A stretch of DNA of 64,000 nucleotides from Paenirhodobacter hankyongi. Its GTDB lineage: Bacteria > Pseudomonadota > Alphaproteobacteria > Rhodobacterales > Rhodobacteraceae. Under the pieces are notes generated by a model. It saw only the letters and a list, made by a program, of their open reading frames with translations, did no database searches and was not told where the DNA came from. This document shows positions 1 through 64,000 of the stretch, one piece after another (the first letter of the stretch is position 1; each line of letters starts with the position of its first letter). The translations under genes and the position numbers were made by a program. Location of the stretch: contig NZ_RCHI01000019.1 of the NCBI RefSeq assembly GCF_003664585.1, positions 1 through 64,000 on the forward strand. The letters run 5' to 3'.

Positions 1-345
1 GGCCAGATCGTGCTCGGTCGCGCGCAGGTGCTCGGCGAGACGCTGGTCGACACCGAGATTGGGATCGAGGATTTCTCGGTGAAGGAGCGCGACGCCTTCG
101 GCAATTTCACCATCGTGCCGCGGCCATATTCGGATGGAACGAAGTTCCGCTTCAGCTTCCCGACCGGCGATGCACGCCGCATCCGCAAGATCCTCGCGCG
201 GGTGCGCGCCACCCCCGCCGTCTATTACGCCGGAGACGAGACGAGCCAGTTCGGCACGACCGTCTACGGATACTTTCAGAATTTCTGGATCCCGCTGACG
301 ACCTCCGTCAGCTTTGGCAGCCTTGAAGTGGAGGGCCTTACATGA
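1..345 (+). CDS. phage structural (tail/baseplate) protein, 5' end outside window
   Basis: The reading frame is already open at base 1, so this is the C-terminal part (about 114 residues) of a longer gene; the GTG at 10 is an internal codon rather than a convincing start. The visible part is rich in beta-strand-type residues (for example GYFQNFWIPLTTSVSFG near the end) with no catalytic motif. It ends in ATGA, overlapping the tail-fibre gene by four bases, the usual coupling of late structural genes. I infer a tail or baseplate component from position only and do not recognise the family. Confidence 0.6.
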   Translation, partial: GQIVLGRAQVLGETLVDTEIGIEDFSVKERDAFGNFTIVPRPYSDGTKFRFSFPTGDARRIRKILARVRATPAVYYAGDETSQFGTTVYGYFQNFWIPLTTSVSFGSLEVEGLT

Positions 346-1346
346 CACTTCCGACGATCACCACGCCGCCCGCGTCGCCGAGCCGCAACGATCCGGCGAC
401 GTTCTCGCCCCGCGCCGATGCACTTGTGGCCTACATCGCGACGCTGGTGGCGGATCTCAACGCCCTCGTGGCAGAGGTCAACAAGTATGGCGACGGGTTC
501 CCCCTGTTCGTCCCCACGGGCTCGGCCGCCGCGCCCGGGCTCTCCTTTGTCGGGGACGGCGACACCGGCCTGTTCCGCACCGGCGCCAATGCCATCGGCC
601 TGGCGACCGGCGGGGTCGAACGGGCGCGGATCACCGCCGCCGGCCTGCAGCTTACCGGGCTCCTGAGCGGCACCGCCGTGGTGCAATCCGCCGCCGACAC
701 GACGCCAGGGCGTCTGCTCACCCCGGGCTGGATGGGGCTCGGGGCGATGTCCAGCCCGGCGCTCGACAATATCGACAGATACGACATCCCGCAGGGGTTC
801 TGGTGGGTCTCGAGCGCCACCACGCTCGGCACGCTGCCGACCGGGGCGACCGTCGGCGACGGTGTGCTCGTGCTGCGGCCGACCCTGAACCAGACGACGC
901 AGATCTATACGACGCCCAACAACGGGCAGACCTGGATCCGCAAGAGTTACTCCACCACCTCCTGGGGCCCGTGGCGCCGCCTCTATGACAGCGGCAATGT
1001 CCTCGGCACGGTGGGGCAGGCGGCGGGTGTGCCCACCGGCGCGCTCTTCGGGGCCGGAAGCAACGCGAACGGCAGCTATGAGATGCGCGCCGACGGCTAC
1101 CTTGAATGCTCGGCCACGATCACCTCGCTCACCACTGGTGCCAAAACGTGGACCTTTCCGGCCTCGTTCGTGGCGGCGCCCGTTGTGACGATGACGGCCG
1201 TTTCGGCATCGGTGCTGGCCGCTGCCCAGCTCGATGCGGCCCCCGACGCAACCGGGTGCACGTTCTCGGTGCGGGACAAAACCGATACTCGCCTCGCCGC
1301 CGCGGTGCACCTGCGCGCCACCGGCCGCTGGTCGACGATGACCTAA
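342..1346 (+). CDS. phage tail fibre protein with pyocin-knob-like region
   Basis: A 334-residue protein. Residues about 25-50 form an aliphatic, coiled-coil-like stretch that could trimerise or attach to the tail. Next comes a GDGDTGLFRTGANAIGLATG block, the pattern seen in many tail fibres and spikes. Residues about 140-215 carry a pyocin-knob-like pattern: a Q-T-x-Q-I-Y strand, an R-K-S-Y strand, then S-W-G-P-W-R-R-L-Y-D. The last 110 residues are Gly/Ala/Thr-rich, as expected of a receptor-binding tip. It is translationally coupled to the gene before it. The probable role is host-surface binding by the virion; the receptor cannot be read from the sequence. Confidence 0.8.
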   Translation: MTLPTITTPPASPSRNDPATFSPRADALVAYIATLVADLNALVAEVNKYGDGFPLFVPTGSAAAPGLSFVGDGDTGLFRTGANAIGLATGGVERARITAAGLQLTGLLSGTAVVQSAADTTPGRLLTPGWMGLGAMSSPALDNIDRYDIPQGFWWVSSATTLGTLPTGATVGDGVLVLRPTLNQTTQIYTTPNNGQTWIRKSYSTTSWGPWRRLYDSGNVLGTVGQAAGVPTGALFGAGSNANGSYEMRADGYLECSATITSLTTGAKTWTFPASFVAAPVVTMTAVSASVLAAAQLDAAPDATGCTFSVRDKTDTRLAAAVHLRATGRWSTMT

Positions 1347-1356
1347 GGAGAACACG

Positions 1357-1650
1357 ATGAAAATTACTCTGACCCCGCAGTTGCGCCAGCAGGCACTCGT
1401 GCTCGAGCGTGTCGGCTCGGTCATGACGTGCAACGGTGTTGCGACCGATCTCGCGGCCTATACGGCCACGCCCGAAGCGCCGCACGACTGGATCGTCGGG
1501 CAGCCCGAGCAGGTGAGCGGCGAGTGGCATGTCACGATCGTGCTACCGCATGGCGCCGAGGCCCCCGAGGCGACCCGCTTCCCGGAGCCGATCACGGTGA
1601 CCGCGGACGGCCCCGTGACCCTGCCGCCGCACGATGCCCCCGCCGACTGA
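1357..1650 (+). CDS. conserved phage protein downstream of tail fibre
   Basis: A 97-residue protein starting at an ATG with a good ribosome binding site (AAGGAG eight bases upstream). The C-terminal half has the pattern VLPHGAEAP..TRFPEPITV..DGPVTLP, which I know from small proteins encoded directly after tail-fibre genes in many prophages. Their function is not established; a fibre-associated or assembly role is an inference from position. No signal peptide or membrane segment is present. A terminator follows 30 bases after the stop, so this is likely the last gene of the structural operon. Confidence 0.6.
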   Translation: MKITLTPQLRQQALVLERVGSVMTCNGVATDLAAYTATPEAPHDWIVGQPEQVSGEWHVTIVLPHGAEAPEATRFPEPITVTADGPVTLPPHDAPAD

Positions 1651-1680
1651 CTGGCGATCAAAACAACCCATGAAGATGCA

Positions 1681-1701
1681 CCCGCCACCGGCGGGTTTTT
1701 T
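1681..1701 (+). terminator. intrinsic terminator closing the tail operon
   Basis: A perfect CCCGCC/GGCGGG stem with a three-base ACC loop is followed by six T. It lies between the tail-fibre-associated gene and the lysis genes, so the lysis cassette probably has its own promoter or depends on antitermination. Confidence 0.75.
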
Positions 1702-1723
1702 GTTGCCGGAAAGGGGCAGGACA

Positions 1724-2410
1724 GTGACGACTGACAAACTCGACCAGATTGCGACGCGGGCCGGATGGGCCACGATCCCGGGGGCGATCTCGTTCCCGGC
1801 GTGGTGGCCGACGCTCGAGAGCGCCTCGACCTTCGCCTCGCAGCTGGTGCCGATCGTGGGCTTGCTGATCGCGGTGGTGAACCTCGCGCTGCTGATCCGC
1901 AAATGGCGCCGAGGCCGGGGCCGGGCCTTCTGCGCCGACGAGAGCGGCGCCGTGGGCCGGCGCACCGTGGCGGGGCTCGGTGCGGTGCTGGCGCTTGCCG
2001 CGGCGGTCATCACTCCTTTCGAGGGGCGCGAGCTACGCGCCTATCGCGACATCGTCGGCGTCTGGACGATCTGCGACGGCGACACGCAGGGCGTGCGGCC
2101 GGGGCAGGTGGCGACGCCGGCCGAATGCGACAGCCGTCTGGCAACCCGGGTGGCGCAGTTCGAGCGCGAGATCCGGCCGTGCCTGCCCGCCGAGCTGCCC
2201 GACCCGACGCGCGCCGCCTTCATCTCGGCCGCCTACAACATCGGCTCCGGCGCGTTCTGTGGCTCGAGCATGGCGCGGCGGGCCCGGGCGGGCGATCTGC
2301 GCGGCGCCTGCGATGCGCTGCGGCTGTGGAACCGGGCCGGCGGGCAGGTGGTGCGCGGCCTCGTGCGCCGGCGGGAGGCGGAGCGCGACCTGTGCCTGAG
2401 CGGGCTGTGA
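1724..2410 (+). CDS. holin-like domain fused to SAR-type GH24 endolysin
   Basis: GTG start with an AAGGGGCAGG ribosome binding site, placed after the terminator; 228 residues. Residues about 38-60 are a strong transmembrane helix (LVPIVGLLIAVVNLALLI) followed by a basic patch RKWRRGRGR, like a small holin. Residues about 76-98 are a second, Gly/Ala-rich weak helix of the signal-anchor-release type. Directly after it comes FEGRELRAYRDIVGVWT, with the lysozyme triad spacing E-x8-D-x5-T of GH24 (T4/P21) muramidases. An in-frame GTG at 1952 could start a separate SAR endolysin inside the longer product. Inferred role: degradation of murein in phage lysis. It overlaps the downstream spanin gene (GTGA). 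Confidence 0.8.
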   Translation: MTTDKLDQIATRAGWATIPGAISFPAWWPTLESASTFASQLVPIVGLLIAVVNLALLIRKWRRGRGRAFCADESGAVGRRTVAGLGAVLALAAAVITPFEGRELRAYRDIVGVWTICDGDTQGVRPGQVATPAECDSRLATRVAQFEREIRPCLPAELPDPTRAAFISAAYNIGSGAFCGSSMARRARAGDLRGACDALRLWNRAGGQVVRGLVRRREAERDLCLSGL

Positions 2411-2763
2411 GCCGGGCAGGGGGTACGCTGGCACTCTGCCTCGCACTTGGTGCCTGCGGCGCGCTGCCCGGTCTGCTGAGTGGCCCGAAGGTCGCCGCGA
2501 ACGGGCAGGCGGCCCGCACCGCGGCGCAGACGCTGGGCACCAGCACGCAGCGCGATCAGGCGATCCGCACCGCCACCGCCGGCCGCGACGTCGTGCAATC
2601 GGCCGACGCCAATGCCGTGCGCGCGGGCCGCGTCGAGCGCGTGGTCGTCGAGGGCAACAGCCCGCCCTGGCTGATCCTCGCCTTTGCTGTTGCGCTGCTG
2701 CTCGACAGCCCATTGCGCTGGCCCGAGCAGATCTGGCGCGCGGTCAGGGGGAGGCGGGCGTGA
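2407..2763 (+). CDS. candidate unimolecular spanin (lipoprotein with C-terminal membrane helix)
   Basis: GTG start overlapping the endolysin stop; 118 residues. The N-terminus is a lipoprotein signal with lipobox LGAC, so the mature protein should begin at a lipidated Cys. A polar middle (AANGQAARTAAQTLGT and on) is followed by a hydrophobic segment PPWLILAFAVALLL and a basic tail ending RAVRGRRA. Lipid anchor at one end and membrane helix at the other is the plan of phage T1 gp11 (u-spanin), which joins outer and inner membranes in the last step of lysis. The call rests on architecture and on position after the endolysin. Two decayed copies of this gene lie further right in the window. Confidence 0.6.
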   Translation: MSRAGGTLALCLALGACGALPGLLSGPKVAANGQAARTAAQTLGTSTQRDQAIRTATAGRDVVQSADANAVRAGRVERVVVEGNSPPWLILAFAVALLLDSPLRWPEQIWRAVRGRRA

Positions 2764-2766
2764 CGG

Positions 2767-3147
2767 TCACGCCGCGACGAGGTGATAGGGGCGCACAAGG
2801 CAATCCGCCGGGATGTGCCACTCGCTGCTCAACTTGTGGATCATGTCGAGGGTGAGTGCACGCTTGCGGTTCAGCACCTCGGACGCGCGCGGGCGAGAGC
2901 CGAACAGGGCCGCCAGATCGGCCTGGGTGCGGCCGGTCGCTTCCATGTGGGCCCGCAGGAAGTCGATCGGCTCCATCGGCTCGATCGGGAAGTTCCGGTC
3001 TTCATAGGCCTCGATCAGATCGGCGAGAACGTCGAAGCGGTCGGCGTCCGGAGTTCCCGGCGTCGGCTGGTTGTCGAAATATCGGGCGATCTCAGCGAGC
3101 GCCCAGTCGTGGTCCGCCTTGGTGCGGATCGGTCGGATGTCCATCAT
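2767..3147 (-). CDS. higA: HigA-type antitoxin (HTH_XRE)
   Basis: A 126-residue protein encoded second in a toxin-first operon; its start overlaps the toxin stop by one base. The C-terminal half is an XRE-type helix-turn-helix (TGRTQADLAALFGSRPRASEVLNRKRALTLDMI) preceded by the HigA-like N-terminal region with EAYEDRNFPIEP. It should bind and neutralise the HigB toxin and repress the operon by binding the two palindromes upstream of higB. Its 3' end abuts the phage spanin gene (stop at 2763), so the module was inserted just behind the lysis cassette. Confidence 0.85.
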   Translation of the reverse strand: MMDIRPIRTKADHDWALAEIARYFDNQPTPGTPDADRFDVLADLIEAYEDRNFPIEPMEPIDFLRAHMEATGRTQADLAALFGSRPRASEVLNRKRALTLDMIHKLSSEWHIPADCLVRPYHLVAA

Positions 3148-3443
3148 CAGATCGTCTCCGGGTTGATCTTGTCATAGTCCTTGTGGGTGCCGACGAACTT
3201 GATCAGCGCCCGGCGAAACGGGTAGGCGAAGTGGACGATCAGGCGATACTTGTTGCCCCCGATATCGAAGATGACGCGGTTGTCGCCAACGAAATCGACC
3301 GTGGTGCCAAACGCGGACTTCACATCGGCCGGGCCCGCCCAGTTCGCTTGAGATGCAATGGTATACCATGCCTTCAGCGGAGCTTCGGCGCGCGGCTCCC
3401 GTTCCCAGAAGGTCCGAAGCGTCGATTTTGCGATGATCTGCAT
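3147..3443 (-). CDS. higB: HigB-type mRNA interferase toxin
   Basis: A 98-residue protein with features of the HigB (RelE-superfamily) toxin family: an early basic helix, the core FGTTVDFVGDNRVIFDIGGNKYRLIVHFAY, then FVGTHKDYDKI. In this family the His-Lys-Asp-Tyr motif near the C-terminus belongs to the ribonuclease site that cuts mRNA on the ribosome. The gene precedes higA, the usual order for Hig systems. A promoter with two flanking palindromic operators lies directly upstream. Expected role: growth arrest when the antitoxin is lost, which stabilises the prophage or blocks other phages. Confidence 0.85.
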   Translation of the reverse strand: MQIIAKSTLRTFWEREPRAEAPLKAWYTIASQANWAGPADVKSAFGTTVDFVGDNRVIFDIGGNKYRLIVHFAYPFRRALIKFVGTHKDYDKINPETI

Positions 3444-3456
3444 CGTGCATCCATTG

Positions 3457-3521
3457 TTCCCGTATCGGGAATATCAGGCCGCCGTGAAGCGAAGTCAATA
3501 GCGGCGTTCCCAATTTGGGAT
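3457..3521 (-). promoter_or_regulatory. higBA promoter with two operator palindromes
   Basis: Read on the minus strand, TTGACT (3493-3498) and TGATAT (3471-3476) are spaced by 16 bases and fit a sigma-70 promoter. Operator O1, TTCCCGTATCGGGAA (3457-3471), is a perfect palindrome touching the -10 element. Operator O2, TTCCCAATTTGGGAT (3507-3521), lies just upstream of the -35. Both share the half-site TTCCC, so HigA or HigBA probably binds both and silences the promoter. Confidence 0.7.
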
Positions 3522-3587
3522 CTTTGTTTGCGGGAGGCCGCGCGATCGGTGCGTCCTGTGGCAGTCATGCAGAGGCGTCGGCGCGCG

Positions 3588-3819
3588 GGCGCCTTGCCTC
3601 GCACGCTCGGCCTGTAGCACTCTGCCCGGTCTGCTGAGCGGCCCGAAGGTTGCCGCGAACGGGCAGGCGGCGCGCACCAAGGCGCAGCCCCTCGGCACAA
3701 GAGAGCGCCAGCCCGCCCTGGCTGATCCTCGCCTTCGCCGTCGCGCTCCTCCTCGACAGCCCCTTGCGCTGGCCCGAGCAGATCTGGCGCGCGGTCCGGG
3801 GGAGGCGGGGAGGTCAATA
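3588..3819 (+). pseudogene. decayed second copy of the phage spanin gene
   Basis: Strong nucleotide similarity to the spanin gene at 2407-2763: CTGCCCGGTCTGCTGAG and the bases around it, and later CCGCCCTGGCTGATCCTCGCC up to the C-terminal CGCGCGGTC. The lipobox region is broken (the Cys codon region reads TGTAGC, giving a stop), and about 110 bp of the middle is deleted. It cannot make a spanin. Its presence on the far side of the HigBA module marks a duplication or serial insertion at this site. Bases between this copy and the next gene (3820-3898) hold nothing else I can name. Confidence 0.75.
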
Positions 3820-3898
3820 GGCATTAGCCATGAAGCCAATCTTCACTTGACGCGCCGTCGAATTGGGTGCGTCGTCCCTTGCCGAAGGGGGGTGACCC

Positions 3899-4183
3899 AT
3901 GAAACATTTGTTCATGATATTGGTCCTTTGTGTTTCTGCTCTTCTCTTTCCGGCTAACGCCCAGTCTGGGCAGCCCTTTCTGCCCCAATCTCTTCAGATT
4001 GAGATCGTCAAGCCGGATGCCGCGATCGATCTGTTAGGCCGGATCCAGAACCAGGAGCCGAAGGAAAAGGTCTTCAATGCAGCCTGCTGCAAAATCTGCC
4101 ACAAGGGCAAAGCCTGCGGGGATAGCTGTATCAGCAGATCATACACTTGCCACAAGGGGCCAGGGTGCGCCTGTGACGGCTGA
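3899..4183 (+). CDS. small secreted cysteine-rich protein
   Basis: A 94-residue protein with a clear Sec signal peptide (positive MKH, a run of L/I/V/F, likely cleavage after PANA at residue 21). The C-terminal 32 residues hold eight cysteines in the pattern CCKICxKGKACGDSC, then SYTCHKGPGCAC, a compact disulfide-rich or metal-binding fold. I recall related KACGDSCI proteins of unknown function in many proteobacteria. It converges on the nuclease gene with only 12 bases between the stop codons. The first half is lower in GC than the neighbours, suggesting recent acquisition. Expected location: periplasm or outside the cell. Confidence 0.7.
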   Translation: MKHLFMILVLCVSALLFPANAQSGQPFLPQSLQIEIVKPDAAIDLLGRIQNQEPKEKVFNAACCKICHKGKACGDSCISRSYTCHKGPGCACDG

Positions 4184-4195
4184 GATGCGCCACTG

Positions 4196-4657
4196 TCAGC
4201 GGCTGCGTCGCCAGTCCCAAGGCATTTCGAACTGACTGGCCCAGATGCCGCGCTTGGCCGATCGTGCCCGGTTCTCTGCGGCAACGTAGTCAAGAGAGTA
4301 ATGGCGATAGGCGACAGCCCAGCCATTCTCAACCATCCAGGCATTGAGGTTGGTTCCACGGGATCTGCAGATCGCCACAACACGTCCATAGCGATCGACG
4401 TCCCGAGGTTGGCAGGAAACAGGTGCTCGGCCGATCTGGTCTGCCAGGGCATTTGCGGCATCTGTTCCGCAGGCCCAGGGTTTTCCCGCGATGTAGCACC
4501 GCTGCCGCCCCTCGGGGCAGTCGATGCCATGCAGCCTAATGCGCTGGCCGTGAATATCGATCGTGTCGCCATCAATCACCGAGGCTGTGCCGCTGATATC
4601 GGCAGCCTGCACCGTGGTTGAAAAAAGGAAGGCGGAAATGAAAGGCAGGAATTTCAT
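4196..4657 (-). CDS. secreted staphylococcal-nuclease-like (thermonuclease) protein
   Basis: A 153-residue protein starting at MKFLPFISAF, a Sec signal peptide with cleavage near VQA/A. The nuclease core follows: VIDGDTIDIHGQRIRLHGID with the metal-binding Asp residues and the phosphate-binding Arg, then DCPE, DRYGRVVA with the second catalytic Arg, and the C-terminal WMVENGWAVAY and AKRGIWAS segments of the SNase fold. It should cleave DNA and RNA with Ca2+ in the periplasm or outside. Internal cysteines (residues 46-65 region) may form disulfides. The frame stays open further upstream, but the signal peptide fixes this start. Confidence 0.88.
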   Translation of the reverse strand: MKFLPFISAFLFSTTVQAADISGTASVIDGDTIDIHGQRIRLHGIDCPEGRQRCYIAGKPWACGTDAANALADQIGRAPVSCQPRDVDRYGRVVAICRSRGTNLNAWMVENGWAVAYRHYSLDYVAAENRARSAKRGIWASQFEMPWDWRRSR

Positions 4658-4728
4658 CGGAAATGGCCTTTGAAATGTTGGTTCTTGCGTTGAGAGCCGG
4701 CCTTCCCCTAGCTGGCCATCACTGAGCA

Positions 4729-5127
4729 TCATGCAGCGCCAACCAGTTCGCGCCGGGCGGCTGAGGCGAGGAAGGACGAACGGGTCATGTGGCGCGCCCG
4801 GGCGGTCTCGTCGATGGCGCGCAGGAGCCCGCGCTCGATCGAGATATTGACCCGGGCGAGAGCGGTGTCCGCCGGGATGTAGGGCACCGGCATCAGCACT
4901 GCGCCGGCGGCGAGTTCCTCGGCCACCTCCGGGCGCTTGCGGATGGTCTCGATCGACGCGGCCTCGACATCGGGTTGATCCTCGAACCAGAGATCGAGCG
5001 CCTCGGCAGTGGCCCGGGGGATATCGTCCCAACTGTCAGCGGCGGCAAAACAGCCGGGAAGATCCGGGAAGGTCAGGCCATAAGCACTGCCCTCGTCGTG
5101 ATGCACGAGCGCGGTATAGTAGCGCAT
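4729..5127 (-). CDS. hicB: HicB-type antitoxin with ribbon-helix-helix domain
   Basis: A 132-residue protein. The N-terminal 60 residues carry the partial RNase H-like HicB fold (YYTALVHHDEGSAYGLTFPDLPGC and LDLWFED). The C-terminal 40 residues (ARVNISIERGLLRAIDETA and following) look like a ribbon-helix-helix DNA-binding domain. It should bind HicA and repress the operon. It is the second gene of the pair, 45 bases after hicA. Confidence 0.88.
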   Translation of the reverse strand: MRYYTALVHHDEGSAYGLTFPDLPGCFAAADSWDDIPRATAEALDLWFEDQPDVEAASIETIRKRPEVAEELAAGAVLMPVPYIPADTALARVNISIERGLLRAIDETARARHMTRSSFLASAARRELVGAA

Positions 5128-5172
5128 CTTGTCCTCCTTGACGTGGATGCGGAGAGGCGATGGTGACGGGGC

Positions 5173-5361
5173 CTAGAGCAGCCCCGCCTGTCGGTAGATG
5201 CTCCTGACGGTGCCAAGCGGCAGGTCCTTCTTCGGGTGGGGCGGGATCACCATCCTGTCGCCCTTCCGGAGCTTGTGGTGATCGCCTTTGACGGAGACCA
5301 CCTCGAACCCTGCGTCTTTCAGAACCTTCAGGAGCTTTCGGGAATTGGTCTCGAACTCCAT
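5173..5361 (-). CDS. hicA: HicA-type mRNA interferase toxin
   Basis: A 62-residue protein starting at MEFETNSRKLL. I chose this ATG over one 36 bases upstream because a near-perfect GAAGGAGG ribosome binding site sits directly before it and the length matches the family. It has the double-stranded-RNA-binding-like HicA fold with the catalytic His in VKGDHHKLRKG and the typical PPHPKKDLPLGTVRSIYRQAGL ending. The product cleaves mRNA and is held in check by HicB. Confidence 0.9.
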   Translation of the reverse strand: MEFETNSRKLLKVLKDAGFEVVSVKGDHHKLRKGDRMVIPPHPKKDLPLGTVRSIYRQAGLL

Positions 5362-5382
5362 CGCCCCTCCTTCGTGGGTATT

Positions 5383-5410
5383 TATATACACACTCATTCC
5401 ATCGCATCAA
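5383..5410 (-). promoter_or_regulatory. hicAB promoter
   Basis: On the minus strand TTGATG (5405-5410) and TATATA (5383-5388) are separated by 16 bases and lie about 20 bases before the hicA ribosome binding site. The -10 sits inside the near-palindrome GTATATAAATAC, a plausible HicB operator. The block is AT-rich compared with its surroundings. Confidence 0.6.
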
Positions 5411-5566
5411 GGAGGGTGTGTAATTAAGTGTGTTTCCCTTGTCGCCGATCCCGGCGGCAGGGGCGGGCTGCGCCAACAGCCCGACCACGCGGTGACGTTT
5501 GCCCCGTTCCGCGCCGACCCGCCCGTGGGTTGATGGTCGCCTGCTCCCCGCGCGGGAGGGTGACAT

Positions 5567-6388
5567 ATGGAACGAATAGCGAACATGAAGCAAGTGAAAC
5601 CCGCGGCTCCGGTCGCCCCCTGGCTGGGCGGCAAGAAACATCTGCACCGCCGGATCATCGAACGGATCGAGGCAATCGACCACAAGACTTACATCGAGCC
5701 CTTCGTCGGGATGGGCGGTGTGTTCCTGCGTCGGCGGTTCCGGCCGCGGCTCGAGGTGGCGAACGACCTGAACGGCGAGATCGTGAACCTGTTCCGGGTG
5801 CTGCAACGGCACCATGCGCAGCTGCTGGAGGCGCTGCACTTCCAGCTGGTGAGCCGGAGCGAGTTCGAGCGCCTGCGCGCCACGCCACCCGAAGCGTTGA
5901 CCGACCTCGAGCGCGCGGCACGGTTCCTCTACCTGCAACGGCTCAGCTTTGGCGGAAAGGTCGCCGGCGTCTTCGGGGTCGATGCCGGGCGCGCGCGGTT
6001 CTCGGTCGAACATCTTGCGGCGGTGCTGGAGGCGGCCTGGCGCCGCCTCGACGGGGTGGTCTTCGAGAATTTGGACTGGGCCGAGCTGGTCCGGCGTTAT
6101 GATCGCCCTGGCGCGCTGTTCTACCTGGACCCGCCGTATTTCGGGGGCGAGAACGACTATGGCAAGGGGATGTTCGACCGCGGTCAGTTCGCCGAAATGG
6201 CCCGGCTGCTTGGCAGCATCGACGGCCCCTTCATCCTGTCCATCAACGACACGCCAGAGATCCGCGAGATCTTCGCCGGGTTCGAGATCGAAGAAGTCGC
6301 GCTGAGCTACTCGATCAGCGCGGCCGGCGCCACGGCTGCACGCGAGCTGCTGATCTCCAATCGGGCCCCGGCCGGGCTGCTGATTTGA
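5567..6388 (+). CDS. orphan DNA adenine methyltransferase (D12 class, Dam-like)
   Basis: A 273-residue protein with a ribosome binding site (GGGAGG) before the ATG. The N-terminus APWLGGKKHL followed by IEPFVGMGGVFLRR is the AdoMet-binding motif I region of D12-class N6-adenine methyltransferases. The catalytic motif IV is DPPYFGGENDYGKGMF at about residues 184-199. No restriction endonuclease is adjacent, so it is an orphan enzyme. On a prophage such enzymes protect phage DNA from host restriction or alter gene expression. The target is not readable from sequence; GATC or GANTC-like sites are only guesses. A hairpin follows the stop. Confidence 0.88.
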   Translation: MERIANMKQVKPAAPVAPWLGGKKHLHRRIIERIEAIDHKTYIEPFVGMGGVFLRRRFRPRLEVANDLNGEIVNLFRVLQRHHAQLLEALHFQLVSRSEFERLRATPPEALTDLERAARFLYLQRLSFGGKVAGVFGVDAGRARFSVEHLAAVLEAAWRRLDGVVFENLDWAELVRRYDRPGALFYLDPPYFGGENDYGKGMFDRGQFAEMARLLGSIDGPFILSINDTPEIREIFAGFEIEEVALSYSISAAGATAARELLISNRAPAGLLI

Positions 6389-6394
6389 CTGTGG

Positions 6395-6418
6395 GCCCGG
6401 CACTGGAATGTGCCGGGC
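6395..6418 (+). terminator. hairpin after the adenine methylase gene
   Basis: A perfect nine-pair stem GCCCGGCAC/GTGCCGGGC with a six-base TGGAAT loop begins seven bases after the methylase stop. No T-run follows, so it may act as a weak or Rho-assisted terminator or as an mRNA-end protector. Confidence 0.4.
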
Positions 6419-6602
6419 GGCGGAGCGGGCGGGCGGATCGGCGGGGGATCTGACCGCCCGTTTGAGCCCCGCTCAGCCCCCGCCGGACGGTCAGGCCCGA
6501 CGCCGGGTTTCGCCGCGCCCGGCCCTGAGCCGACCTTCACCGAGTGAAGTGATGCTGCGGTGCAGCTTCATCAAAGCAGACATTGCCAATTGAGCCTAAT
6601 CG

Positions 6603-7427
6603 TCATCGCCCGCTCCTACTTCGACCATATTTCTGCGCTTGACTGTATTTCTCCAATGTTTCGGGATTTAGCTGAGTGAAATCCTCATCGACCCAAAATT
6701 TCGCAAAACTCTGGGGATTAGTGGTCCGCCTTCCGTAGACAGTCGGGACGCCATTGAATTTCACTCCAACAGCGTGGCCGAAGCCGCGTTGATCAAGCTT
6801 TACAAGTTGTGGATGACCTCCCGTCATGAAGGATTTTGAAGGGATGCCATTGACTAGATCACAGAGGGACCAAAAGCAGGTCCGAGCCACGTCGCCTTGA
6901 TCACCTTTGGCAATCCATTTTTGCCGGTCCTTGTTCGCGCGACCACCTAGGCCCGAACTATAGACATACGCCGACTTTTTGCTGTTCAACTCATTCTCAC
7001 CAATCTGGTTCACGCTCCAACTTGAATTCGCGCGCCCGGCATGATGCAAGCGAAACAGTTGAAAGTCTGAAGGCCCTTCGGCATCGCAGCGCGCGCCGTA
7101 TAGGATTTCAAGCTCACAAATCGGCCCCTTCAGAGGGGTAGCACAAGGCAATTCACAAAATTCTTCAGCCCGGCCTCGGGTCCCGGGCGAAGATTGGATC
7201 ACAGCACGCTGAATTTCTTTCAGGAGCTGCCGCAGGAAAGATTGGCCCCATTGGAGATCCCCTGAGAGGGCAAAAATTTCTGGGGTGCAAACGCTTTCAA
7301 AGACCTTCTTTTCTCGCAAAGACACTGCTTGACCAGTTTGAAGAGATGTCCCTTGGCTATCAGCCCCCAAGTAAAATGTCCTTTTGCCTGTGGCTGACAC
7401 CGAGAGCCATGCTGTGACGGTTGTCAT
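6603..7427 (-). CDS. proteasome/HslV-like Ntn hydrolase, third gene of the SIR2-HerA operon
   Basis: A 274-residue protein. It begins Met-Thr-Thr-Val, so removal of Met would expose an N-terminal Thr as in HslV. LGADSQGTS follows, with D23 at the place of proteasome Asp17, then REKKVF with K40/K41 at the place of Lys33, then EIFALSGDLQWGQSFLRQL, matching the strand-glycine-helix region of beta subunits, and SSGLGG (157-162) at the place of the Gly-Ser-Gly loop. I infer an Ntn-hydrolase fold with possible Thr-protease or amidase activity from this spacing alone. It is too long for plain HslV (about 175 residues), and the C-terminal 90 residues are unrecognised. It lies 39 bases after herA on the same strand with no visible promoter, so it is probably co-transcribed. 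The ribosome binding site is weak. Third-position GC is lower than in the backbone. Confidence 0.55.
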   Translation of the reverse strand: MTTVTAWLSVSATGKRTFYLGADSQGTSLQTGQAVSLREKKVFESVCTPEIFALSGDLQWGQSFLRQLLKEIQRAVIQSSPGTRGRAEEFCELPCATPLKGPICELEILYGARCDAEGPSDFQLFRLHHAGRANSSWSVNQIGENELNSKKSAYVYSSGLGGRANKDRQKWIAKGDQGDVARTCFWSLCDLVNGIPSKSFMTGGHPQLVKLDQRGFGHAVGVKFNGVPTVYGRRTTNPQSFAKFWVDEDFTQLNPETLEKYSQAQKYGRSRSGR

Positions 7428-7466
7428 ACTCGTGCGGCCTACTTTCAGAAGTGGAAGTCCAAGAGG

Positions 7467-9521
7467 CTATGCTTTCCAGTGCAAACTTGGATTCTGGGGG
7501 ACATACCAAAGGTCGCGAACCTGCGTGTCGTCGCTGTTGGGCGTAGGATCGGCATCCCTGACGCGGAAGGTGGTCGGAATCTTCACCGCGCTTCCGAAGA
7601 TCAGCGCGTGCTGCTTCGGTAGAGATGGCAAGCGCCTCAGAACTGTTTCCGAGATGAATGGCGTCATCTGCTTAATCTGCGAAAGATCGTCGGGGTTTTG
7701 GATGCGGTGAATGATGAAGTTGTTACACTGCGAGAGAACCGTCTTCGAGAGCTCGCTTGGCCGTTGTGAAGCCACAATCAAGAAAGCCCCGTATTTCCTG
7801 CCCTCTTTGGCAATCCGCTGGAAGGTTATGCCCGCGTCGATGGCAAAGCGGCTCGGGCGCTCTGAGATGTAGCGGTGCGCCTCTTCGAGGATCAGATGGA
7901 CAGGCATCTTGTTTCGGGGCGTCGCGCGGCGCATCCGGTCGAAGATCAGCCGTGCAACAACGGCAGAGGCTAGTTCGACGATCTCGTCCGACGCATCGTT
8001 TAGGTCGATGATGCAGATTTGACGGTCTTTCCGGTAGCTTGTGCCCTCCCGTGCAAGACCAAGGAGTCGATCAACGAAGTGCGTCGGCTCCCTGTCGTAA
8101 TCCTGCAAGCCTTCAACAGATGCCCGCAAAAACTCGAAATCTGGATTGTCAGAAACAGACTTCAATCGTGTAACCAGTTGCGAACAATATTCCCTTATCT
8201 GCTTGTTTCCGTTTGCTTCTTCATAAAATAGGGCAAGATCGAGTGCTGCTTGCAATCTCCCAAAGGAAAATGGTGTATTTCCGTAACTGGGAAGCACAGG
8301 TTCGTCCGTGACCTGATTTTGCAGGAGTGCCAACACAGCTTCGTAGTTTTCTGATGTGCTAGAATTTCTTCCGTCTTTGAACTGCCCAAAATCATTGTAC
8401 AAACCCGCTTTGATCGTGCCCCTACAAATCTCATCCGTGGAAAACGTATGAAGTAACGCGAGGATTCTCCCCTCTTTGCTTGGCACACTGGCATCATCAT
8501 TTAAAATAGATAGAATGATCTTTGCCAAAACGTGGTTTCGAACACCTTTAAGATCATCACTAGCTCCGTCAACGACATCCGCGACAGGCTCTTCCTGAAA
8601 AAGGGTTGTTAGCCCGAGTGCGGTTCTCAGCGCTGGCAGTTGTGTTTTTTCGCTAGCGCGCAACAACAAAGCCCACTCGTCAACGGTCATGAACCAGTGC
8701 GGCAGACGAAATCTGTCAACCAAATCTGCACCGATGAAACCTTCGTCCAGAACTTCAGCTTCAGCTTCTGAGCTCGTTGCTTTGAAGTAGCTCGCTTGAA
8801 TTTGCCAAGGCATGTCTTCAAATGCTTGTCGATACTCACCGTTGACATCAAATAGGACGAAAGAAGCACCAATTGCCCAAAACTCTTCTGCTCTATCAAA
8901 CACGGACTGAATAATAGAAGCTACAGTGCAAGATTTTCCGCTTCCGGTATTTCCAAGAACAGCGACATGCCCACCGAAAAGTGCGTCAAGCTGCGCCTTC
9001 ACAGGATAGTCCTTGAAAACCGCTGACGTGCCTATCTCGATCGTATGGGGAACCGTTCCCTCCTTTTGAGCCCCCTCAGCGTCGGTCTTTGTCTCACGAT
9101 CTGCTGGTTGCTCCACGTTGAAGATGCGGTCCAGGTCTTCATCACGCGCATAAAGGGCATCTGCATAAAGCGGCGGAAACGTCGAGACCCCAAATTTGAA
9201 AGAGCCTCCTTGGACCGGCATTGAGCCGACGGGAACCACATCGAGGAACTTTGCTGCCGTGGTTTTGTCCATCTCTGCTGCGTTGCCGTAGGCTGGCGAA
9301 AAATCCTTCTCTCGGAGCCCGATAACCTCCAAGACGACATACTCGGATTGGGTCGGCACCATCAGATACGATCCCAAGGTCGCGACGTAATGGACATCAT
9401 CGAAGCCAACGACTGTGAAGTTATCGCTCCCTCTATGCAGTTCGACGACTAGGCGATCCGCTGAAACGCTAACGATCTTGCCTATGGCACGGCTTGCATC
9501 ATCCCTCGCCATTTTCGCCAC
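7467..9521 (-). CDS. HerA-family AAA+ translocase/ATPase of a SIR2-HerA defence system
   Basis: A 684-residue protein from a GTG; an ATG at 9512 is an alternative start. Residues 1-110 form a HAS-barrel-like beta domain (IGKIVSVSADRLVVEL). Walker A is GNTGSGKSCT (190-199). Walker B is near HLILEEAHRYISE (about residue 560), followed by AKEGRKYGAFLIVASQRPSE with a sensor-type polar patch and an Arg-rich end, typical of the HerA/FtsK superfamily. It would form a hexamer that couples ATP hydrolysis to DNA or nucleic-acid sensing. Its start lies inside the SIR2 gene (23 bp overlap), so the two are translationally coupled. In the known SIR2-HerA (Nezha) system the ATPase forms a large complex with the NADase and controls it. 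Confidence 0.92.
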   Translation of the reverse strand: MAKMARDDASRAIGKIVSVSADRLVVELHRGSDNFTVVGFDDVHYVATLGSYLMVPTQSEYVVLEVIGLREKDFSPAYGNAAEMDKTTAAKFLDVVPVGSMPVQGGSFKFGVSTFPPLYADALYARDEDLDRIFNVEQPADRETKTDAEGAQKEGTVPHTIEIGTSAVFKDYPVKAQLDALFGGHVAVLGNTGSGKSCTVASIIQSVFDRAEEFWAIGASFVLFDVNGEYRQAFEDMPWQIQASYFKATSSEAEAEVLDEGFIGADLVDRFRLPHWFMTVDEWALLLRASEKTQLPALRTALGLTTLFQEEPVADVVDGASDDLKGVRNHVLAKIILSILNDDASVPSKEGRILALLHTFSTDEICRGTIKAGLYNDFGQFKDGRNSSTSENYEAVLALLQNQVTDEPVLPSYGNTPFSFGRLQAALDLALFYEEANGNKQIREYCSQLVTRLKSVSDNPDFEFLRASVEGLQDYDREPTHFVDRLLGLAREGTSYRKDRQICIIDLNDASDEIVELASAVVARLIFDRMRRATPRNKMPVHLILEEAHRYISERPSRFAIDAGITFQRIAKEGRKYGAFLIVASQRPSELSKTVLSQCNNFIIHRIQNPDDLSQIKQMTPFISETVLRRLPSLPKQHALIFGSAVKIPTTFRVRDADPTPNSDDTQVRDLWYVPQNPSLHWKA

Positions 9522-10788
9522 CCTGCTGCTTGGAGAGCAGCTTCTTGAAGACCTTTTCGATAGCCTGTTCTTCTTTCTGGTCAGTGCTCGTTGGCATCAA
9601 GTCTTGCACGATACTGTCGAAGTAGTGCGCCTTCTTGCCTGTCGCCTCGTCGCTGCCCCAGATGAAGGAAATCCTCGGGTCTCCTAGCGCTGCGAGTTCT
9701 TTAGTCACCGGATTGTTGGCGTCGTCAGGATTGAGGAAGGCGATCAGGCGGAAGCCCGGGAGGGTTAGTCCCTGAAAAATAATGTTGTTAATGTGCTCGT
9801 CGCCAAAGCTGAATCCCATCACGAAAAGGACACTTTGATCTTGAACGACCTGACGCTGAAACTCACGGAACATGTCCGAATAGGGCGAGCCAAAACTCGC
9901 GGTCTGCTTCGAGGGCGTCGGATAGATCATGACGCGATCCTTGGAAGGATCGGGCTTGTCAGCAGACTCCCGGATCGGGAAAAGACCTGTCTCCTCTTCC
10001 GTCCAGTTTACAGACCCATGGAGCTTGCAGAAATGCACGTATCCATCGACCGCCGCCCACCTTTTTGAGGAAATATCGAGCTGTTCAGCTAGGGCGCGGC
10101 GGTATGTGGAAGGGTTGAAACGGCGCTCAACCGTGCCCGCAAACCCGTTGGAATAGGGAATGCCGGATCGATCCATCGCCCTCTCGTTAAAGAGGTCGTA
10201 ATTTGTGGTGAAAACCCAAGGCGGCGCAAGGCCACGGGATCGGGTGGCCAGCGACTGATAAAAGCGCCGATACAGCGTCACGACTGCTTCGTCGCCGTTT
10301 GCAAAAGGTCCTTCAGTGCATTTCTGAAGGATGAACTTTTTCACGCCTGCGATGACGGCCTCGACGGTTCCGAGGGCACCTTGAAGATCCGCCTTACCGC
10401 TTCTCTTACAAAACTGCTGCGCCGTCATGAGGGCTTCCATCAACCGCTCCAGGTTTTTTCGAAAGTCTTCATGGGTTAGATCGATCCCCAGCTGATCGTT
10501 GAGGGTCATTATTTGTTCAGCTGTCACAAACACGCCGACGCCAGGCAGACCTGGAATTTCTTCAAGCGTTACCTGGAACTCTGCGGCAAGCGGCCCCATC
10601 GTCGGAATGCCAAGATCATTGCCTTCGTGCATGTAGGATGAGCAACCGGAGCCGATGAGAAAAGACAGGTTCTTGGAACCGAAGGCCTCTGCCAGATGCC
10701 GCCGGATAATTTCAGCGCGGTCATCATACCCTGCTTCAGGGGAGAGTTTTGCAAACTCGTCTCTGTTCCCTTTTCTAAAATTGATCAA
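9499..10788 (-). CDS. SIR2-family NADase effector of a SIR2-HerA defence system
   Basis: A 429-residue protein, first gene of the operon. The only sensible start is a TTG with GGAG seven bases upstream. The SIR2 fold is shown by FLIGSGCSS (glycine loop, 43-51), FTTNYD (193-198, catalytic Asn196) and KLHGSVNW (255-262, catalytic His257), then VLFVMGFSFGDEHINNII, the usual closing segment of defence SIR2 domains. In this family activation by infection leads to NAD+ hydrolysis and abortive infection. Residues 70-190 are a helical insertion of unknown role. The gene is lower in GC than the chromosome and sits in prophage cargo, so it probably protects the lysogen from competing phages. Confidence 0.92.
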   Translation of the reverse strand: MINFRKGNRDEFAKLSPEAGYDDRAEIIRRHLAEAFGSKNLSFLIGSGCSSYMHEGNDLGIPTMGPLAAEFQVTLEEIPGLPGVGVFVTAEQIMTLNDQLGIDLTHEDFRKNLERLMEALMTAQQFCKRSGKADLQGALGTVEAVIAGVKKFILQKCTEGPFANGDEAVVTLYRRFYQSLATRSRGLAPPWVFTTNYDLFNERAMDRSGIPYSNGFAGTVERRFNPSTYRRALAEQLDISSKRWAAVDGYVHFCKLHGSVNWTEEETGLFPIRESADKPDPSKDRVMIYPTPSKQTASFGSPYSDMFREFQRQVVQDQSVLFVMGFSFGDEHINNIIFQGLTLPGFRLIAFLNPDDANNPVTKELAALGDPRISFIWGSDEATGKKAHYFDSIVQDLMPTSTDQKEEQAIEKVFKKLLSKQQGGENGEG

Positions 10789-10904
10789 GCAACCACTCCA
10801 AGTAAATTTCGTCCTTGCTGTCTCGCCACACGGTAGCCCAGGAACTCAAATGTTGTAAGTCCGGTTTCGGCGGTTATTCCTCAATCATAGGTAGATGCAG
10901 CGAA

Positions 10905-10987
10905 TGGCCGCTCCCCGCCCTGGGCTGCCGGCGGGGCCTCACACCTCGACCGGCCGCTCTCCGCCCTTGGCCACCGGTGGGGCCTCA
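10905..10987. repeat. 37-bp imperfect direct repeat at the SRAP gene end
   Basis: Copy A (10905-10941) and copy B (10951-10987) share GGCCGCTC.CCGCCC and CGG.GGGGCCTCA with a few changes; the period is 46 bases. Copy B ends on the SRAP stop codon. Each copy contains an internal dyad (GGCCCCACC/GGTGGCC-like), so this may be a duplicated 3' terminator region. Confidence 0.6.
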
Positions 10988-11611
10988 GTCGCCGATCGCC
11001 TCAATCAGCTCAGGCCCGTCATCGCGCATCGAGAAAGGTCTGACAGGGTGGTGTTCGAGTCTGGCGTCGTCGCCAAGGCCTGCGCCATCGGAGCCGCCAA
11101 GCCAGGCTCCGCGCTCGTCGGCGTTCAAGATCACCGGCATCCGTTCGTGCAGACCCGCCATTGCATCGGTTGCAGCGCGGGTCATGATCGTGCAGGTCAA
11201 CAGGTCGTGCCAGCGACTTGCCAGCCCTGCAAGAAACAGGTTCTCCTCATTCCCGGCCGAACGGAAGAAGTGTGGCTGGCGGCGCCCCTTCGGTCCCGTC
11301 CATTCGTAAAACCCGCCCACCGGGATCAGGCAGCGCCCGTGGCGCCAGACCTGCCGGAAGGTCGGCTTCGTAGGCGCATCCTCGACCCGCGCGTTGAAGG
11401 TAGCCGCCTTCCAGTCCTTCGGGGCGTCACCGGAAAACCAGGATGGGATCAAGCCCCAGCGTGCCGTGAATGCCGTCAGCGGGTGCTTTGCAAGGATCAC
11501 AACTTCGTCCGTCGGCTTGACGTTGTAGCGCCGGGGGAACGGGGCGATCTTGATCTGCGACATCTCGACCTCAGTGTTCCGAAGGTTCGGATCGATGAAA
11601 CGCCCGCACAT
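10985..11611 (-). CDS. SRAP (HMCES/YedK) abasic-site DNA-protein crosslink protein
   Basis: A 208-residue protein. The start is set at MCGRF because SRAP proteins use Cys2, exposed after Met removal, to bond covalently to abasic sites in single-stranded DNA; a GGGGGAG ribosome binding site precedes it. Other family marks: RYNVKPTDEV, RWGLIPSWF, FNARVED (active-site Asn-Ala-Arg-x-Glu), CLIPVGGFYEW, and HERMPVIL with the catalytic His. It shields abasic sites in single-stranded DNA and is often plasmid- or phage-borne. Here it is the last cargo gene before the prophage edge, upstream of the SIR2 operon on the same strand and separated by about 200 bases. Confidence 0.92.
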   Translation of the reverse strand: MCGRFIDPNLRNTEVEMSQIKIAPFPRRYNVKPTDEVVILAKHPLTAFTARWGLIPSWFSGDAPKDWKAATFNARVEDAPTKPTFRQVWRHGRCLIPVGGFYEWTGPKGRRQPHFFRSAGNEENLFLAGLASRWHDLLTCTIMTRAATDAMAGLHERMPVILNADERGAWLGGSDGAGLGDDARLEHHPVRPFSMRDDGPELIEAIGD

Positions 11612-11685
11612 TTCAATGCTCCCCCTCTTCGTAATCAGCCGCAGGGCAGGCGGTGTGCATCGCGGCGCATGCATTGGACATTAGC

Positions 11686-11868
11686 ACACAGCGATCAGGC
11701 GGTCCGCACCGCCAGCACTGGCCGCGACGTCATGCAGCCGGCAGATGCCAGCGCCGTGCGCGCTGGCCGCGTCGGGCGTGTGGTCGCCGAGGGCAACCGA
11801 CCGCCCTGGCTGATCCTCCTCGACACCCCATTTCGCTGGCTCGTGCAGATTTAGCGCGCGGTCAGAGG
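11686..11868 (+). pseudogene. decayed third copy of the phage spanin gene
   Basis: Similar to the middle and end of the spanin gene (from the codons for QRDQAIRT to the C-terminal RAV): CACAGCGATCAGGCGGTCCG, GGCCGCGACGTCATGCAG and CGCCCTGGCTGATCCTC match closely. The membrane-helix codons carry a deletion of about 24 bp and the frame ends early at TAG (11852-11854). The 5' half is absent. It sits at the far right edge of the cargo, so intact and decayed spanin copies bracket the whole accessory block. Confidence 0.75.
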
Positions 11869-11871
11869 AAA

Positions 11872-12018
11872 GAGTGGGGAAGGGTGGTGAGCCCCTAATC
11901 GGCGCTCAGGGTGACCGTTAGAACATGCTCTTCGTGGCTTTACATGTTCATCAGTTGTTCGATTTTTGTTCCGTAAAACTAATGGTCTTTTATGTTGATT
12001 TATAAAGATTTTCTTTGA
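11872..12018. other. AT-rich prophage end, probable att arm region
   Basis: This 147-base stretch is much richer in A/T than either side and holds no gene. It contains an inverted repeat GAACATG (11921-11927)/CATGTTC (11943-11949) and a direct repeat TTGTTC (11955-11960 and 11966-11971) one helical turn apart. Such repeats are typical of integrase or excisionase arm sites; that role is an inference from position next to a tRNA half. Confidence 0.45.
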
Positions 12019-12058
12019 AACCTAAATCTGGTGCGTCTACCAGTTTCGCCACACCCGC
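12019..12058 (-). tRNA. 5' half of tRNA-Leu(UAG), truncated after the anticodon loop (attachment-site scar)
   Basis: On the minus strand GCGGGTG (acceptor) leads through a D-arm containing ACTGGTAGACGC to the anticodon arm CCAGA-TTTAGGT with anticodon TAG. Sequence identity then stops: the 3' anticodon strand should read TCTGG but reads TTCAA, and the variable, T and acceptor 3' arms are missing. The break lies at the junction between prophage-like DNA (left) and chromosomal genes (right), so I read it as the att core. A working tRNA-Leu(UAG) must exist elsewhere, perhaps rebuilt at the other end of the prophage. Confidence 0.65.
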
Positions 12059-12200
12059 ACGTGCCGCCTTCTAGCAACGCCCCCGTGGCCTGAACAGGGG
12101 GCGTGCGAAAAAATCCTCGCCCGATGAGGGAATTCGTTCTAATCTCGAAACAAAGCCGAAAACGGCGCGCCTTCAAGGCACAACGAGCAGGACAGACCCG

Positions 12201-12722
12201 ATGGATAGGCCCCCCTCGGGACGGGAGACGCAGGGTGCGGATGCACCCGGCACCCGTTCCGCATCCGTTGTCGACCCGTATCTTCACTCCGGCGCCGCCC
12301 TGGCCGGCATCGCGCTCGGCACCCGGGTGGCGACGCTCGACGGGCTCTTGCCGGTCGAGTTCCTGAGCCCGGGCGATCGGGTCATCACCCGCTCCGGCAT
12401 GTGCCGGCTGCGCGCCGCGACGGCGATGCCGGCGCGGGACGGGCTGGTGCAGATCTCTCCCGGCGCGCTCGGCCATGACCGGCCCGAACGCGCGCTGTTG
12501 CTGGGTGAGGGCACGCAGGTGCTGATCCGCGACTGGCGGGCCGAGGCGCTCTTCGGCCGCAAGGAGGCGCTGATCGAGGTCTCGCGGCTGATCGACGGGC
12601 AGTTCATCGCCCGTGTGGGCGCCGAGACGGTGCGCCTCTTCACCCTGCATTTCGACACGACCGAGGTGATCTATGCCGACGGCGTCGAGATCGGCTGCGC
12701 GCCGCTCGCCGCCGAGGTCTAG
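12201..12722 (+). CDS. Hint (hedgehog/intein-type) domain protein
   Basis: A 173-residue protein. After a disordered N-terminus, residues about 35-165 show the Hint pattern common in Rhodobacterales: GIALGTRVATLDGLLPVEFLSPGDRV, ALGHDRPERALLL, then VRLFTLHFDTTEVIYADGVE. The autoprocessing Cys expected at the start of a true intein domain is not evident (GIALGTRV instead), so self-splicing is unlikely. The function is unknown. It is the first chromosomal gene beyond the prophage edge and converges on nnrD, the two stop codons sharing a CTAG. Confidence 0.7.
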   Translation: MDRPPSGRETQGADAPGTRSASVVDPYLHSGAALAGIALGTRVATLDGLLPVEFLSPGDRVITRSGMCRLRAATAMPARDGLVQISPGALGHDRPERALLLGEGTQVLIRDWRAEALFGRKEALIEVSRLIDGQFIARVGAETVRLFTLHFDTTEVIYADGVEIGCAPLAAEV

Positions 12723-13573
12723 AGCAGGATCGCGCGGAACACCTTCGGCAGCTCGTCGGGCAGGTCCTCGGCGATCAGGCCGGGGCCGAAGCTGCGTGCC
12801 GCCTCGACATGCAGCCAGGTGCCGGTGCAGGCCGCCTCGTAGGCAGAGAACCCGCGCGCGAGCAGGCCGGTGAGGATGCCGGCCAGCACATCGCCCGAGC
12901 CCGCCGTGGCGAGCCATGGCGCGGCGCGCGCGCCGGTGGCCAGATGCAGCGCCGCCTCGCCGCCGGGCGCGGCGATCGCGGTCTCGGCGCCTTTCAGCAG
13001 CACCGTGCAGCCGGCCCGGTCGGCGGCCGCCCGCGTCGCCTCGACACGGGTCAGCACGCCGTCGGCAAGCGCCGTCGCAAGGTCGGGGAAGAGCCGGCCG
13101 AATTCGCCCAGATGCGGGGTCAGCACCACGTTCTCATGCAGCTGCGCGAAGAGCTGGCCGGGGTCGGCGGCAAAGGCACTGAGCGCATCGGCGTCGAGCA
13201 CGGTCGCCCGTTTCGCCCAGAGTGCGGCGGGCACCATTTCCTGCGCGCGCGGCAGGCCGAGGCCGGGGCCGAGCAGGAGCGCGTTCAGCCGCCGGTCCTG
13301 CAGCTTGCCGCGCAGGCTGTAGCCATCGGGAAGGGCGGCCAGCATCACCGCGGTGAGCTGGGCGGCGTTCTCCGGAATCGCGGCCTGCGGCGGCAGCAGC
13401 GTGACAAGCCCCGCGCCGACCCGCAGCGCGGCGCGCGCGGCCAGCCGCGCCGCCCCGCCGTGGCCGACGCCGCCCGCCAGCACCAGCGCATGGCCATGGC
13501 CGTATTTATGCGCCTCGACGGTCTTGCGCAGCGCGGCGCGCATCTCTTCGGTCAGGGTGATGTGGCGGATCAT
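12719..13573 (-). CDS. nnrD: ADP/ATP-dependent NAD(P)H-hydrate dehydratase
   Basis: A 284-residue YjeF C-terminal-domain (ribokinase-like) protein. It carries GHALVLAGGVGHGGAARLAARAAL, LDADAL, NVVLTPHLGEFGRLFP and the nucleotide/active-site motif ATAGSGDVLAGILTGLLA. It converts hydrated, damaged NADHX/NADPHX back to NAD(P)H with a nucleoside di- or triphosphate. It is the second gene of a two-gene unit with the epimerase upstream. In E. coli both activities are fused in one protein; here they are separate, in different frames, with a 61-base gap. Confidence 0.9.
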   Translation of the reverse strand: MIRHITLTEEMRAALRKTVEAHKYGHGHALVLAGGVGHGGAARLAARAALRVGAGLVTLLPPQAAIPENAAQLTAVMLAALPDGYSLRGKLQDRRLNALLLGPGLGLPRAQEMVPAALWAKRATVLDADALSAFAADPGQLFAQLHENVVLTPHLGEFGRLFPDLATALADGVLTRVEATRAAADRAGCTVLLKGAETAIAAPGGEAALHLATGARAAPWLATAGSGDVLAGILTGLLARGFSAYEAACTGTWLHVEAARSFGPGLIAEDLPDELPKVFRAILL

Positions 13574-13634
13574 GCCAAGGCTCCGGCGGTGGGATCGGCG
13601 CAGGGTAAGGCGGCGAGGGTGAGGAAAGGGTGAA

Positions 13635-14297
13635 TCACAGTCCGATATCCGCGGTCACGACGGCAAGCCCCGCGGCGCGCAGGGGCGGGTGCACGGGCTT
13701 CTCGCGGTGGAAGGTGACGACCAGATCGCAGGCGGGGATGACCGGCGGAGGGGTGTCGGCGGCGAGGCCGGAGGGGATGTCGATCGCGACACGCCGCCAG
13801 CCTTCGGGATGCGCGGCGACGATCTGCCCGGCGATGGCCAGCATCTGCGCCGCGGCGGCGGGCAGGGGCGGGCGAAAGCCGATGCCATAGAGCGCGTCGA
13901 TCACCACCCCGGCGCGGCAGCCCGTCCAGTCCTCCGCCGCAAGCGCCTCTGACGGCAGGGCGCGGGCGCCGGGCTGGGCGCTCCAGGCCTCGGCAGTCGC
14001 GCGCGCATCGGGCGGCAGCCGCTCGGGCCTGCCCAGAAGATAGGTCGCGACCCGCCAGCCGCGGTCGGCAAGCAGCCGCGCCACCACAAATCCGTCACCG
14101 CCATTGTTGCCCGGTCCGCACAGCACCACCGCGCAGGGCGGCTCGGCCGGGGTCGCAAGCGCCGGCCAGGTCTCGAGGATCGCCGCCACCACGCCCGTGC
14201 CCGCCCGCTCCATCAGCGCAAGGCCGCTGACCGTTCCGGCGGCCATCGCGGCCTGTTCGATGGCGCGCATTTGGGCAGATGTCAGAATTTCTGCCAT
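13635..14297 (-). CDS. nnrE: NAD(P)H-hydrate epimerase
   Basis: A 220-residue YjeF N-terminal-domain protein. The start at MAEILTSAQMRAIEQAAM fits the family. Marks: LMERAG, CGPGNNGGDGFVVARLL (nucleotide-binding loop), VIDALYGIGFRPPL and AIDIPSGLAADT with the catalytic Asp region. It interconverts R- and S-NADHX so that NnrD can repair both. It is transcribed away from glnB, which starts 173 bases to the right on the other strand. Confidence 0.92.
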   Translation of the reverse strand: MAEILTSAQMRAIEQAAMAAGTVSGLALMERAGTGVVAAILETWPALATPAEPPCAVVLCGPGNNGGDGFVVARLLADRGWRVATYLLGRPERLPPDARATAEAWSAQPGARALPSEALAAEDWTGCRAGVVIDALYGIGFRPPLPAAAAQMLAIAGQIVAAHPEGWRRVAIDIPSGLAADTPPPVIPACDLVVTFHREKPVHPPLRAAGLAVVTADIGL

Positions 14298-14332
14298 AAT
14301 CCCCTCGAAGTCTTTTCTTTTCGCCGCTATAA

Positions 14333-14809
<477 letters not shown>

Positions 14810-14865
14810 AGAATTCAGGGCCGGTGGCCCGGATACCCAATGCTCAAAGGAAAGGGTTATTTGCA

Positions 14866-16275
14866 ATGAGCGCAGTCAAGAAAGCTCTCGAACTGATGAA
14901 GGCGGAGGAAGTCGAATACGTCGACGTCCGCTTCACCGACCCGCGCGGCAAGCTGCAGCACGTGACGGTGGTGGCCGATCTCGTCGATGAGGACTTCTTC
15001 GAGGAAGGCTTCATGTTCGACGGCTCGTCGATCGCCGGCTGGAAGTCGATCGATCAGTCCGACATGAAACTGATCCCGGACGCCTCGTCGGTCTACATCG
15101 ACCCCTTCTATGCGGAAAAGACCCTCTGCGTGCATTGCGACGTGGTCGAGCCGGACACCGGCGAAGCCTATGACCGCTGCCCGCGTCAGGTCGCCCACAA
15201 GGCCGAGGCCTATCTCAAGTCCTCGGGCATCGGCGACGCGGCCTTCTTCGGCCCTGAGGCCGAATTCTTCATCTTCGACGACGTGCGCTACTCGGTCACG
15301 CCCTCGAAGGTCGGCTACGAGATCGACGCCGAGGCCGCTGCCTGGAACACCGATGCCCTCATCGAGACCGGCAACCTCGCGCACCGCGCCGGCCACAAGG
15401 GCGGCTACTTCCCGGTGAACCCGGTCGACGAAGCCCAGGACCTGCGTGGCGAGATGCTCTCGACCATGAAGCGCATGGGCATGAAGGTCGACAAGCACCA
15501 CCACGAAGTCGCGACCTGCCAGCACGAGCTGGGCATGATCTTCGGTGGTCTGGTCGAGCAGGCCGACAACATCCAGAAGTACAAGTACGTGATCCACAAC
15601 GTGGCCCACGCCTACGGCAAGACCGTGACCTTCATGCCGAAGCCCATGAAGGGCGACAACGGCTCGGGCATGCACGTGAACATGTCGATCTGGAAGGACG
15701 GCAAGCCGCTCTTCGCCGGCGACAAGTATGCCGACCTGTCGCAGGAAGCGCTGTACTTCATCGGCGGCATCCTGAAGCACGCGAAGACGCTCAACGCCTT
15801 CACCAACCCGTCGACGAACTCGTACAAGCGTCTGATCCCGGGCTTCGAAGCCCCGGTGCTGCGCGCCTATTCGGCCCGCAACCGCTCGGGCTGCGTCCGT
15901 ATTCCGTGGACCGAATCGCCGAAGGCCAAGCGCGTCGAAGCCCGGTTCCCCGATCCGGCGGCCAACCCCTATCTCGCCTTCGCGGCGCTGATGATGGCCG
16001 GCCTCGACGGCATCAAGAACAAGATCGATCCGGGCCCGGCGTCGGACAAGGACCTCTACGACCTGCCGCCGGAAGAGCTGGCCGCGATCCCGACCGTCTG
16101 CGGCTCGCTGCGTGAAGCTCTGGAAGCGCTGGAAGCCGATCACGACTTCCTGCTCGCCGGCGACGTGTTCACCAAGGGCCTGATCGAGGGCTACACCGCG
16201 CTCAAGTGGGAAGAAGTCTACGCCTACGAGCACACCCCGCACCCGATCGAGTACCAGATGTACTACTCCTGCTGA
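14866..16275 (+). CDS. glnA: glutamine synthetase type I
   Basis: A 469-residue protein; ATG at 14866 is chosen for [20 protein letters not shown]. It carries the full GSI signature set: [11 protein letters not shown], the metal ligands in [38 protein letters not shown] (ATP and ammonia site) and NRSGCVRIP. The adenylylation Tyr is in DLYDLPPEE near the C-terminus, so activity is controlled by GlnE. It makes glutamine from glutamate, ammonia and ATP. It is the second gene of the glnBA operon and ends at a strong terminator. Confidence 0.98.
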
Positions 16276-16298
16276 TCCCGTCCGGGACAGCGAGAGAA

Positions 16299-16323
16299 AG
16301 GGCGCCCCTCGGGGCGCCCTTTT
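16299..16323 (+). terminator. intrinsic terminator of glnBA
   Basis: A perfect ten-pair stem AGGGCGCCCC/GGGGCGCCCT with a two-base loop (four in practice), followed by TTT, 24 bases after the glnA stop. Confidence 0.85.
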
Positions 16324-16371
16324 GCATTGCGCTTCCCCCGCATCTCGGGTCTCATCCCGGTCATTTCAGGC

Positions 16372-16908
16372 ATGAGGCAAATGATGTTTTTCCATTTCAT
16401 CCGGGGTTTCGCCGTGGCGCTGATGCTGCTCGGGGCGCTGCCGCAAGCTGCGCAGGCGGGGGAGCGGCAGGGGCGGGCGACCGTCGGCGATTATCTCGTC
16501 GGCTGGTTCACGATGCCCCGCCCGGCGGGCGAGCGCGCGGATGTGCTGCTGTTCACCTTCGTCTGGAAAGACCCGGTGCCCTCGAGCGGCGTCAGCGAGG
16601 CCGACTGGGCCTTCGAGGCGCAGCGGCAGGGCACGGATGTCTATACGCTCAAGCAGATCATGGGGCGCGAGGTCTATCGTCCGGCGCGCGGCGGCGTGGC
16701 GATCTGCACCGCGAGCGCGGTCGCGAAGGGGCTGTGCGGGCGCAAGCTCGGGCTGAGCGAGGCGAAGCGCGCCGAGATCGCGGCCTCGGTGCTGCGTGTC
16801 GACGGCCGCTGCACCGCCGCACCCTTCGATCCGGCCTTCAACCGGCGGATGTCGAATGCGGTCGGAGCAGTCGATCAGATCGTGGTGCTGCGCGCCAGCT
16901 GTCGGTGA
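16372..16908 (+). CDS. exported hypothetical protein
   Basis: A 178-residue protein with a Sec signal peptide (FIRGFAVALMLLGALPQAAQA, cleavage before GERQ). The mature part has four Cys residues (in VAICTAS, KGLCGRK, GRCTAA and RASCR) that could form two disulfides in the periplasm. I do not recognise the family. ATGs at 16381 and 16384 are alternative starts. It stands alone between glnA and the YceI gene. Confidence 0.6.
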   Translation: MRQMMFFHFIRGFAVALMLLGALPQAAQAGERQGRATVGDYLVGWFTMPRPAGERADVLLFTFVWKDPVPSSGVSEADWAFEAQRQGTDVYTLKQIMGREVYRPARGGVAICTASAVAKGLCGRKLGLSEAKRAEIAASVLRVDGRCTAAPFDPAFNRRMSNAVGAVDQIVVLRASCR

Positions 16909-17041
16909 AAGGGCGGGAAATCGCCTGTTTCGCCCCGGTTATGAGCGGCTGCGCACAGATTCTGTTTGGATCTGTGGAATTGAGCCGAGCCTGCCGCGGC
17001 GGCATCTTGGCGCCATCCCATACAACACGGAGTCCTCCCGC

Positions 17042-17617
17042 ATGAAATCGCTTCTTCTCGCCGCCGGCCTTGCCCTCGGCCTTGCCACCGTCGCCGTCGC
17101 CGAGCCGGTCGAATATGATCTCGACCCGAGCCACAGCCAGATCGTCTTCCACTACAGCCACCTCGGCTTCTCGACCACCACCGGCATGTTCTCGGGCTTC
17201 AACGGCAAGATCATGTTCGACGCCGAGAAACCGGCCGACAGCTCGGTTGCCGTCAGCTTCCCGGCGAAGTCGCTGTTCACCGGCTGGGACGAGCGCACCG
17301 CGCACTTCCTGACCGAGGACTTCTTCGGCGCCGACAAGAACCCCGACATCACCTTCAAGTCGACCTCGATCGAGGTGACCGGCGAGAAGACCGGCAAGAT
17401 CACCGGCGATCTGACGATGAACGGCATCACCAAGCCGGTCGTGCTGGACGCCACGATGACCCAGATGGGCGAGCATCCGATGATGAAGAAGCCGTGGGTC
17501 GGCTTCGAGGCCACCACCACGGTCAAGCGCACCGATTTCGACATGGGCATGTATGCGCCCTACGTCGGCGATGACGTGACCATCGCGATCTCGATCGAGG
17601 CCGCGAAGGCCGAGTAA
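17042..17617 (+). CDS. YceI-family periplasmic lipid-binding protein
   Basis: A 191-residue protein with a signal peptide (cleavage after AVA near residue 20). The mature domain begins YDLDPSHSQIVFHYSHLGFS, the YceI signature, then LTEDFFGADKNPDITFKST and LTMNGITKPVVLDA, and ends VGDDVTIAISIEA. This beta-barrel binds polyisoprenoid or amphiphilic lipids; some homologues take part in isoprenoid or quinone handling. A strong terminator follows. Confidence 0.93.
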   Translation: MKSLLLAAGLALGLATVAVAEPVEYDLDPSHSQIVFHYSHLGFSTTTGMFSGFNGKIMFDAEKPADSSVAVSFPAKSLFTGWDERTAHFLTEDFFGADKNPDITFKSTSIEVTGEKTGKITGDLTMNGITKPVVLDATMTQMGEHPMMKKPWVGFEATTTVKRTDFDMGMYAPYVGDDVTIAISIEAAKAE

Positions 17618-17638
17618 TCGGTCCGCACCTGAGATCCG

Positions 17639-17676
17639 AAACGGCCGCGGGCAGACCCCGCGGCCGTTTTCATTTT
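17639..17676 (+). terminator. intrinsic terminator of the YceI gene
   Basis: CGGCCGCGGG (17642-17651) pairs perfectly with CCCGCGGCCG (17657-17666), extended by AAA/TTT, followed by T-rich sequence. Confidence 0.85.
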
Positions 17677-17740
17677 TCGCAGCCGTGGCCGCCGCTGCTG
17701 CGGGCTTGGCTGCGCCTTGGGCGGGGCGTATCCTCGCGCC

Positions 17741-17930
17741 ATGATTGCACCGATTGTCTTGCTGATCCTGCCCCTTGCGGCAATTGCGGCTGCGCTGACC
17801 GTCCCCGGGCTCTCTGATCTGCTGCTGGCAGGGCCAGCGGGGGGCCAGTCTGGTTCTGCTGCTGGCGCTGCCGGTCGCGCAGGTGATGGTGGTGCCGAAG
17901 GGGATGCAGGCCGACGAGATCTTGCGGTGA
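17741..17930 (+). pseudogene. small two-helix membrane protein gene with a one-base frameshift
   Basis: ATG at 17741 encodes MIAPIVLLILPLAAIAAALTVPGL and then DLLLAGPA, after which the frame becomes a Gly/Ser/Ala-rich stretch with no protein character. Removing one G from the six-G run at 17839-17844 gives SLVLLLALPVAQVMVVPKG and a natural stop at 17928-17930, a second helix and a sensible C-terminus. The intact product would be about 63 residues. Either the gene is mutated, it uses slippage at the G-run, or the run was miscalled. I do not recognise the family. Confidence 0.5.
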
Positions 17931-17994
17931 CCGGGGCCGAGCCGCACTGAGGCCGGGACGGGCCGGGGCGGCGTGCCGCCCGCGGCCCCTGGGC

Positions 17995-18987
17995 TCACTC
18001 GGGCACGAAGGACATGTCGATCACCGACATCGGGTCGAGCGCCGCCGGCGCGAAGCCCTGCGATTGCGCCACCCAGTCCCAGGTCTTGGCGACCTGCGCC
18101 GGGTCGAAGCGGCCGAGCCCCGCGGCCCGCGTCACCTCGTTCTCGATCAGCGGGATCGCGGCGCGGAATTCCTGTGCGGCGATGGCGGCATCGACCTCGG
18201 GCACAAGCGCATGGATCGCCGCGGCCGCGCCGTCGGGATCGGCGATCGCCGCGGGCGTCGCCTTCGCCAGGGCCCGCAGGAAGGCCCGGGCGACCTCGGG
18301 CCGCTGCGCAAGGAAGGTGTCGCCCGCGGCCAGCGCGGCGCTGTAGCTTTCAAGCCCGTGCTCGGACATCGGGATCACCACCATCTCGCGCCCGGCCGCG
18401 GCCATCACCGCGCGGTCGAGCGGCGCGACGGTGACCCAGTTCACGATCGCGTCGACCTGGCCGCTGGCCAGCATCGGGGCAAGCGCGCTCGCATCGACCT
18501 TGACGGTGTCGATGCGGTCGGGGTCGAGCCCGTTGCGCCGTACAAACAGCGGCCAGGTGACGGTGGTGCTCGAATAGGCGGGCAGGGCGATCTTCTTGCC
18601 GGCAAGGTCAGCGAGGGTGGTGATCCCCGAATCCGCCCCGACATGGATCGAGCCGGGGTTCTTGGTGAAGAGCGCGTAGATCACCTTCGCCGGCACCTTC
18701 TGCTCGGCCGCTGCCGCCAGCGCGGCGTCAAGCCCGACATTGCCGATGTCGGCCGCACCGGCAGCGACCTTGGACAGGGTGTCGGTCGCGCCATTGCCGC
18801 TGCGGATCGTGACGTCGAGCCCCTCGGCGGCGAAATAGCCCTTCGCGAGGGCGTAATATTCGATCGCATTGGTGCCGCCGGGCACCCAGCCGAGCTGATA
18901 GATCACCGGTTCCGCGGCGCCGGCCGCAGTGCCGAGGGCAAGGGTGAGGGTCGCGGCAAGGGCCGCAAGTCGCAGTCTGATATCCAT
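17995..18987 (-). CDS. ABC importer periplasmic binding protein (NrtA/SsuA/TauA type)
   Basis: A 330-residue protein; the start is at MDIRLRLAALAATLTLALG, a signal peptide cleaved near AAGA/AEP. The mature part is an NMT1/SsuA-like fold: YQLGWVPGGTNAIEYYALAKGYFAAEGLDV, DIGNVGLDAALAAAAEQ, KIALPAYSSTT and DAIVNWVTVAPLD. Relatives bind sulfonates, nitrate, pyrimidine precursors or aromatic acids, so the ligand is open. It is the last gene of the importer/oxygenase cluster, 188 bases after the Rieske gene, so it may have its own promoter or higher expression. Confidence 0.88.
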   Translation of the reverse strand: MDIRLRLAALAATLTLALGTAAGAAEPVIYQLGWVPGGTNAIEYYALAKGYFAAEGLDVTIRSGNGATDTLSKVAAGAADIGNVGLDAALAAAAEQKVPAKVIYALFTKNPGSIHVGADSGITTLADLAGKKIALPAYSSTTVTWPLFVRRNGLDPDRIDTVKVDASALAPMLASGQVDAIVNWVTVAPLDRAVMAAAGREMVVIPMSEHGLESYSAALAAGDTFLAQRPEVARAFLRALAKATPAAIADPDGAAAAIHALVPEVDAAIAAQEFRAAIPLIENEVTRAAGLGRFDPAQVAKTWDWVAQSQGFAPAALDPMSVIDMSFVPE

Positions 18988-19175
18988 GATGAGGGCTCTT
19001 GCCTGTTGCGCCGGATCGATCACTGCACGGCCGGACCGCCCCTGAATAGCGCCGATTATCGCCCGCAGAGGTCTCGAAACGAGAGCGCCCGGCGCGCCGG
19101 AAACCGGGCCGCAAACGGCACGGACCGCGCCCCCGGAGAGGGGCGCGGCGCGGCGTTTGTCGATGTGCGGGGGCC

Positions 19176-20246
19176 TCAGTCCCCGGGGGCCGTCGGGCCG
19201 AGGATCGTCTCGGCGCCCAGCCCGAGCCCCGCCAGCATCCGCCGGTATTCGATCGACATCCGGTCGGCCGGGATGTGGATCTCGTCGCGCAGGTCGAGCG
19301 GCAGCTCGAGCGGCGATTGCGCCTCGACAAGCGGCGCATCCTCGGCGTTGATCCGGTTCTGGAAGGCGATCATCTCGGCAGGCTGCAACCGGCCGGTGCG
19401 GTCGACGAGGATCTGGAAGATGCGGGTCGTCATCGCGCTGACCGGCGAGGCGATGTCGAAGACGTGGAACTCCGATTCCGCGTCGGTGATCGTCAGCCAG
19501 GAGGCGAAGGGCAGGGTCAGCGCATAGGCGTAGTGCCGCGTGCGGCGGCCCTGCGGCGCGGCGCCGGGGGTCTTGTAGCGGGTCTGCTCGGTATATTCCG
19601 CCTCGTAGGACAGCGTGCCCGCCCCGATCTCGACCCGATAGGGCGCGATGGTGCGGTCCTCGTCGCCGCCGAAGGTATCGGGATGCACGAAGGGGATGTG
19701 GCACAGGTCGTTGAAATTCTCGACATGGCGCGCGGCAGAGGCCTGCCAGACCGCCGACGGGACGCGGGCGATCGTGCCGATGCCCGCCTCGATCAGCGGC
19801 CAGTCCGGCAGCGGCGCGCGCGGGCTTTCGGCAAGGCAGACCCAGACCAGACCATAGCGTTCGGCGCTGGCCCGGATGTCGAGGCGCAGCCGCTTCGGGA
19901 TCGGCACCTCGGCGCCGAGCGCGGGCACCTTGCGGCAGGCGCCGCTGCCGTCATAGCGAAACCCGTGCAGCGGGCAGGTGATCTGCCCGGCGCAGACCTT
20001 GCCGCGCGAAAGCCTGCCGCCGCGGTGCAGGCACAGATCCTTCGCGGCATGGACGATGCCCGGCTCGTCGCGCCACAGCACCAGCCTTTCGTCAAGCAAC
20101 CGCACTGGCACCGGCGCCGCGGCCACCTCTTCGGACCAGGCGACGGGGTGCCAGAAGCCCGACAGGATGTGCCAGTCGCCCTCGGCAAGGCTGCACGCGC
20201 GCGGCAGCGCGGTTTCGGTGCGGGTGGTCTTTGCGGGAAGAAACAT
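19176..20246 (-). CDS. Rieske-type non-haem iron oxygenase, alpha-subunit type (first of two)
   Basis: A 356-residue protein. The Rieske [2Fe-2S] ligands are CLH in DLCLHRGGRLS and CPLH in ITCPLHGFRYD. The catalytic iron triad is in ENFNDLCHIPFVH (Asp, His, His). The length and lone-subunit layout match vanillate O-demethylase/phthalate dioxygenase-type monooxygenases, which are often N- or O-demethylases. The reductase gene ends nine bases upstream, so the two are coupled. The substrate is unknown. It differs clearly from the second Rieske gene of the cluster, so the pair probably acts on successive groups or forms a mixed enzyme. Confidence 0.9.
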   Translation of the reverse strand: MFLPAKTTRTETALPRACSLAEGDWHILSGFWHPVAWSEEVAAAPVPVRLLDERLVLWRDEPGIVHAAKDLCLHRGGRLSRGKVCAGQITCPLHGFRYDGSGACRKVPALGAEVPIPKRLRLDIRASAERYGLVWVCLAESPRAPLPDWPLIEAGIGTIARVPSAVWQASAARHVENFNDLCHIPFVHPDTFGGDEDRTIAPYRVEIGAGTLSYEAEYTEQTRYKTPGAAPQGRRTRHYAYALTLPFASWLTITDAESEFHVFDIASPVSAMTTRIFQILVDRTGRLQPAEMIAFQNRINAEDAPLVEAQSPLELPLDLRDEIHIPADRMSIEYRRMLAGLGLGAETILGPTAPGD

Positions 20247-20255
20247 GAGGCGCTC

Positions 20256-21212
20256 CTAGAGGTCGAGAACGAGGGTCGTGCCCGGCTGCCCGCGCGAGAC
20301 GCAGACGAGCATCCGGTCGCCCGCGGCCTGTTCCGCGGCCGAGAGGTAATAGTCGTGATGGGCGATCGCGCCGCCGAGCACGCGGGTCAGGCAGGTGCCG
20401 CAGACGCCGCCCTCGCAGCTGGTCTCGGGCAGGACGCCCTCGGCGCGCAGCCGCTCGAGCAGGGGCTCGTGCGGCGCGACGGTGAAGCGGTGGCCGCTGC
20501 GGGCGAGCGCGACGGTGAACGCGCCGGCGTCGGCGGGCGGGGTCTCGGGTGCGGCGGGGGCGGTGAAGCGCTCGACATGCAGCACGACGTCGGGCCGGGC
20601 GGCAAAGGCGGCAAGCGCCGCGTCGATCATCCTGGCGGGGCCGCAGCACCAGACCTCGGTTCCGGCGGGGGCGGAGCAGGCAAGCGCCGCAAGGTCCGGG
20701 CGCGGGCCGCAGGCGGTGTCGTAATGCCACACCGGCGCACCCGGCGCCGCGCGCAGCGCCTCGGGGAACAGGCCCCCGCCGGCGCCGCGCGCGGCGTGAT
20801 GGAGCGTGACCGGCCGGCCCGCGGCGATCAGCGCGCGGCGGATCGTGAGCATCGGGGTGATCCCGATGCCGCCCGCGATCAGCAGCGCCGGGCCGTTCGC
20901 GCGCGCCGGTCCGAAGCCGTCGCGCGGCGCCGAGACCCGGACCTCGTCGCCCACCCGCCAGCCGTCGTGGATCCGGCGCGATCCGCCGCGGCCAGGCGCG
21001 GCGAGCGCCACCGCGATCTCGTAGCGCCGCGGGTCGTCGCCGGTGAGCGAATAGGGCCGCAGGCCCACGCCCGGGATCTCGATCTCGACATGGGCGCCGG
21101 GGGCCGCCGCGGGCAGCGGCGCGCCGTCGGGGGCGGCAAGCGTGATGGCGAGGACGCCTTCGGCAAGCGGTGCGATCCGGGTGATGCGGAGCAGGAAACG
21201 ATCTGCAGTCAT
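20256..21212 (-). CDS. VanB/phthalate-dioxygenase-reductase-type flavin and 2Fe-2S reductase
   Basis: A 318-residue protein with three domains in order: a flavin-binding barrel (LRPYSLTGDD is the FMN motif), an NAD(H)-binding domain (LLIAGGIGITPML and VWCCGPARMID), and a C-terminal plant-type ferredoxin with cysteines in SCEGGVCGTC and MLVCVSR. It passes electrons from NADH to a Rieske oxygenase. It lies between the two oxygenase genes with gaps of 3 and 9 bases, so it probably serves both. Confidence 0.93.
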   Translation of the reverse strand: MTADRFLLRITRIAPLAEGVLAITLAAPDGAPLPAAAPGAHVEIEIPGVGLRPYSLTGDDPRRYEIAVALAAPGRGGSRRIHDGWRVGDEVRVSAPRDGFGPARANGPALLIAGGIGITPMLTIRRALIAAGRPVTLHHAARGAGGGLFPEALRAAPGAPVWHYDTACGPRPDLAALACSAPAGTEVWCCGPARMIDAALAAFAARPDVVLHVERFTAPAAPETPPADAGAFTVALARSGHRFTVAPHEPLLERLRAEGVLPETSCEGGVCGTCLTRVLGGAIAHHDYYLSAAEQAAGDRMLVCVSRGQPGTTLVLDL

Positions 21213-21215
21213 CGC

Positions 21216-22295
21216 TCAGACCGCCGTCGCGATGCCGAGTTCCTCGATCCACTTCTGATACTCGATCAGCGGCAGATCGCCCGGGCCGAGGGGCAGCTCG
21301 ATCTGGGTCCAGAACGGCGGCACGATCCAGGGGCGCTGGCTCTCGATCAGCGGCCGGTCCTGCTCGCGCACATGGGCGGCCATCTGCAGATAGACCGGGT
21401 CGCGCTCGGCGGCGAGATCGTAGTCGCGGGCGAAGATCCAGAAGTTGATTGTAAGGTTGTAATCGACCGGCGAGGTGGCCAGCCAGACGACATAGCGCCC
21501 GGCGGCGGACTCCTTCACCAGCCGGATCACGTTCGGCATGCCGACATGGTCGGTATAGGTCAGCCGCACCGTCGCGCCGGCATCGCTTTCGGGGCGCGAC
21601 ATGTCGGTGGTCATGATCCCGGCGGGCTGGTCGGCCTCGTATTGCACGATCAGCTCGGCGCCCTCGCGCCAGACCCGGTGCAGCGGCGGCTCGGGATGGG
21701 CGCGGTCGCCGAGAATGCCCTCGTGCACCCAGGGAAAATGGGTGTCGTCGAGCGTGCCCATGATCATCCGCGTCGCGCTGGTCCGCATCGGGTGCTCCTC
21801 GAGCAGGCGTACCTTGCGGAACCGCGGGTCGGCCTCCTCGGGGAAGTCCGGGATCGGGAAGCGCGGTTCCTCGGCGAGGCAGACCCAGATCAGGCCATGG
21901 CGCTCGGCGACGGCGAAGCGGCGCAGCCCGGCGGTCTTCGGGATGCAGCGGCCGGCGGGCAGCTGCGGGATGCGCGCGCAGGCGCCGTCGCCCGCGAAGG
22001 CCCAGCCGTGATAGTTGCATTGCAACAGCTCGCGGCCGTCGACCCGGACCACCGAGCCAAGCGACAGCTGCGCCTGGAAATGGCGGCAGGTGTCGGGGAA
22101 GGCGGTGGCGACACCGTCGAGCCGCACCAGCACCAGCCGCCGGCCCAGCAAGGTGACGGCGCGGGGCCGGTCGGCGAGGGAGGCGGCCTCGAGAACGGGG
22201 TGCCAGAAGGGTTCCATCCCGGCGCGGAAGCCGGCGATCGCCTCGGCCGAAGGGCCGTCTTCGGAGCGGAAATCGGAGGGAAGGGCGTTGGTCAC
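21216..22295 (-). CDS. Rieske-type non-haem iron oxygenase, alpha-subunit type (second)
   Basis: A 359-residue protein from a GTG (MTNALPSDFRSEDGP) with AAGGAAAG upstream. Rieske ligands are CRH in PDTCRHFQAQL and CNYH in LLQCNYHGWAF; catalytic iron ligands are in LDDTHFPWVHEG. C-terminal LGPGDLPLIEYQKWIEELG is like aromatic ring-hydroxylating monooxygenases. It is followed within 3 bases by the reductase. Together with the other Rieske gene it suggests two oxidative steps on one imported compound. Confidence 0.9.
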   Translation of the reverse strand: MTNALPSDFRSEDGPSAEAIAGFRAGMEPFWHPVLEAASLADRPRAVTLLGRRLVLVRLDGVATAFPDTCRHFQAQLSLGSVVRVDGRELLQCNYHGWAFAGDGACARIPQLPAGRCIPKTAGLRRFAVAERHGLIWVCLAEEPRFPIPDFPEEADPRFRKVRLLEEHPMRTSATRMIMGTLDDTHFPWVHEGILGDRAHPEPPLHRVWREGAELIVQYEADQPAGIMTTDMSRPESDAGATVRLTYTDHVGMPNVIRLVKESAAGRYVVWLATSPVDYNLTINFWIFARDYDLAAERDPVYLQMAAHVREQDRPLIESQRPWIVPPFWTQIELPLGPGDLPLIEYQKWIEELGIATAV

Positions 22296-22312
22296 GGGTC
22301 TTTCCTTGTCTG

Positions 22313-23110
22313 TCAGGAGGAGCGCCGCGCGTCGGAGGCGGCGAGGCTGTGGGGGAAGAACAGGCGCTGCACCAGCCCGACCAGCCCGAACAGCGCCAGC
22401 GTCAGCACGCTGAGCAGGGCGAGGCCGGCAAAGGCCAGCGGGATGCGGAAGAAGGCGGTCGAGGTGCGGATGAAGTAGCCCACGCCCTCGTCGGCGGCGA
22501 CGAACTCGGCCACCACCGCGCCGATCACCGCGAGGGTGATCGCGACGCGCAGCGCCGAGAAGAGATGCGGCAGCGCATAGGGCAGGCGGATCTGCCGATA
22601 CTCGCGCCCGGTCGTCGCACCAAGCGAGCGCGACAGCTCGATCAGCTCGTCGGGGCATTGCAGGAGCCCGGTCGAGGTGCCGACGACGATCGGGAAGAAG
22701 GCGATCATCGCGGTGATGACGACGCGCGGCAGATCTCCGGCGCCGAGCGTGACGACGAGGATCGGCGCGATCGCGACGATCGGGGTCGACTGGATCACCA
22801 GCAGGATCGGATAGATGCTGCGCCGGAACAGGGCAAAGCGCGAGATCGCCACGGCAAGCGGCAGGCTGATCGCCACCGCCGCGGCAAAGCCGAGCAGGAC
22901 GATGCGCAGCGTCGCCCAGACATGGCCGAGCCATTGCGGCGCCGGCACCGCCAGGGCGGCCGCGGCGACGGCGCTTGGCGCGGGCAGCAGGAAAGGCGGG
23001 ATCAGCCCGGCGCGCGCCGTGACCTCCCACAGCGCCAGAAGGCCGGCGACGGCGAGAGCGGGCGGCAGCCAGAGCGGAGCGCTTGCGCGCAAGAGACGGA
23101 AGAGGGGCAT
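22313..23110 (-). CDS. ABC importer permease (SsuC/TauC type)
   Basis: A 265-residue protein starting at MPLFRLLRASAPLWL; this start overlaps the ATPase stop (ATGA). It has six or so membrane helices and the EAA loop ELIELSRSLGATTGREYRQIRLPYALPHLF, which contacts the ATPase. The N-terminal WEVTARAGLIPPFLLPAPSAV is typical of the nitrate/sulfonate/taurine permease family. It pairs with the ATPase upstream and the binding protein at the far end of the cluster. Confidence 0.92.
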   Translation of the reverse strand: MPLFRLLRASAPLWLPPALAVAGLLALWEVTARAGLIPPFLLPAPSAVAAAALAVPAPQWLGHVWATLRIVLLGFAAAVAISLPLAVAISRFALFRRSIYPILLVIQSTPIVAIAPILVVTLGAGDLPRVVITAMIAFFPIVVGTSTGLLQCPDELIELSRSLGATTGREYRQIRLPYALPHLFSALRVAITLAVIGAVVAEFVAADEGVGYFIRTSTAFFRIPLAFAGLALLSVLTLALFGLVGLVQRLFFPHSLAASDARRSS

Positions 23111-23958
23111 CAGGCGCGCTCCGTCAGCAGCGCGCGCAGATGCTCGCACAGGTCATGAAAGCGCGGCAGGCGCAGGGTCTGCGGGCCGCGCGGCGCCGGC
23201 AGGTCGACCTCGATCGTCTCGCGGATCGTGCCGGGGCGGGCGGACATCACGCAGATGCGGTCGGCCAGCAGCACCGCTTCGGGGATCGAATGGGTGATGA
23301 ACAGCACCGCGCTGCGATGGCGTTCGCGCAGGCGCAGCAGCTCGAAGCTCATCTCGTCGCGGGTGAGGGCGTCGAGCGCCGAGAACGGCTCGTCCATCAG
23401 CAGCAACGACGGCGCGCCGAGCAGGGCGCGGCCGATGCCGACGCGCTGCTGCATGCCGCCCGACAGCTCGGCCGGGAAGCTGCGGGCGAAGTCCTGCAGC
23501 CCGATTGTCTCGAGCATCCGCGCCGCGCGGTCGCGGTCCGCTCCGGTGACCGGGCGGCCGCGATGGCGCAGCGGGAACAGCAGGTTGTCGGTCACCGTGA
23601 GCCAGGGCAGCAATGCGGGGCGCTGGAACACCATCGCGGTGTCGTCGCGCGGCCGCTCGATCGGGTGGCCGAAGATCCGCCCCGTGCCGGCGCGGATCGG
23701 CAAAAGTCCCGCGACCATCCGCAGCACCGTCGACTTGCCGCAGCCCGAGGGGCCGACGATCACGGTGAAGCTGTGCGCGGCGACCTCGAGCGAGATGTCG
23801 CGGAGCGCGGTGACGCTCTGCCCGCCGGTGCCGCGGAAGACCTGGCTGACATGCTCGAGCGCCACCGCGGGCGGGGCAAGGGGGCGCGCCGCCCCCGGGG
23901 GATGGGCGGGCGCACATGCCATTGGCGCAATGGCATGATCGTCGGATGTGATCGGCAT
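23110..23958 (-). CDS. ABC importer ATPase (SsuB/TauB type)
   Basis: A 282-residue protein. Walker A GPSGCGKST, Q-loop VFQRPALLPW, signature LSGGMQQRVGIGRAL, Walker B LLLMDEPFSALD and switch His in FITHSIPEA. The N-terminal 30 residues are a proline-rich extension that could be shortened by starting at residue 13. It is the first gene of the importer/oxygenase operon, 82 bases after the LysR gene. Confidence 0.94.
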   Translation of the reverse strand: MPITSDDHAIAPMACAPAHPPGAARPLAPPAVALEHVSQVFRGTGGQSVTALRDISLEVAAHSFTVIVGPSGCGKSTVLRMVAGLLPIRAGTGRIFGHPIERPRDDTAMVFQRPALLPWLTVTDNLLFPLRHRGRPVTGADRDRAARMLETIGLQDFARSFPAELSGGMQQRVGIGRALLGAPSLLLMDEPFSALDALTRDEMSFELLRLRERHRSAVLFITHSIPEAVLLADRICVMSARPGTIRETIEVDLPAPRGPQTLRLPRFHDLCEHLRALLTERA

Positions 23959-24040
23959 CTGGGGTGTCGCGTTCCGTGTGGTTCGTCCTGTTCGCCCGAG
24001 GACAGAAACACGAAATCAGTGCGCCCATATAGCGCCGTTT

Positions 24041-24985
24041 TCAGATGCCTGCGGTCTCGTTTCGAGAACGCTCGGGGGCCGAGACCGTCGCCAGCCACTC
24101 CGGCAGGAAGGCCTTGAGCTGTTGCGAGAAGTTCGCGACCGCCACCGGCATCGAGGCATCCGCGACCCCCGCAATGAGCCGCTGCGGCGTGATCCCGGGA
24201 TCGCGCAGCGGCAGGAAGGCCAGCCGCCCGGCGCGGATGTCGTCGGCGATCCCGACCGGGGTCATCACCGACAGCCCGCCGCCGCGCAGCACGAAGGCGC
24301 GCAGGAAGGCCATGCTGTTCGACCGCACCCGCGGCGCCAGACGCAGCGCGCTGGTGGCCATCACGTGGTCGATCTGCTCGAAGATGGTGATCGTCTCGTC
24401 CGGCAGCAGGACCTGTTCGCCCACGAGGTCGGACAGCGTCGCGCGGCTCTTGCGCTGTGCGAGCGGGTGGTCCGGCGGCGCGATGATGCCCAGCGGGAAA
24501 TCGGCGCCGGCGACCTGGAACAGGGCATGTTTCGGCGGCGGGTTGAAGATCAGGCACATGTCCGCCTCGCCGCTGCCCACGGCCCTGATGCAGTCGAGCA
24601 ACGGCATGCCGCGCACCGTCAGCTCGATCCGCGGGAAGCGCGTGCCGAAATCGAGGATCGCATCGGGCAGCACGTCGTTGAGCGCGGTCTCGATGCAGGC
24701 GATGGTGAGGTGTCCGCGCGCGCCGGTGCGCAGCTGCTCGATCTCGGACAGGGTCTTGCTGTAGTCGCGCAGCGTGGTGCGGATGTGCAGGCTCAGCAGC
24801 TCGCCCGCCGCCGTCGGCCGCACTCCGCGCGGCAGCCGCTCGAACAGCGGGGTGCCGAGCGTCTCCTCGAACTCGTTGAGATGGCGGTTGATCGCCGAGG
24901 GCGCGACGTTGAGCACCTCGGCCGCCCGGCGGATCGAGCCGTGCCGGACGATGGCGTCGTAATAGATGAGAAATCTGCTGTGCAT
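24041..24985 (-). CDS. LysR-type transcriptional regulator
   Basis: A 314-residue protein with a winged HTH at the N-terminus (YYDAIVRHGSIRRAAEVLNVAPSAINRHLNEFEETLG) and a periplasmic-binding-like effector domain (GHLTIACIETALNDVLPDAI onward). It lies directly upstream of the importer/oxygenase operon and on the same strand, so it probably controls it in response to the substrate. The gap of 82 bases before the ATPase leaves room for an operator. Its C-terminal SAPERSRNETAGI is unremarkable. Confidence 0.92.
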   Translation of the reverse strand: MHSRFLIYYDAIVRHGSIRRAAEVLNVAPSAINRHLNEFEETLGTPLFERLPRGVRPTAAGELLSLHIRTTLRDYSKTLSEIEQLRTGARGHLTIACIETALNDVLPDAILDFGTRFPRIELTVRGMPLLDCIRAVGSGEADMCLIFNPPPKHALFQVAGADFPLGIIAPPDHPLAQRKSRATLSDLVGEQVLLPDETITIFEQIDHVMATSALRLAPRVRSNSMAFLRAFVLRGGGLSVMTPVGIADDIRAGRLAFLPLRDPGITPQRLIAGVADASMPVAVANFSQQLKAFLPEWLATVSAPERSRNETAGI

Positions 24986-25161
24986 CGGGTCCGCCGCTGT
25001 CTTTCGCCCATTCGCCTGCGCGGGGGGGCGAAGTCAACGCCCCGCGGCGGCGGCGGTGGCGGCCGGTGCATCGTCCGCGGCGGCCGGCGCCTGCCACCTG
25101 CCCGGTGTGCGGGCGGGCGGCGCGAAAATGCGGCGTCAGGTCAAGGAGGGCCCGGCGCGGC

Positions 25162-25848
25162 TCATCTGTCGGCGAGTCGATAGCCGACCCCCGGCTCGGT
25201 GAAGATCCAGCGCGGGTCGGCGGCATCATCGCCGAGCTTGGCGCGCAGCTGGCGGATATAGACGCGCAGATACTGGCTGTCGCCGGCATGGGCCGGTCCC
25301 CAGATCGCCTTCAGGATCATGTCCTGCGTGACCAGCCGTCCGGCGTGACCGGCCAGAAGCCACAGCAGATCGAATTCCTTGCGCGTCAGTTTCAGGTCCT
25401 CGCCCGACAGGCTGGCGCGATGCTCGACCGCATCAATGGCGAGCGGCCCGAGCGTCAGCGCGGCGGGCGCCGCGTCCCGTGCCCGGTCGCGCAGCAATCC
25501 GCGCAGGCGTGCCAGCAGCTCGCCGGTCGAGAACGGCTTGGTGACATAGTCCTGGGCGCCGGCATCCAGCGCGGCGATCTTGCCTGCCTCGTCGCTGCGC
25601 ACGGAGAGGATCAGGACCGGCACCTGCGACCATTCGCGAACCGTCTTCAGCACCGAGATCCCGTCCGCATCGGGCAGGCCGAGATCGAGAATGATCGCCG
25701 CCGGGGCCTCGCGCGCGGCGAGCGCGATGCCGTCCCGCGCCGTCGCCGCCTCGGAGACGACATGGCCTTCGGTTTCCAGCGCGACGCGCAGAAAGCGCCG
25801 GATCGGCGCCTCGTCCTCGACGATCAGGATGCGGGCAGCGGCGGTCAT
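25162..25848 (-). CDS. kdpE: KdpE response regulator
   Basis: A 228-residue OmpR-class regulator. The receiver has EDE near the start, phosphoacceptor Asp in IILDLGLPDADG and Lys in YVTKPFSTGELLAR. The C-terminal winged helix (LTRKEFDLLWLLAGHAGRLVTQD, QYLRVYIRQLRAKLGDD) binds DNA. It is phosphorylated by KdpD and activates kdpFABC. Its start overlaps the kdpD stop by four bases. Confidence 0.97.
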   Translation of the reverse strand: MTAAARILIVEDEAPIRRFLRVALETEGHVVSEAATARDGIALAAREAPAAIILDLGLPDADGISVLKTVREWSQVPVLILSVRSDEAGKIAALDAGAQDYVTKPFSTGELLARLRGLLRDRARDAAPAALTLGPLAIDAVEHRASLSGEDLKLTRKEFDLLWLLAGHAGRLVTQDMILKAIWGPAHAGDSQYLRVYIRQLRAKLGDDAADPRWIFTEPGVGYRLADR

Positions 25849-28538
25849 GCGGATACCTCCGGGTTCCAGAGCGGCAGTTCCATCACGATCCGCGTGCCGC
25901 GCCCGTCGGGATGCACGGCCTCGGCGCGGATCGCGCCGCCATGGGCTTCCACGATCCCCTTGCAGATGGCAAGGCCGAGGCCGGTTCCCGCCTGTCCACC
26001 GTCGCCCTGCTCGGCGCGCCAGAACATGTCGAAGACATGGGCGGCCGCGCCCGGTGGCAAGCCGGGCCCCTCGTCCTCGACCGACAGCACCGCCCGCCCG
26101 CGCGACTGGCTTGCCGCGATCCGGATCGCGCGGCCCGGCCCGGCATATTTGCAGGCATTGTCGAAGATGTTGACCAGCACCTGTTCGATCAGCACCGGAT
26201 CGACCTGCGCCGGCGCCATGTCGACGGGGATCGTCACCTCGACCGGATGGCCCCGCAGCGGACCGCGCAGCCGGTTGCGGGCCGATCCCACCAGTTCCCG
26301 CAGGTCGATGGCATGGGTTTTCAGCTTCAGCGCGCCGTGGCCGAGGCGGGTCATGTCGAGCAGGTTCTGGATGTAGCGGTCGAGCCGGTCGCCCTCGTCG
26401 CGGATGGTCTCGGCCAGGGTGCCGCGCGCCTCGGCGGTCAAACCCGGCTGCGTCAGCCCCTCCGCCGCGCCGAGGATCGACACCAGCGGCGTGCGCAGGT
26501 CGTGACTGACCGAGGACAGCAGCGCGGTGCGCAGCCGTTCGGTCTCGCTTGCCACACGGATCTGCGCCAGATCATCGGCAAGCCGCACCCGCTCCAGCGC
26601 CAGCGCCACCTGATCGGCCAGCGCCTCGACCAGCCGCCGGTCGCCGGGCGGCGGCTCGCGCCCGTCCTCGTAGGCCAGGCCCAGAACGCCGATCCGGCGC
26701 TCGGCGGCCAGCAGCGGCAGGAACAGCCAGCGCGAGGCGGGCAGGGTCGCCGAGCCCTTGCCCGTGGGTTCGCCATGCTCGAAGGCATAGGTCGCCGCGG
26801 ACAGCTCGCGCGGCTCCATCCGGTCCTCTGGCGGAAAGGCCCCGACAATCGCAAGCTGCCCGCTTTCGTCGGGCAACAGCAGGATCGACTGGCATTCGAG
26901 CACCGCGGCGACATGGCTGACCGCCGCCCAGACCACGTCATCGACGGAGGCCGCCGCCGCGGCCCGGCGCGAGAAGTCGTAAAGCTTGCGCGTCCGGTCC
27001 GAGATCGCCCGCTGCGCGACGGCCCGGTCGCGCAGCCGCGCGGCAAGATTGCCGGTCAGGATCGAGACCGCAAGGAACAGCAGCAGCGTCACGAACTGGC
27101 CGCGGTTCCAGATGTGCAGCGTCATCCGCGGGTCGGTGAAGAACAGATTGTAGGCCAGGAAGCTGAGCACCGCAGCCGCGACCGAGGGCCAGCGCCCCAG
27201 TTTCGCGGCAACGGCCACCACCACCGTCATGTAGAGCAGCGACAGGCTCAGCACCGGGATCAGCCGCTCGGCGCCAAGGGCGAGCAGCGTTGTCGCGCCG
27301 ACCGCCAGCGCGACAAGGCCGAGCGGGCGCAGCTGGGCGCGCAGATCGGCCCGGGCCGGCCGACGGCGCTGACGCTGGCGCGCCGGGCTTTCCTCATCGG
27401 TGACGAGGGTCAGCTCGAACTGCGTCGCGCCACGCAACAGGCCGGCGACCACCGCCTCATGCGGCGAGGGCGACAGCCAGCGCGCAAGCCGCGCCCTGGG
27501 GGCGGGCCGCGGAACGACGATGCGACGGACATTGTGCTTTTGCGCGAAGTCCAGCACGTCCTGGGCGGCGTCGCGTTCGGTCTGCAGCACCGTCACCTCG
27601 GCCCCCAGCCGTTCGGCCAGACGCAGCGAGGACGTGCCCGGATCGCCCGCAAGATCGCGCTGCGTCTCGGCGCGCAGGCTGGTCAGCGCCACCGCCAGCC
27701 ACTCGACCCGCGCCCGGTCGGCCGAGCGCCTGGCAATCCGCACCGCGTCGCGGCCGACGGCACCTTCGGGCAGGACGACGAGGATCCGCTCCTGCGTCGG
27801 CCAGGGGCCCTCGATCGCGTTTGCCGCCATGTGTTCCTTGAGCTGCGCATCGACCCGGTCGGCGGCGGTGCGCATGGCAAGCTCGCGCAGCGCCGTCAGG
27901 TTGCCCTTGGCGAAGAAGTTCGCCACCGCCCGCGCCGCCTGGTCCTGCACATAGACCTTGCCCGCGCGCAGCCGCGCGATCAGCTCGTCCGGCGGCAGGT
28001 CGATCAGCTCGATCTCGTCGGCGAGTTCAAGCACCTGATCGGGCACCGTCTCGCGCACCCGGATCCCGGTGATCCGCGCGACGGTGTCGTTCAGCGTCTC
28101 GACATGCTGGACATTCAGCGTGGTGTAGACGTCGATCCCGGCGGCGAGCACATCCTCGACATCCTGCCAGCGCTTCTCGTGTCGGCCCCCCGACAGGTTC
28201 GAATGCGCCAGCTCGTCGATCAGCGCGAGGCCGGGAAGGCGGGCGATCAGGGCGTCGACATCCATCTCCTGCAGGATATGGCCCTGATGATAGACTGTCC
28301 GGCGCGGCAGAACCTCGAAACCGCGCAGCATCGCCTCGGTCTCGGCGCGGCCATGGGTTTCCACCACGGCGGCCAGCACGCTGACGCCTTCGGCCGCGCG
28401 ATCGCGCGCGGCCTGCAGCATGGCGAAGGTCTTGCCCACACCGGGCGCGGCGCCGAGAAAGACCTTCAGCCGGCCCCGGCCTTCGCGGCGGGCCTCGGGC
28501 AGAAGGGCCTCGGGTTCGGGGCGGGAGGGTTCGGACAT
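25845..28538 (-). CDS. kdpD: KdpD osmosensitive potassium sensor histidine kinase
   Basis: An 897-residue protein. Domains in order: KdpD N-terminal domain with Walker-like GAAPGVGKTFAM, a universal-stress-protein-like domain (about 250-370), four membrane helices (about 400-500), a GAF-like domain, the HisKA box SVSHDLRTPLVSILGA, and an ATPase domain with NACKYAGPGRAI, DEGPGLP and GTGLGLAICKGI. It senses low K+ and phosphorylates KdpE. It follows kdpC by eight bases. Confidence 0.97.
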   Translation of the reverse strand: MSEPSRPEPEALLPEARREGRGRLKVFLGAAPGVGKTFAMLQAARDRAAEGVSVLAAVVETHGRAETEAMLRGFEVLPRRTVYHQGHILQEMDVDALIARLPGLALIDELAHSNLSGGRHEKRWQDVEDVLAAGIDVYTTLNVQHVETLNDTVARITGIRVRETVPDQVLELADEIELIDLPPDELIARLRAGKVYVQDQAARAVANFFAKGNLTALRELAMRTAADRVDAQLKEHMAANAIEGPWPTQERILVVLPEGAVGRDAVRIARRSADRARVEWLAVALTSLRAETQRDLAGDPGTSSLRLAERLGAEVTVLQTERDAAQDVLDFAQKHNVRRIVVPRPAPRARLARWLSPSPHEAVVAGLLRGATQFELTLVTDEESPARQRQRRRPARADLRAQLRPLGLVALAVGATTLLALGAERLIPVLSLSLLYMTVVVAVAAKLGRWPSVAAAVLSFLAYNLFFTDPRMTLHIWNRGQFVTLLLFLAVSILTGNLAARLRDRAVAQRAISDRTRKLYDFSRRAAAAASVDDVVWAAVSHVAAVLECQSILLLPDESGQLAIVGAFPPEDRMEPRELSAATYAFEHGEPTGKGSATLPASRWLFLPLLAAERRIGVLGLAYEDGREPPPGDRRLVEALADQVALALERVRLADDLAQIRVASETERLRTALLSSVSHDLRTPLVSILGAAEGLTQPGLTAEARGTLAETIRDEGDRLDRYIQNLLDMTRLGHGALKLKTHAIDLRELVGSARNRLRGPLRGHPVEVTIPVDMAPAQVDPVLIEQVLVNIFDNACKYAGPGRAIRIAASQSRGRAVLSVEDEGPGLPPGAAAHVFDMFWRAEQGDGGQAGTGLGLAICKGIVEAHGGAIRAEAVHPDGRGTRIVMELPLWNPEVSA

Positions 28539-28546
28539 CTGACCTC

Positions 28547-29125
28547 TCAGTTCGCCGCAGCAGGCGCCACCGGCGTCGCGGCGTCAAGGGCAAGGTTGGT
28601 CAGCAGGACGTTGACGCACGGCTCGCCATAAAGGCCGAGCCAGCGGCTCTCGGTATGGGCGGCGATGATCCGGCTCACCTCGGCGAGGGGAAGGCCGCGG
28701 GCCGCGGCGATGCGGGCCGCCTGGCCATGGGCGTTGGCGGGCGAGATCTGCGGATCGAGGCCGGACCCCGACGCGGTGACCGCGTCCGCGGGGGCCGTGC
28801 CGCCATTCGCGGCCTCCCAGGCGCTGCGCCGGGCCGCCACCTCGCGGCGCAGCGCCGCCGAGCTCGGGCCGAGGTTCGAGGCGCCCGAGGGCATGGCGCT
28901 GAACGCCACGGCCGAGGGGCGCGGATGCAGATAGCGCTCGCCGGTGAAGTCCTGCGCGATCAGCCGCGAGCCGATCACGGTGCCGTCCTGCACGATCAGG
29001 CTGCCGTTGGCGGCGGCTGGCACCAGCGCCTGTGCGATCGCGGTGATCGCCAGCGGATAGGCGAGGCCGGTGAGAAGGGTCATCCCCGCAAGCAGGACGA
29101 GGGCGGGGCGGAATTGGGTCAGCAT
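28547..29125 (-). CDS. kdpC: KdpC subunit of the K+-transporting ATPase
   Basis: A 192-residue protein with one N-terminal membrane helix (LVLLAGMTLLTGLAYPLAITAIAQ), then the conserved GSLI, GSRLIAQ, YLHPRPSAV, SGASNLGPSS and SGSGLDPQISPANA blocks. Helps nucleotide binding by KdpB and complex stability. The start at MLTQFRPAL has an AGGAGG-like site ahead. Ten bases separate it from kdpB. Confidence 0.96.
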   Translation of the reverse strand: MLTQFRPALVLLAGMTLLTGLAYPLAITAIAQALVPAAANGSLIVQDGTVIGSRLIAQDFTGERYLHPRPSAVAFSAMPSGASNLGPSSAALRREVAARRSAWEAANGGTAPADAVTASGSGLDPQISPANAHGQAARIAAARGLPLAEVSRIIAAHTESRWLGLYGEPCVNVLLTNLALDAATPVAPAAAN

Positions 29126-29135
29126 GGAAGCCTCC

Positions 29136-31160
29136 TTATGCCAGGCCAAGGGCGGTGACGGCCATGTCGATGGCCTTGATCCCGATGAAGGGCACGATCA
29201 GCCCGCCCAGCCCGTAGATCGACAGGTTGCGCCGCAAGAGCGCCGCGGCACTCGAGGGCTGGTATTTCACCCCGCGCAGCGCCAGCGGGATCAGCGCGAC
29301 GATGATCAGCGCGTTGAAGATCACCGCCGACAGAAGGGCGCTTTGCGGTGAGGCGAGCCCCATGACGTTCAGAACGCCGAGCCCCGGAAAGGCGGCGACG
29401 AAGATCGCCGGCAGGATGGCGAAGTATTTCGCCACGTCATTGGCGATCGAGAAGGTGGTCAGCGCGCCCCGCGAGATCAGCAGCTGCTTGCCCACCATCA
29501 CCACCTCGATCAGCTTGGTCGGATCGCTGTCGAGGTCGATCAGGTTCGCCGCTTCCTTCGCGGCGGGCGTGCCCGAGTTCATCGCCACCCCCACATCCGC
29601 CTGCGCCAGCGCGGGCGCGTCGTTCGAGCCGTCGCCGCACATCGCGACCAGCCGCCCGCCCGCCTGTTCGCGGCGGATGTAGTCGAGCTTCATCTCGGGC
29701 GTCGCCTCGGCCAGGAAATCGTCCACCCCGGCCTCGGCGGCGATCGCGGCGGCGGTCAGGGGATTGTCGCCGGTGATCATCACCGTGCGGATGCCCATGG
29801 CGCGCAGCTCGGCAAAGCGCTCGCGCACGCCGGGCTTGATCACATCCTTCAGATGGATCGCGCCGAGGATCACGTCGTCTTGCGCCACCAGAAGCGGCGT
29901 GCCGCCGGAGCGCGCGATCTCGTCGATCTTCGCGCGCAGGGCCGGATCGGCGGAGCGCCCCACGAACCGCTGAACGGCATCCACCGCGCCCTTGCGCAGC
30001 TGCCGGCCCGGCAGATCGACGCCGGAAAGCCGGGTCTGCGCGGAGAAGGCGACGGGCTCGCCCGGAGCCGCGGTCTCGCCGGTCAGGGCGGGGATCAGCC
30101 GGCGCGCCAGATCGACGATCGACTTGCCTTCCGGCGTGGCATCGCTGAGCGAGGCAAGCCAGGCAGCACGGACCAGTTGCGTCTCGATCACTCCCCGGGC
30201 CGGATGGAAGGCCTCGGCCATCCGGTTGCCGAAGGTGATGGTGCCGGTCTTGTCGAGCAGCAGCGTGTCCACATCCCCCGCGGCCTCGACCGCGCGCCCG
30301 GACTTGGCAATGACATTGGCGCGCACCAGCCGGTCCATGCCGGCGATGCCGATGGCCGACAGAAGCCCGCCGATGGTGGTGGGGATCAGCGTCACGAACA
30401 GCGCCGCAAGCGTCACGACCGGGATCGCGATGCCCGAATAGCGGGCGAAGGGGGCGAGCGTGACCACGACGAAGAGGAAGATCAGCGTCAGCCCGGCAAG
30501 AAGGATGTTCAGCGCGATCTCGTTCGGGGTCTTCTGCCGCTCCGCCCCCTCGACCAGCGCGATCATCCGGTCGAGGAAGCTCTTGCCCGGCTCGGCGGTG
30601 ATCTTCAGGATCAGGCTGTCGGAAACAATCCGGGTGCCGCCGGTGACCGAGCAGCGGTCGCCGCCGGATTCGCGGATGACGGGCGCGCTTTCGCCGGTGA
30701 TCGCGCTTTCGTCGACCGAGGCGACGCCGCGGATCACCTCGGCGTCGGTCGGGATCAGGTCTCCGGCCTCGACGCGCACAAGCTGCCCGGCCCGCAGCGC
30801 CGATGACGGCACCGATTTCGGCGCGGGGTCGTCCTCGCGGGCGAGCAGCCGGACCATGGTTTCGGCCTTGGTCGCGCGCAGGCTGTCGGCGCGGGCCTTG
30901 CCGCGGCCTTCGGCGAGCGCCTCGGCGAAATTGGCGAAGAGGACGCAGACCCAGAGCCAGAAGGCCACCTGAAGGGTCGCGCCCCAGCCCGGCGCGCCGA
31001 TGGCAAGGTCACGCAGGGCGAGCACGCTGGTCAGCCCGGCGGTGACGGCGGTGACGAAGATCACCGCGTTGCCCATCAGGGCGCGGGGGTGCAGCTTGGC
31101 GAAGGCGGCCCGCAGTGCCGCCGTATAAAGGCCCGGATGGGCGGTCGAAGAGATGGACAT
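29136..31160 (-). CDS. kdpB: KdpB P-type ATPase subunit
   Basis: A 674-residue protein starting at [16 protein letters not shown]. The P-type ATPase phosphorylation site DKTGTIT is present, together with the actuator-domain [29 protein letters not shown] and [22 protein letters not shown]. Energises K+ uptake by the KdpFABC complex in the inner membrane. It lies 53 bases after kdpA. Confidence 0.98.
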
Positions 31161-31213
31161 GGGGTGTCCCTGAACTGAAGGGGGAAGGCGTGGCCCCTCG
31201 GGGCCGCGCGGGA

Positions 31214-32899
31214 TCAGAAGCTTTGCCCTGCGGCCAGGGCGGTCTGTTCTGCGATCGGGCCAAGCGCCAGCACCGGGAAGAAGGTCAGCGCGCCCAGGAT
31301 TGCGACGGTCAGGATCAGCAGCGTCACGAACAGCGGCCCGTGCGTCGGGAAAGTGCCCGAGGTGACGGCGGCGCGCTTCTTCGCGGCGAGTGATCCGGCA
31401 ATCGCCAGCATCGGCACGATGATGGCATAGCGGCCGAGGAGCATCAGCAGGCCAAGGGCCGTCGTCTGCCAGGGCGTCGCGGCGCCGAACCCGCCGAAGG
31501 CCGAGCCGTTGTTGCCGACTGCCGAGGAATAGGCATAGAGGATCTCGCTCAGCCCATGCGGCCCCGCCTCCTGCACCGAGGCCAGCGCCGCCGGCACCGT
31601 GGCCGAGATCGCCCCGCCCGCCAGAATGCCGAGCGGCATCGACAGGAAGGCCAGCATCGCGAGCGTCACCTCGCGCGCCTCGATCTTGCGGCCCAGGTAT
31701 TCCGGCGTGCGCCCGACCATCAGCCCGGCCAGGAAGACCGCCAGCACGACATAGAGCAGCATCCCGTAAAGCCCCGCACCGACGCCGCCGAAGACGACCT
31801 CGCCGATCATCATGTTGACCATCTCGACAAGGCCCGAGAGCGGCATGAAACTGTCGTGCATGGCATTGACCGAGCCATTCGAGGCCGCCGTCGTCGCCGC
31901 GGCCCAGAGGGCGGACAGACCGGCGCCGAAGCGCTGTTCCTTGCCCTCCATGTTGGTGCCGAGACCAAGGGCCGCGTTGCCGCCCGTCTCGCCCCACCAG
32001 ATCACCACGAGGCCAAGGACGAACATCGCGCCCATGGCGGCGAAGATCGCCCAGCCCTGCCGCCGGTCTTGCGCCATCCGGCCGAAGACGAAGCAGAAGG
32101 CGACGGGGATCAGCAGGATCGACAGGCACTGGACCATGTTCGACAGCACCGTCGGGTTCTCGAACGGATGGGCCGAGTTCACGCCAAAGAAGCCGCCGCC
32201 ATTGGTGCCAAGCTGCTTGATGGCGATCTGCGCGGCGGCGGGGCCGCGCGCGATCACCTGATCGGCGCCTTCGACCGTGGTCGCGTGCACTGCGCCCAGC
32301 AGCGTCTGCGGCACGCCCTGCACGGCCAGCACCAGCGCCACCACCACCGACAGCGGCAGCAGCACATAGAGAACCGAGCGCGTCATGTCGGCCCAGAAAT
32401 TGCCAAGCCCCGCGCCCCTCTCGCCGGTGAAGCCGCGGATCACCGCGATGCCGACCGCCATGCCGGTCGCCGCCGAAACGAAGTTCTGCACCGTCAGGCC
32501 GGCCATCTGCGCGAGATAGCTCAGCTGTGCCTCGCCGGAAGAGGCCTGCCAGTTGGTGTTGGTGACGAAGCTGATCGCGGTGTTGAAGGCCAGATCGGCC
32601 GGCATGCCGGCAATGCGATCGGGGTTCATCGGCAAGGCGCCCTGCAGGCGCAAGATCGCATAGAGCGCGACGAACCCCGTCAGGTTGAAGACCAGAACGG
32701 CAAGCGCATAGGCCTTCCAGCCCTGCGAGACATCGGCGCGGATGCCGGCAAGGCGGTAGAACCCCCGCTCGAGCGGGCCGAAAACGGGCGAAAGCGGCGT
32801 GCGCTCGGCCGCATAGACGCGCGTCATCAGGCCGGCCAGCGCCCATCCGCCCGCCGTCAGCACCGCGCAAAAGAGGAAATATCCCAGAAGATCGTGCAT
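31214..32899 (-). CDS. kdpA: KdpA potassium-translocating subunit
   Basis: A 561-residue polytopic protein of the superfamily of K+ transporters. Selectivity-filter-like segments include [26 protein letters not shown] and [14 protein letters not shown]; the Gly residues line the K+ path. About ten membrane helices. It follows kdpF by nine bases. Confidence 0.98.
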
Positions 32900-32908
32900 C
32901 GTCGCGCC

Positions 32909-32995
32909 TCAGAACCGGTCGGGGCGCAACAGCGCGAGGATCAGGAAACCGAAAACCCCCGCCGCGACGGCGAGGCCCAGGAGGATGTCGAACAT
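32909..32995 (-). CDS. kdpF: KdpF small stabilising subunit
   Basis: A 28-residue peptide, [18 protein letters not shown] then [10 protein letters not shown]: a single membrane helix with the L-R-P-x-R-F ending typical of KdpF. It sits directly before kdpA. AGGA seven bases before the ATG serves as ribosome binding site and overlaps the stop of the small upstream peptide. Confidence 0.9.
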
Positions 32996-33002
32996 GCCGT
33001 CC

Positions 33003-33086
33003 TCACATCCTGTCGATGGGGCGCAGGGCGCCGGCGAAAAGGCAAAAGCCCGCCAGCCCGAGCGCGAGATAGATGAGGTCTGCCAT
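33003..33086 (-). CDS. 27-residue membrane peptide upstream of kdpF
   Basis: Encodes MADLIYLALGLAGFCLFAGA then LRPIDRM: one membrane helix with a short charged tail. The stop is seven bases before the kdpF start, so the two look translationally coupled. Similar unnamed mini-peptides occur before kdpF in other proteobacteria, as far as I recall. A GGGAGACTGCC stretch precedes the ATG. It may be an extra small subunit or a leader that opens the kdpF ribosome binding site. Confidence 0.6.
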   Translation of the reverse strand: MADLIYLALGLAGFCLFAGALRPIDRM

Positions 33087-33140
33087 GGCAGTCTCCCGCT
33101 GTTGTCATGGCAGCGGGATCGCCCGGGCGGGCGTGAAGGG

Positions 33141-33181
33141 GATATATGAAAGGCGGCGCGGAGGCATAAAGATCGCGTAAA
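33141..33181 (-). promoter_or_regulatory. candidate KdpE box and kdp promoter
   Basis: On the minus strand TTTACG-N5-TTTATG (33165-33181) matches the spacing of the E. coli KdpE site (two TTTA repeats one helical turn apart). An AT-rich CATATATC (33141-33148) 16 bases downstream is the best -10. The start of transcription would fall about 45 bases before the 27-residue peptide gene. Confidence 0.45.
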
Positions 33182-33341
33182 GGGGCGGCTTTTGCCGGTG
33201 CGGGAAAGATGCCCCGCGCTTCGCAGCGCCGGAGCATTCCTTGCGGGAATGTCGGGCCCGTCCGTGTCACCGGAACCGAGCGACGGTCGCGACGGCCGCA
33301 GCGTGCATCTTGACGCCGATTGCGCCAGGCAAGGTCGGGTC

Positions 33342-33373
33342 GGGGCAGGGACGGGGAGGGGCAGGGACGGGGA
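33342..33373. repeat. two perfect tandem 16-bp units
   Basis: GGGGCAGGGACGGGGA occurs twice without a gap, followed by more G-rich sequence, in the intergenic stretch between the kdp promoter and tRNA-Ser. The rest of 33182-33446 contains a short CATTCC/GGAATG hairpin and nothing else I can name. Confidence 0.7.
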
Positions 33374-33446
33374 GGGGGTGACGCGCTGCGCAGAACGCGC
33401 ACAATCCCGCAAGGTTCTGAAAACAGATCAAAACTTCTTGGGAAAG

Positions 33447-33536
33447 TGGCGGAGAGACAGGGATTCGAACCCTGGGTGGGCGCAAACCCACAACGGTTTT
33501 CGAGACCGCCCCGTTCGACCGCTCCGGCACCTCTCC
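33447..33536 (-). tRNA. tRNA-Ser(CGA)
   Basis: A 90-base class II tRNA. Acceptor GGAGAGG pairs with TCTCTCC (one G-T pair at position 7-66); anticodon loop TCTCGAAA with anticodon CGA; long variable arm TGGGTTTGCGCCCA; T-loop GGTTCGAATCC; CCA is encoded. It reads serine codon UCG. Confidence 0.96.
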
Positions 33537-33726
33537 GCGTCGGTGGTCGTCTTGTGGAGGCGGATTTAGCCTGCCGCGCGGGGGCATGCAACCGCTTTTT
33601 TCATCTTTTTCGCGCGGATGCGCCACAGGCCCGAAAACGCCTGTCTACGCGATGCGGCGGGGCCTTGGCAGCGGGGCCGGGGGGGCTATGCTGCGCCACG
33701 ATCTCCCGCGCGAAAGGCCCGCGACG

Positions 33727-34566
33727 ATGCTTCGATTCTCCTCCCCCGCCGCTCCCTTGCGCCGTCTGGCGCTCGGCCTCGCGCTCGCGCTTGCTGCACC
33801 CGGGGCCCATGCCGACCCCGCGCGAATCTCGCACCTGCTGCACACCGACGCGCTCTTCACCATCCTGCAGAAGGAAGGCGTCGCCTATGGCCGCGATCTG
33901 GCCGAGGAAATGACCGGCGAGCCCTCGGATCCCGGCTGGGTCGCCGAGGTCGAGGCGATTCACGCCCCTGCGCGGCTGCAGCCGGCCTATCAGGACACCT
34001 TCGCCGCCGCGCTGAAGGGCGCCGATCAGGCGGCGATCGAGCATTGGCTCACCTCGGACACCGGCAAGCGGGTGGTCGAGCACGAGATCTCGGCGCGCGA
34101 GGCGCTGCTCGATCCAGATGCCGAGGATGCCGCGATCGCGGCGGCCGAGACCGCGCAGGCGCAGGGCGACCACCGCTTCGCCGCCGTCGAGCGCATCATC
34201 GAGGCCGCCGGGCTGATCGAGCCGAACGTGGTCGGCGGGATGAACGCCAACCTCGCCTTCTACCGCGCCATGGCCGAGGGCGGCGCCTTCCCCTACGAGG
34301 TGACCGAAAGCGACATGCTCGCCGATGTCGCCGCGCAGGAAGAGGAGATCCGCGCCGACGTCACGAGCTGGATCCAGGGCTATCTGTTCCTCGCCTATGG
34401 CTCGCTGCCGGCCGATGATCTGGACCGGATCGCGCGGTTCTCGGCCTCGGCGCCGGGGCAGGCGCTGCTGCGCGCTCAGTTCGAGGGATTCGATCTCGTC
34501 TACGAGGAAAGCTCGGCCGCGCTCGGGGCGGCGCTTGCGCGGCGGATGACGGCGGCCGAGCTCTAG
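33727..34566 (+). CDS. exported DUF2059-like protein
   Basis: A 279-residue protein; start at [25 protein letters not shown] gives a Sec signal peptide cleaved after AHA. The mature part is helical with two similar units, each ending in a Thr/Ala-Gly-rich turn (LTSDTGKRVVEHEISARE and FSASAPGQALLRAQFEGF), the pattern of DUF2059. The function is unknown and the location is periplasmic. It is monocistronic. Confidence 0.65.
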   Translation: MLRFSSPAAPLRRLALGLALALAAPGAHADPARISHLLHTDALFTILQKEGVAYGRDLAEEMTGEPSDPGWVAEVEAIHAPARLQPAYQDTFAAALKGADQAAIEHWLTSDTGKRVVEHEISAREALLDPDAEDAAIAAAETAQAQGDHRFAAVERIIEAAGLIEPNVVGGMNANLAFYRAMAEGGAFPYEVTESDMLADVAAQEEEIRADVTSWIQGYLFLAYGSLPADDLDRIARFSASAPGQALLRAQFEGFDLVYEESSAALGAALARRMTAAEL

Positions 34567-34831
34567 GCACGGCGCGCACACGCCTTTTCAACTCGATGTG
34601 ACGGTCAGGTGAACGCCTCCGCGCGCGAAATCCGCCGCGGGGGCGTTTCCATGCAATGGGTCAAGGCCTTGCAGCGGGGCGGCCGAAACTCCCCCGGATC
34701 ACGCGTCGGCGGCAGTTGGCCGATGGAACCGCGGCGGGGGATTGATTGTTTCCCAAGGACTTATAGCTCGGTGCTGCGGACAGCAGACCGCAAACAGATC
34801 CACGGGGGACAGCCCCGAAAGGAGGACGAAA

Positions 34832-35425
34832 ATGAAACGCATCCTGATGGCTTCGAGCGCCTTTGCCGTGGTCGCCGGCTCCGCCTTCGCGGGCGGTTAC
34901 ACCGCGCCCGTGACCGAGGCCCCGGTCGTCGCGCCGGCGCCCGTCGTGACCAGCAATGTCGACTGGACCGGGTTCTATGCCGGTGGTCAGCTCGGCTATG
35001 GCAAGACCAACAGCACCCTCGACGTCGACGGCGCCTATGCGGGCGTGCACGCCGGCTACATGAAGGACTTCGGCAAATACGTGCTGGGCGGCGAGCTCGC
35101 CTATTCGGGCGCCGGCATGAAGACCGGCAAGGGCGCGACCGAGCAGAAGGTCAAGGACTTCGCCGATCTCAAGCTGATCGCCGGCGTTCCCACCGGCAAA
35201 TGGCTGCCCTATGCGGGCCTCGGCGCCTCGATGGTCGACGTCACGTCCGCCGGCACCGACTATTCCGACACCGTGCCGATGGCGCTCGTGGGCGTGAAAT
35301 ACCAGCTCAACGACAAATGGGCGCTCGGCGGTGAAGTCGACTACCGCAAGGGCAACAACTTCGACGGCAGCAAGCAGGACCTGAACCTGACCACCGTCGG
35401 CATGACCGCGTCCTATCGTTTCTGA
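34832..35425 (+). CDS. outer-membrane beta-barrel protein (Omp25/opacity type)
   Basis: A 197-residue protein with a very good ribosome binding site (AAAGGAGG) and a signal peptide (MKRILMASSAFAVVAGSAFA/GG). The mature part starts with a Pro/Ala/Val-rich linker, then eight probable strands: WTGFYAGGQLGYGKT, YAGVHAGYMKDFGKYVLGGE and so on, ending in MTASYRF with a C-terminal Phe, the signal for barrel insertion. It is an abundant surface-protein type in alphaproteobacteria. The 265 bases upstream (34567-34831) hold no gene and probably carry its promoter. A strong terminator follows. Confidence 0.88.
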   Translation: MKRILMASSAFAVVAGSAFAGGYTAPVTEAPVVAPAPVVTSNVDWTGFYAGGQLGYGKTNSTLDVDGAYAGVHAGYMKDFGKYVLGGELAYSGAGMKTGKGATEQKVKDFADLKLIAGVPTGKWLPYAGLGASMVDVTSAGTDYSDTVPMALVGVKYQLNDKWALGGEVDYRKGNNFDGSKQDLNLTTVGMTASYRF

Positions 35426-35451
35426 GGACGACTTCTCCGGCATGATCCGGA

Positions 35452-35491
35452 CGGCCGGGCAGGGCAGGCGCCTTGCCCGGCCGCAATTTTT
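35452..35491 (+). terminator. intrinsic terminator of the outer-membrane protein gene
   Basis: CGGCCGGGCA (35452-35461) pairs with TGCCCGGCCG (35474-35483), extended inward by G-C/G-T pairs, followed by CAATTTTT. Confidence 0.85.
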
Positions 35492-35618
35492 CCGGAATGG
35501 AGCTGCCGTGGCAGGGGCGGCGCCGCAGATTTTCCGGTTCTGAATTTTTTCCGTTGCAGGCGGGTGTATTTCGCAAAACATTCGGTAAAATCACTGAATG
35601 GCCGCATCGGAGCCTGCC

Positions 35619-36065
35619 ATGGATGACATTGATCGCAAGATCGCGGCGCTTCTCTCGGACGACGCCCGCGCCTCGCTGGCGCAGATCGGCGCCGTTGTGG
35701 GGCTCTCCACCTCGGCGGTGAACGACCGGCTGCGCCGGCTGATCGAGCGTGGCGTGATCCGCCGGATGAGCGCCGACATCGCGCCCGAGGCGGTCGGCCT
35801 GCCGGTCACCGGCTTCGTCTGGGTGGCGCTGGCGCCGGTGGCGGACGAGGGCGCCTTCCGCGCCGCGATGGCGCAGCTGCCGCGGGTCACCGCCTGCCAT
35901 CACGTCACCGGGCCCTGGTCCTATCTGGTGCAGATCCGCGCGGCGAGCCTCGACGCGGTCGAGGACTTTCTCAGTGAACTGAAATCGGGCGGCTGGATCG
36001 CGCGCTCGGAAACCATGCTGGCGCTCTCGACCGTGGTCGAGCCGCCGTTCCGCTATCGGGGGTAA
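35619..36065 (+). CDS. Lrp/AsnC-family transcriptional regulator
   Basis: A 148-residue protein starting at MDDIDRKIAALLSDDARASLAQIG; an ATG 21 bases upstream is an alternative. N-terminal HTH (LAQIGAVVGLSTSAVNDRLRRLIERGVI) and a C-terminal RAM/AsnC effector domain (FRAAMAQLPRVTACHHVTGPWSYLVQIR). It ends two bases before a LysE-type exporter gene, so it probably senses an amino acid and controls its export, as LysG does for LysE. Confidence 0.9.
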   Translation: MDDIDRKIAALLSDDARASLAQIGAVVGLSTSAVNDRLRRLIERGVIRRMSADIAPEAVGLPVTGFVWVALAPVADEGAFRAAMAQLPRVTACHHVTGPWSYLVQIRAASLDAVEDFLSELKSGGWIARSETMLALSTVVEPPFRYRG

Positions 36066-36067
36066 TC

Positions 36068-36679
36068 ATGCTGTTCCTGAAATCGCTGCTCGTGGGCCTT
36101 GCCATCGCCGCACCGCTCGGCCCGATCGGGGCGCTGTGCATCCAGCGCACGCTCGCGCGCGGCTTCTGGGCGGGGGCGGCAGGCGGACTTGGCACCGCCG
36201 CGGCAGATGCCACCTATGCCGCCGCCGCCGCCGCGGGCTTTGCCGCCTTCTCGGCCTTTCTCGCGCGGATCTCGCTGCCGCTCGGGCTCATCGGCGGCGC
36301 CTTCCTGCTCTGGCTGGCGTGGAAGGGCTGGCCGCGCGGCACCGTCACCGCGACGCCCGCCCGCGCGGCCGAGGGGCGCGGCCTGCTGGCGACCGCAGCC
36401 ACCACCTGGGCGCTGACGATGACCAACCCCGCCACCATCCTCAGCTTCGCCGCGATCTTCGCGGGCCTCGGCCTCGCCGATGCCGCGGGGCCGCTTTCCG
36501 CGATCCTCGTCGTCACCGGCATCTTCGCGGGCTCGATGCTGTGGTGGATCTTCCTCTCGGGCACGGTCGCGGCGCTGCACCATCGCCTGCCCGCCGCCTT
36601 CGCCACCTGGACCGCGCGGGTCTCCAGCCTGATGATGGCAGGCTTCGGCCTCTGGGCTCTCGCCAGTGCGCTGACCTGA
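36068..36679 (+). CDS. LysE-family amino-acid exporter
   Basis: A 203-residue protein, MLFLKSLLVGLAIAAPLGPIGALCIQRTL; the APLGPIG motif and six hydrophobic segments are typical of LysE/RhtB transporters. The middle has TTWALTMTNPATILSFAAIF, the second conserved block. It exports an amino acid across the inner membrane; substrate unknown. Coupled to the Lrp regulator upstream. Confidence 0.93.
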   Translation: MLFLKSLLVGLAIAAPLGPIGALCIQRTLARGFWAGAAGGLGTAAADATYAAAAAAGFAAFSAFLARISLPLGLIGGAFLLWLAWKGWPRGTVTATPARAAEGRGLLATAATTWALTMTNPATILSFAAIFAGLGLADAAGPLSAILVVTGIFAGSMLWWIFLSGTVAALHHRLPAAFATWTARVSSLMMAGFGLWALASALT

Positions 36680-36695
36680 CCCCGGCGCTTTCTCC

Positions 36696-36751
36696 TTGCC
36701 GAAAATACCTCGGGGGTGAGCGGCAAAGCCGCGAGGGGGCGGCGCCCCCTC
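36696..36751 (+). repeat. intergenic GC-rich repeat, copy 1
   Basis: GCCGAAAATACCTCGGGGGT followed by GAGCGGCAAAGCCGCGAGGG and GGCGGCGCCCCCTC. It contains two short dyads. Related copies occur at 45772-45835 (inverted) and 45854-45912. It lies between the convergent LysE and aminotransferase genes and may act as a bidirectional transcription stop. Confidence 0.75.
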
Positions 36752-36759
36752 AGGCCCTC

Positions 36760-37932
36760 TCAGCCCGCCAGCGCCTCGGCAAAGGCGCGCAGCCGCAGCA
36801 GCGCCGCCTCGAGTGCGCCATCCTCGAGCGTCAGCGCAATCCGCAGATGCCCCGCCGCCGGCGCGCCGAAACTCTCGCCCGGCATCACCGCGATCTTCTC
36901 CTCGTCGAGAAGCCGCGCGGCGAATTCCTCGCCCGAGAGCCCGGTGCGGCGGATGTCGAGCATCGCATACATCGCGCCGGCCGGATGGGTCAGCCCGACG
37001 ACGGGGCTGGCAGCCATCACGTCGCGCACGATGTCGCGCCGCCGGCCGAAGGGCGCGGCCACCGCGGCCTCGAACCCCGCGCCCCGGCGCAGCGCGAAGA
37101 GCGCGGCATCCTGGATGAAGCCCGGCACGCCATAGGTGGTGTTGACCGCAAGCTCGTGGGCGGCGTCGATCACCGCCTCGGGCGCCACCATCCAGCCGAT
37201 CCGCGAGCCGGTCATCGCATGGCTTTTCGACAGCGATCCCAGCACCACCGTGCGCTCGGCCATGCCCGGCAGGCTGCGCGGGCTGATCGCCGGGCCCTCC
37301 CAGACCTGGGTCTCGTAGACCTCGTCCGAGATCAGCCACAGGTCCGCCTCGGTGCAGGCCCCGGCGATGCCGGCGATGGTGTCGGGGGTATAGATCACCC
37401 CCGTCGGGTTATTGGGCGAGTTGATCAGCAGCGTGCGCGCGCCGGCGCTGGCCGCGAGGATGTCGGCCCTGGCGGGCTGGAACCCGGCCTCGGCCCGCGC
37501 CTCGACCGCGCGCGCCTCGGCGCCGCTCGCGCGGATCGTGCCGGTATAGGTCGGGTAGAAGGGCGAGATGTAGAGCCCGACATCGCCCGGATCGAGCAGC
37601 ACCTGATGCGCGGTGTAAAGCGCAGCCTGACCGCCCGGGGTGACCAGCACATTCCCGGCCCGGGTCTCGACCCCGGTGCGGGCGGTGACGCGGGCGGCGA
37701 TCTCGGTGCGCAGGGCGGGGATGCCGGGAATGTCGGTATAGCCGGTGTGGCCGTTCGCCGCCGATTGCGCCATCGCGGCGAGGATCGCCGGATCGGTCTT
37801 CACATCGGGCTCGCCGATCGTCAGCATCACCACCTTCTCGCCCGCCGCGATCATCGCCCGCGCGCGATAGAGGATGCCCCAGCCATTGCCGCCGGTGCCG
37901 CGCATATGCGCGACGCGTGCCGCCAGTTCCAT
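36760..37932 (-). CDS. PLP-dependent class I/II aminotransferase
   Basis: A 390-residue protein. The PLP Lys is in GSLSKSHAMTGSRIGW. Other marks are LTIGEPDVKTDP, the NSPNNPTGVIYT phosphate/cofactor block, ISDEVYETQVW and the C-terminal MPGESFGAPAAGHLRIAL with the substrate-binding Arg. The start at MELAARVAHMRG follows a AAGGAAGA site. It transfers amino groups between an amino acid and a 2-oxo acid; the exact substrate (aspartate, alanine or similar) cannot be told. A TetR gene lies 28 bases upstream on the same strand. Confidence 0.9.
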   Translation of the reverse strand: MELAARVAHMRGTGGNGWGILYRARAMIAAGEKVVMLTIGEPDVKTDPAILAAMAQSAANGHTGYTDIPGIPALRTEIAARVTARTGVETRAGNVLVTPGGQAALYTAHQVLLDPGDVGLYISPFYPTYTGTIRASGAEARAVEARAEAGFQPARADILAASAGARTLLINSPNNPTGVIYTPDTIAGIAGACTEADLWLISDEVYETQVWEGPAISPRSLPGMAERTVVLGSLSKSHAMTGSRIGWMVAPEAVIDAAHELAVNTTYGVPGFIQDAALFALRRGAGFEAAVAAPFGRRRDIVRDVMAASPVVGLTHPAGAMYAMLDIRRTGLSGEEFAARLLDEEKIAVMPGESFGAPAAGHLRIALTLEDGALEAALLRLRAFAEALAG

Positions 37933-37960
37933 TGTCGTGTCTTCCTTCACTTGTCGGGCT

Positions 37961-38578
37961 TCAGGTGTCGGGGGGCAGGATGCCCAGCCCCCGCAGATAG
38001 ATGCCGATCCCGCTTTCGAGCAGGTCCTCGGGCGCCCAGGGTCCGGCCGTGCCGGGGGCGGCGCGGGCGAAAAGCTCGACCACGCCATGGCTCATCGCGC
38101 GCACATGGGCGGCGACCATGCTGGCGGGCGGGCGGCGGGCGGCGGGCAGGGCCGACAGCAGCGCCTCGGTCGCGCGCAGCATCACCGCCTCGGCCCGCTC
38201 GGCCCCCGCCGCCAGCTCGGGCGAGCGGTTCGGCGCGATGCCGCTTTCGAACATCGCGACGTAATGGCCCGGGAAGCGGCGGGCGAAGGCCAGATAGGCC
38301 CGTCCGGTCGCGCCGAAGGCCGCCAGCGGCGCCGGCGTGCCGCCGTTCCAGGCGTGCTCCATCACATCGGCGAAGATCGCATAGCCCTGCCGCGCGCATT
38401 CGGCGATCAGGTCCTCGCGCCCGGCGAAATGGCGATAGACCGCGGCCGGCGTCACGCCGGCGCGCTTGGCCGCCTCGGACAGCGTGAAGCCGCCCGGCCC
38501 CTGCGCCCGGATCAGATCGAGCGCGGCCTCGACCAGCGCCTGGCGCAGGTTGCCGTGATGGTAGCCCTGCTTAGCCAT
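37961..38578 (-). CDS. TetR-family transcriptional regulator
   Basis: A 205-residue protein with the N-terminal TetR HTH ([46 protein letters not shown]) and a TetR_C-like helical effector domain. Its start lies inside the end of ppk2 (8 bp overlap), so it is translationally coupled and belongs to the ppk2 operon. Effector unknown. Confidence 0.92.
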
Positions 38579-39509
38579 TCAGGATGTCGAGACCACCGCA
38601 GATCCTGTCGTCGATCTCGCCGATCGCCTTGCGGTCCTTGCGGGCGAACTCGACCGCGCCGAGCACGGTCTGCACCGCGGCGACGCGGGCGCGCATCTTG
38701 TCGTCCGAGCGGATCACCGTCCAGGGCGCCGAGACGGTGTGCGAGCGTTCAAGCGTCTCCTTGATCGCCGCGGTGTAGTCGTCCCACTTCTTCAGCCCCT
38801 CGACGTCGACCCAGCTCAGCTTCCACTGCTTGAGCGGGTCTTTCTCGCGGTCGAGGAAGCGCTTGAGCTGCTCGGCACGGTCGACCGAGAGCCAGATCTT
38901 GACGAGGATCACCCCCTCGTCGACCAGCATCTTCTCGAAATCGGGAAGCTGGGCGAAGAAGCGTTCGCGCTGCGCGTCGGTGCAGAAGCCGAAGACCTTC
39001 TCGACCACGCCGCGGTTGTACCAGGAGCGGTCGAAGATCGCCATCTCGCCCGCCGCCGGCAGCCAGTCGACATAGCGCTGGAAATACCATTGCGTCGCCT
39101 CGCGCTCGGTGGCCTTCGGCAGCGCGACGACATAGGCCGAGCGCGGGTTCAGGTTCTCGCGCAGCCGATCGATGGTGCCGCCCTTGCCGGCCGCGTCGCG
39201 CCCTTCGAACAGCACCACGAGACGCCGCCCGGTGGCTTTCAGGTCCCACAGCATCTTCACCAGCTCGACCTGAAGCGCCGCCATCTGCGCCTCGTAGTCC
39301 TTCTTCTTCATCTCTTCCCGGTAGGGGTAGGATTTCGACAGGATCTGGTCCTTGTCGGCGGTCTCGATCGCCTTGCGCACCGCCTCGGGCGCCTCGGTCT
39401 TCAGGTATTTCGTGATGTCACCGACGAAGGGAATGCCCTCGTCCTTCGCCTCGGCGGCGACCGCCGCGGGCAGCGCGACCTTGTCTTCGGATTTCCTGTC
39501 CTTGCCCAT
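38571..39509 (-). CDS. ppk2: polyphosphate kinase 2 (class I type)
   Basis: A 312-residue P-loop protein. Walker [12 protein letters not shown], lid region [25 protein letters not shown], and Walker B/lid [17 protein letters not shown]. It phosphorylates nucleoside diphosphates (GDP or ADP) with polyphosphate, or makes polyphosphate. The N-terminal 70 residues are charged and family-specific. First gene of a ppk2-tetR unit. Confidence 0.94.
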
Positions 39510-39596
39510 GGCGTCCTCCCGCGGTGATGTGAATGCGCTTCACTATAGGCCGCGGGCGGGCGGCCGCAAGCCGGGCGCGGGCGCCCGGCCGGGGGC

Positions 39597-40517
39597 TCAG
39601 TCGCCGATCTTCGCCAGATCGTAGGGTGTGTCCTGATAGATCTGGTTGATCCAGTTGCCGTAAAGCAGATGCGCATGGCTGCGCCAGCGGTTCAGCGGCA
39701 CCTGCGTGGGGTCGTCGTCGGGATAGTAGTTCTTCGGCACGTTGATCGCCTTGCCCGCCGCGACGTCGCGGTCATACTCTTCCTTCAGCGTGCCGCTGTC
39801 GTATTCGAAGTGGTTGAAGATATAGAGCGCGCGATGCGCCGCATCCTCGACCAGACAGGGCCCGGTCTCGTCCGAGGCGATCAGCGTGGTCAGCCCGGCC
39901 GCGTCGATCTCGTCCTGATGCATCTCGGTCCAGCGGCTGACGGGCACCAGCACGTCATCCGAGAAACCGCGCAGATAGGGCGAGGTCGGCGCGAGGTTGC
40001 GGTGGCGGAAGCAGCCGAAGGCCTTGTGGGCGAGGGCGTGCTTCTGGACGCCATGGAAATGATAGGCCATCGCCATGCCGCCCCAGCACACGCCGAAGGT
40101 CGAGAAGACATGGCTCTGCGTCCAGTCGAAGATCCGGCTGATCTCGTCCCAGTAGGTCACTTCCTCGAAGGGCATCTTCTCGATCGGGGCGCCGGTGATG
40201 ATGAGGCCGTCGAACTTCTCGCCGGTCGCCTCGACCTCCTCGAAGGGGCGGTAGAAGGTTTCCATGTGCTCTGCCGCGGTGTTCTTCGTCTGATGCGAGG
40301 TGATCCGGATCAGCTGGAAGTCGATCTGCAGCGGCGTTGCACCGATCAGCCGGGCGAACTGGTTCTCGGTCTGGATCTTCTTCGGCATCAGGTTCAGCAG
40401 GCCGATGCGCAGCGGTCGGATATCTTGCGAGGCGGCCCGCCCGGGCGACATCACCATCACGCCTTCCCGCGACAGGATCTCGTATGCGGGGAGGGTTTCG
40501 GGAAGGGTGACAGGCAT
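39597..40517 (-). CDS. metA: homoserine O-acyltransferase (MetA type)
   Basis: A 306-residue protein. Catalytic Cys142 region [16 protein letters not shown], catalytic His in [18 protein letters not shown] with the Glu next to it, and substrate residues in [17 protein letters not shown]. It acylates homoserine in the first step of methionine synthesis; many MetA proteins outside enterobacteria use acetyl-CoA, so succinyl or acetyl is open. I looked for an SAM-II riboswitch in the short leader and did not find a convincing one. Confidence 0.95.
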
Positions 40518-40572
40518 GATGTTTCCGATACTTGCGGTGTGATCTTTAGGTAATGCTCGAAGCGGTTCCGGC

Positions 40573-41433
40573 TCAGGCGGGAAGGGTTTGCGCGATCAGG
40601 GATATAAAATCCTTCTCGTCACGGACAAGGGCGACCTGCTCGGCGGTGACGGTCACGCCCCAGTTCCGCGCCATCGCCGCATAGCGCGGCTGGCGGTGGT
40701 CGAGCGCCTGCCGATAGGTCCAGCGCACGAAATCGTCGGGGTCGACCTCGTCCTCGCGCCGGCCGCGCTCGACGCGGTATTGCACCCATTTTCGGTCGAG
40801 GAAATCGGGCGAGTAATACATCGGCTTCGGGGCGCGGTCGAAACGGCGGACAAGCTCGTCGGTATGCGCCGCCGAGCCCTCGATCCAGACCATCAGCAGG
40901 TTCTTCGACAGCGCCGTCAGGATCGGGTCGGTCGGGTCGTCGGGGTCCACCACCTCGCAGATCGAGCCGCCCGAGTCGCAGACGAAATTCGGGATCCGGT
41001 AGATCTCTTCGGCGCGGCGGATGAAATAGGGCGTGTCGAGCAGCGCCGCCTGTTCGGCCTGCCGGTGCTGGGTCTGGCGGCGTTCGTATTCCTCGAGCGC
41101 GAGCCCGCCGCGGGCGGCCGAGCCGGGCTTGCCGAGATAGGTGGACAGCGGCGCGAGGTTGTCGAAGGTGATGTTCGACTCGATGCACACCGAATCCGAC
41201 AGCAGCAGCTCGGCGAGGAAGGGGTTCTTCATCGCCTCGCGCTTGAAGTTGTCGGCGATGTATTCGCCCATGTAGCGCGTGCCGATGCGGTAATCGACAG
41301 AGTAATGGAACCAGCCCGAGCCCGAGCCGCGCAGCATCGAGGCGAGATAGGTCTTGCCCAGCCCCGACATGCCGAACAGAAGCACCCGCTTGCGCGCGCT
41401 CGCCAGCCAGTCCGCCCGATTGCGATAGATCAT
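40573..41433 (-). CDS. P-loop ATPase/kinase-like protein of unknown function
   Basis: A 286-residue protein. Walker [15 protein letters not shown] near the N-terminus, followed by [29 protein letters not shown] long middle has [18 protein letters not shown] and [13 protein letters not shown]. It is a conserved alphaproteobacterial type that I recognise only as an ATPase. It lies 55 bases upstream of metA on the same strand and may share its transcript. Confidence 0.7.
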
Positions 41434-41502
41434 CCGAACCCCCGTGTTTGGCCCCGTTTAGCGCGCGCGGGCGGCGCCGTCACGGGGTTTCGGGCAAAGG
41501 CG

Positions 41503-41526
41503 AAGGCCCCGCCGGGGCGGGGCCTT
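41503..41526 (-). terminator. terminator of the FadL-type gene
   Basis: AAGGCCCCGCC pairs perfectly with GGCGGGGCCTT around a two-base core, 26 bases past the stop of the barrel gene. The sequence after it is only moderately T-rich (CCTTCGCCTTT). Confidence 0.6.
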
Positions 41527-41552
41527 GCGGTTTCGTGCAGGCGTCTTGCGGA

Positions 41553-42662
41553 TCAGAAGCTGATGCCGACGCGCACGCCCGCGGCGACGGCGTGGTTGTC
41601 GGTGAACTTCGCGCGCGCGGTGCCGGCGGTCTGCGCATCGGCATCGCCCAGCCACAGGTAGCGCACCGCGCCGGTGACCTTGACGTTCTCGTGGGTGTAG
41701 ACCGCGGCAAGGCCGATGCCGGTGTAGCCGCGCGTCGGCGCGAGCGGCGAGACGAGCTTGTCATCGCCGCCGCCCGGTTCGTACATCACGAAGGCCGAGC
41801 CCGACCAGGAGTCGTTGAACTTGTGCCCGACGCCGAGCGTGTAGCTCGTCGAGTTGTTCAGATCGACGAGGCCGCCGCCGGTGGTGGCGGTGAACCAGGC
41901 CGGATCGATGGTGAACTGGCTCCAGTGCACCCAGCGGACCGAGCCGAAGGCCAGCCAGTCGGGGGCGACACCGGTCTGGAAGTCGAGCGTCACGGCCTCG
42001 GGCGTATCGACCTCGGTCGAGCCGGTGGCGATGGTGGCAGAGCCCATCTTCTCGGTGGTGTCGAACTTGTGCGTCACCTTCGACTGGTAGGTCAGCGCGA
42101 CGCGCAGCGCGATCTCCGGCTTCTCGTAGGCGGCGCCGAGCGAGTAGCCCGTGGCCCAGTCGTTCGAGAAGTGGGCGTTGTAGCCCGAGATCGCGCCATA
42201 GGCGAGGCCGCTCAGCCCGACCACGGCTGAGGCGTTCGACAGGCGCAGCCCGCCATGCACCGACCAGTTGTCGTCGAACTTGTAGCGCATCAGCGCGGTA
42301 TAGCCCTCGGACTGCACGTTCACGTTGGTGCCGGCGAATTCCGGCGCGCCGCCGAGCGGATACTCGATGTTGGCACCATAGAAATGGTCGTACATGACGG
42401 CCATCGACAGCTTGTCGTTGAACTCGTGCTTGTAGGCGAAGCCGGGCAGGTAGTGGTTTTGCGCCACGCCACCGGTGTTCGCACCGGTATAGACGCCGAC
42501 GCCGCTCACCGACGGACGGATCCGGCCATAGGACAGCTCGACGTAATCCTTGCCCTTCTCGAACAGGACGCCGACCGACTGGGTGGACCGTTCGATCCCG
42601 CCCGCGGACACAGCTCCCGCGCTGAGGGCAAGCAGGCTTGCCCCCATAAGAATGTGTTTCAT
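41553..42662 (-). CDS. FadL/OmpP1-family outer-membrane transporter
   Basis: A 369-residue protein with a signal peptide (MKHILMGASLLALSAGAVSA/GG). It begins GGIERSTQSVGVLFEKG, close to the N-terminal hatch of FadL, followed by repeated amphipathic strands and a C-terminal VRVGISF ending in Phe. It imports long-chain fatty acids or other hydrophobic compounds across the outer membrane. A possible promoter, TTGATT-N16-TACGGT, lies 43-70 bases upstream. Confidence 0.88.
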   Translation of the reverse strand: MKHILMGASLLALSAGAVSAGGIERSTQSVGVLFEKGKDYVELSYGRIRPSVSGVGVYTGANTGGVAQNHYLPGFAYKHEFNDKLSMAVMYDHFYGANIEYPLGGAPEFAGTNVNVQSEGYTALMRYKFDDNWSVHGGLRLSNASAVVGLSGLAYGAISGYNAHFSNDWATGYSLGAAYEKPEIALRVALTYQSKVTHKFDTTEKMGSATIATGSTEVDTPEAVTLDFQTGVAPDWLAFGSVRWVHWSQFTIDPAWFTATTGGGLVDLNNSTSYTLGVGHKFNDSWSGSAFVMYEPGGGDDKLVSPLAPTRGYTGIGLAAVYTHENVKVTGAVRYLWLGDADAQTAGTARAKFTDNHAVAAGVRVGISF

Positions 42663-43182
42663 TTGAACCTCTTCCCTAGAGTGTGAGACCTCTCTCCACG
42701 CCCGACCGTAGCATGACGCAAACGTGAATCAATTCGGCCTGCGGCCTGACGTCGCGTCGCGTGGAGATGCTGCGCTGCAGCCTGTGACCGCTGCGCCACG
42801 GCTAGTGCGGAAACACGGAATGCGGCCCCGTCGCAAAGCCGGAACCGGCCGGCGGGCGATGCGAAAACACACGGGCGGCCGCGTGCGGTGCCGGCGGTGT
42901 GCCGGGCGATTGGGGGGATCTCATCGGGTGTCTCCTGACTCGGGTTCCGTGGGTGGTGAGGTCATTAAGCATGAAACTGGTAAGCCAGAGCTTAACGGGA
43001 CGCGGAAAACCGATCTCCGTCCCGACCGTCGACATCTGGGCAACAGGGCGAGGGCACACCAGCCGGCAACCGACCCCTGCGGCGATCGGCCCGGCTTTCC
43101 CTTGGCGGCGAAATATTGCAGTCTTCCGCGCGCCCGCCGGCCGAGGCCGTGCGGGCAGGGACAGACAGCGCGCGAGGACAGC
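42663..43182. other. 520-base divergent intergenic region
   Basis: Between the divergent FadL and transporter genes. The left end carries the candidate FadL promoter (minus strand, TTGATT 42727-42732, TACGGT 42705-42710). The rest has locally lower GC around 42950-43000 (GTCATTAAGCATGAAACTGG). No ORF with convincing codon use or ribosome binding site is present on either strand, and I see no RNA gene. Confidence 0.5.
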
Positions 43183-44148
43183 ATGGCCTTCCACCCCCCG
43201 AAACCCACCCCCAAGGGGCTGTGGCGGCGCACGCCGCCGGCGATCTTTCCGGCAACGCTCGGCCTGCTGGGGCTGGCGCTCGGCTGGCGCCGCGGCGTCG
43301 GGCAATTCGCGCTGCCGCCGGGGCTTGCCGACCTCTTCCTCGGCGCGGTGGTGCTCTTCGCGCTGTTTGCCCTGCTGACCTATGTGGTGAAGCTGATGCG
43401 CCGTCCGGCCGTGGGGCTCGAGGATCTGCGGATCCTGCCCGGCCGTGCCGGGCTCGCGGCGGCGGTGCTGTGCCTCTATCTGCTGGCGCTGGCCTTCGGG
43501 CCGATCTCGCCGGCGCAGGCACGGCCGATCCTGCTCCTGGGCATCGTCGCCCATCTTGCGCTCACCGTCGCGGTGCTGTGGACCTTTGCCCATGGCCCGG
43601 CCGAGCAGCGCCGGGTGAACCCGGTGTGGCATCTGACCTTCTCGGGCTGGATCGTCGCCGCGCTTGCCGCGCAGGGGCTGGGGCTGGCGACGCTGGCGCT
43701 TGCGCTGTTCTGGCTGGCGCTGCTGGCCGCGCTGGTGATCTGGAGCCTCTCGATCGGGCAATTCGCGCAGGAAAGCGTGCCGGCACCGCTGCGCCCGCTG
43801 CTGGCGATCCATCTCGCGCCGGCCTCGCTGCTGGGGACGGTGGCGACGGGGTTCAATGCCGGGGGGCTGTCGCTCGCCTTCGCCGCGCTCAGCGTGATCC
43901 TGCTGGCGCTCTTCGTGGTGCGGGCGCGCTGGCTGCTTGCGGCCGGGTTCAGCCCGCTCTGGGGGGCGCTGACCTTCCCGCTGGCCTCGACCGCGAGTTT
44001 CTGGCTCGCGCTCGGCGGCCCCTGGACGCTGCCCGGCGCGGTGCTGCTGGTCGCGGCCACGGTGATCATCGTGCCGATCGCGCTGCAGATCACCAAGCTC
44101 TGGGCGAAGGGGACGCTGGCGATCAAAACCAACGCCGCCATCGCCTGA
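43183..44148 (+). CDS. TDT/SLAC1-like (TehA-type) membrane transporter
   Basis: A 321-residue protein with about ten hydrophobic segments. Start at MAFHPPKPTPKGLWRRTPPA; the PPAIFPATLGLLGLALGWR opening, NPVWHLTFSGW and GPWTLPGAVLLVAATVI fit the tellurite-resistance/dicarboxylate transporter family, whose members move anions or organic acids. The substrate is not predictable. It is followed 69 bases later by guaB on the same strand. Confidence 0.85.
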   Translation: MAFHPPKPTPKGLWRRTPPAIFPATLGLLGLALGWRRGVGQFALPPGLADLFLGAVVLFALFALLTYVVKLMRRPAVGLEDLRILPGRAGLAAAVLCLYLLALAFGPISPAQARPILLLGIVAHLALTVAVLWTFAHGPAEQRRVNPVWHLTFSGWIVAALAAQGLGLATLALALFWLALLAALVIWSLSIGQFAQESVPAPLRPLLAIHLAPASLLGTVATGFNAGGLSLAFAALSVILLALFVVRARWLLAAGFSPLWGALTFPLASTASFWLALGGPWTLPGAVLLVAATVIIVPIALQITKLWAKGTLAIKTNAAIA

Positions 44149-44199
44149 GGGGGCTTGCATCCGGCGCCGATGCGTGAAACAGGGGCGTGCCAAACGTAG

Positions 44200-45666
<1,467 letters not shown>

Positions 45667-45771
45667 GCCTTCGAACTGGCGAGCGCCCGACGCGCAAGCG
45701 CAGGGTACGCCGCCACGGCAAGTCCCTGATCTCATGCGCAAGGCCGCACCGCCGGCCTTGCGACTTCGCTC

Positions 45772-45835
45772 GGTGAGGGGGCGCTGCCCCCTCGCGGCCG
45801 GGGCCGCTCACCCCCGAGGTATTTCGGTCAGGAAG
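45772..45835 (-). repeat. intergenic GC-rich repeat, copy 2 (inverted)
   Basis: The reverse complement reads GACCGAAATACCTCGGGGGT, then GAGCGGCCCCGGCCGCGAGG and GGGCAGCGCCCCCTC, matching copy 1 (36696-36751) closely. Together with copy 3 it forms a large inverted pair downstream of guaB. Just left of it GCAAGGCCG/CGGCCTTGC (about 45738-45761) makes a further hairpin that may end guaB transcription. Confidence 0.75.
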
Positions 45836-45853
45836 AAAGCCCCCTGGTTTTTT

Positions 45854-45912
45854 CCTGGCGAAAATACTCCGGGGGGTGAGGCCGCAGGCCGAGGGGGCAG
45901 CGCCCCCGTCTT
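45854..45912 (+). repeat. intergenic GC-rich repeat, copy 3
   Basis: TGGCGAAAATACTCCGGGGG then GTGAGGCCGCAGGCCGAGGG and GGCAGCGCCCCCGTC. Same family and orientation as copy 1. It ends about 20 bases before the rsmB start, so a transcript from guaB into rsmB would fold copies 2 and 3 into one long hairpin. Confidence 0.75.
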
Positions 45913-45933
45913 CCCCTCCCGAAAGGACCCCCG

Positions 45934-47106
45934 ATGACCCCTGCCGCCCGCCTTGCCGCCGCGATCGCGATCCTCGACCAGCTGCGCGACGGCACGCCGG
46001 CCGAGCGGGCGCTGACGAACTGGGGCCGGGCGAGCCGGTTTGCGGGCTCGGGCGACCGGGCGGCGGTGCGCGACCATGTCTTCGATGTGCTGCGCTGTCG
46101 CGGCAGTTTCGCCGCCCTTGGCGGTGGCGAGAGCGGGCGGGCGCTGGTGCTGGGGCTCGCCCGCGCGCAGGGGCTGGATCTCGCGTCGCTTTTCACCGGC
46201 GAGGGGCATGCGCCGGCGCCGCTGACCGAGGCGGAGGCGGCGCGGCTGGCGCAGCCCGTGCCCGACGCGGGCGCGCTGGCCGATCTCGACTGGCCCGACT
46301 GGTTGCGCCCGCAGCTGCAGGCGGATCTGGGCGCCGATTACGGCGCGGTGAGCGCGCGGATGCGCGCCCGCGCGCCGGTCTTCCTGCGGGTGAACCTGGC
46401 GCGCGGTGACCGCGCCGCGGTGCAGGCGGCGCTGGCGGCCGAGGGCATCGCGACGCGGCCGCATCCGCTCGCCGAGACCGCGCTCGAGGTGATCGAGGGC
46501 GCGCGGCGGATCCAGGCGTCGGAGGCCTATCGCGAGGGTCTGGTCGAGTTGCAGGATGCGGCCTCGCAGGCGGCGATCGCGCTGGTGCCGGTCGCGGCGG
46601 GGATGCGGGTGCTCGACTTTTGCGCGGGCGGCGGCGGCAAGGCGCTGGCGCTGGCTGCATGCGCGCCCGCGGCGCGGATCGAGGCGCATGACGTCGACCC
46701 GGGCCGGATGCGCGACATCCCGGTGCGCGCGGCGCGGGCCGGGGCGCGGATCTCGACCGTGGCGCCGGGCCGGCTGGGGCGGGAATACGACCTTGTCCTG
46801 GTCGACGCGCCCTGTTCGGGCTCGGGCACCTGGCGGCGCACGCCCGAGGCGAAATGGCGGCTGACGCCCGAGCGGCTCGAGACGCTGTGCACGCTGCAGG
46901 CGCAGATCCTGCGCGAGGCGGCGGCGCGGGTCGCGCCGGGCGGGCGGCTTCTCTACATGACCTGCTCGCTGCTCTCGGTCGAGAACACGGCACAGGCCGC
47001 GGCCTTTGCGCGCGAGACCGGCTGGCACATGGACGAGGAACGCCGGTTCACCCCGCTCGATGGCGGCGACGGGTTTTTCGCGGCGCTGTTTCACCGCGGA
47101 GATTGA
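45934..47106 (+). CDS. rsmB: 16S rRNA m5C methyltransferase (RsmB/NOP2 family)
   Basis: A 390-residue protein. N-terminal NusB-like helical domain (ALTNWGRASRFAGSGDRAAVRDHVFDVL), then the methyltransferase: VLDFCAGGGGKALALAA (AdoMet motif I), VDAPCSGSGTWRR (motif IV Cys) and YMTCSLLSVEN (catalytic Cys). It methylates a cytosine in rRNA (C967 in E. coli RsmB), though a related NOP2 target cannot be excluded. AAAGGA precedes the ATG. Confidence 0.85.
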   Translation: MTPAARLAAAIAILDQLRDGTPAERALTNWGRASRFAGSGDRAAVRDHVFDVLRCRGSFAALGGGESGRALVLGLARAQGLDLASLFTGEGHAPAPLTEAEAARLAQPVPDAGALADLDWPDWLRPQLQADLGADYGAVSARMRARAPVFLRVNLARGDRAAVQAALAAEGIATRPHPLAETALEVIEGARRIQASEAYREGLVELQDAASQAAIALVPVAAGMRVLDFCAGGGGKALALAACAPAARIEAHDVDPGRMRDIPVRAARAGARISTVAPGRLGREYDLVLVDAPCSGSGTWRRTPEAKWRLTPERLETLCTLQAQILREAAARVAPGGRLLYMTCSLLSVENTAQAAAFARETGWHMDEERRFTPLDGGDGFFAALFHRGD

Positions 47107-47200
47107 CTCGCCCGAGGGTTGTGTCTTCCATCGCATTAACGGGGCCTTAAGCCTTTTGGCCCCGAATGCTGGAAAGACGAATCTGCAAAGGACGAGGCGC

Positions 47201-49510
47201 GTGTCGCATACCGATCAGCCCCTGCTGCCCTTCGGTCGCGCGGCGGCAAAGCTCGCGCCCGGGGCCATTTACCTTCTGGGCGGGGCGCTTGTCGCGGCCG
47301 TTGCCGCCATGCTGGTGCCCGAACGGATGATGACCTTGCTGCTTGCCTCGGTCGCGGGAACGCTGGCCGTTCTCGCGGCGGTGGTGCGGCTTGCGGGATT
47401 TTCGCTCGCCCGACGTCGGGCCCGGCTGCGCGAGGCGATCTCGCATTTCGTCGAACAGGATGCCGCTCCCTCCTTCACCACCGATCCCGATGGCGAGATC
47501 ACCTTCCAGAATGGGGCCGCGCTTGAGCGCTTCGGCTCACGTGGCGGGCAGACGCTCGTGCATGCGATGAGCGAGGTCTTTGCCCACCCCGCGGCGACGC
47601 TTGCGCGGATGCAGCAGAAGGCCGCGGCGCTTGGCGCGACGCACGAGGATCTGGTGACCCGGCGCGGCCACGTGCGGCTCTCTGTGCACCAGATCGGTGA
47701 GGAAGGGTTCCTGTGGCGGCTCGAGGACATGGCCGAACGGCCGACGGGCGGGCGCGGGGCCGAGACGATCAGCCTGCCGATGCTCACCGCCTCGCGCTCG
47801 GGCACGATCCTGTTCATGAACGAGGCACTGCGCCGGATCGTCGGCGAGCGGGTGCGCACGCTGGACCGCATCTTCACCGACCTGCCGTTGCACCCGGGCG
47901 AGGAGCACGAGATCGCGACCCCGGACGGGCCGCTGCGCTGCGTGATCGCCGAGATCGAGGGGCCGGGCGGGCGCAGCGAGATCTATCTGCTGCCGCTGCC
48001 GGCCGGGCGCGTGGCGCCGCATGATCCGGCCTCCTTCGAGTCGCTGCCGGTGGCGCTGATGCGGCTTGGTGCCGACGGGCGGGTGCTGGCAGTGAACCGC
48101 GCGGCGCGCGCGCTGCTCGGTCAGATCGCGCCCGAGGCGCGGCTGTCGGACCTGTTCGAGGGGCTCGGCCGGCCGGTCACCGACTGGGTCGCCGATGCCG
48201 TCGCCGGCCGCGCCGACCGTCGCCCCGAGGTGCTGCGCGCCCGCCGCGGCGACCGCGAGGTCTATCTGCAGGTCACGCTCAGCCGGATGGTCGAGGAGGG
48301 CAAGGTCGGCCTTGTCGCTGTGCTGTCGGATGCGACGCAGCTGAAGACCCTCGAGGCGCAATTCGTGCAAAGCCAGAAGATGCAGGCGATCGGCCAGCTT
48401 GCGGGCGGTGTGGCGCATGACTTCAACAATCTGCTGACGGCGATTTCCGGGCATTGCGACCTGTTGATGCTGCGCCACGACAAGGGCGACCCGGATTATG
48501 CCGACCTCGACCAGATCAGCCAGAACGCGAACCGCGCGGCCTCGCTGGTGGGACAGTTGCTCGCCTTCTCGCGCAAGCAGACGATGAACCCGCGCATCAT
48601 CGACCTGCGCGACACGCTCTCCGATCTGACCCATCTGCTGAACCGGCTGGTTGGCGAGAAGGTGGTGCTGAACCTGACCCATGACCCCGATCTGAAGCCG
48701 ATCCGTGCCGACAAGCGCCAGCTCGAGCAGGTGATCATGAACCTCGTGGTGAACGCGCGCGACGCGATGCCGGGGGGCGGCGAGATCCGGATCGAGACCG
48801 AGAACGTCACCCTGACCGAGGACCTCAGGCGCGACCGCGCCACCGTCGCCAAGGGCGACTGGGTCGTGGTGCGGGTGATCGACGAGGGGGTGGGCATCGC
48901 TGCAGACAAGCTGCAGAAGATCTTCGAGCCGTTCTACACCACGAAGCGCACCGGCGAGGGCACGGGGCTGGGCCTGTCGACGGCCTATGGCATCGTCAAG
49001 CAGACCGGCGGTTACATCTTCTGCGATTCGGTGGTGGCGAGCGGCAGCTGCTTCACCCTCTATCTGCCGGCGCACGAGCGGCTCGCGCTGGTCGAGCCGG
49101 AGGCGGCCGAGGCTTCGGCACCGGTGCTGCCGCCCGAGCCGATGAATGCGACGATCCTGCTCGTCGAGGACGAGGCGCCGGTGCGCGCCTTCGCCTCGCG
49201 CGCGCTGAAGCTGCGTGGCTATACCGTCTTCGAGGCCGAGAATGCCGAGGAGGCGCTGCGCATCCTCGAGGACGAAAGCCTGATCTTCGATGTCTTCGTC
49301 ACCGATGTGATCATGCCGGGGATGGACGGGCCGACCTGGGTCGCCGAGGCGCTGAAGGCGCGCCCCGACACGGCGGTGGTCTTCGTCTCGGGCTATGCCG
49401 AGGACGTGTTCCGCGACGGCCGCCCGCCGGTGACAAATTCGGTCTTCCTGCCGAAGCCATTCTCGCTGAGCGAGCTGACCGCGACGGTGCAGAACCAGAT
49501 TCCGCACTGA
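47201..49510 (+). CDS. cckA: CckA hybrid histidine kinase
   Basis: A 769-residue protein from a GTG (MSHTDQPLLPFGRAAAKLAP). Two N-terminal membrane helices (about 20-65), two or three PAS regions, then the CckA-type dimerisation domain GGVAHDFNNLLTAISGHCDL, with NANRAASLVGQLLAFSRKQT just after, an HATPase domain (NLVVNARDAMPGGG, GTGLGLSTAYGIVKQTGG) and a C-terminal receiver (LLVEDEAPVRAF, DVIMPGMDGPTW, FVSGYAED). It controls CtrA through ChpT; in Rhodobacterales this governs motility, gene-transfer-agent release and the SOS-linked response. It lies 94 bases after rsmB. Confidence 0.94.
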   Translation: MSHTDQPLLPFGRAAAKLAPGAIYLLGGALVAAVAAMLVPERMMTLLLASVAGTLAVLAAVVRLAGFSLARRRARLREAISHFVEQDAAPSFTTDPDGEITFQNGAALERFGSRGGQTLVHAMSEVFAHPAATLARMQQKAAALGATHEDLVTRRGHVRLSVHQIGEEGFLWRLEDMAERPTGGRGAETISLPMLTASRSGTILFMNEALRRIVGERVRTLDRIFTDLPLHPGEEHEIATPDGPLRCVIAEIEGPGGRSEIYLLPLPAGRVAPHDPASFESLPVALMRLGADGRVLAVNRAARALLGQIAPEARLSDLFEGLGRPVTDWVADAVAGRADRRPEVLRARRGDREVYLQVTLSRMVEEGKVGLVAVLSDATQLKTLEAQFVQSQKMQAIGQLAGGVAHDFNNLLTAISGHCDLLMLRHDKGDPDYADLDQISQNANRAASLVGQLLAFSRKQTMNPRIIDLRDTLSDLTHLLNRLVGEKVVLNLTHDPDLKPIRADKRQLEQVIMNLVVNARDAMPGGGEIRIETENVTLTEDLRRDRATVAKGDWVVVRVIDEGVGIAADKLQKIFEPFYTTKRTGEGTGLGLSTAYGIVKQTGGYIFCDSVVASGSCFTLYLPAHERLALVEPEAAEASAPVLPPEPMNATILLVEDEAPVRAFASRALKLRGYTVFEAENAEEALRILEDESLIFDVFVTDVIMPGMDGPTWVAEALKARPDTAVVFVSGYAEDVFRDGRPPVTNSVFLPKPFSLSELTATVQNQIPH

Positions 49511-49531
49511 GCGGGCGGGAGCGGCACGGCT

Positions 49532-50125
49532 TCAGCCGAGGCTGTCATAAAGGGCGACATCGGCCGCCATCGTCGTGCGCAGCGCCGCCTCGCTTTCGCC
49601 CGTCAGCTTGACGTCTGCGGCGGGGGGCACGTTGACCCGGGGCAGGGTGATCGCGCAGTCGAGCCGGTCCTCGAGGAAATGCACGAAGCGGTCGATCGCC
49701 TCGTAACGGAAGATCCGGTCGACGAGCGGCGCGCCTGCGGCATCGGCCAGCACGTCGGACTGCAGCCCGATCTCGCTGCGCAGCGGGTCGGCAGGGTCCA
49801 TGTAGCTGCGCGCGAAGGTCTCGAAGCTGTGGCGCCGGATCGCCGCGTCCTCGCCGTCGAGGACGTCACGCTGACGGAAGCGATACCAGGACATCAGCCA
49901 GCCCACCGGCTCGCGCATCAGCGCGACGGTGGTGAAGCGCTCGCCGCTCGTCGCCTCGAGATAGGGCGCCAGATTCGCAAGATAATCCTGCGCCGCCATG
50001 TGCTTGAGCGGATCGGGCCGCTTCATCGCCACCGAGGCGAGCGGCTCCAGTGCGGCCTCGACTGCGGTGGAGCCGGCCTTCGGCGTTGCCAGAAAGACCA
50101 GTCGTTGATCCCAGAAGATGAGCAT
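49532..50125 (-). CDS. sulfotransferase-family protein
   Basis: A 197-residue protein starting at [35 protein letters not shown] is the 5'-phosphosulfate-binding loop of PAPS-dependent sulfotransferases, and [16 protein letters not shown] is the 3'-phosphate-binding region. The protein is shorter than the 250-300 usual for the family. The substrate is unknown. It runs opposite to recA from a shared 187-base intergenic region. Confidence 0.75.
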
Positions 50126-50208
50126 CCTGCCCTCGTTGTCTTGCTTCGTTCGTGCCCCGGGAGAGGGCGTCAAACAATCATTGCAGTCCGTGCGACAGAA
50201 CAAATCTG

Positions 50209-50252
50209 TTGCAATGTTCTCGTATTGTGCTCATATGGAACGAAATGAGAAC
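50209..50252 (+). promoter_or_regulatory. recA promoter with LexA (SOS) box
   Basis: TTGCAA (50209-50214), a 17-base spacer and CATATG (50232-50237) form a promoter. The SOS box GAAC-N7-GAAC (50238-50252), the alphaproteobacterial LexA site on this strand, begins immediately after the -10, so bound LexA would block transcription. A weaker GTTC-N7-GTGC lies inside the spacer. Confidence 0.8.
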
Positions 50253-50312
50253 GAATGGCGGACGGCCCCGAGATTGCCGCGGTCGGCGCACTGTGGGATA
50301 AGGATACGATCC

Positions 50313-51380
<1,068 letters not shown>

Positions 51381-51405
51381 GGGCGCCGATCAACGCCCCT
51401 TGTGC

Positions 51406-51436
51406 AAGGCCGGGCCCATGCCCGGCCTTTTGCTTT
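51406..51436 (+). terminator. intrinsic terminator of recA
   Basis: AAGGCCGGGC pairs perfectly with GCCCGGCCTT around a CCAT loop, followed by TTGCTTTC. Confidence 0.85.
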
Positions 51437-51495
51437 CTGGACAGGGGCGGGCGCGAAGGCTAAACGGAAGCAAATTGCCCCGGAAGGCCAGAGAT

Positions 51496-54152
<2,657 letters not shown>

Positions 54153-54153
<1 letters not shown>

Positions 54154-54443
54154 TGCCCGGCGCCTACTGGATCGCGCATGTGACCGTCACCAACCCCGAG
54201 GCCTATGGCAAGTATGCCGAGGCCGCGGGGCCGGCGATTGCCAAGGCGGGCGGCAAGTTCCTGGCCCGCGGCGCACGCTATGTGCAGCTCGAGGGCAAGG
54301 AGCGGGCGCGCAATGTCGTCGCCTGGTTCCCGAGCCTCGAGGCGGCCGAGGCCTGCTATCGCGGGCCCGAGTATCAGGCGGCGCTCGCCCATGCCAAGGG
54401 CGCGGCCGAGCGCGATCTGGTGATCGTCGAAGCGATCGAGTGA
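54153..54443 (+). CDS. DUF1330 family protein
   Basis: A 96-residue dimeric alpha/beta-barrel-type protein: AYWIAHVTVTNPEAYGKYAEA, GGKFLARGARYVQLEG, NVVAWFPSLEAAEACYRGPEY and AERDLVIVEAIE are the family hallmarks. Function unknown. Its ATG shares one base with the alaS stop, so it is co-translated with the synthetase. Confidence 0.9.
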
Positions 54444-54527
54444 CTTTGCGCGCCGTCATCACCGTGTTACATTGCCGCAATGCAGCATGAGTGAGGGCGG
54501 CGCGTTTCGCGCCGTGTGAGAGCCAGA

Positions 54528-55322
54528 ATGTGCCGTTGGGCCGCCTATATCGGACAGCCGACCTTCCTTGAGGATATCGTCAGCCGGCCGGGGCATTCGC
54601 TGATCCATCAAAGCCATTGCGCAACGCGCTGCCACACGGCGATCAACGCCGACGGGTTCGGCGTCGCCTGGTATGGTGAAAAGCCGGAACCGGGGCTGTA
54701 CCGCGACGTGATGCCGGCCTGGTCGGACCCGAACCTGCGCTCGCTCACCGCGACGGTGAAATCGGGGCTGTTCCTCGCCCATGTCCGCGCCTCGACCGGC
54801 ACCGCGACCTCGCGCAACAATTGCCATCCCTTCGTCGTCGGTCATTGGAGCTTCATGCACAACGGCCAGATCGGCGGTTTCGACGCCTTCCGCCGCGACG
54901 CCGAGATGATGATCCCCGATGCCCTCTATCCGCAGCGCAAGGGCGCGACCGACAGCGAGGCGCTGTTCCTGGTGGCGCTCGGCGAGGGGCTCGAGGCCGA
55001 TCCGAAATGCGCGCTTGAACGCGCCGCGGCACGGTTCGAGGCGCATGCGCGCGAGCGTGGCCATGCGCCCTATCTGCGGTTGACGGCGGCGCTGTCGGAT
55101 GGCGTGCGGCTTTATGCGGTGCGCTATGCCAGCGACGAGGCGGCGCCGACGCTCTATCACCGCTGGTCGGAAACCCGCCGCGGCCGCGCCGTGGTCTCCG
55201 AGCCGCTCGAGGATGACGAGGGCGACTGGCAGGAGATCCCGCCCGGCTCGTTTTGCACTTTCGAGGGCAAGTCGGTGCGGATCGAACCTTTCGCCCCGGC
55301 GCTGTGGCAGGCTGCGGCCTGA
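54528..55322 (+). CDS. class II glutamine amidotransferase (YafJ/EgtC type)
   Basis: A 264-residue protein starting at MCRWAAYIG; Cys2 is the Ntn nucleophile once Met is removed, which fixes this start over an ATG 12 bases upstream. Marks: NADGFGVAWYG, FLAHVRASTGTATSRNNCHPF, WSFMHNGQIGGF and TDSEALFLVAL. It probably releases ammonia from a gamma-glutamyl amide, substrate unknown. It stands alone between the alaS unit and the hydrolase gene, with which it converges. Confidence 0.88.
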   Translation: MCRWAAYIGQPTFLEDIVSRPGHSLIHQSHCATRCHTAINADGFGVAWYGEKPEPGLYRDVMPAWSDPNLRSLTATVKSGLFLAHVRASTGTATSRNNCHPFVVGHWSFMHNGQIGGFDAFRRDAEMMIPDALYPQRKGATDSEALFLVALGEGLEADPKCALERAAARFEAHARERGHAPYLRLTAALSDGVRLYAVRYASDEAAPTLYHRWSETRRGRAVVSEPLEDDEGDWQEIPPGSFCTFEGKSVRIEPFAPALWQAAA

Positions 55323-55325
55323 GCC

Positions 55326-56270
55326 TCAGCCAGCTTCATTCCCTTTCTGAAGAGTGTCCAGCAAGGCTTTGCGCTGCTTGCGCAATTTCCAGTTATCGAG
55401 GCGCGAGAGCGCCTCGTTCGCGGCGCATAGTCCAAGGGTCAGATGGCCCCGCGCGCGGGCATTCTCGAGCAGCAGGTCGACATAGCGCACCGAGTTGCGC
55501 CGCGCCCGCAGCATCTGCGCGAGGCTTTCCTCGGTCAGCTCGCGGCGCAGCGCGGCGAGGGCGAGCGGCTTCAGAAGCTCCATCCGCATCAGCACCGGCG
55601 GCAGCGCATGGCCGCAGTGGCGCAGCTTCATCTTCATCAACTGCGGAGCGCGGATGCGGGCGACATGCGCCTTGTCCTCGGGGATGAAGGGGTCGTAGAA
55701 GATATAGCCGCCTTCGAGGGCCTGCGCGCCGCGGGCAGCGTCGGCCTCGGGCGCGGTCCAGTCGCCGAGCCCCCGGCCATAGCGATAGCGCTTGTCGAAG
55801 GGCGCGGCGCGGCGGTTCAGCGTGGATTGCGGTGCGAAGGCGACGGCATGGGCGCGCGGGAAAAAGGGCGCCAGCGCCAGTGCGCCATAGCCCCCCATCG
55901 ACGACCCGTAGGTCGAGACCTGATCGAACGCGTCGTAAAAGCCGCTGTCGCGCAGCTCGGCCAGCACGGCGAGGATCTCGGGCTCGCGGAACCAGTCGCC
56001 GCGCTTGTTCATCACGCCGAGGATCGACCAGCCCTGCTTTGCCACCAGCCCGTAGGCCCAGGGCAGCCGCTCGCCCTTCTCGTGATAGGACGACAGGTTG
56101 CCGAGCGTGACGACGAGGTGCTTTGCCGCCTCGCCGTGGCCGGGCAGGAAGGCGAGGCTGTGGTGGGTGTAGTCACGAAAGAATCCCTTGTGCTCCTCGA
56201 CCAGTTCGAGACAGCGGGCATAGCTTTGCCCCTCGGCAGGGACGGGCGTGTCGGCGGGACGGATCGTCAT
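55326..56270 (-). CDS. alpha/beta-hydrolase-fold protein
   Basis: A 314-residue protein from MTIRPADTPVPAEGQSYA. The nucleophile elbow is TYGSSMGGYGALAL, and LVVTLGNLSSYHEKGER precedes it as an early core strand. A His suitable for catalysis is in MKMKLRHCGHALPP. The frame stays open to an ATG at 56426, but codons there are rich in A/T at the third position and look non-coding, so I take the shorter form. Substrate unknown. It is convergent with the amidotransferase. Confidence 0.65.
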   Translation of the reverse strand: MTIRPADTPVPAEGQSYARCLELVEEHKGFFRDYTHHSLAFLPGHGEAAKHLVVTLGNLSSYHEKGERLPWAYGLVAKQGWSILGVMNKRGDWFREPEILAVLAELRDSGFYDAFDQVSTYGSSMGGYGALALAPFFPRAHAVAFAPQSTLNRRAAPFDKRYRYGRGLGDWTAPEADAARGAQALEGGYIFYDPFIPEDKAHVARIRAPQLMKMKLRHCGHALPPVLMRMELLKPLALAALRRELTEESLAQMLRARRNSVRYVDLLLENARARGHLTLGLCAANEALSRLDNWKLRKQRKALLDTLQKGNEAG

Positions 56271-56505
56271 CGAAATATCGCACGGCTTCTGGTCATCGGC
56301 CGCAGCGTGACCGAGGCCGGGGGCAATGTCCAGATGAAGGGGCTTCACAGGCTCGCGGCGGCGCGCTAGAAGATACGCATGAAGAACCGTGCCCCCCTCA
56401 TCTGCATCATTATTTGCCGCTGACATCCGTCACGCGGGCCGTTCTTCGCATTTCCACAGATCGATGAACCTGCTAAGCCCGCGCCGGGAAAGCCTGCGAG
56501 GACTT

Positions 56506-57963
56506 ATGACCGAGATCCGCCTGCACAACACGAAGACCCGCACCAAGGAGGTTTTCGTCCCGCTCGATCCGCAGAACCTGCGCATGTATCTGTGCGGCCC
56601 GACCGTCTATGACCGCGCGCATCTGGGCAATGCCCGGCCGGTGGTCGTGTTCGACGTGCTGTTCCGGCTGCTGCGGCTGGTCTATGGCGCGGCGCATGTG
56701 AAATACGTGCGCAACTTCACCGACGTCGACGACAAGATCAACGCGACGGCGCGCGCGCGCAAAGAGGCGGGGGCCGAGGGCACGCTCGAGGAGCTGATCC
56801 GCGCCCGCACCGAGGAAACCATCGCCTGGTATCACGCCGACATGGACGCGCTTGGCGCGCTGCGCCCGACGCTCGAGCCGCGGGCGACCGATTTCATCGG
56901 CGCGATGATCGCGATGATCGCCGGGCTGATCGAGAGCGGGCACGCCTATGCCAAGGACGGCCATGTGCTGTTCCGGGTTCGCAGCTACACCAATTATGGC
57001 GCGCTGTCGGGCCGCTCGGTCGACGACATGATCGCGGGCGCCCGGGTCGAGGTGGCGCCGTTCAAGGAAGACCCGATGGACTTCGTGCTGTGGAAGCCCT
57101 CGGACGCCGATCTGCCGGGCTGGGACAGCCCCTGGGGCCGTGGCCGGCCGGGCTGGCATATCGAATGCTCGGCGATGAGCTATGAGCTGCTTGGCGCGAG
57201 CTTCGACATCCATGCGGGCGGCATCGACCTGCAATTCCCGCACCACGAGAACGAGATCGCGCAAAGCTGCTGCGCCCATCCCGAGGGGCAGTTCGCCCGC
57301 TACTGGCTGCACAACGAGATGCTGCAGGTCGAGGGCAAGAAGATGTCGAAGTCGCTCGGCAACTTCTTCACCGTGCGCGACCTGCTCGACAAGGGCATCC
57401 CGGGCGAGGTGATCCGCTTCGTCTTCCTGCAGACGCATTACACCAAGCCGATGGACTGGACGCAGCGCAAGGCGGATGACGCGAAACGGGCGCTACTCCG
57501 CTGGCGTTCGCTGACTGAAGGTGTCATTGCCACGTATCCGGGGCCCGAGGTTTTAGCGGCGTTGTCGGACGACTTAAATACTGCCGGTGCTTTGAATTTC
57601 CTGCAGCATCAGGGGCAAGCCTTAGGGCAGTTGGCAAAAGAGCGAGCGCACCTCGCAGCGGATCACCCCGAAAAGCTTAAGCTGAATGAACAACTCGCAG
57701 AGTTCGTTGCCTCGGCGCAGCTGATGGGGCTGCTCGAGCCCGCCATGGGGGCCTGGGCCGCGGCGCCGCAGGCGGATCTCTCCGCCCATGCGGCGCGGCT
57801 GTCCGATCTGCGCGCGGCGGCGATGGAGACCAAGGACTTCGCGCCGGTCGACGCGATGAAGGCGGCGCTGCTTGCCGCCGGCGTCGAGGTGCGGATGTCG
57901 AAGGCGGGGGTCGAGCTGCTGCCGGGGGCGGGGTTCGACGCGGCGAAGCTGCCGCCGCTCTGA
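56506..57963 (+). CDS. cysS: cysteinyl-tRNA synthetase
   Basis: A 485-residue class I synthetase. Zn ligands and HIGH-type motif in [37 protein letters not shown] with the catalytic Zn site, and KMSKS in [13 protein letters not shown]. The DALR/anticodon domain follows. Codons from about 57485 to 57715 have clearly lower third-position GC (for example TTA, AAT, ACT, CTT) than the rest of the gene, pointing to a replaced segment. The reading frame is intact. Confidence 0.97.
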
Positions 57964-58009
57964 GCGGGCACGGCAACCAGCGGAATTGACGGGGCGGGAG
58001 GAGCCAGCC

Positions 58010-59632
58010 ATGGGTCGCGAGCGACTGTATCTTTACGACACCACCTTGCGCGACGGTCAGCAGACCGCCGGCGTGCAGTTCGCGGTCTCCGAGAAGATCG
58101 CCATCGCGCGGGCGCTCGACGCGATCGGCATCGACTATATCGAGGGCGGCTGGCCCGGCGCGAACCCGACCGACAGCGAGTTCTTCGCCGAGCGGCCCGA
58201 GACGCGCGCGACCTTCACCGCCTTCGGCATGACCAAGCGCTCGGGCCGGTCGGCGGCGAATGACGAGGTGCTGGCGGCGGTGATGAACGCCGCGACGCCC
58301 GCCGTCTGTCTGGTCGGCAAGACGCATGACTATCACGTCACCACCGCGCTTGGCCTTGCGCTCGACGAGAACATCTCGAACATCCGCGCCTCGGTCGAGC
58401 ATATGGTGGCCTCGGGGCGCGAGGCGCTGTTCGACGCCGAGCATTTCTTCGACGGCTACAAGGCGAACCCGGCCTATGCGCTCGAATGCCTGCGCGCGGC
58501 GCTCGAGGCCGGGGCGCGCTGGATCGTGCTGTGCGACACCAATGGCGGCACGCTGCCGCAGGAGATCGGCGTGATCGTCACCGCGGTGATCGCCGCCGGA
58601 ATCCCGGGCGACCGGCTGGGCATCCACTGCCACGACGACACCGGGCAGGCGGTGGCGGGCTCGCTTGCCGCGGTGCTCGCAGGCGTGCGGCAGGTGCAGG
58701 GCACGCTCAACGGTCTGGGCGAGCGCTGCGGCAACGCGAACCTCACCTCGCTCATTCCGACGCTGCTGCTGAAGGAGCCGTTCCGCTCGCAGCTCGAGAC
58801 CGGGATCACCGATGCGGCGCTGGCCGGGCTGACGAAGCTCTCGCGCAAGCTCGACGATATCCTGAACCGGGTGCCGCTGCGCTCGGCCCCCTATGTCGGC
58901 GCCTCGGCCTTCACCCACAAGGCGGGGCTCCATGCCTCGGCGATCCTCAAGGACCCGACCACCTACGAGCATGTCGATCCGGCGCTGGTCGGCAATGCGC
59001 GGCTCATCCCGATGTCGAACCAGGCCGGGCAGTCGAACCTGCGCGCGCGTCTGGCCTCGATGGGGATCGAGGTCGATCCGAAGGACGCCCGCCTTGGCGC
59101 GATCCTCGACGAGATCAAGGAGCGCGAGGACCGCGGCTATGCCTATGACGGCGCGCAGGCCTCGTTCGAGCTGCTGGCGCGGCGCGAACTCGGCCTGCTG
59201 CCCGAGTTCTTCTCGGTCGAGCGCTATCGCGTCACGGTCGAGCGTCGGCGCGATGCGCGTGGCCGGATGGGGCACCTGTCCGAGGCGGTGGTCGTCGTCA
59301 ACATCGGCGGCGAGCGGCGGCTGAGCGTGTCCGAGGGGATCGTCGCCGACGGCTCCGACGGCGGCCCGGTCAACGCGCTCTCGAAGGCGCTGGCGAAGGA
59401 CCTCGGCCCCTATCAGTGCCACATCGAGGACATGAAGCTGGTCGACTTCAAGGTCCGCATCACCCATGGCGGCACCGAGGCCGTGACCCGCGTCATCATC
59501 GACAGCGAGGACAGCAAGGGGCTGCGCTGGTCGACGGTGGGGGTCAGCCCGAACATCGTCGACGCCTCCTTCGAGGCGCTGCTCGACGCGATCACCTGGA
59601 AGCTTGCGCGCGACGGGGCGCAGCCGGCATGA
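58010..59632 (+). CDS. cimA: citramalate synthase
   Basis: A 540-residue member of the isopropylmalate-synthase family. LYDTTLRDGQQTAGVQFAVSEK, EGGWPGANPTDSEFF, HCHDDTGQAVAGS, QGTLNGLGERCGNANLTSLI (metal and acyl-CoA site) and the C-terminal LeuA allosteric domain are present. The GGWPGANPTD signature separates CimA from LeuA. It condenses pyruvate and acetyl-CoA to (R)-citramalate for isoleucine synthesis. The start has a GGGAGGAG ribosome binding site. Confidence 0.94.
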   Translation: MGRERLYLYDTTLRDGQQTAGVQFAVSEKIAIARALDAIGIDYIEGGWPGANPTDSEFFAERPETRATFTAFGMTKRSGRSAANDEVLAAVMNAATPAVCLVGKTHDYHVTTALGLALDENISNIRASVEHMVASGREALFDAEHFFDGYKANPAYALECLRAALEAGARWIVLCDTNGGTLPQEIGVIVTAVIAAGIPGDRLGIHCHDDTGQAVAGSLAAVLAGVRQVQGTLNGLGERCGNANLTSLIPTLLLKEPFRSQLETGITDAALAGLTKLSRKLDDILNRVPLRSAPYVGASAFTHKAGLHASAILKDPTTYEHVDPALVGNARLIPMSNQAGQSNLRARLASMGIEVDPKDARLGAILDEIKEREDRGYAYDGAQASFELLARRELGLLPEFFSVERYRVTVERRRDARGRMGHLSEAVVVVNIGGERRLSVSEGIVADGSDGGPVNALSKALAKDLGPYQCHIEDMKLVDFKVRITHGGTEAVTRVIIDSEDSKGLRWSTVGVSPNIVDASFEALLDAITWKLARDGAQPA

Positions 59633-60402
59633 GCGATCTCGGGCAAAGCGTGGCCGCCGCCGCGGCGCGGGTCGAGGCGGGCGATCCCGACCGGTTCGCC
59701 GCGACGATGGCGGTGCCGGCGGAGGAACGCGCGCGGCTCTGGCCGCTTTACGCGGCGAACCTCGAGATCGCCCGCGCGCCCTGGGCCTCGAGCGAGCCGA
59801 TGGTGGCCGAGATGCGGCTGCAATGGTGGGTCGATGCGCTCGAGGCGCTGGCGGAGCAGGGCCACGAACCGCGCCACGAGATCGGCGCGGCGCTGGTGCC
59901 GCTGCGCGCGGCGGCCCCGCACCTGGTGGCGCTGGCCGAGGCCCGGCGCCGCGATTGCTGGAACGAGCCCTTTGCCGATGCGGCAGAGCTTTCGACCTAT
60001 CTGGGCGAGACCTCGGGCAACCTGTTTCGCGCGGCAGGCGCGGTCTTCGGCGCCGATGCCGCGGCACAGGCGGTGCTGGCGCGTTTCGGCGCGGCGGCGG
60101 GGCTGGCGGCCTGGTTTCGTGCCGTGCCCGAGCTGCTTGCCCGCGGCCGTGCGCCGCTGCCCGAGGTGGCGCCCGAGGCGATCTCGGGCCTCGCCCGGGC
60201 GGCGCTGGCCGAGCTGGATGCCGCGCGCCGCGCGCTGCGCCGCGCCCCGGCCCCGGTGCGCCGTGCGATGCTGCCCGGCTGGCAGGCGCCTGCGGTGTTG
60301 CGGCTGGCGGCACGCGCGCCCGAGCGGGTGGCGCAGGACGGCCTCGGCCTGTCGGAATTTTCCCGTCGCTTCGGGCTGTTGCGCGCCGCGCTGACAATTT
60401 GA
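59629..60402 (+). CDS. squalene/phytoene-synthase-like protein, probably non-catalytic
   Basis: A 257-residue protein; its ATG overlaps the cimA stop (ATGA). RLWPLYAANLEIARAPWA, MVAEMRLQWWVDALEAL and STYLGETSGNLFRAAGAVFG fit the SQS/PSY fold. The Asp-rich motifs (DDxxD-type) needed for prenyl diphosphate ionisation are absent, as in NDUFAF6-type proteins that help complex I assembly. A role in complex I or membrane assembly is therefore more likely than carotenoid synthesis. Confidence 0.75.
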   Translation: MSDLGQSVAAAAARVEAGDPDRFAATMAVPAEERARLWPLYAANLEIARAPWASSEPMVAEMRLQWWVDALEALAEQGHEPRHEIGAALVPLRAAAPHLVALAEARRRDCWNEPFADAAELSTYLGETSGNLFRAAGAVFGADAAAQAVLARFGAAAGLAAWFRAVPELLARGRAPLPEVAPEAISGLARAALAELDAARRALRRAPAPVRRAMLPGWQAPAVLRLAARAPERVAQDGLGLSEFSRRFGLLRAALTI

Positions 60403-60518
60403 TGCCGGCGCGTCGCGCTTAAAGGAATCTTCAGCAGTTCCGCTCATCCTCGCCCTCGCGGAGGTCCGCGAAATGGTGACAGGCGCGCGCAAGGCCGCGC
60501 GCCTCCGGAGGCGAAGGC

Positions 60519-63500
60519 ATGAAGGTTCTGAAACGCATCAAACTTGGGGTCCGGTTGCCGCTGATGCTGGTGGCAATCTCGGTGGTGGCGCTCGCCATCA
60601 TGGGGCTGTCCTCCTATGGGGTGGCGCGCAAGATCCTCACCAGCGAGGGAACCGACCGGCTGCAGCAGAGCCTCGAGATGCGCGGCACGGCACTGGAACA
60701 CTGGGCCGCGGGTCTGACCTCCGATCTCGGCGCGACGGCCAGCAACGCCGGCACCACGCGCGCGCTGCGCGAGTTCGGCGCCGCCTGGGAGCGGCTCGGC
60801 ACGGCGCCGCAGGATTATCTGCGCAAGGCCTTCATCGAGGCGAACCCGAACCCGCCGGCCGAGCGGTTCAAGCTCGACTATCCCGGCGATGTCAATGATT
60901 ACACCATCTTGCACCGCCGCTATCACCCCGGGTTCGTCGCCCTGGCCGAGCAGAAGAACCTGCTCGACATCTACCTCGTGGGCGTCACCGGCAACGTGAT
61001 CTATTCGATGAACAAGCAGGAGGATTTCGCCATCAACCTGCGCGAGGGCTCGGCAAAGGACAGCCCGCTTGCCCAGGTGGTGGCGGCGGCACAGGCGGCA
61101 TCCGGTGATGCGCCGGTGGTGTCAGATTTCATCCGCGATCCCGGCGCGCCCGAGGTGGTCTTCCTCGCCCGCCCGCTGCGCAGCACCGAAGGGATGCTGC
61201 TGGGCGTTCTGGTGTTCAAGGCCTCTGCCGCCCCGCTCTCCGCGATCATGGCCGACCCGCGTGCCCTGGGCGAAACCGGGCAGGGCTATGTCGTCGACAC
61301 GGACATGGCTCTCGAAAGCACGCTGCGCCATGCCCCGGCCGGCGGAGTGCCCGGTGAGGTGCAGACTCCGGCAGTGCAGCGCGCCCTTGCCGGCGAGAGC
61401 GGGCATGTGATCGAGGCGGGGATCACCGGCGCCGAGGTGATGGCGGTCTTCGCGCCGGTCACGCTGTTCGGCCGGACCTATGCCGCGGTGGTCGAGCAGG
61501 GCACGCAGGAGCTGTTCGAGCCCGCACGGGCGCTGGCGCGGCAGCTGACGCTGAACGGCGCGATGCTGCTTGTGCTGCTCGGCGGGCTTTCGGCCTGGAT
61601 GGCGCGCTCGGTCTCGAAACCGCTTGCCCGGCTCACCGGCACGGTCGGCAAGATCTCGGAAGGGATCTATGACGCCGAGGTCCACGATGGCGAGCGCGGC
61701 GACGAGATCGGCGACATCGCCCGGGCGCTCGCCGGGCTGCGCGACGATCTGTCCGAGGCCGAGGTCACGCGGCGCGAGGCGGCGGCGCAGGGCACGGCCT
61801 TCCGCAACTCCTCGGCGGCGATGATGATGGTCGATGCGGAGTTCAACATCCGCTATGTCAATGCCGCAGTGGTGCGGATGATCGGCACCCGGATCGAGGA
61901 TTTCCGCAAGGTTACCCCCGAGATCGACGCCGAGGATCTGGTGGGCAAGTCGATGGACATGTTCCACCGCACCCCCGCCCATGCCCGCGCCATCCTGAGC
62001 GACTCGGCGAACCTGCCCTACCACGCCGACATCGTCGTCGGTGAGGGGCGTTTCGGCCTCGACATCATCGAGATCACCCAGCCCGAGAAGGGGCGCATCG
62101 GCTATGTCGTCGAGTGGCGCGATGTGACTGAGCTGCGGATGAACCGGGCGCTGCTCTCGGCGATCGACGACTATCAGCTGATCTTCGAATTCGCGCCCAC
62201 GGGCACACTGGCACGGGTGAACGCCAATCTGGTGACCGCGCTTGGCGTCGAGGCGGAGGCGCTGATCGGTCTTTCGCACGAGGCGCTGATCGATGGTGTC
62301 GAAGGGCTCGAGGGGTTCTGGCCGCGGCTCGCAAATCTCGAACCGATCGCCGGGCGCTTCCGGCTGACCGCGCCGGGCGGGCGCAGCCTGCTGGCCGAGG
62401 GCAGCATCACCCCGGTGCCCGATCGCAACGACCGCTTGCTCAAGATCGTGCTGATCGCGAATGACGTCACCGAGGCGCAGGAGGCGCTGCGGCTGGAGCA
62501 GGCGCGCAACGAGGCGATGCAGGCCGGCCAGAAGGCGGTGGTCGAGGCGCTGCGCATCGGGCTCGAGCGGCTGGCGACCGGCGATCTTTGCAGCCTTCTC
62601 GAGCAGGCCTTCCCCGAGGAATACGAACAGCTGCGCGCGGATTTCAACCGCGCTGTGACGACGCTGTCGCAGGCGGTGCAGGTGGTGATCGACAATGCCG
62701 CCGAGATCGACGGCGAGGCGCGCGAGATCTCCAACGCCGCCGAGGACCTGAGCAGCCGCACCGAACGCCAGGCCGCCACGCTCGAGGAGACGGCGGCGGC
62801 GCTCGATCAGCTGACCTCCTCGGTCAGTTCGGCCGCGGCCGGGGTGGGGGAGGCGAATCTCGTCGTTGCCCAGGCTCGCGAGAGTGCGGAAAGCTCGGGG
62901 CAGATCGTGCAGCAGGCGGTCTCGGCGATGGGCGAGATCGAGGAATCGTCGCGCAAGATCTCGCGCATCATCGGGGTGATCGACGATATCGCGTTCCAGA
63001 CCAACCTGCTGGCGCTGAATGCGGGGGTCGAGGCGGCGCGGGCCGGCGAGGCGGGGCGCGGCTTTGCCGTTGTCGCCTCCGAGGTGCGGGCGCTGGCGCA
63101 GCGCTCCTCCGAAGCCGCGCGCGAGATCGACACGCTGATCACCGCCTCGTCGAACCACGTCCGGCGCGGTGTCGATCTGGTGGGCGAGACCGGCAGCGCC
63201 TTGCAGCGGATCCTGGTTGCGGTGAATGACATTGCCGCGCGGGTGTCCGAGATCGCCGCCTCGGCGCAGGAACAGTCGGCAGGGCTTGCGGAGATCAACA
63301 CCGCGATGAACCAGCTTGACCAGGTGACGCAGCACAATGCCGCGATGTTCGAGCAGACGACGGCGGCGAGCCACGCGCTGACCCGCGGGGCACAGGCGCT
63401 GTCCGCGACCACGGCGCAGTTCCGCACCGCCGGTGTGGCGGCGAAACCCGCGCCGGCGGTCGCGCGGCCGATCGACCTCGCGCGGCACAAGGCCTCGGTT

Positions 63501-63566
63501 GCGCGGACGGCGGGGGCGACGGCACAGACCGCCGTCGCGATGGAGGAGGATTGGGAAGATTTCTGA
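60519..63566 (+). CDS. large methyl-accepting chemotaxis receptor with Cache and PAS domains
   Basis: A 1015-residue protein. Membrane helix 1 (about 14-34), periplasmic dCache-like sensor (about 45-330: [37 protein letters not shown]), helix 2 (about 345-362), HAMP (about 365-420), two PAS domains (about 430-660), then the MCP signalling hairpin with [20 protein letters not shown] and [15 protein letters not shown]. The C-terminus EEDWEDF resembles the NWETF tether that recruits CheR/CheB. It senses a small ligand outside and possibly redox or another cue through PAS. A cheB-like gene follows directly. Confidence 0.93.
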
Positions 63567-63615
63567 GCTGTGCCAGACGATCGGTGCGCCCGGCGGGGCG
63601 CGGCTGCCGAAACGG

Positions 63616-64000
63616 GTGCTGATCGTGGACGATTCCCCCACGATCCGCGGCCTGATCCGGGCCGTGCTGGCGCCCGATCCGCGTCTCGAGGTCGTGGGAG
63701 AGGCCACCAATCCCTATGAGGCGCGCGAGCTGATCAAGGCGTTGCATCCCGACGTTCTGACACTCGATGTCGAGATGCCGCGGATGAACGGCCTCGCCTT
63801 TCTCGAGAAACTGATGCGGCTGCGGCCGATGCCGGTGGTGATGATCTCGAGCCAGACGCAGAATGGCTCGCGTGCGGCGCTCGAGGCGCTGGCGCTTGGC
63901 GCGGTCGAGTGCATCGGCAAGCCGGTGAGCGGGGGCTTCACAGCGGCCTTCGGGTCTCTGGCCGATCTGCTGGTCGCGGCGGCGGGGGCGCGGCTCCGGC
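63616..64000 (+). CDS. cheB: CheB-type chemotaxis methylesterase response regulator, 3' end outside window
   Basis: The visible 128 residues are a receiver: [20 protein letters not shown], phosphoacceptor Asp in [14 protein letters not shown] and Lys in [37 protein letters not shown] is the CheB-type signature. GTG at 63616 is the only ordinary start in frame, but the frame is open upstream to about 63551, so the N-terminus may be longer. It would demethylate the receptor encoded just before it. The esterase domain lies beyond base 64000. Confidence 0.8.

Follow-up and report, generated by a model that had tools for sequence, protein, structure and literature searches.

The locus examined here raises the question of whether a third gene lying behind a SIR2-HerA (Nezha) pair belongs to that defence system and, if it does, what its product contributes. 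SIR2-HerA is described as a two-gene system in the available portions of two reports, in which 12 SIR2 and 6 HerA subunits form a complex that depletes NAD and for which HerA is required (PMC11559045; PMC12198126). The locus lies in the window, the whole 64,000-nucleotide stretch of Paenirhodobacter hankyongi DNA that was analysed. With modest confidence, we favour the reading that it encodes a mobile three-gene variant of SIR2-HerA whose third protein, an add-on protease, works with the HerA hexamer or at it.

The SIR2-family NADase gene occupies 9499..10788 on the minus strand (429 aa, TTG start, intact) and contains FTTNYD at 10212-10195 and KLHGSVNW at 10026-10003, both on the minus strand and both already recognized in the initial annotation; FTTNYD and KLHGS are taken here to be the Asn and His motifs of SIR2 NADases. 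It overlaps by 23 bp the HerA/FtsK-family ATPase gene at 7467..9521 (minus strand, 684 aa, GTG start, intact), whose Walker A motif, GNTGSGKS, lies at 8954-8931 on the same strand. After a spacing of 39 bp (7428..7466), the third gene, a predicted proteasome-like Ntn hydrolase, follows at 6603..7427, also on the minus strand (274 aa, ATG start, intact). The arrangement of three genes on one strand, with this overlap and this spacing, thus stands as it was first read. The gap was also said to lack a promoter, and a consensus scan agreed in finding no promoter-like or terminator-like consensus in it, a weak result because shuffled DNA yields about as many sites. The GC content of the cassette genes is 52-54%, against 66-69% in the surroundings. 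No Rfam family matched within 1-16000, and a search for tRNA genes returned a single one, at 33447, and none near the operon.

SIR2 matches the PADLOC model PDLC04084 (3.8e-175) and Pfam SIR2_2 (1.5e-13), and HerA matches PDLC04102 (1.7e-285) and Pfam DUF87 (1.3e-17). The cut-offs of the NCBIfam equivalogs for anti-phage SIR2 and HerA were not reached for NF042942 (135 bits against 500 required), NF042943 (225 against 800), or NF042944 (191 against 850), and the pair is therefore divergent relative to those models. On its sequence matches, the pair is assigned to SIR2-HerA (Nezha) as a divergent subtype. It shares with that system the SIR2/HerA overlap, the PADLOC matches, the SIR2 and Walker A motifs, and a setting in mobile DNA, and differs from it by the third co-directional gene, the systems described in the accessible literature having two.

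Near copies of the third protein were found on the Paracoccus versutus plasmid pBEN (L010, 93% identical), at a contig end in Oceanibium (85%), in genome G025 (74%), in a Roseovarius MAG (72%), and in Ruegeria (70%). All five near copies with enough flanking DNA, namely, the window, L010, L012, L003, and L004, have the genes in the order SIR2-HerA-third gene; L002, a contig end whose match to HerA is limited to the final bases of that gene and whose third gene contains a stop, stands outside the linkage counts. By blastn, the extent common to the window and pBEN, at 90% DNA identity, is 6518-10908 (6518..10908 of the window), while similarity covers 6536-10788 in L012, 6644-10788 in L003, and 6619-10789 in L004. 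Similarity to the four other carriers stops within approximately 130 bp of the three-gene unit, and because it ends at the edges of the unit, the three genes move as one cassette; the earlier proposal that they form a single unit is supported. The cassette is found on a plasmid in L010, between type IV secretion genes in L003, and after an IS66-like transposase in L004 (gene names in the last two read by eye); the HerA gene of L012 has an internal stop. Prophage cargo, the setting first suggested, is plausible for the window copy, which has tail fibre, endolysin, and Dam genes nearby, but L010, on its plasmid, and L003, with its type IV secretion neighbours, have other settings.

Scans of the third protein against Pfam, PADLOC, NCBIfam, and PHROGs gave nothing at E<=0.1; its best Pfam row was PF04034 (E 0.2, under the cut-off of that model), and an HslV family in PHROGs was reached by one relative (E 0.039). 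The assignment of the third protein is based instead on a family alignment of 16 sequences, comprising the window protein and 15 relatives that are 17-93% identical to it. M1, S24, K41, G56, Q207, and G232 are kept in all 16, and T2, W7, D23, G159, R182, G203, and P206 in nearly all; the residue directly after Met is T in 15 and S in one. The active-site set of the family is thus a T/S after the start Met, a D/E, a K, and an oxyanion Gly. In the window, the family alignment and pattern test place T2 at 7424-7422, while D23 lies in ADSQ (7364-7353), K41 in EKKV (7313-7302), and G56 in SGD (7265-7257), all on the minus strand. T2-D23-K41-G56 match the order and approximate spacing of proteasome T1-D17-K33-G47, whose residue roles are given in the available part of Fuchs, Alva and Lupas 2021 (PMC8665760). 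The proteasome/HslV-like positions that the initial annotation had seen in a single protein are therefore invariant or nearly so across the 16 aligned sequences.

A loose and a strict spacing pattern, both composed after the family had been seen, match 15/16 and 16/16 family rows, respectively. Among 556 control ORFs (>=180 aa, picked by a crude longest-first rule that loses real genes, with some loci overlapping), the loose pattern gave 14 matches, consisting of 13 family rows (L002 among them) and the Anbu of the host; this set holds only one Anbu, the other four of five Anbu genes being missing from it. Shuffled family sequences gave 0.04 loose-pattern matches per 16. Tested separately, the loose pattern fits all five Anbu proteins, one of which was read from the onset of its similarity, and the strict pattern fits none (0/5). 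The window gene was ruled out as the host's own HslV or Anbu, both of which are encoded on other contigs.

Profile comparison gave weaker and mixed results. The family profile aligns with HslV in register at E 0.029 (E 0.009 and 0.066 with two other profile versions), and its score of 21.2 exceeds all 40 shuffles (maximum 19.6), but an unrelated HerA profile scores 21.5; the alignment with Anbu is out of register, and one of the HslV/Anbu comparison profiles omitted L064 as too divergent. The test has little power, because HslV and Anbu, known relatives, reach only E 0.17 when compared with each other. Searches of PDB sequences with the third protein and with the profile found no proteasome. 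AlphaFold2, given 4-sequence alignments, returned poor models: the window protein reached a mean pLDDT of 35, and the remote relative L020 one of 44. In the L020 model, at that pLDDT, the elements run strand-strand-strand-helix-helix-strand-strand-strand-helices-strands. Proteasomes have their elements in this order. Foldseek with the L020 model gave nothing significant in PDB or BFVD and no 20S-like hint in BFVD; seven of its best 50 PDB matches are 20S subunits (best E 0.16), which have the highest TM-scores among those 50 (TMq 0.22-0.26), no more than a weak hint. Overall, the third protein is likely an Ntn hydrolase and, judged from its active-site pattern, probably a proteasome-like and active one.

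Two less probable readings keep the fold and change the function. Proteasome-like Ntn hydrolases have S129-, D166-, and S169-like accessory residues. GSG or GTG is present in 9/11 remote relatives, and a D stands three residues ahead of the S/T at the GG site in 10/11, while the five near sequences have GLG in place of GSG and S-F-M-T-GG without the D166-like Asp (in the window, TGG lies within 6827-6807, minus strand). This loss of the D166-like Asp and of the Ser of GSG in the window subclade is what might be expected if the protein had a proteasome-like fold but served, without catalysis, as a scaffold or sensor; such a role is nevertheless very improbable, as the near copies retain T2, D23, K41, and G56 and so do almost all of the remote relatives. 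It is extremely unlikely, in turn, that the third protein is not a protease but an Ntn enzyme that hydrolyses a small molecule or an amide, for instance a compound released when NAD is broken down. Such a role would suit an Ntn fold that serves several unrelated hydrolases, as the available text of one study states (PMC8665760), and a partner SIR2 that yields ADP-ribose and nicotinamide, according to the accessible part of another (PMC11559045), but the residue set and spacing fit the proteasome group including Anbu (the sole Ntn group compared), and relatives are found without a window-type SIR2.

The third gene is under purifying selection, with dN/dS of 0.16-0.25 between diverged copies; in the close pair formed by the window and L010, where changes are few, the value is 0.56. 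Constraint is tighter on SIR2 (0.04-0.09) and on HerA (0.06-0.10), for which only unsaturated pairs were used. A spurious third ORF is ruled out by these ratios and by the edges of the cassette, and the ratios, with the gene order shared by the five near copies, speak against a chance arrangement.

Although the gene travels with its partners, the system does not always contain it, contrary to what the first reading had implied. A SIR2 search retrieved four more close pairs (L055, L056, L057, and the viral contig L051), whose SIR2 is 86-89% identical to that of the window, against 81-96% in the four other carriers, and in all of them the third gene is absent, so that 4/9 close SIR2-HerA pairs are without it. 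Similarity to the window stops at or just beyond the HerA stop codon in each (at 7472, 7465, 7443, and 7429); the HerA of L055 is 96% identical to the window HerA, yet the third gene is missing. By SIR2 searches alone, 3/7 close pairs carry it (the window, L012, and L010), the same four being without it, a count that omits a 65-residue SIR2 remnant (G344, L059) and matches of <=53% identity; L003 and L004 were found through the third gene itself, and L010 and L012 through both searches. These four clean absences rule out the gene as an obligate component and make it optional.

The HerA proteins of the nine loci are largely constant in alignment except for residues ~205-425, encoded in the window at 8247..8909 (minus strand). 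Three types of this variable middle region were distinguished: type A in the window, L003, and L055; type B in L010, L012, and L004; and a shorter type C in L051, L056, and L057. The third gene accompanies type A or B in 5/6 loci and type C in 0/3 (Fisher p 0.048, not corrected for kinship). The SIR2 and HerA trees are discordant, with the window SIR2 grouping with L010 (100/100) and the window HerA with L055 (97/94). Changes in the presence of the third gene number two on the HerA tree, which carries a long-branch warning, and three on the SIR2 tree; the A/B group has support of 86/94 on that same HerA tree, again under the long-branch warning. By its position, the middle region should be the helix bundle, opposite the effector-binding HAS domain, a placement drawn from the available part of a report on HerA-DUF4297 (PMC12198126) and from general knowledge. 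The match between the third gene and the type of HerA middle region, in nine loci, is the only hint that the two proteins may be in contact.

If they are, HerA might serve as a hub, with SIR2 on its HAS-barrel side, where it sits in known complexes, and a proteasome-like ring on the opposite helix-bundle side, a picture that we hold to be quite unlikely as a whole. Were it true, the ring would dock on the very part of HerA that differs between copies, and the result would be an immune machine combining NADase and protease, in which a relative of the proteasome would be fed or gated by a motor of the HerA/FtsK type in place of an AAA+ unfoldase.

The same match with the HerA middle-region type, rather than with the SIR2 clade, would also be expected if the third protein were a regulator or safety catch that trims or destroys SIR2, HerA, or their phage inhibitor and in this way fixes the NADase threshold. 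The last place of the gene in the operon, behind the 39-bp gap, suits such a function, as does a relative that lies 31 bp after a HEPN/Toprim gene, since a controller might be common to different toxic effectors. Close systems exist without the gene, which argues against an obligatory control, and the need for it would have to be limited to some hosts or some HerA alleles; we consider this reading rather improbable. In the favoured reading of an add-on protease, removal of Met1 would expose Thr2, and the protein would then be active as a protease or amidase, probably in oligomeric form. The SIR2 12-mer and the HerA hexamer would form the NAD-depleting core, as in the known systems, and the third protein, together with the HerA hexamer, might serve as a further effector by degrading protein of the phage or of the host, or might broaden the range of the response. 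It would be dispensable for the NAD-depleting activity of the core, for which it is unlikely to be needed because close SIR2-HerA pairs lack it.

Beyond the near copies, the family has 11 remote relatives (L011, L013-L016, L020, L062-L064, L071, and L072) with ~17-27% identity. It was counted at 17 members, including L002; H70 (a second Arcobacter plasmid), L073 (partial, Pseudomonas aeruginosa), and L078 (partial, G969) were not counted. No window-type SIR2 or HerA was found within the 11-21 kb around the 11 remote relatives (tblastn best E 0.09). Their neighbourhoods vary: the relative on an Arcobacter plasmid lies 31 bp behind its HEPN/Toprim gene (PF18871, 3.7e-51), that on the Pseudomonas plasmid pXWY follows an orphan 519-aa gene at 33 bp, DUF3800 genes are near three others, and an integrase is another neighbour (the Pfam scan of these neighbours left out L062). 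Between the Pseudomonas and Arcobacter loci, the genes preceding the Ntn gene are unalike, and so are those after it. Such varied contexts imply that the family is a movable module, placed behind SIR2-HerA in one lineage. The expectation that the gene would be found mostly next to SIR2-HerA is thus borne out for near orthologues of >=70% identity with flanking DNA (5/5, the window among them) but not for the family, 11/17 of whose members are remote and without SIR2-HerA.

The solitary relatives, together with those beside DUF3800, HEPN/Toprim, integrase, and other genes, and the clean absence of the third gene from four close cassettes are what would be seen if it were an independent anti-phage or toxin gene hitch-hiking behind SIR2-HerA with a separate function. 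Near copies with flanking DNA keep both partner and order across different replicons, which weighs against this reading and leaves it decidedly unlikely.

The family is rare and sporadic. A relative was found in 6/390 genomes of the order-level sample (the window's own, G025, and four with remote relatives) and in at least 1/385 genomes of the class-level sample, the window's own; in the phylum sample of 398 genomes, at least six were found by profile A1 and at least seven by profile A3, its own genome included. The class and phylum counts are lower bounds, no more than six candidates per genome having been scored. Built without any member of the window clade, profile A3 recovers the window gene (1.1e-26). 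Of 347 plasmid records that match SIR2, L010 alone has the third gene as a near copy. Phage records gave no relative for either of two queries, and viral contigs gave one remote relative, further searches of them returning nothing beyond that contig.

Among known proteasome relatives, HslV, Anbu, BPH, and 22 novel homologues (Fuchs, Alva and Lupas 2021; PMC8665760) resemble the window protein in having Thr at the N terminus and, with corresponding spacing, D17-, K33-, and G47-like residues. The 22 novel homologues are also rare and sporadic, with small proteobacterial families among them (DPH, RPC), and in its available text the study describes no informative gene context and no AAA+ partner for them; compared by description only, they differ from the near copies of the window gene, which keep a non-AAA+ ATPase as partner. 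Through the subfamily kept behind SIR2-HerA, one novel proteasome-like protein gains a partner, and with it a function in immunity that can be tested.

On the side of HerA, DUF4297-HerA and HerA-nuclease systems likewise combine a HerA hexamer with a toxic enzyme, according to the accessible part of one report (PMC12198126), whereas the window system has SIR2 as the effector and a third gene in addition. HerA variants with KTSC-domain and nuclease genes are listed elsewhere, with no protease partner named in the available text (PMC9503650), and a further source, as far as its accessible text extends, includes Sir2-HerA in its list and mentions a CHAT protease in connection with other systems (PMC10952713). 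The initial annotation knew of no described SIR2-HerA system with an Ntn partner, and a survey of the open-access literature by title and abstract, with most subscription journals outside its scope, likewise found none with such a third gene among the papers listed.

These comparisons suggest that some SIR2-HerA defences carry an optional protein-cutting part, and modular add-ons to HerA defences become directly testable. A parallel exists in a sister clade (Haematobacter, Novosphingobium, Niveispirillum, and G377), in which SIR2-HerA pairs 45-55% identical to those of the window are likewise followed by a third gene, one that overlaps the pair and encodes an RNase_T-type DEDDh exonuclease and not an Ntn hydrolase, so that SIR2-HerA accepts optional third genes of at least these two kinds.

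The DEDDh/RNase_T exonuclease is an alternative third gene of SIR2-HerA, found in a sister clade of SIR2-HerA pairs (45-55% identity), where its gene overlaps the HerA stop codon by 4-17 bp. It is present in four of the six sister-clade pairs with an intact flank, following HerA at about 11.27-12.18 kb in L066, L068, and L069 and at 9634-10530 in L058, and is absent from the other two, L065 and L067; the count omits L052 and L070, whose HerA is incomplete, and the Pfam scan for this gene covered L058 and L068 only. Within 5677-7774 of L072 (an Arcobacter plasmid), a remote relative of the window's third gene follows a HEPN/Toprim gene after a gap of 31 bp, and within 5408-7834 of L071 (Pseudomonas pXWY) another follows an orphan gene of 519 aa after 33 bp; both are possibly other effector plus Ntn pairs. 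At three further loci (L014, L015, and L020), DUF3800 genes adjoin such relatives or lie within about 2 kb.

The alignment of HerA from the window and eight other loci revealed three allele types of the middle region (window 8909-8247), with identity to the window as low as 26% in one 50-column block and 78-100% in the blocks beyond it. The SIR2 and HerA trees conflict, and the cassette therefore probably recombines internally.

One internal stop each interrupts HerA in L012, a near copy of the three-gene cassette, and the third gene in contig-end copy L002, and both may be in decay or carry sequencing errors; L059 retains only a SIR2 match of 65 residues.

Window positions 1-11900, at the contig start, constitute a probable prophage end encoding a tail fibre (342-1346), an endolysin (1634-2410), HigB and an antitoxin (3443-2767), an SNase-domain ORF (5032-4196), a HicB-like antitoxin (5127-4729), a Dam-type methylase (5567-6388), and SRAP (11674-10985). 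The methylase region is shared at 72% with viral contig L051, which carries a two-gene SIR2-HerA.

What the first reader, a model, noticed from the sequence alone, without database searches (positions are those of the whole stretch)
6603..7427. Unrecognised protein with HslV/proteasome-like catalytic positions
After Met removal the protein would start Thr-Thr-Val, as HslV does. D23, K40/K41 and the SSGLGG loop (157-162) fall in the order of Asp17, Lys33 and the Gly-Ser-Gly loop of proteasome beta subunits, with D-to-K spacing of 17-18 against 16. IFALSGDLQWGQSFLRQL resembles the region after Lys33. It has about 90 extra C-terminal residues and belongs to no family I can name (not HslV, Anbu or 20S beta as such).
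Basis: inference. Interest (0 to 1): 0.75.

Follow-up and report, generated by a model that had tools for sequence, protein, structure and literature searches.

The report
Proteasome-like protein beside SIR2-HerA defence
A bacterial protein with no family name turns out to have the fold and catalytic residues of a proteasome subunit, and it is the third gene of a mobile cassette whose other two genes are a known two-gene anti-phage (virus-defence) system, which suggests that this defence can carry its own protease-like part.

Summary
The minus-strand ORF at 6603-7427 encodes 274 aa starting Met-Thr-Thr, with no in-frame start upstream. Across 18 homologues (down to 16% identity) Thr2, Asp23, Lys41 and Gly56 never vary; they match proteasome Thr1, Asp17, Lys33 and Gly47. 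An AlphaFold2 model on that alignment (pLDDT 85, pTM 0.88) matches 20S beta subunits (VIA Z up to 18.7), usually with model residue 2 on subunit residue 1. So it is a proteasome-like Ntn hydrolase by fold and triad. Pfam, NCBIfam, PHROGs and PADLOC give no meaningful hit. The genome has its own HslV and an Anbu-like protein. Whether it belongs to one of the 22 proteasome-like families of Fuchs et al. 2021 could not be tested.

New here is the context. It is the last gene of a SIR2-HerA cassette in all five full-length copies found, 39 nt after HerA, while the flanks differ. HerA relatives at 45-55% identity lack it. In this clade three second-shell residues are changed (Arg19 to Gln, Ser129 to Leu, Asp166 to Ser), so peptidase activity is not assured.

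Most likely it is an accessory threonine hydrolase of a SIR2-HerA anti-phage system. Partner, substrate and activity are inferred, not shown. New variant of a known kind.

The parts
6603..7427 (-). Proteasome-beta-like Ntn hydrolase (274 aa); Thr2 = Thr1, Asp23 = Asp17, Lys41 = Lys33, Gly56 = Gly47; Q25, L160, S199 at the Arg19, Ser129, Asp166 positions
7467..9521 (-). HerA ATPase (684 aa), Walker A GNTGSGKS and Walker-B-like LILEEAHRY present; ends 39 nt before the Ntn start
   Evidence: PADLOC HerA PDLC04102 E 1.7e-285; Pfam DUF87; sequence
9499..10788 (-). SIR2-family protein (429 aa), GSGCS, TTNYD and LHGSVNW motifs present; first gene of the cassette, overlaps HerA start
   Evidence: PADLOC SIR2 PDLC04084 E 3.6e-175; Pfam SIR2_2; sequence
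6518..10908 (-). Transferable three-gene cassette (about 52% G+C in a 67% G+C window); DNA similarity to four other copies starts and stops at or just beyond the outer genes

Best explanation
The protein is a proteasome-beta-like N-terminal-nucleophile hydrolase. Methionine aminopeptidase removes Met1 and exposes Thr2; there is no room for a propeptide. Thr2 is the nucleophile, Lys41 and Asp23 activate it, and Gly56 forms the oxyanion hole. It is the third, accessory component of one clade of SIR2-HerA anti-phage systems, made from the same operon, and it most likely acts as a threonine peptidase together with or downstream of the HerA-SIR2 complex, for example cutting a phage protein, a host protein, or SIR2/HerA itself, to set off or restrain NAD depletion. 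Shown here: fold (predicted), conserved triad, gene order, cassette mobility. Inferred: Met removal, hydrolase activity, contact with HerA/SIR2, substrate. My probabilities: proteasome-like fold with intact triad positions 0.96; functional unit with SIR2-HerA 0.75; active hydrolase 0.65; peptidase acting in the defence response 0.4.
For: Fold: AF2 on an 18-sequence alignment, pLDDT 84.8, pTM 0.88; Foldseek's top 50 PDB hits are all 20S proteasome chains, E down to 2e-7; VIA Z 16.6-18.7 over 178-205 residues, model residue 2 usually on subunit residue 1, Anbu 5nyw Z 16.8. Triad and oxyanion Gly invariant in 18 of 18. An independent profile comparison with HslV pairs D23, K41 and G56 with HslV's Asp, Lys and Gly (single-pair P 7.6e-4, probability only 25%). 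Context: SIR2, HerA and the Ntn gene adjacent in 5 of 5 full-length copies, 39 nt gap; flanks unrelated, cassette-bounded DNA similarity; the five Ntn proteins form one clade, support 100/100. A sixth copy (L002) keeps only the 3' end of HerA and its Ntn gene has a stop at codon 218, as expected if the gene is not kept without its partners, though this is a single case on a short contig. SIR2-HerA forms a 12+6 complex and defends by nuclease/NADase activity (PMC12198126, PMC11559045). Purifying selection on the Ntn gene.
Against: No activity, interaction or phage data. Distant homologues stand alone, without HerA or SIR2 nearby, so the ancestral function did not need SIR2-HerA. SIR2-HerA relatives at 45-55% HerA identity work, presumably, without it. 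In this clade the positions of Arg19, Ser129 and Asp166 carry Gln, Leu and Ser, which may weaken peptidase activity. Proteasome subunits need ring assembly to be active, and assembly was not tested. The Ntn gene evolves faster than its partners (dN/dS 0.16-0.25 against 0.02-0.10). One copy (L010) has a stop at codon 429 of HerA while its Ntn ORF is intact.
Confidence: 0.55

Rival explanations
1. Hitchhiker: an independent defence or mobile-element gene with its own function that was fixed next to one SIR2-HerA system by chance and now travels with it.
For: Homologues stand alone in prophages, plasmids and islands with varied neighbours (DUF3800, HEPN/Toprim, HNH). SIR2-HerA relatives do without it.
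Against: Same position and same 39 nt gap in five copies whose flanks have all been exchanged; cassette limits coincide with SIR2 start and Ntn end; a long branch (2.19) leads to the SIR2-HerA clade, as expected if it adapted to a new partner.
Confidence: 0.25
2. Ntn hydrolase but not a peptidase: a monomeric amidohydrolase or a connectase-like protein ligase acting on a specific substrate.
For: Connectase shows that a proteasome-like monomer can be a ligase (PMC8665760). The changed second shell (Q25, L160, S199) suggests altered chemistry or substrate. No family named in the databases searched.
Against: Helices corresponding to H1 and to H3/H4, which mediate subunit contacts in proteasomes, are predicted; best structural matches are proteasome subunits.
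Confidence: 0.2
3. Catalytically weak or dead proteasome-like scaffold (like proteasome alpha subunits) that only binds or regulates HerA/SIR2.
For: Positions of Arg19, Ser129 and Asp166 are all changed in the SIR2-HerA-associated clade; the gene evolves faster than its partners.
Against: Thr2, Asp23, Lys41 and Gly56 are unchanged in all copies, which is not expected after loss of catalysis.
Confidence: 0.13
4. Chance resemblance to HslV; a different fold.
For: 12% of shuffles reproduce the bare spacing; no significant sequence hit to PDB proteasomes.
Against: Confident model with Z up to 18.7 to 20S beta and invariant triad positions.
Confidence: 0.02

Closest known systems
20S proteasome beta subunit (Mtb PrcB, Rhodococcus, archaeal, eukaryotic beta5)
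   Same: Fold (VIA Z 16.6-18.7); Thr1, Asp17, Lys33, Gly47 positions; Asp-Ser start of the Asp17-Ser18-Arg19 motif; SGG-like turn (TGG 202-204)
   Different: 11-17% identity; no propeptide; Arg19, Ser129 and Asp166 positions are Q, L, S; extra loops and tail; no alpha-subunit gene in the cassette
HslV
   Same: N-terminal Thr-Thr; order of Asp, Lys and Gly confirmed by profile alignment
   Different: No Pfam PF00227 match; partner is HerA, not HslU; the genome has its own HslV
Anbu
   Same: Fold (5nyw Z 16.8)
   Different: Much lower sequence match; the genome has a separate Anbu-like protein
The 22 proteasome-like families of Fuchs, Alva and Lupas 2021 (PMC8665760), e.g. DPH, RPC, GPH
   Same: Divergent proteobacterial proteins with the same triad and no propeptide; C-terminal extensions in some
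   Different: That study found no genomic context suggestive of function and no co-occurring AAA+ partner; here there is a fixed HerA-SIR2 operon. Whether the sequence belongs to one of the 22 could not be tested
SIR2-HerA (Nezha) anti-phage system
   Same: SIR2 and HerA genes, order and motifs
   Different: Described as two-component in the papers read (PMC11559045, PMC12198126); here a third, proteasome-like gene

Membership tests
Proteasome-like (Ntn hydrolase) family | Proteasome-beta alpha-beta-beta-alpha fold | tested here: met
   Predicted model pLDDT 84.8, pTM 0.88; Foldseek and VIA matches
Proteasome-like (Ntn hydrolase) family | N-terminal Thr/Ser nucleophile, Asp17, Lys33, Gly47 | tested here: met
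   T2, D23, K41, G56 invariant in 18 sequences
20S proteasome beta subunit | Second-shell Arg19, Ser129, Asp166 | tested here: not met
   Q25, L160, S199 in the window clade; present in most standalone homologues. Not defining for the wider proteasome-like family
Proteasome-like (Ntn hydrolase) family | Exposure of Thr by removal of Met1 or propeptide; hydrolase activity | not testable with these tools
   Needs protein chemistry; Met-Thr is a normal methionine aminopeptidase substrate (general knowledge)
HslV | Clear sequence membership (Pfam PF00227) and HslU partner | tested here: not met
   No PF00227 hit at E <= 10; neighbour is HerA; separate HslV in the genome
Anbu | Sequence membership | tested here: not met
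   No PF00227 hit, profile P 0.06; the genome has a separate Anbu-like protein
20S proteasome beta subunit | Alpha-subunit partner and four-ring 20S assembly | not tested
   No alpha-subunit gene in the cassette; assembly cannot be tested here
Fuchs et al. 2021 families (DPH, RPC, GPH and others) | Clustering with one of the 22 published alignments | not testable with these tools
   Their sequences are in an external repository (PMC8665760)
SIR2-HerA (Nezha) anti-phage system | Adjacent SIR2 and HerA genes with catalytic motifs | tested here: met
   PADLOC E 3.6e-175 and 1.7e-285; motifs
SIR2-HerA (Nezha) anti-phage system | Phage protection, NAD depletion | not testable with these tools
   Needs bench work

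The most novel reading that the evidence does not exclude
A HerA ring ATPase has recruited a proteasome-like Ntn ring, so that one defence complex combines NAD depletion or nucleolysis by SIR2 with ATP-driven or infection-gated proteolysis: a HerA-dependent protease.
Probability: 0.15. Interest if true: 0.9.

Novelty: new variant of a known kind. Interest (0 to 1): 0.62.

Why it matters
Fuchs et al. 2021 found many uncharacterised proteasome-like proteins but no genomic context that suggested a function and no co-occurring AAA+ partner. This one sits in a fixed operon with a ring ATPase and an NAD-consuming effector whose role (anti-phage defence) is known, so its function can be tested directly with phages. 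If it takes part, proteolysis by a proteasome relative would be a new element in HerA-based immunity.

Tried and rejected
Single-sequence phmmer and a 10-row profile against the PDB gave nothing, so sequence alone does not connect it to solved proteasomes. The first structure job used a single sequence and failed (pLDDT 32); I do not use it. Pfam, NCBIfam, PHROGs and PADLOC gave no meaningful hit for this protein. Anbu profile comparison was weak (P 0.06). I looked for a common partner of the standalone homologues and found none: DUF3800 is divergent next to L007/L008 and a similar gene lies near L018, a HEPN/Toprim protein is upstream in Arcobacter, a DUF4351 protein downstream in L024. No HerA or SIR2 near any of those checked. 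Phage records hold no match to the Agrobacterium homologue. The literature library holds no relevant paper combining HerA with Ntn hydrolase, or proteasome homolog or Ntn-hydrolase with phage defence, and the two HerA/BREX surveys looked into do not mention proteasomes. A super-integron reading of the L074 region was checked with one attC-like core motif and not supported (3 hits, 5.4 expected).

Full report
Observation. The minus-strand ORF 6603-7427 encodes 274 aa beginning MTTVTAW. The open frame upstream of the ATG is 13 codons long, bounded by the HerA stop codon, and holds no ATG, GTG or TTG, so there is no propeptide.

Homologues. Five close relatives (70-93% identity) were found: Roseovarius MAG L003, Ruegeria L004, genome G305 (L005/L010), Paracoccus versutus plasmid pBEN L015, and a broken copy in Oceanibium L002. 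Distant relatives at 16-29% identity occur in other alphaproteobacteria, Pseudomonas and Arcobacter plasmids, other proteobacterial genomes and viral/prophage contigs. They are rare: 6 of 391 genomes of the order sample and 8 of 398 of the phylum sample. In the 18-row alignment the invariant residues are M1 T2 D23 S24 K41 G56 G159 Q207 G232. The Arcobacter plasmid homologue, outside that alignment, has Ser2 and Glu at the Asp position.

Fold. With that alignment AlphaFold2 gives pLDDT 84.8 and pTM 0.88; without it the model is meaningless. The top 50 Foldseek matches are all 20S proteasome chains; VIA gives Z 16.6-18.7 over 178-205 residues, with model residue 2 on subunit residue 1 in most rows (301 in the Mtb numbering), and Anbu at 16.8. 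hhalign of the family profile with this group's HslV pairs D23, K41 and G56 with HslV's Asp, Lys and Gly; the probability it reports is only 25%, so this is supporting, not primary, evidence.

Active site. Mapping: Thr2-Thr1, Asp23-Asp17, Ser24-Ser18, Lys41-Lys33, Gly56-Gly47, Gly159-Leu160-Gly161 on Gly128-Ser129-Gly130, Thr202-Gly203-Gly204 on Ser169-Gly170-Gly171. The 20S numbering is from general knowledge of the beta subunit and PMC8665760; the placing of the last two stretches is by inspection of motifs, not by a residue-level structural alignment. In the SIR2-HerA clade Arg19 is Gln25, Ser129 is Leu160 and Asp166 is Ser199, whereas nearly all other homologues in the main group keep Arg, Ser/Thr and Asp. 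The triad is kept, the second shell is not; this may mean altered substrate, weak activity, or activity only in a complex.

Context. On the minus strand the order is SIR2 (10788-9499), HerA (9521-7467), Ntn (7427-6603). PADLOC scores SIR2 at 3.6e-175 and HerA at 1.7e-285; catalytic motifs are present. The same order and a 39-nt HerA-Ntn gap occur in all five full-length copies. DNA similarity between copies begins at or shortly before SIR2 and ends at or shortly after the Ntn gene, and flanking genes differ, so the three genes move as one cassette; its G+C is about 52% in a 67% window. HerA relatives at 45-55% identity in Novosphingobium, Niveispirillum, Haematobacter, Sinorhizobium and Arthrobacter have SIR2 but no Ntn gene; Haematobacter has a 3'-5' exonuclease in its place. 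So the Ntn gene is an accessory of one clade, not part of SIR2-HerA in general. Distant Ntn homologues have no HerA or SIR2 nearby; they lie among integrases, phage genes and defence-type genes. The SIR2-HerA-linked sequences form one clade on a long branch.

Mechanism. Known: SIR2-HerA assembles as a SIR2 dodecamer on a HerA hexamer and protects by nuclease/NADase activity (PMC12198126; PMC11559045). Inferred: after Met removal the Ntn protein acts as a threonine hydrolase with this complex. Whether it triggers, restrains or supplements the effector cannot be read from sequence. The faster protein evolution (dN/dS 0.16-0.25 against 0.02-0.10 for HerA and SIR2), strongest around residues 50-150, would fit a part facing phage or substrate, or relaxed constraint. 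Between the two closest copies (window and L015) the Ntn ratio is 0.56, on few changes.

Novelty. The protein belongs by fold and triad to the proteasome-like proteins, of which 22 new families were described in 2021 without any informative context (PMC8665760). Whether it is inside one of them was not testable. The link to SIR2-HerA was not found in the literature searched, which excludes most subscription papers and preprints.

Noticed in passing
window 7467-9521, HerA codons about 150-450: HerA of the window and of P. versutus pBEN (L015) is 93-99% identical in DNA at both ends but falls to 57-62% around codons 300-400: a replaced or hypervariable segment, possibly a specificity region.
   Followed up: partly
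L010 5901-7958: HerA of this copy has an in-frame stop at codon 429, while SIR2 and the Ntn ORF are intact.
   Followed up: partly
L002 97-1079: Remnant: only the 3' end of HerA remains and the Ntn gene has a TAG at codon 218.
   Followed up: partly
L066 6018-6911: In Haematobacter a 3'-5' exonuclease gene overlaps the HerA end, in the place where the window has the Ntn gene: SIR2-HerA may carry exchangeable third genes.
   Followed up: no
window 1634-6388: Phage lysozyme, HigB with an HTH partner, a HicB-like antitoxin and a D12 adenine methyltransferase next to the cassette: the cassette lies in a prophage-like accessory region.
   Followed up: partly
window 10985-11674: SRAP (SOS-response-associated peptidase) gene just upstream of the SIR2 gene, same strand; it lies outside the stretch shared with the other cassette copies.
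   Followed up: no
L026, L027 (genomes G1176, G628): A related but distinct proteasome-like group (about 17% identity to the window protein) with the same N-terminal MT, SDSR and Lys motif, and a large insertion after the Gly159 position in L026.
   Followed up: partly
L016 14326-16586: The Agrobacterium pAt1 homologue lies about 6 kb from a multiubiquitin-ThiF-DUF6527 locus.
   Followed up: no
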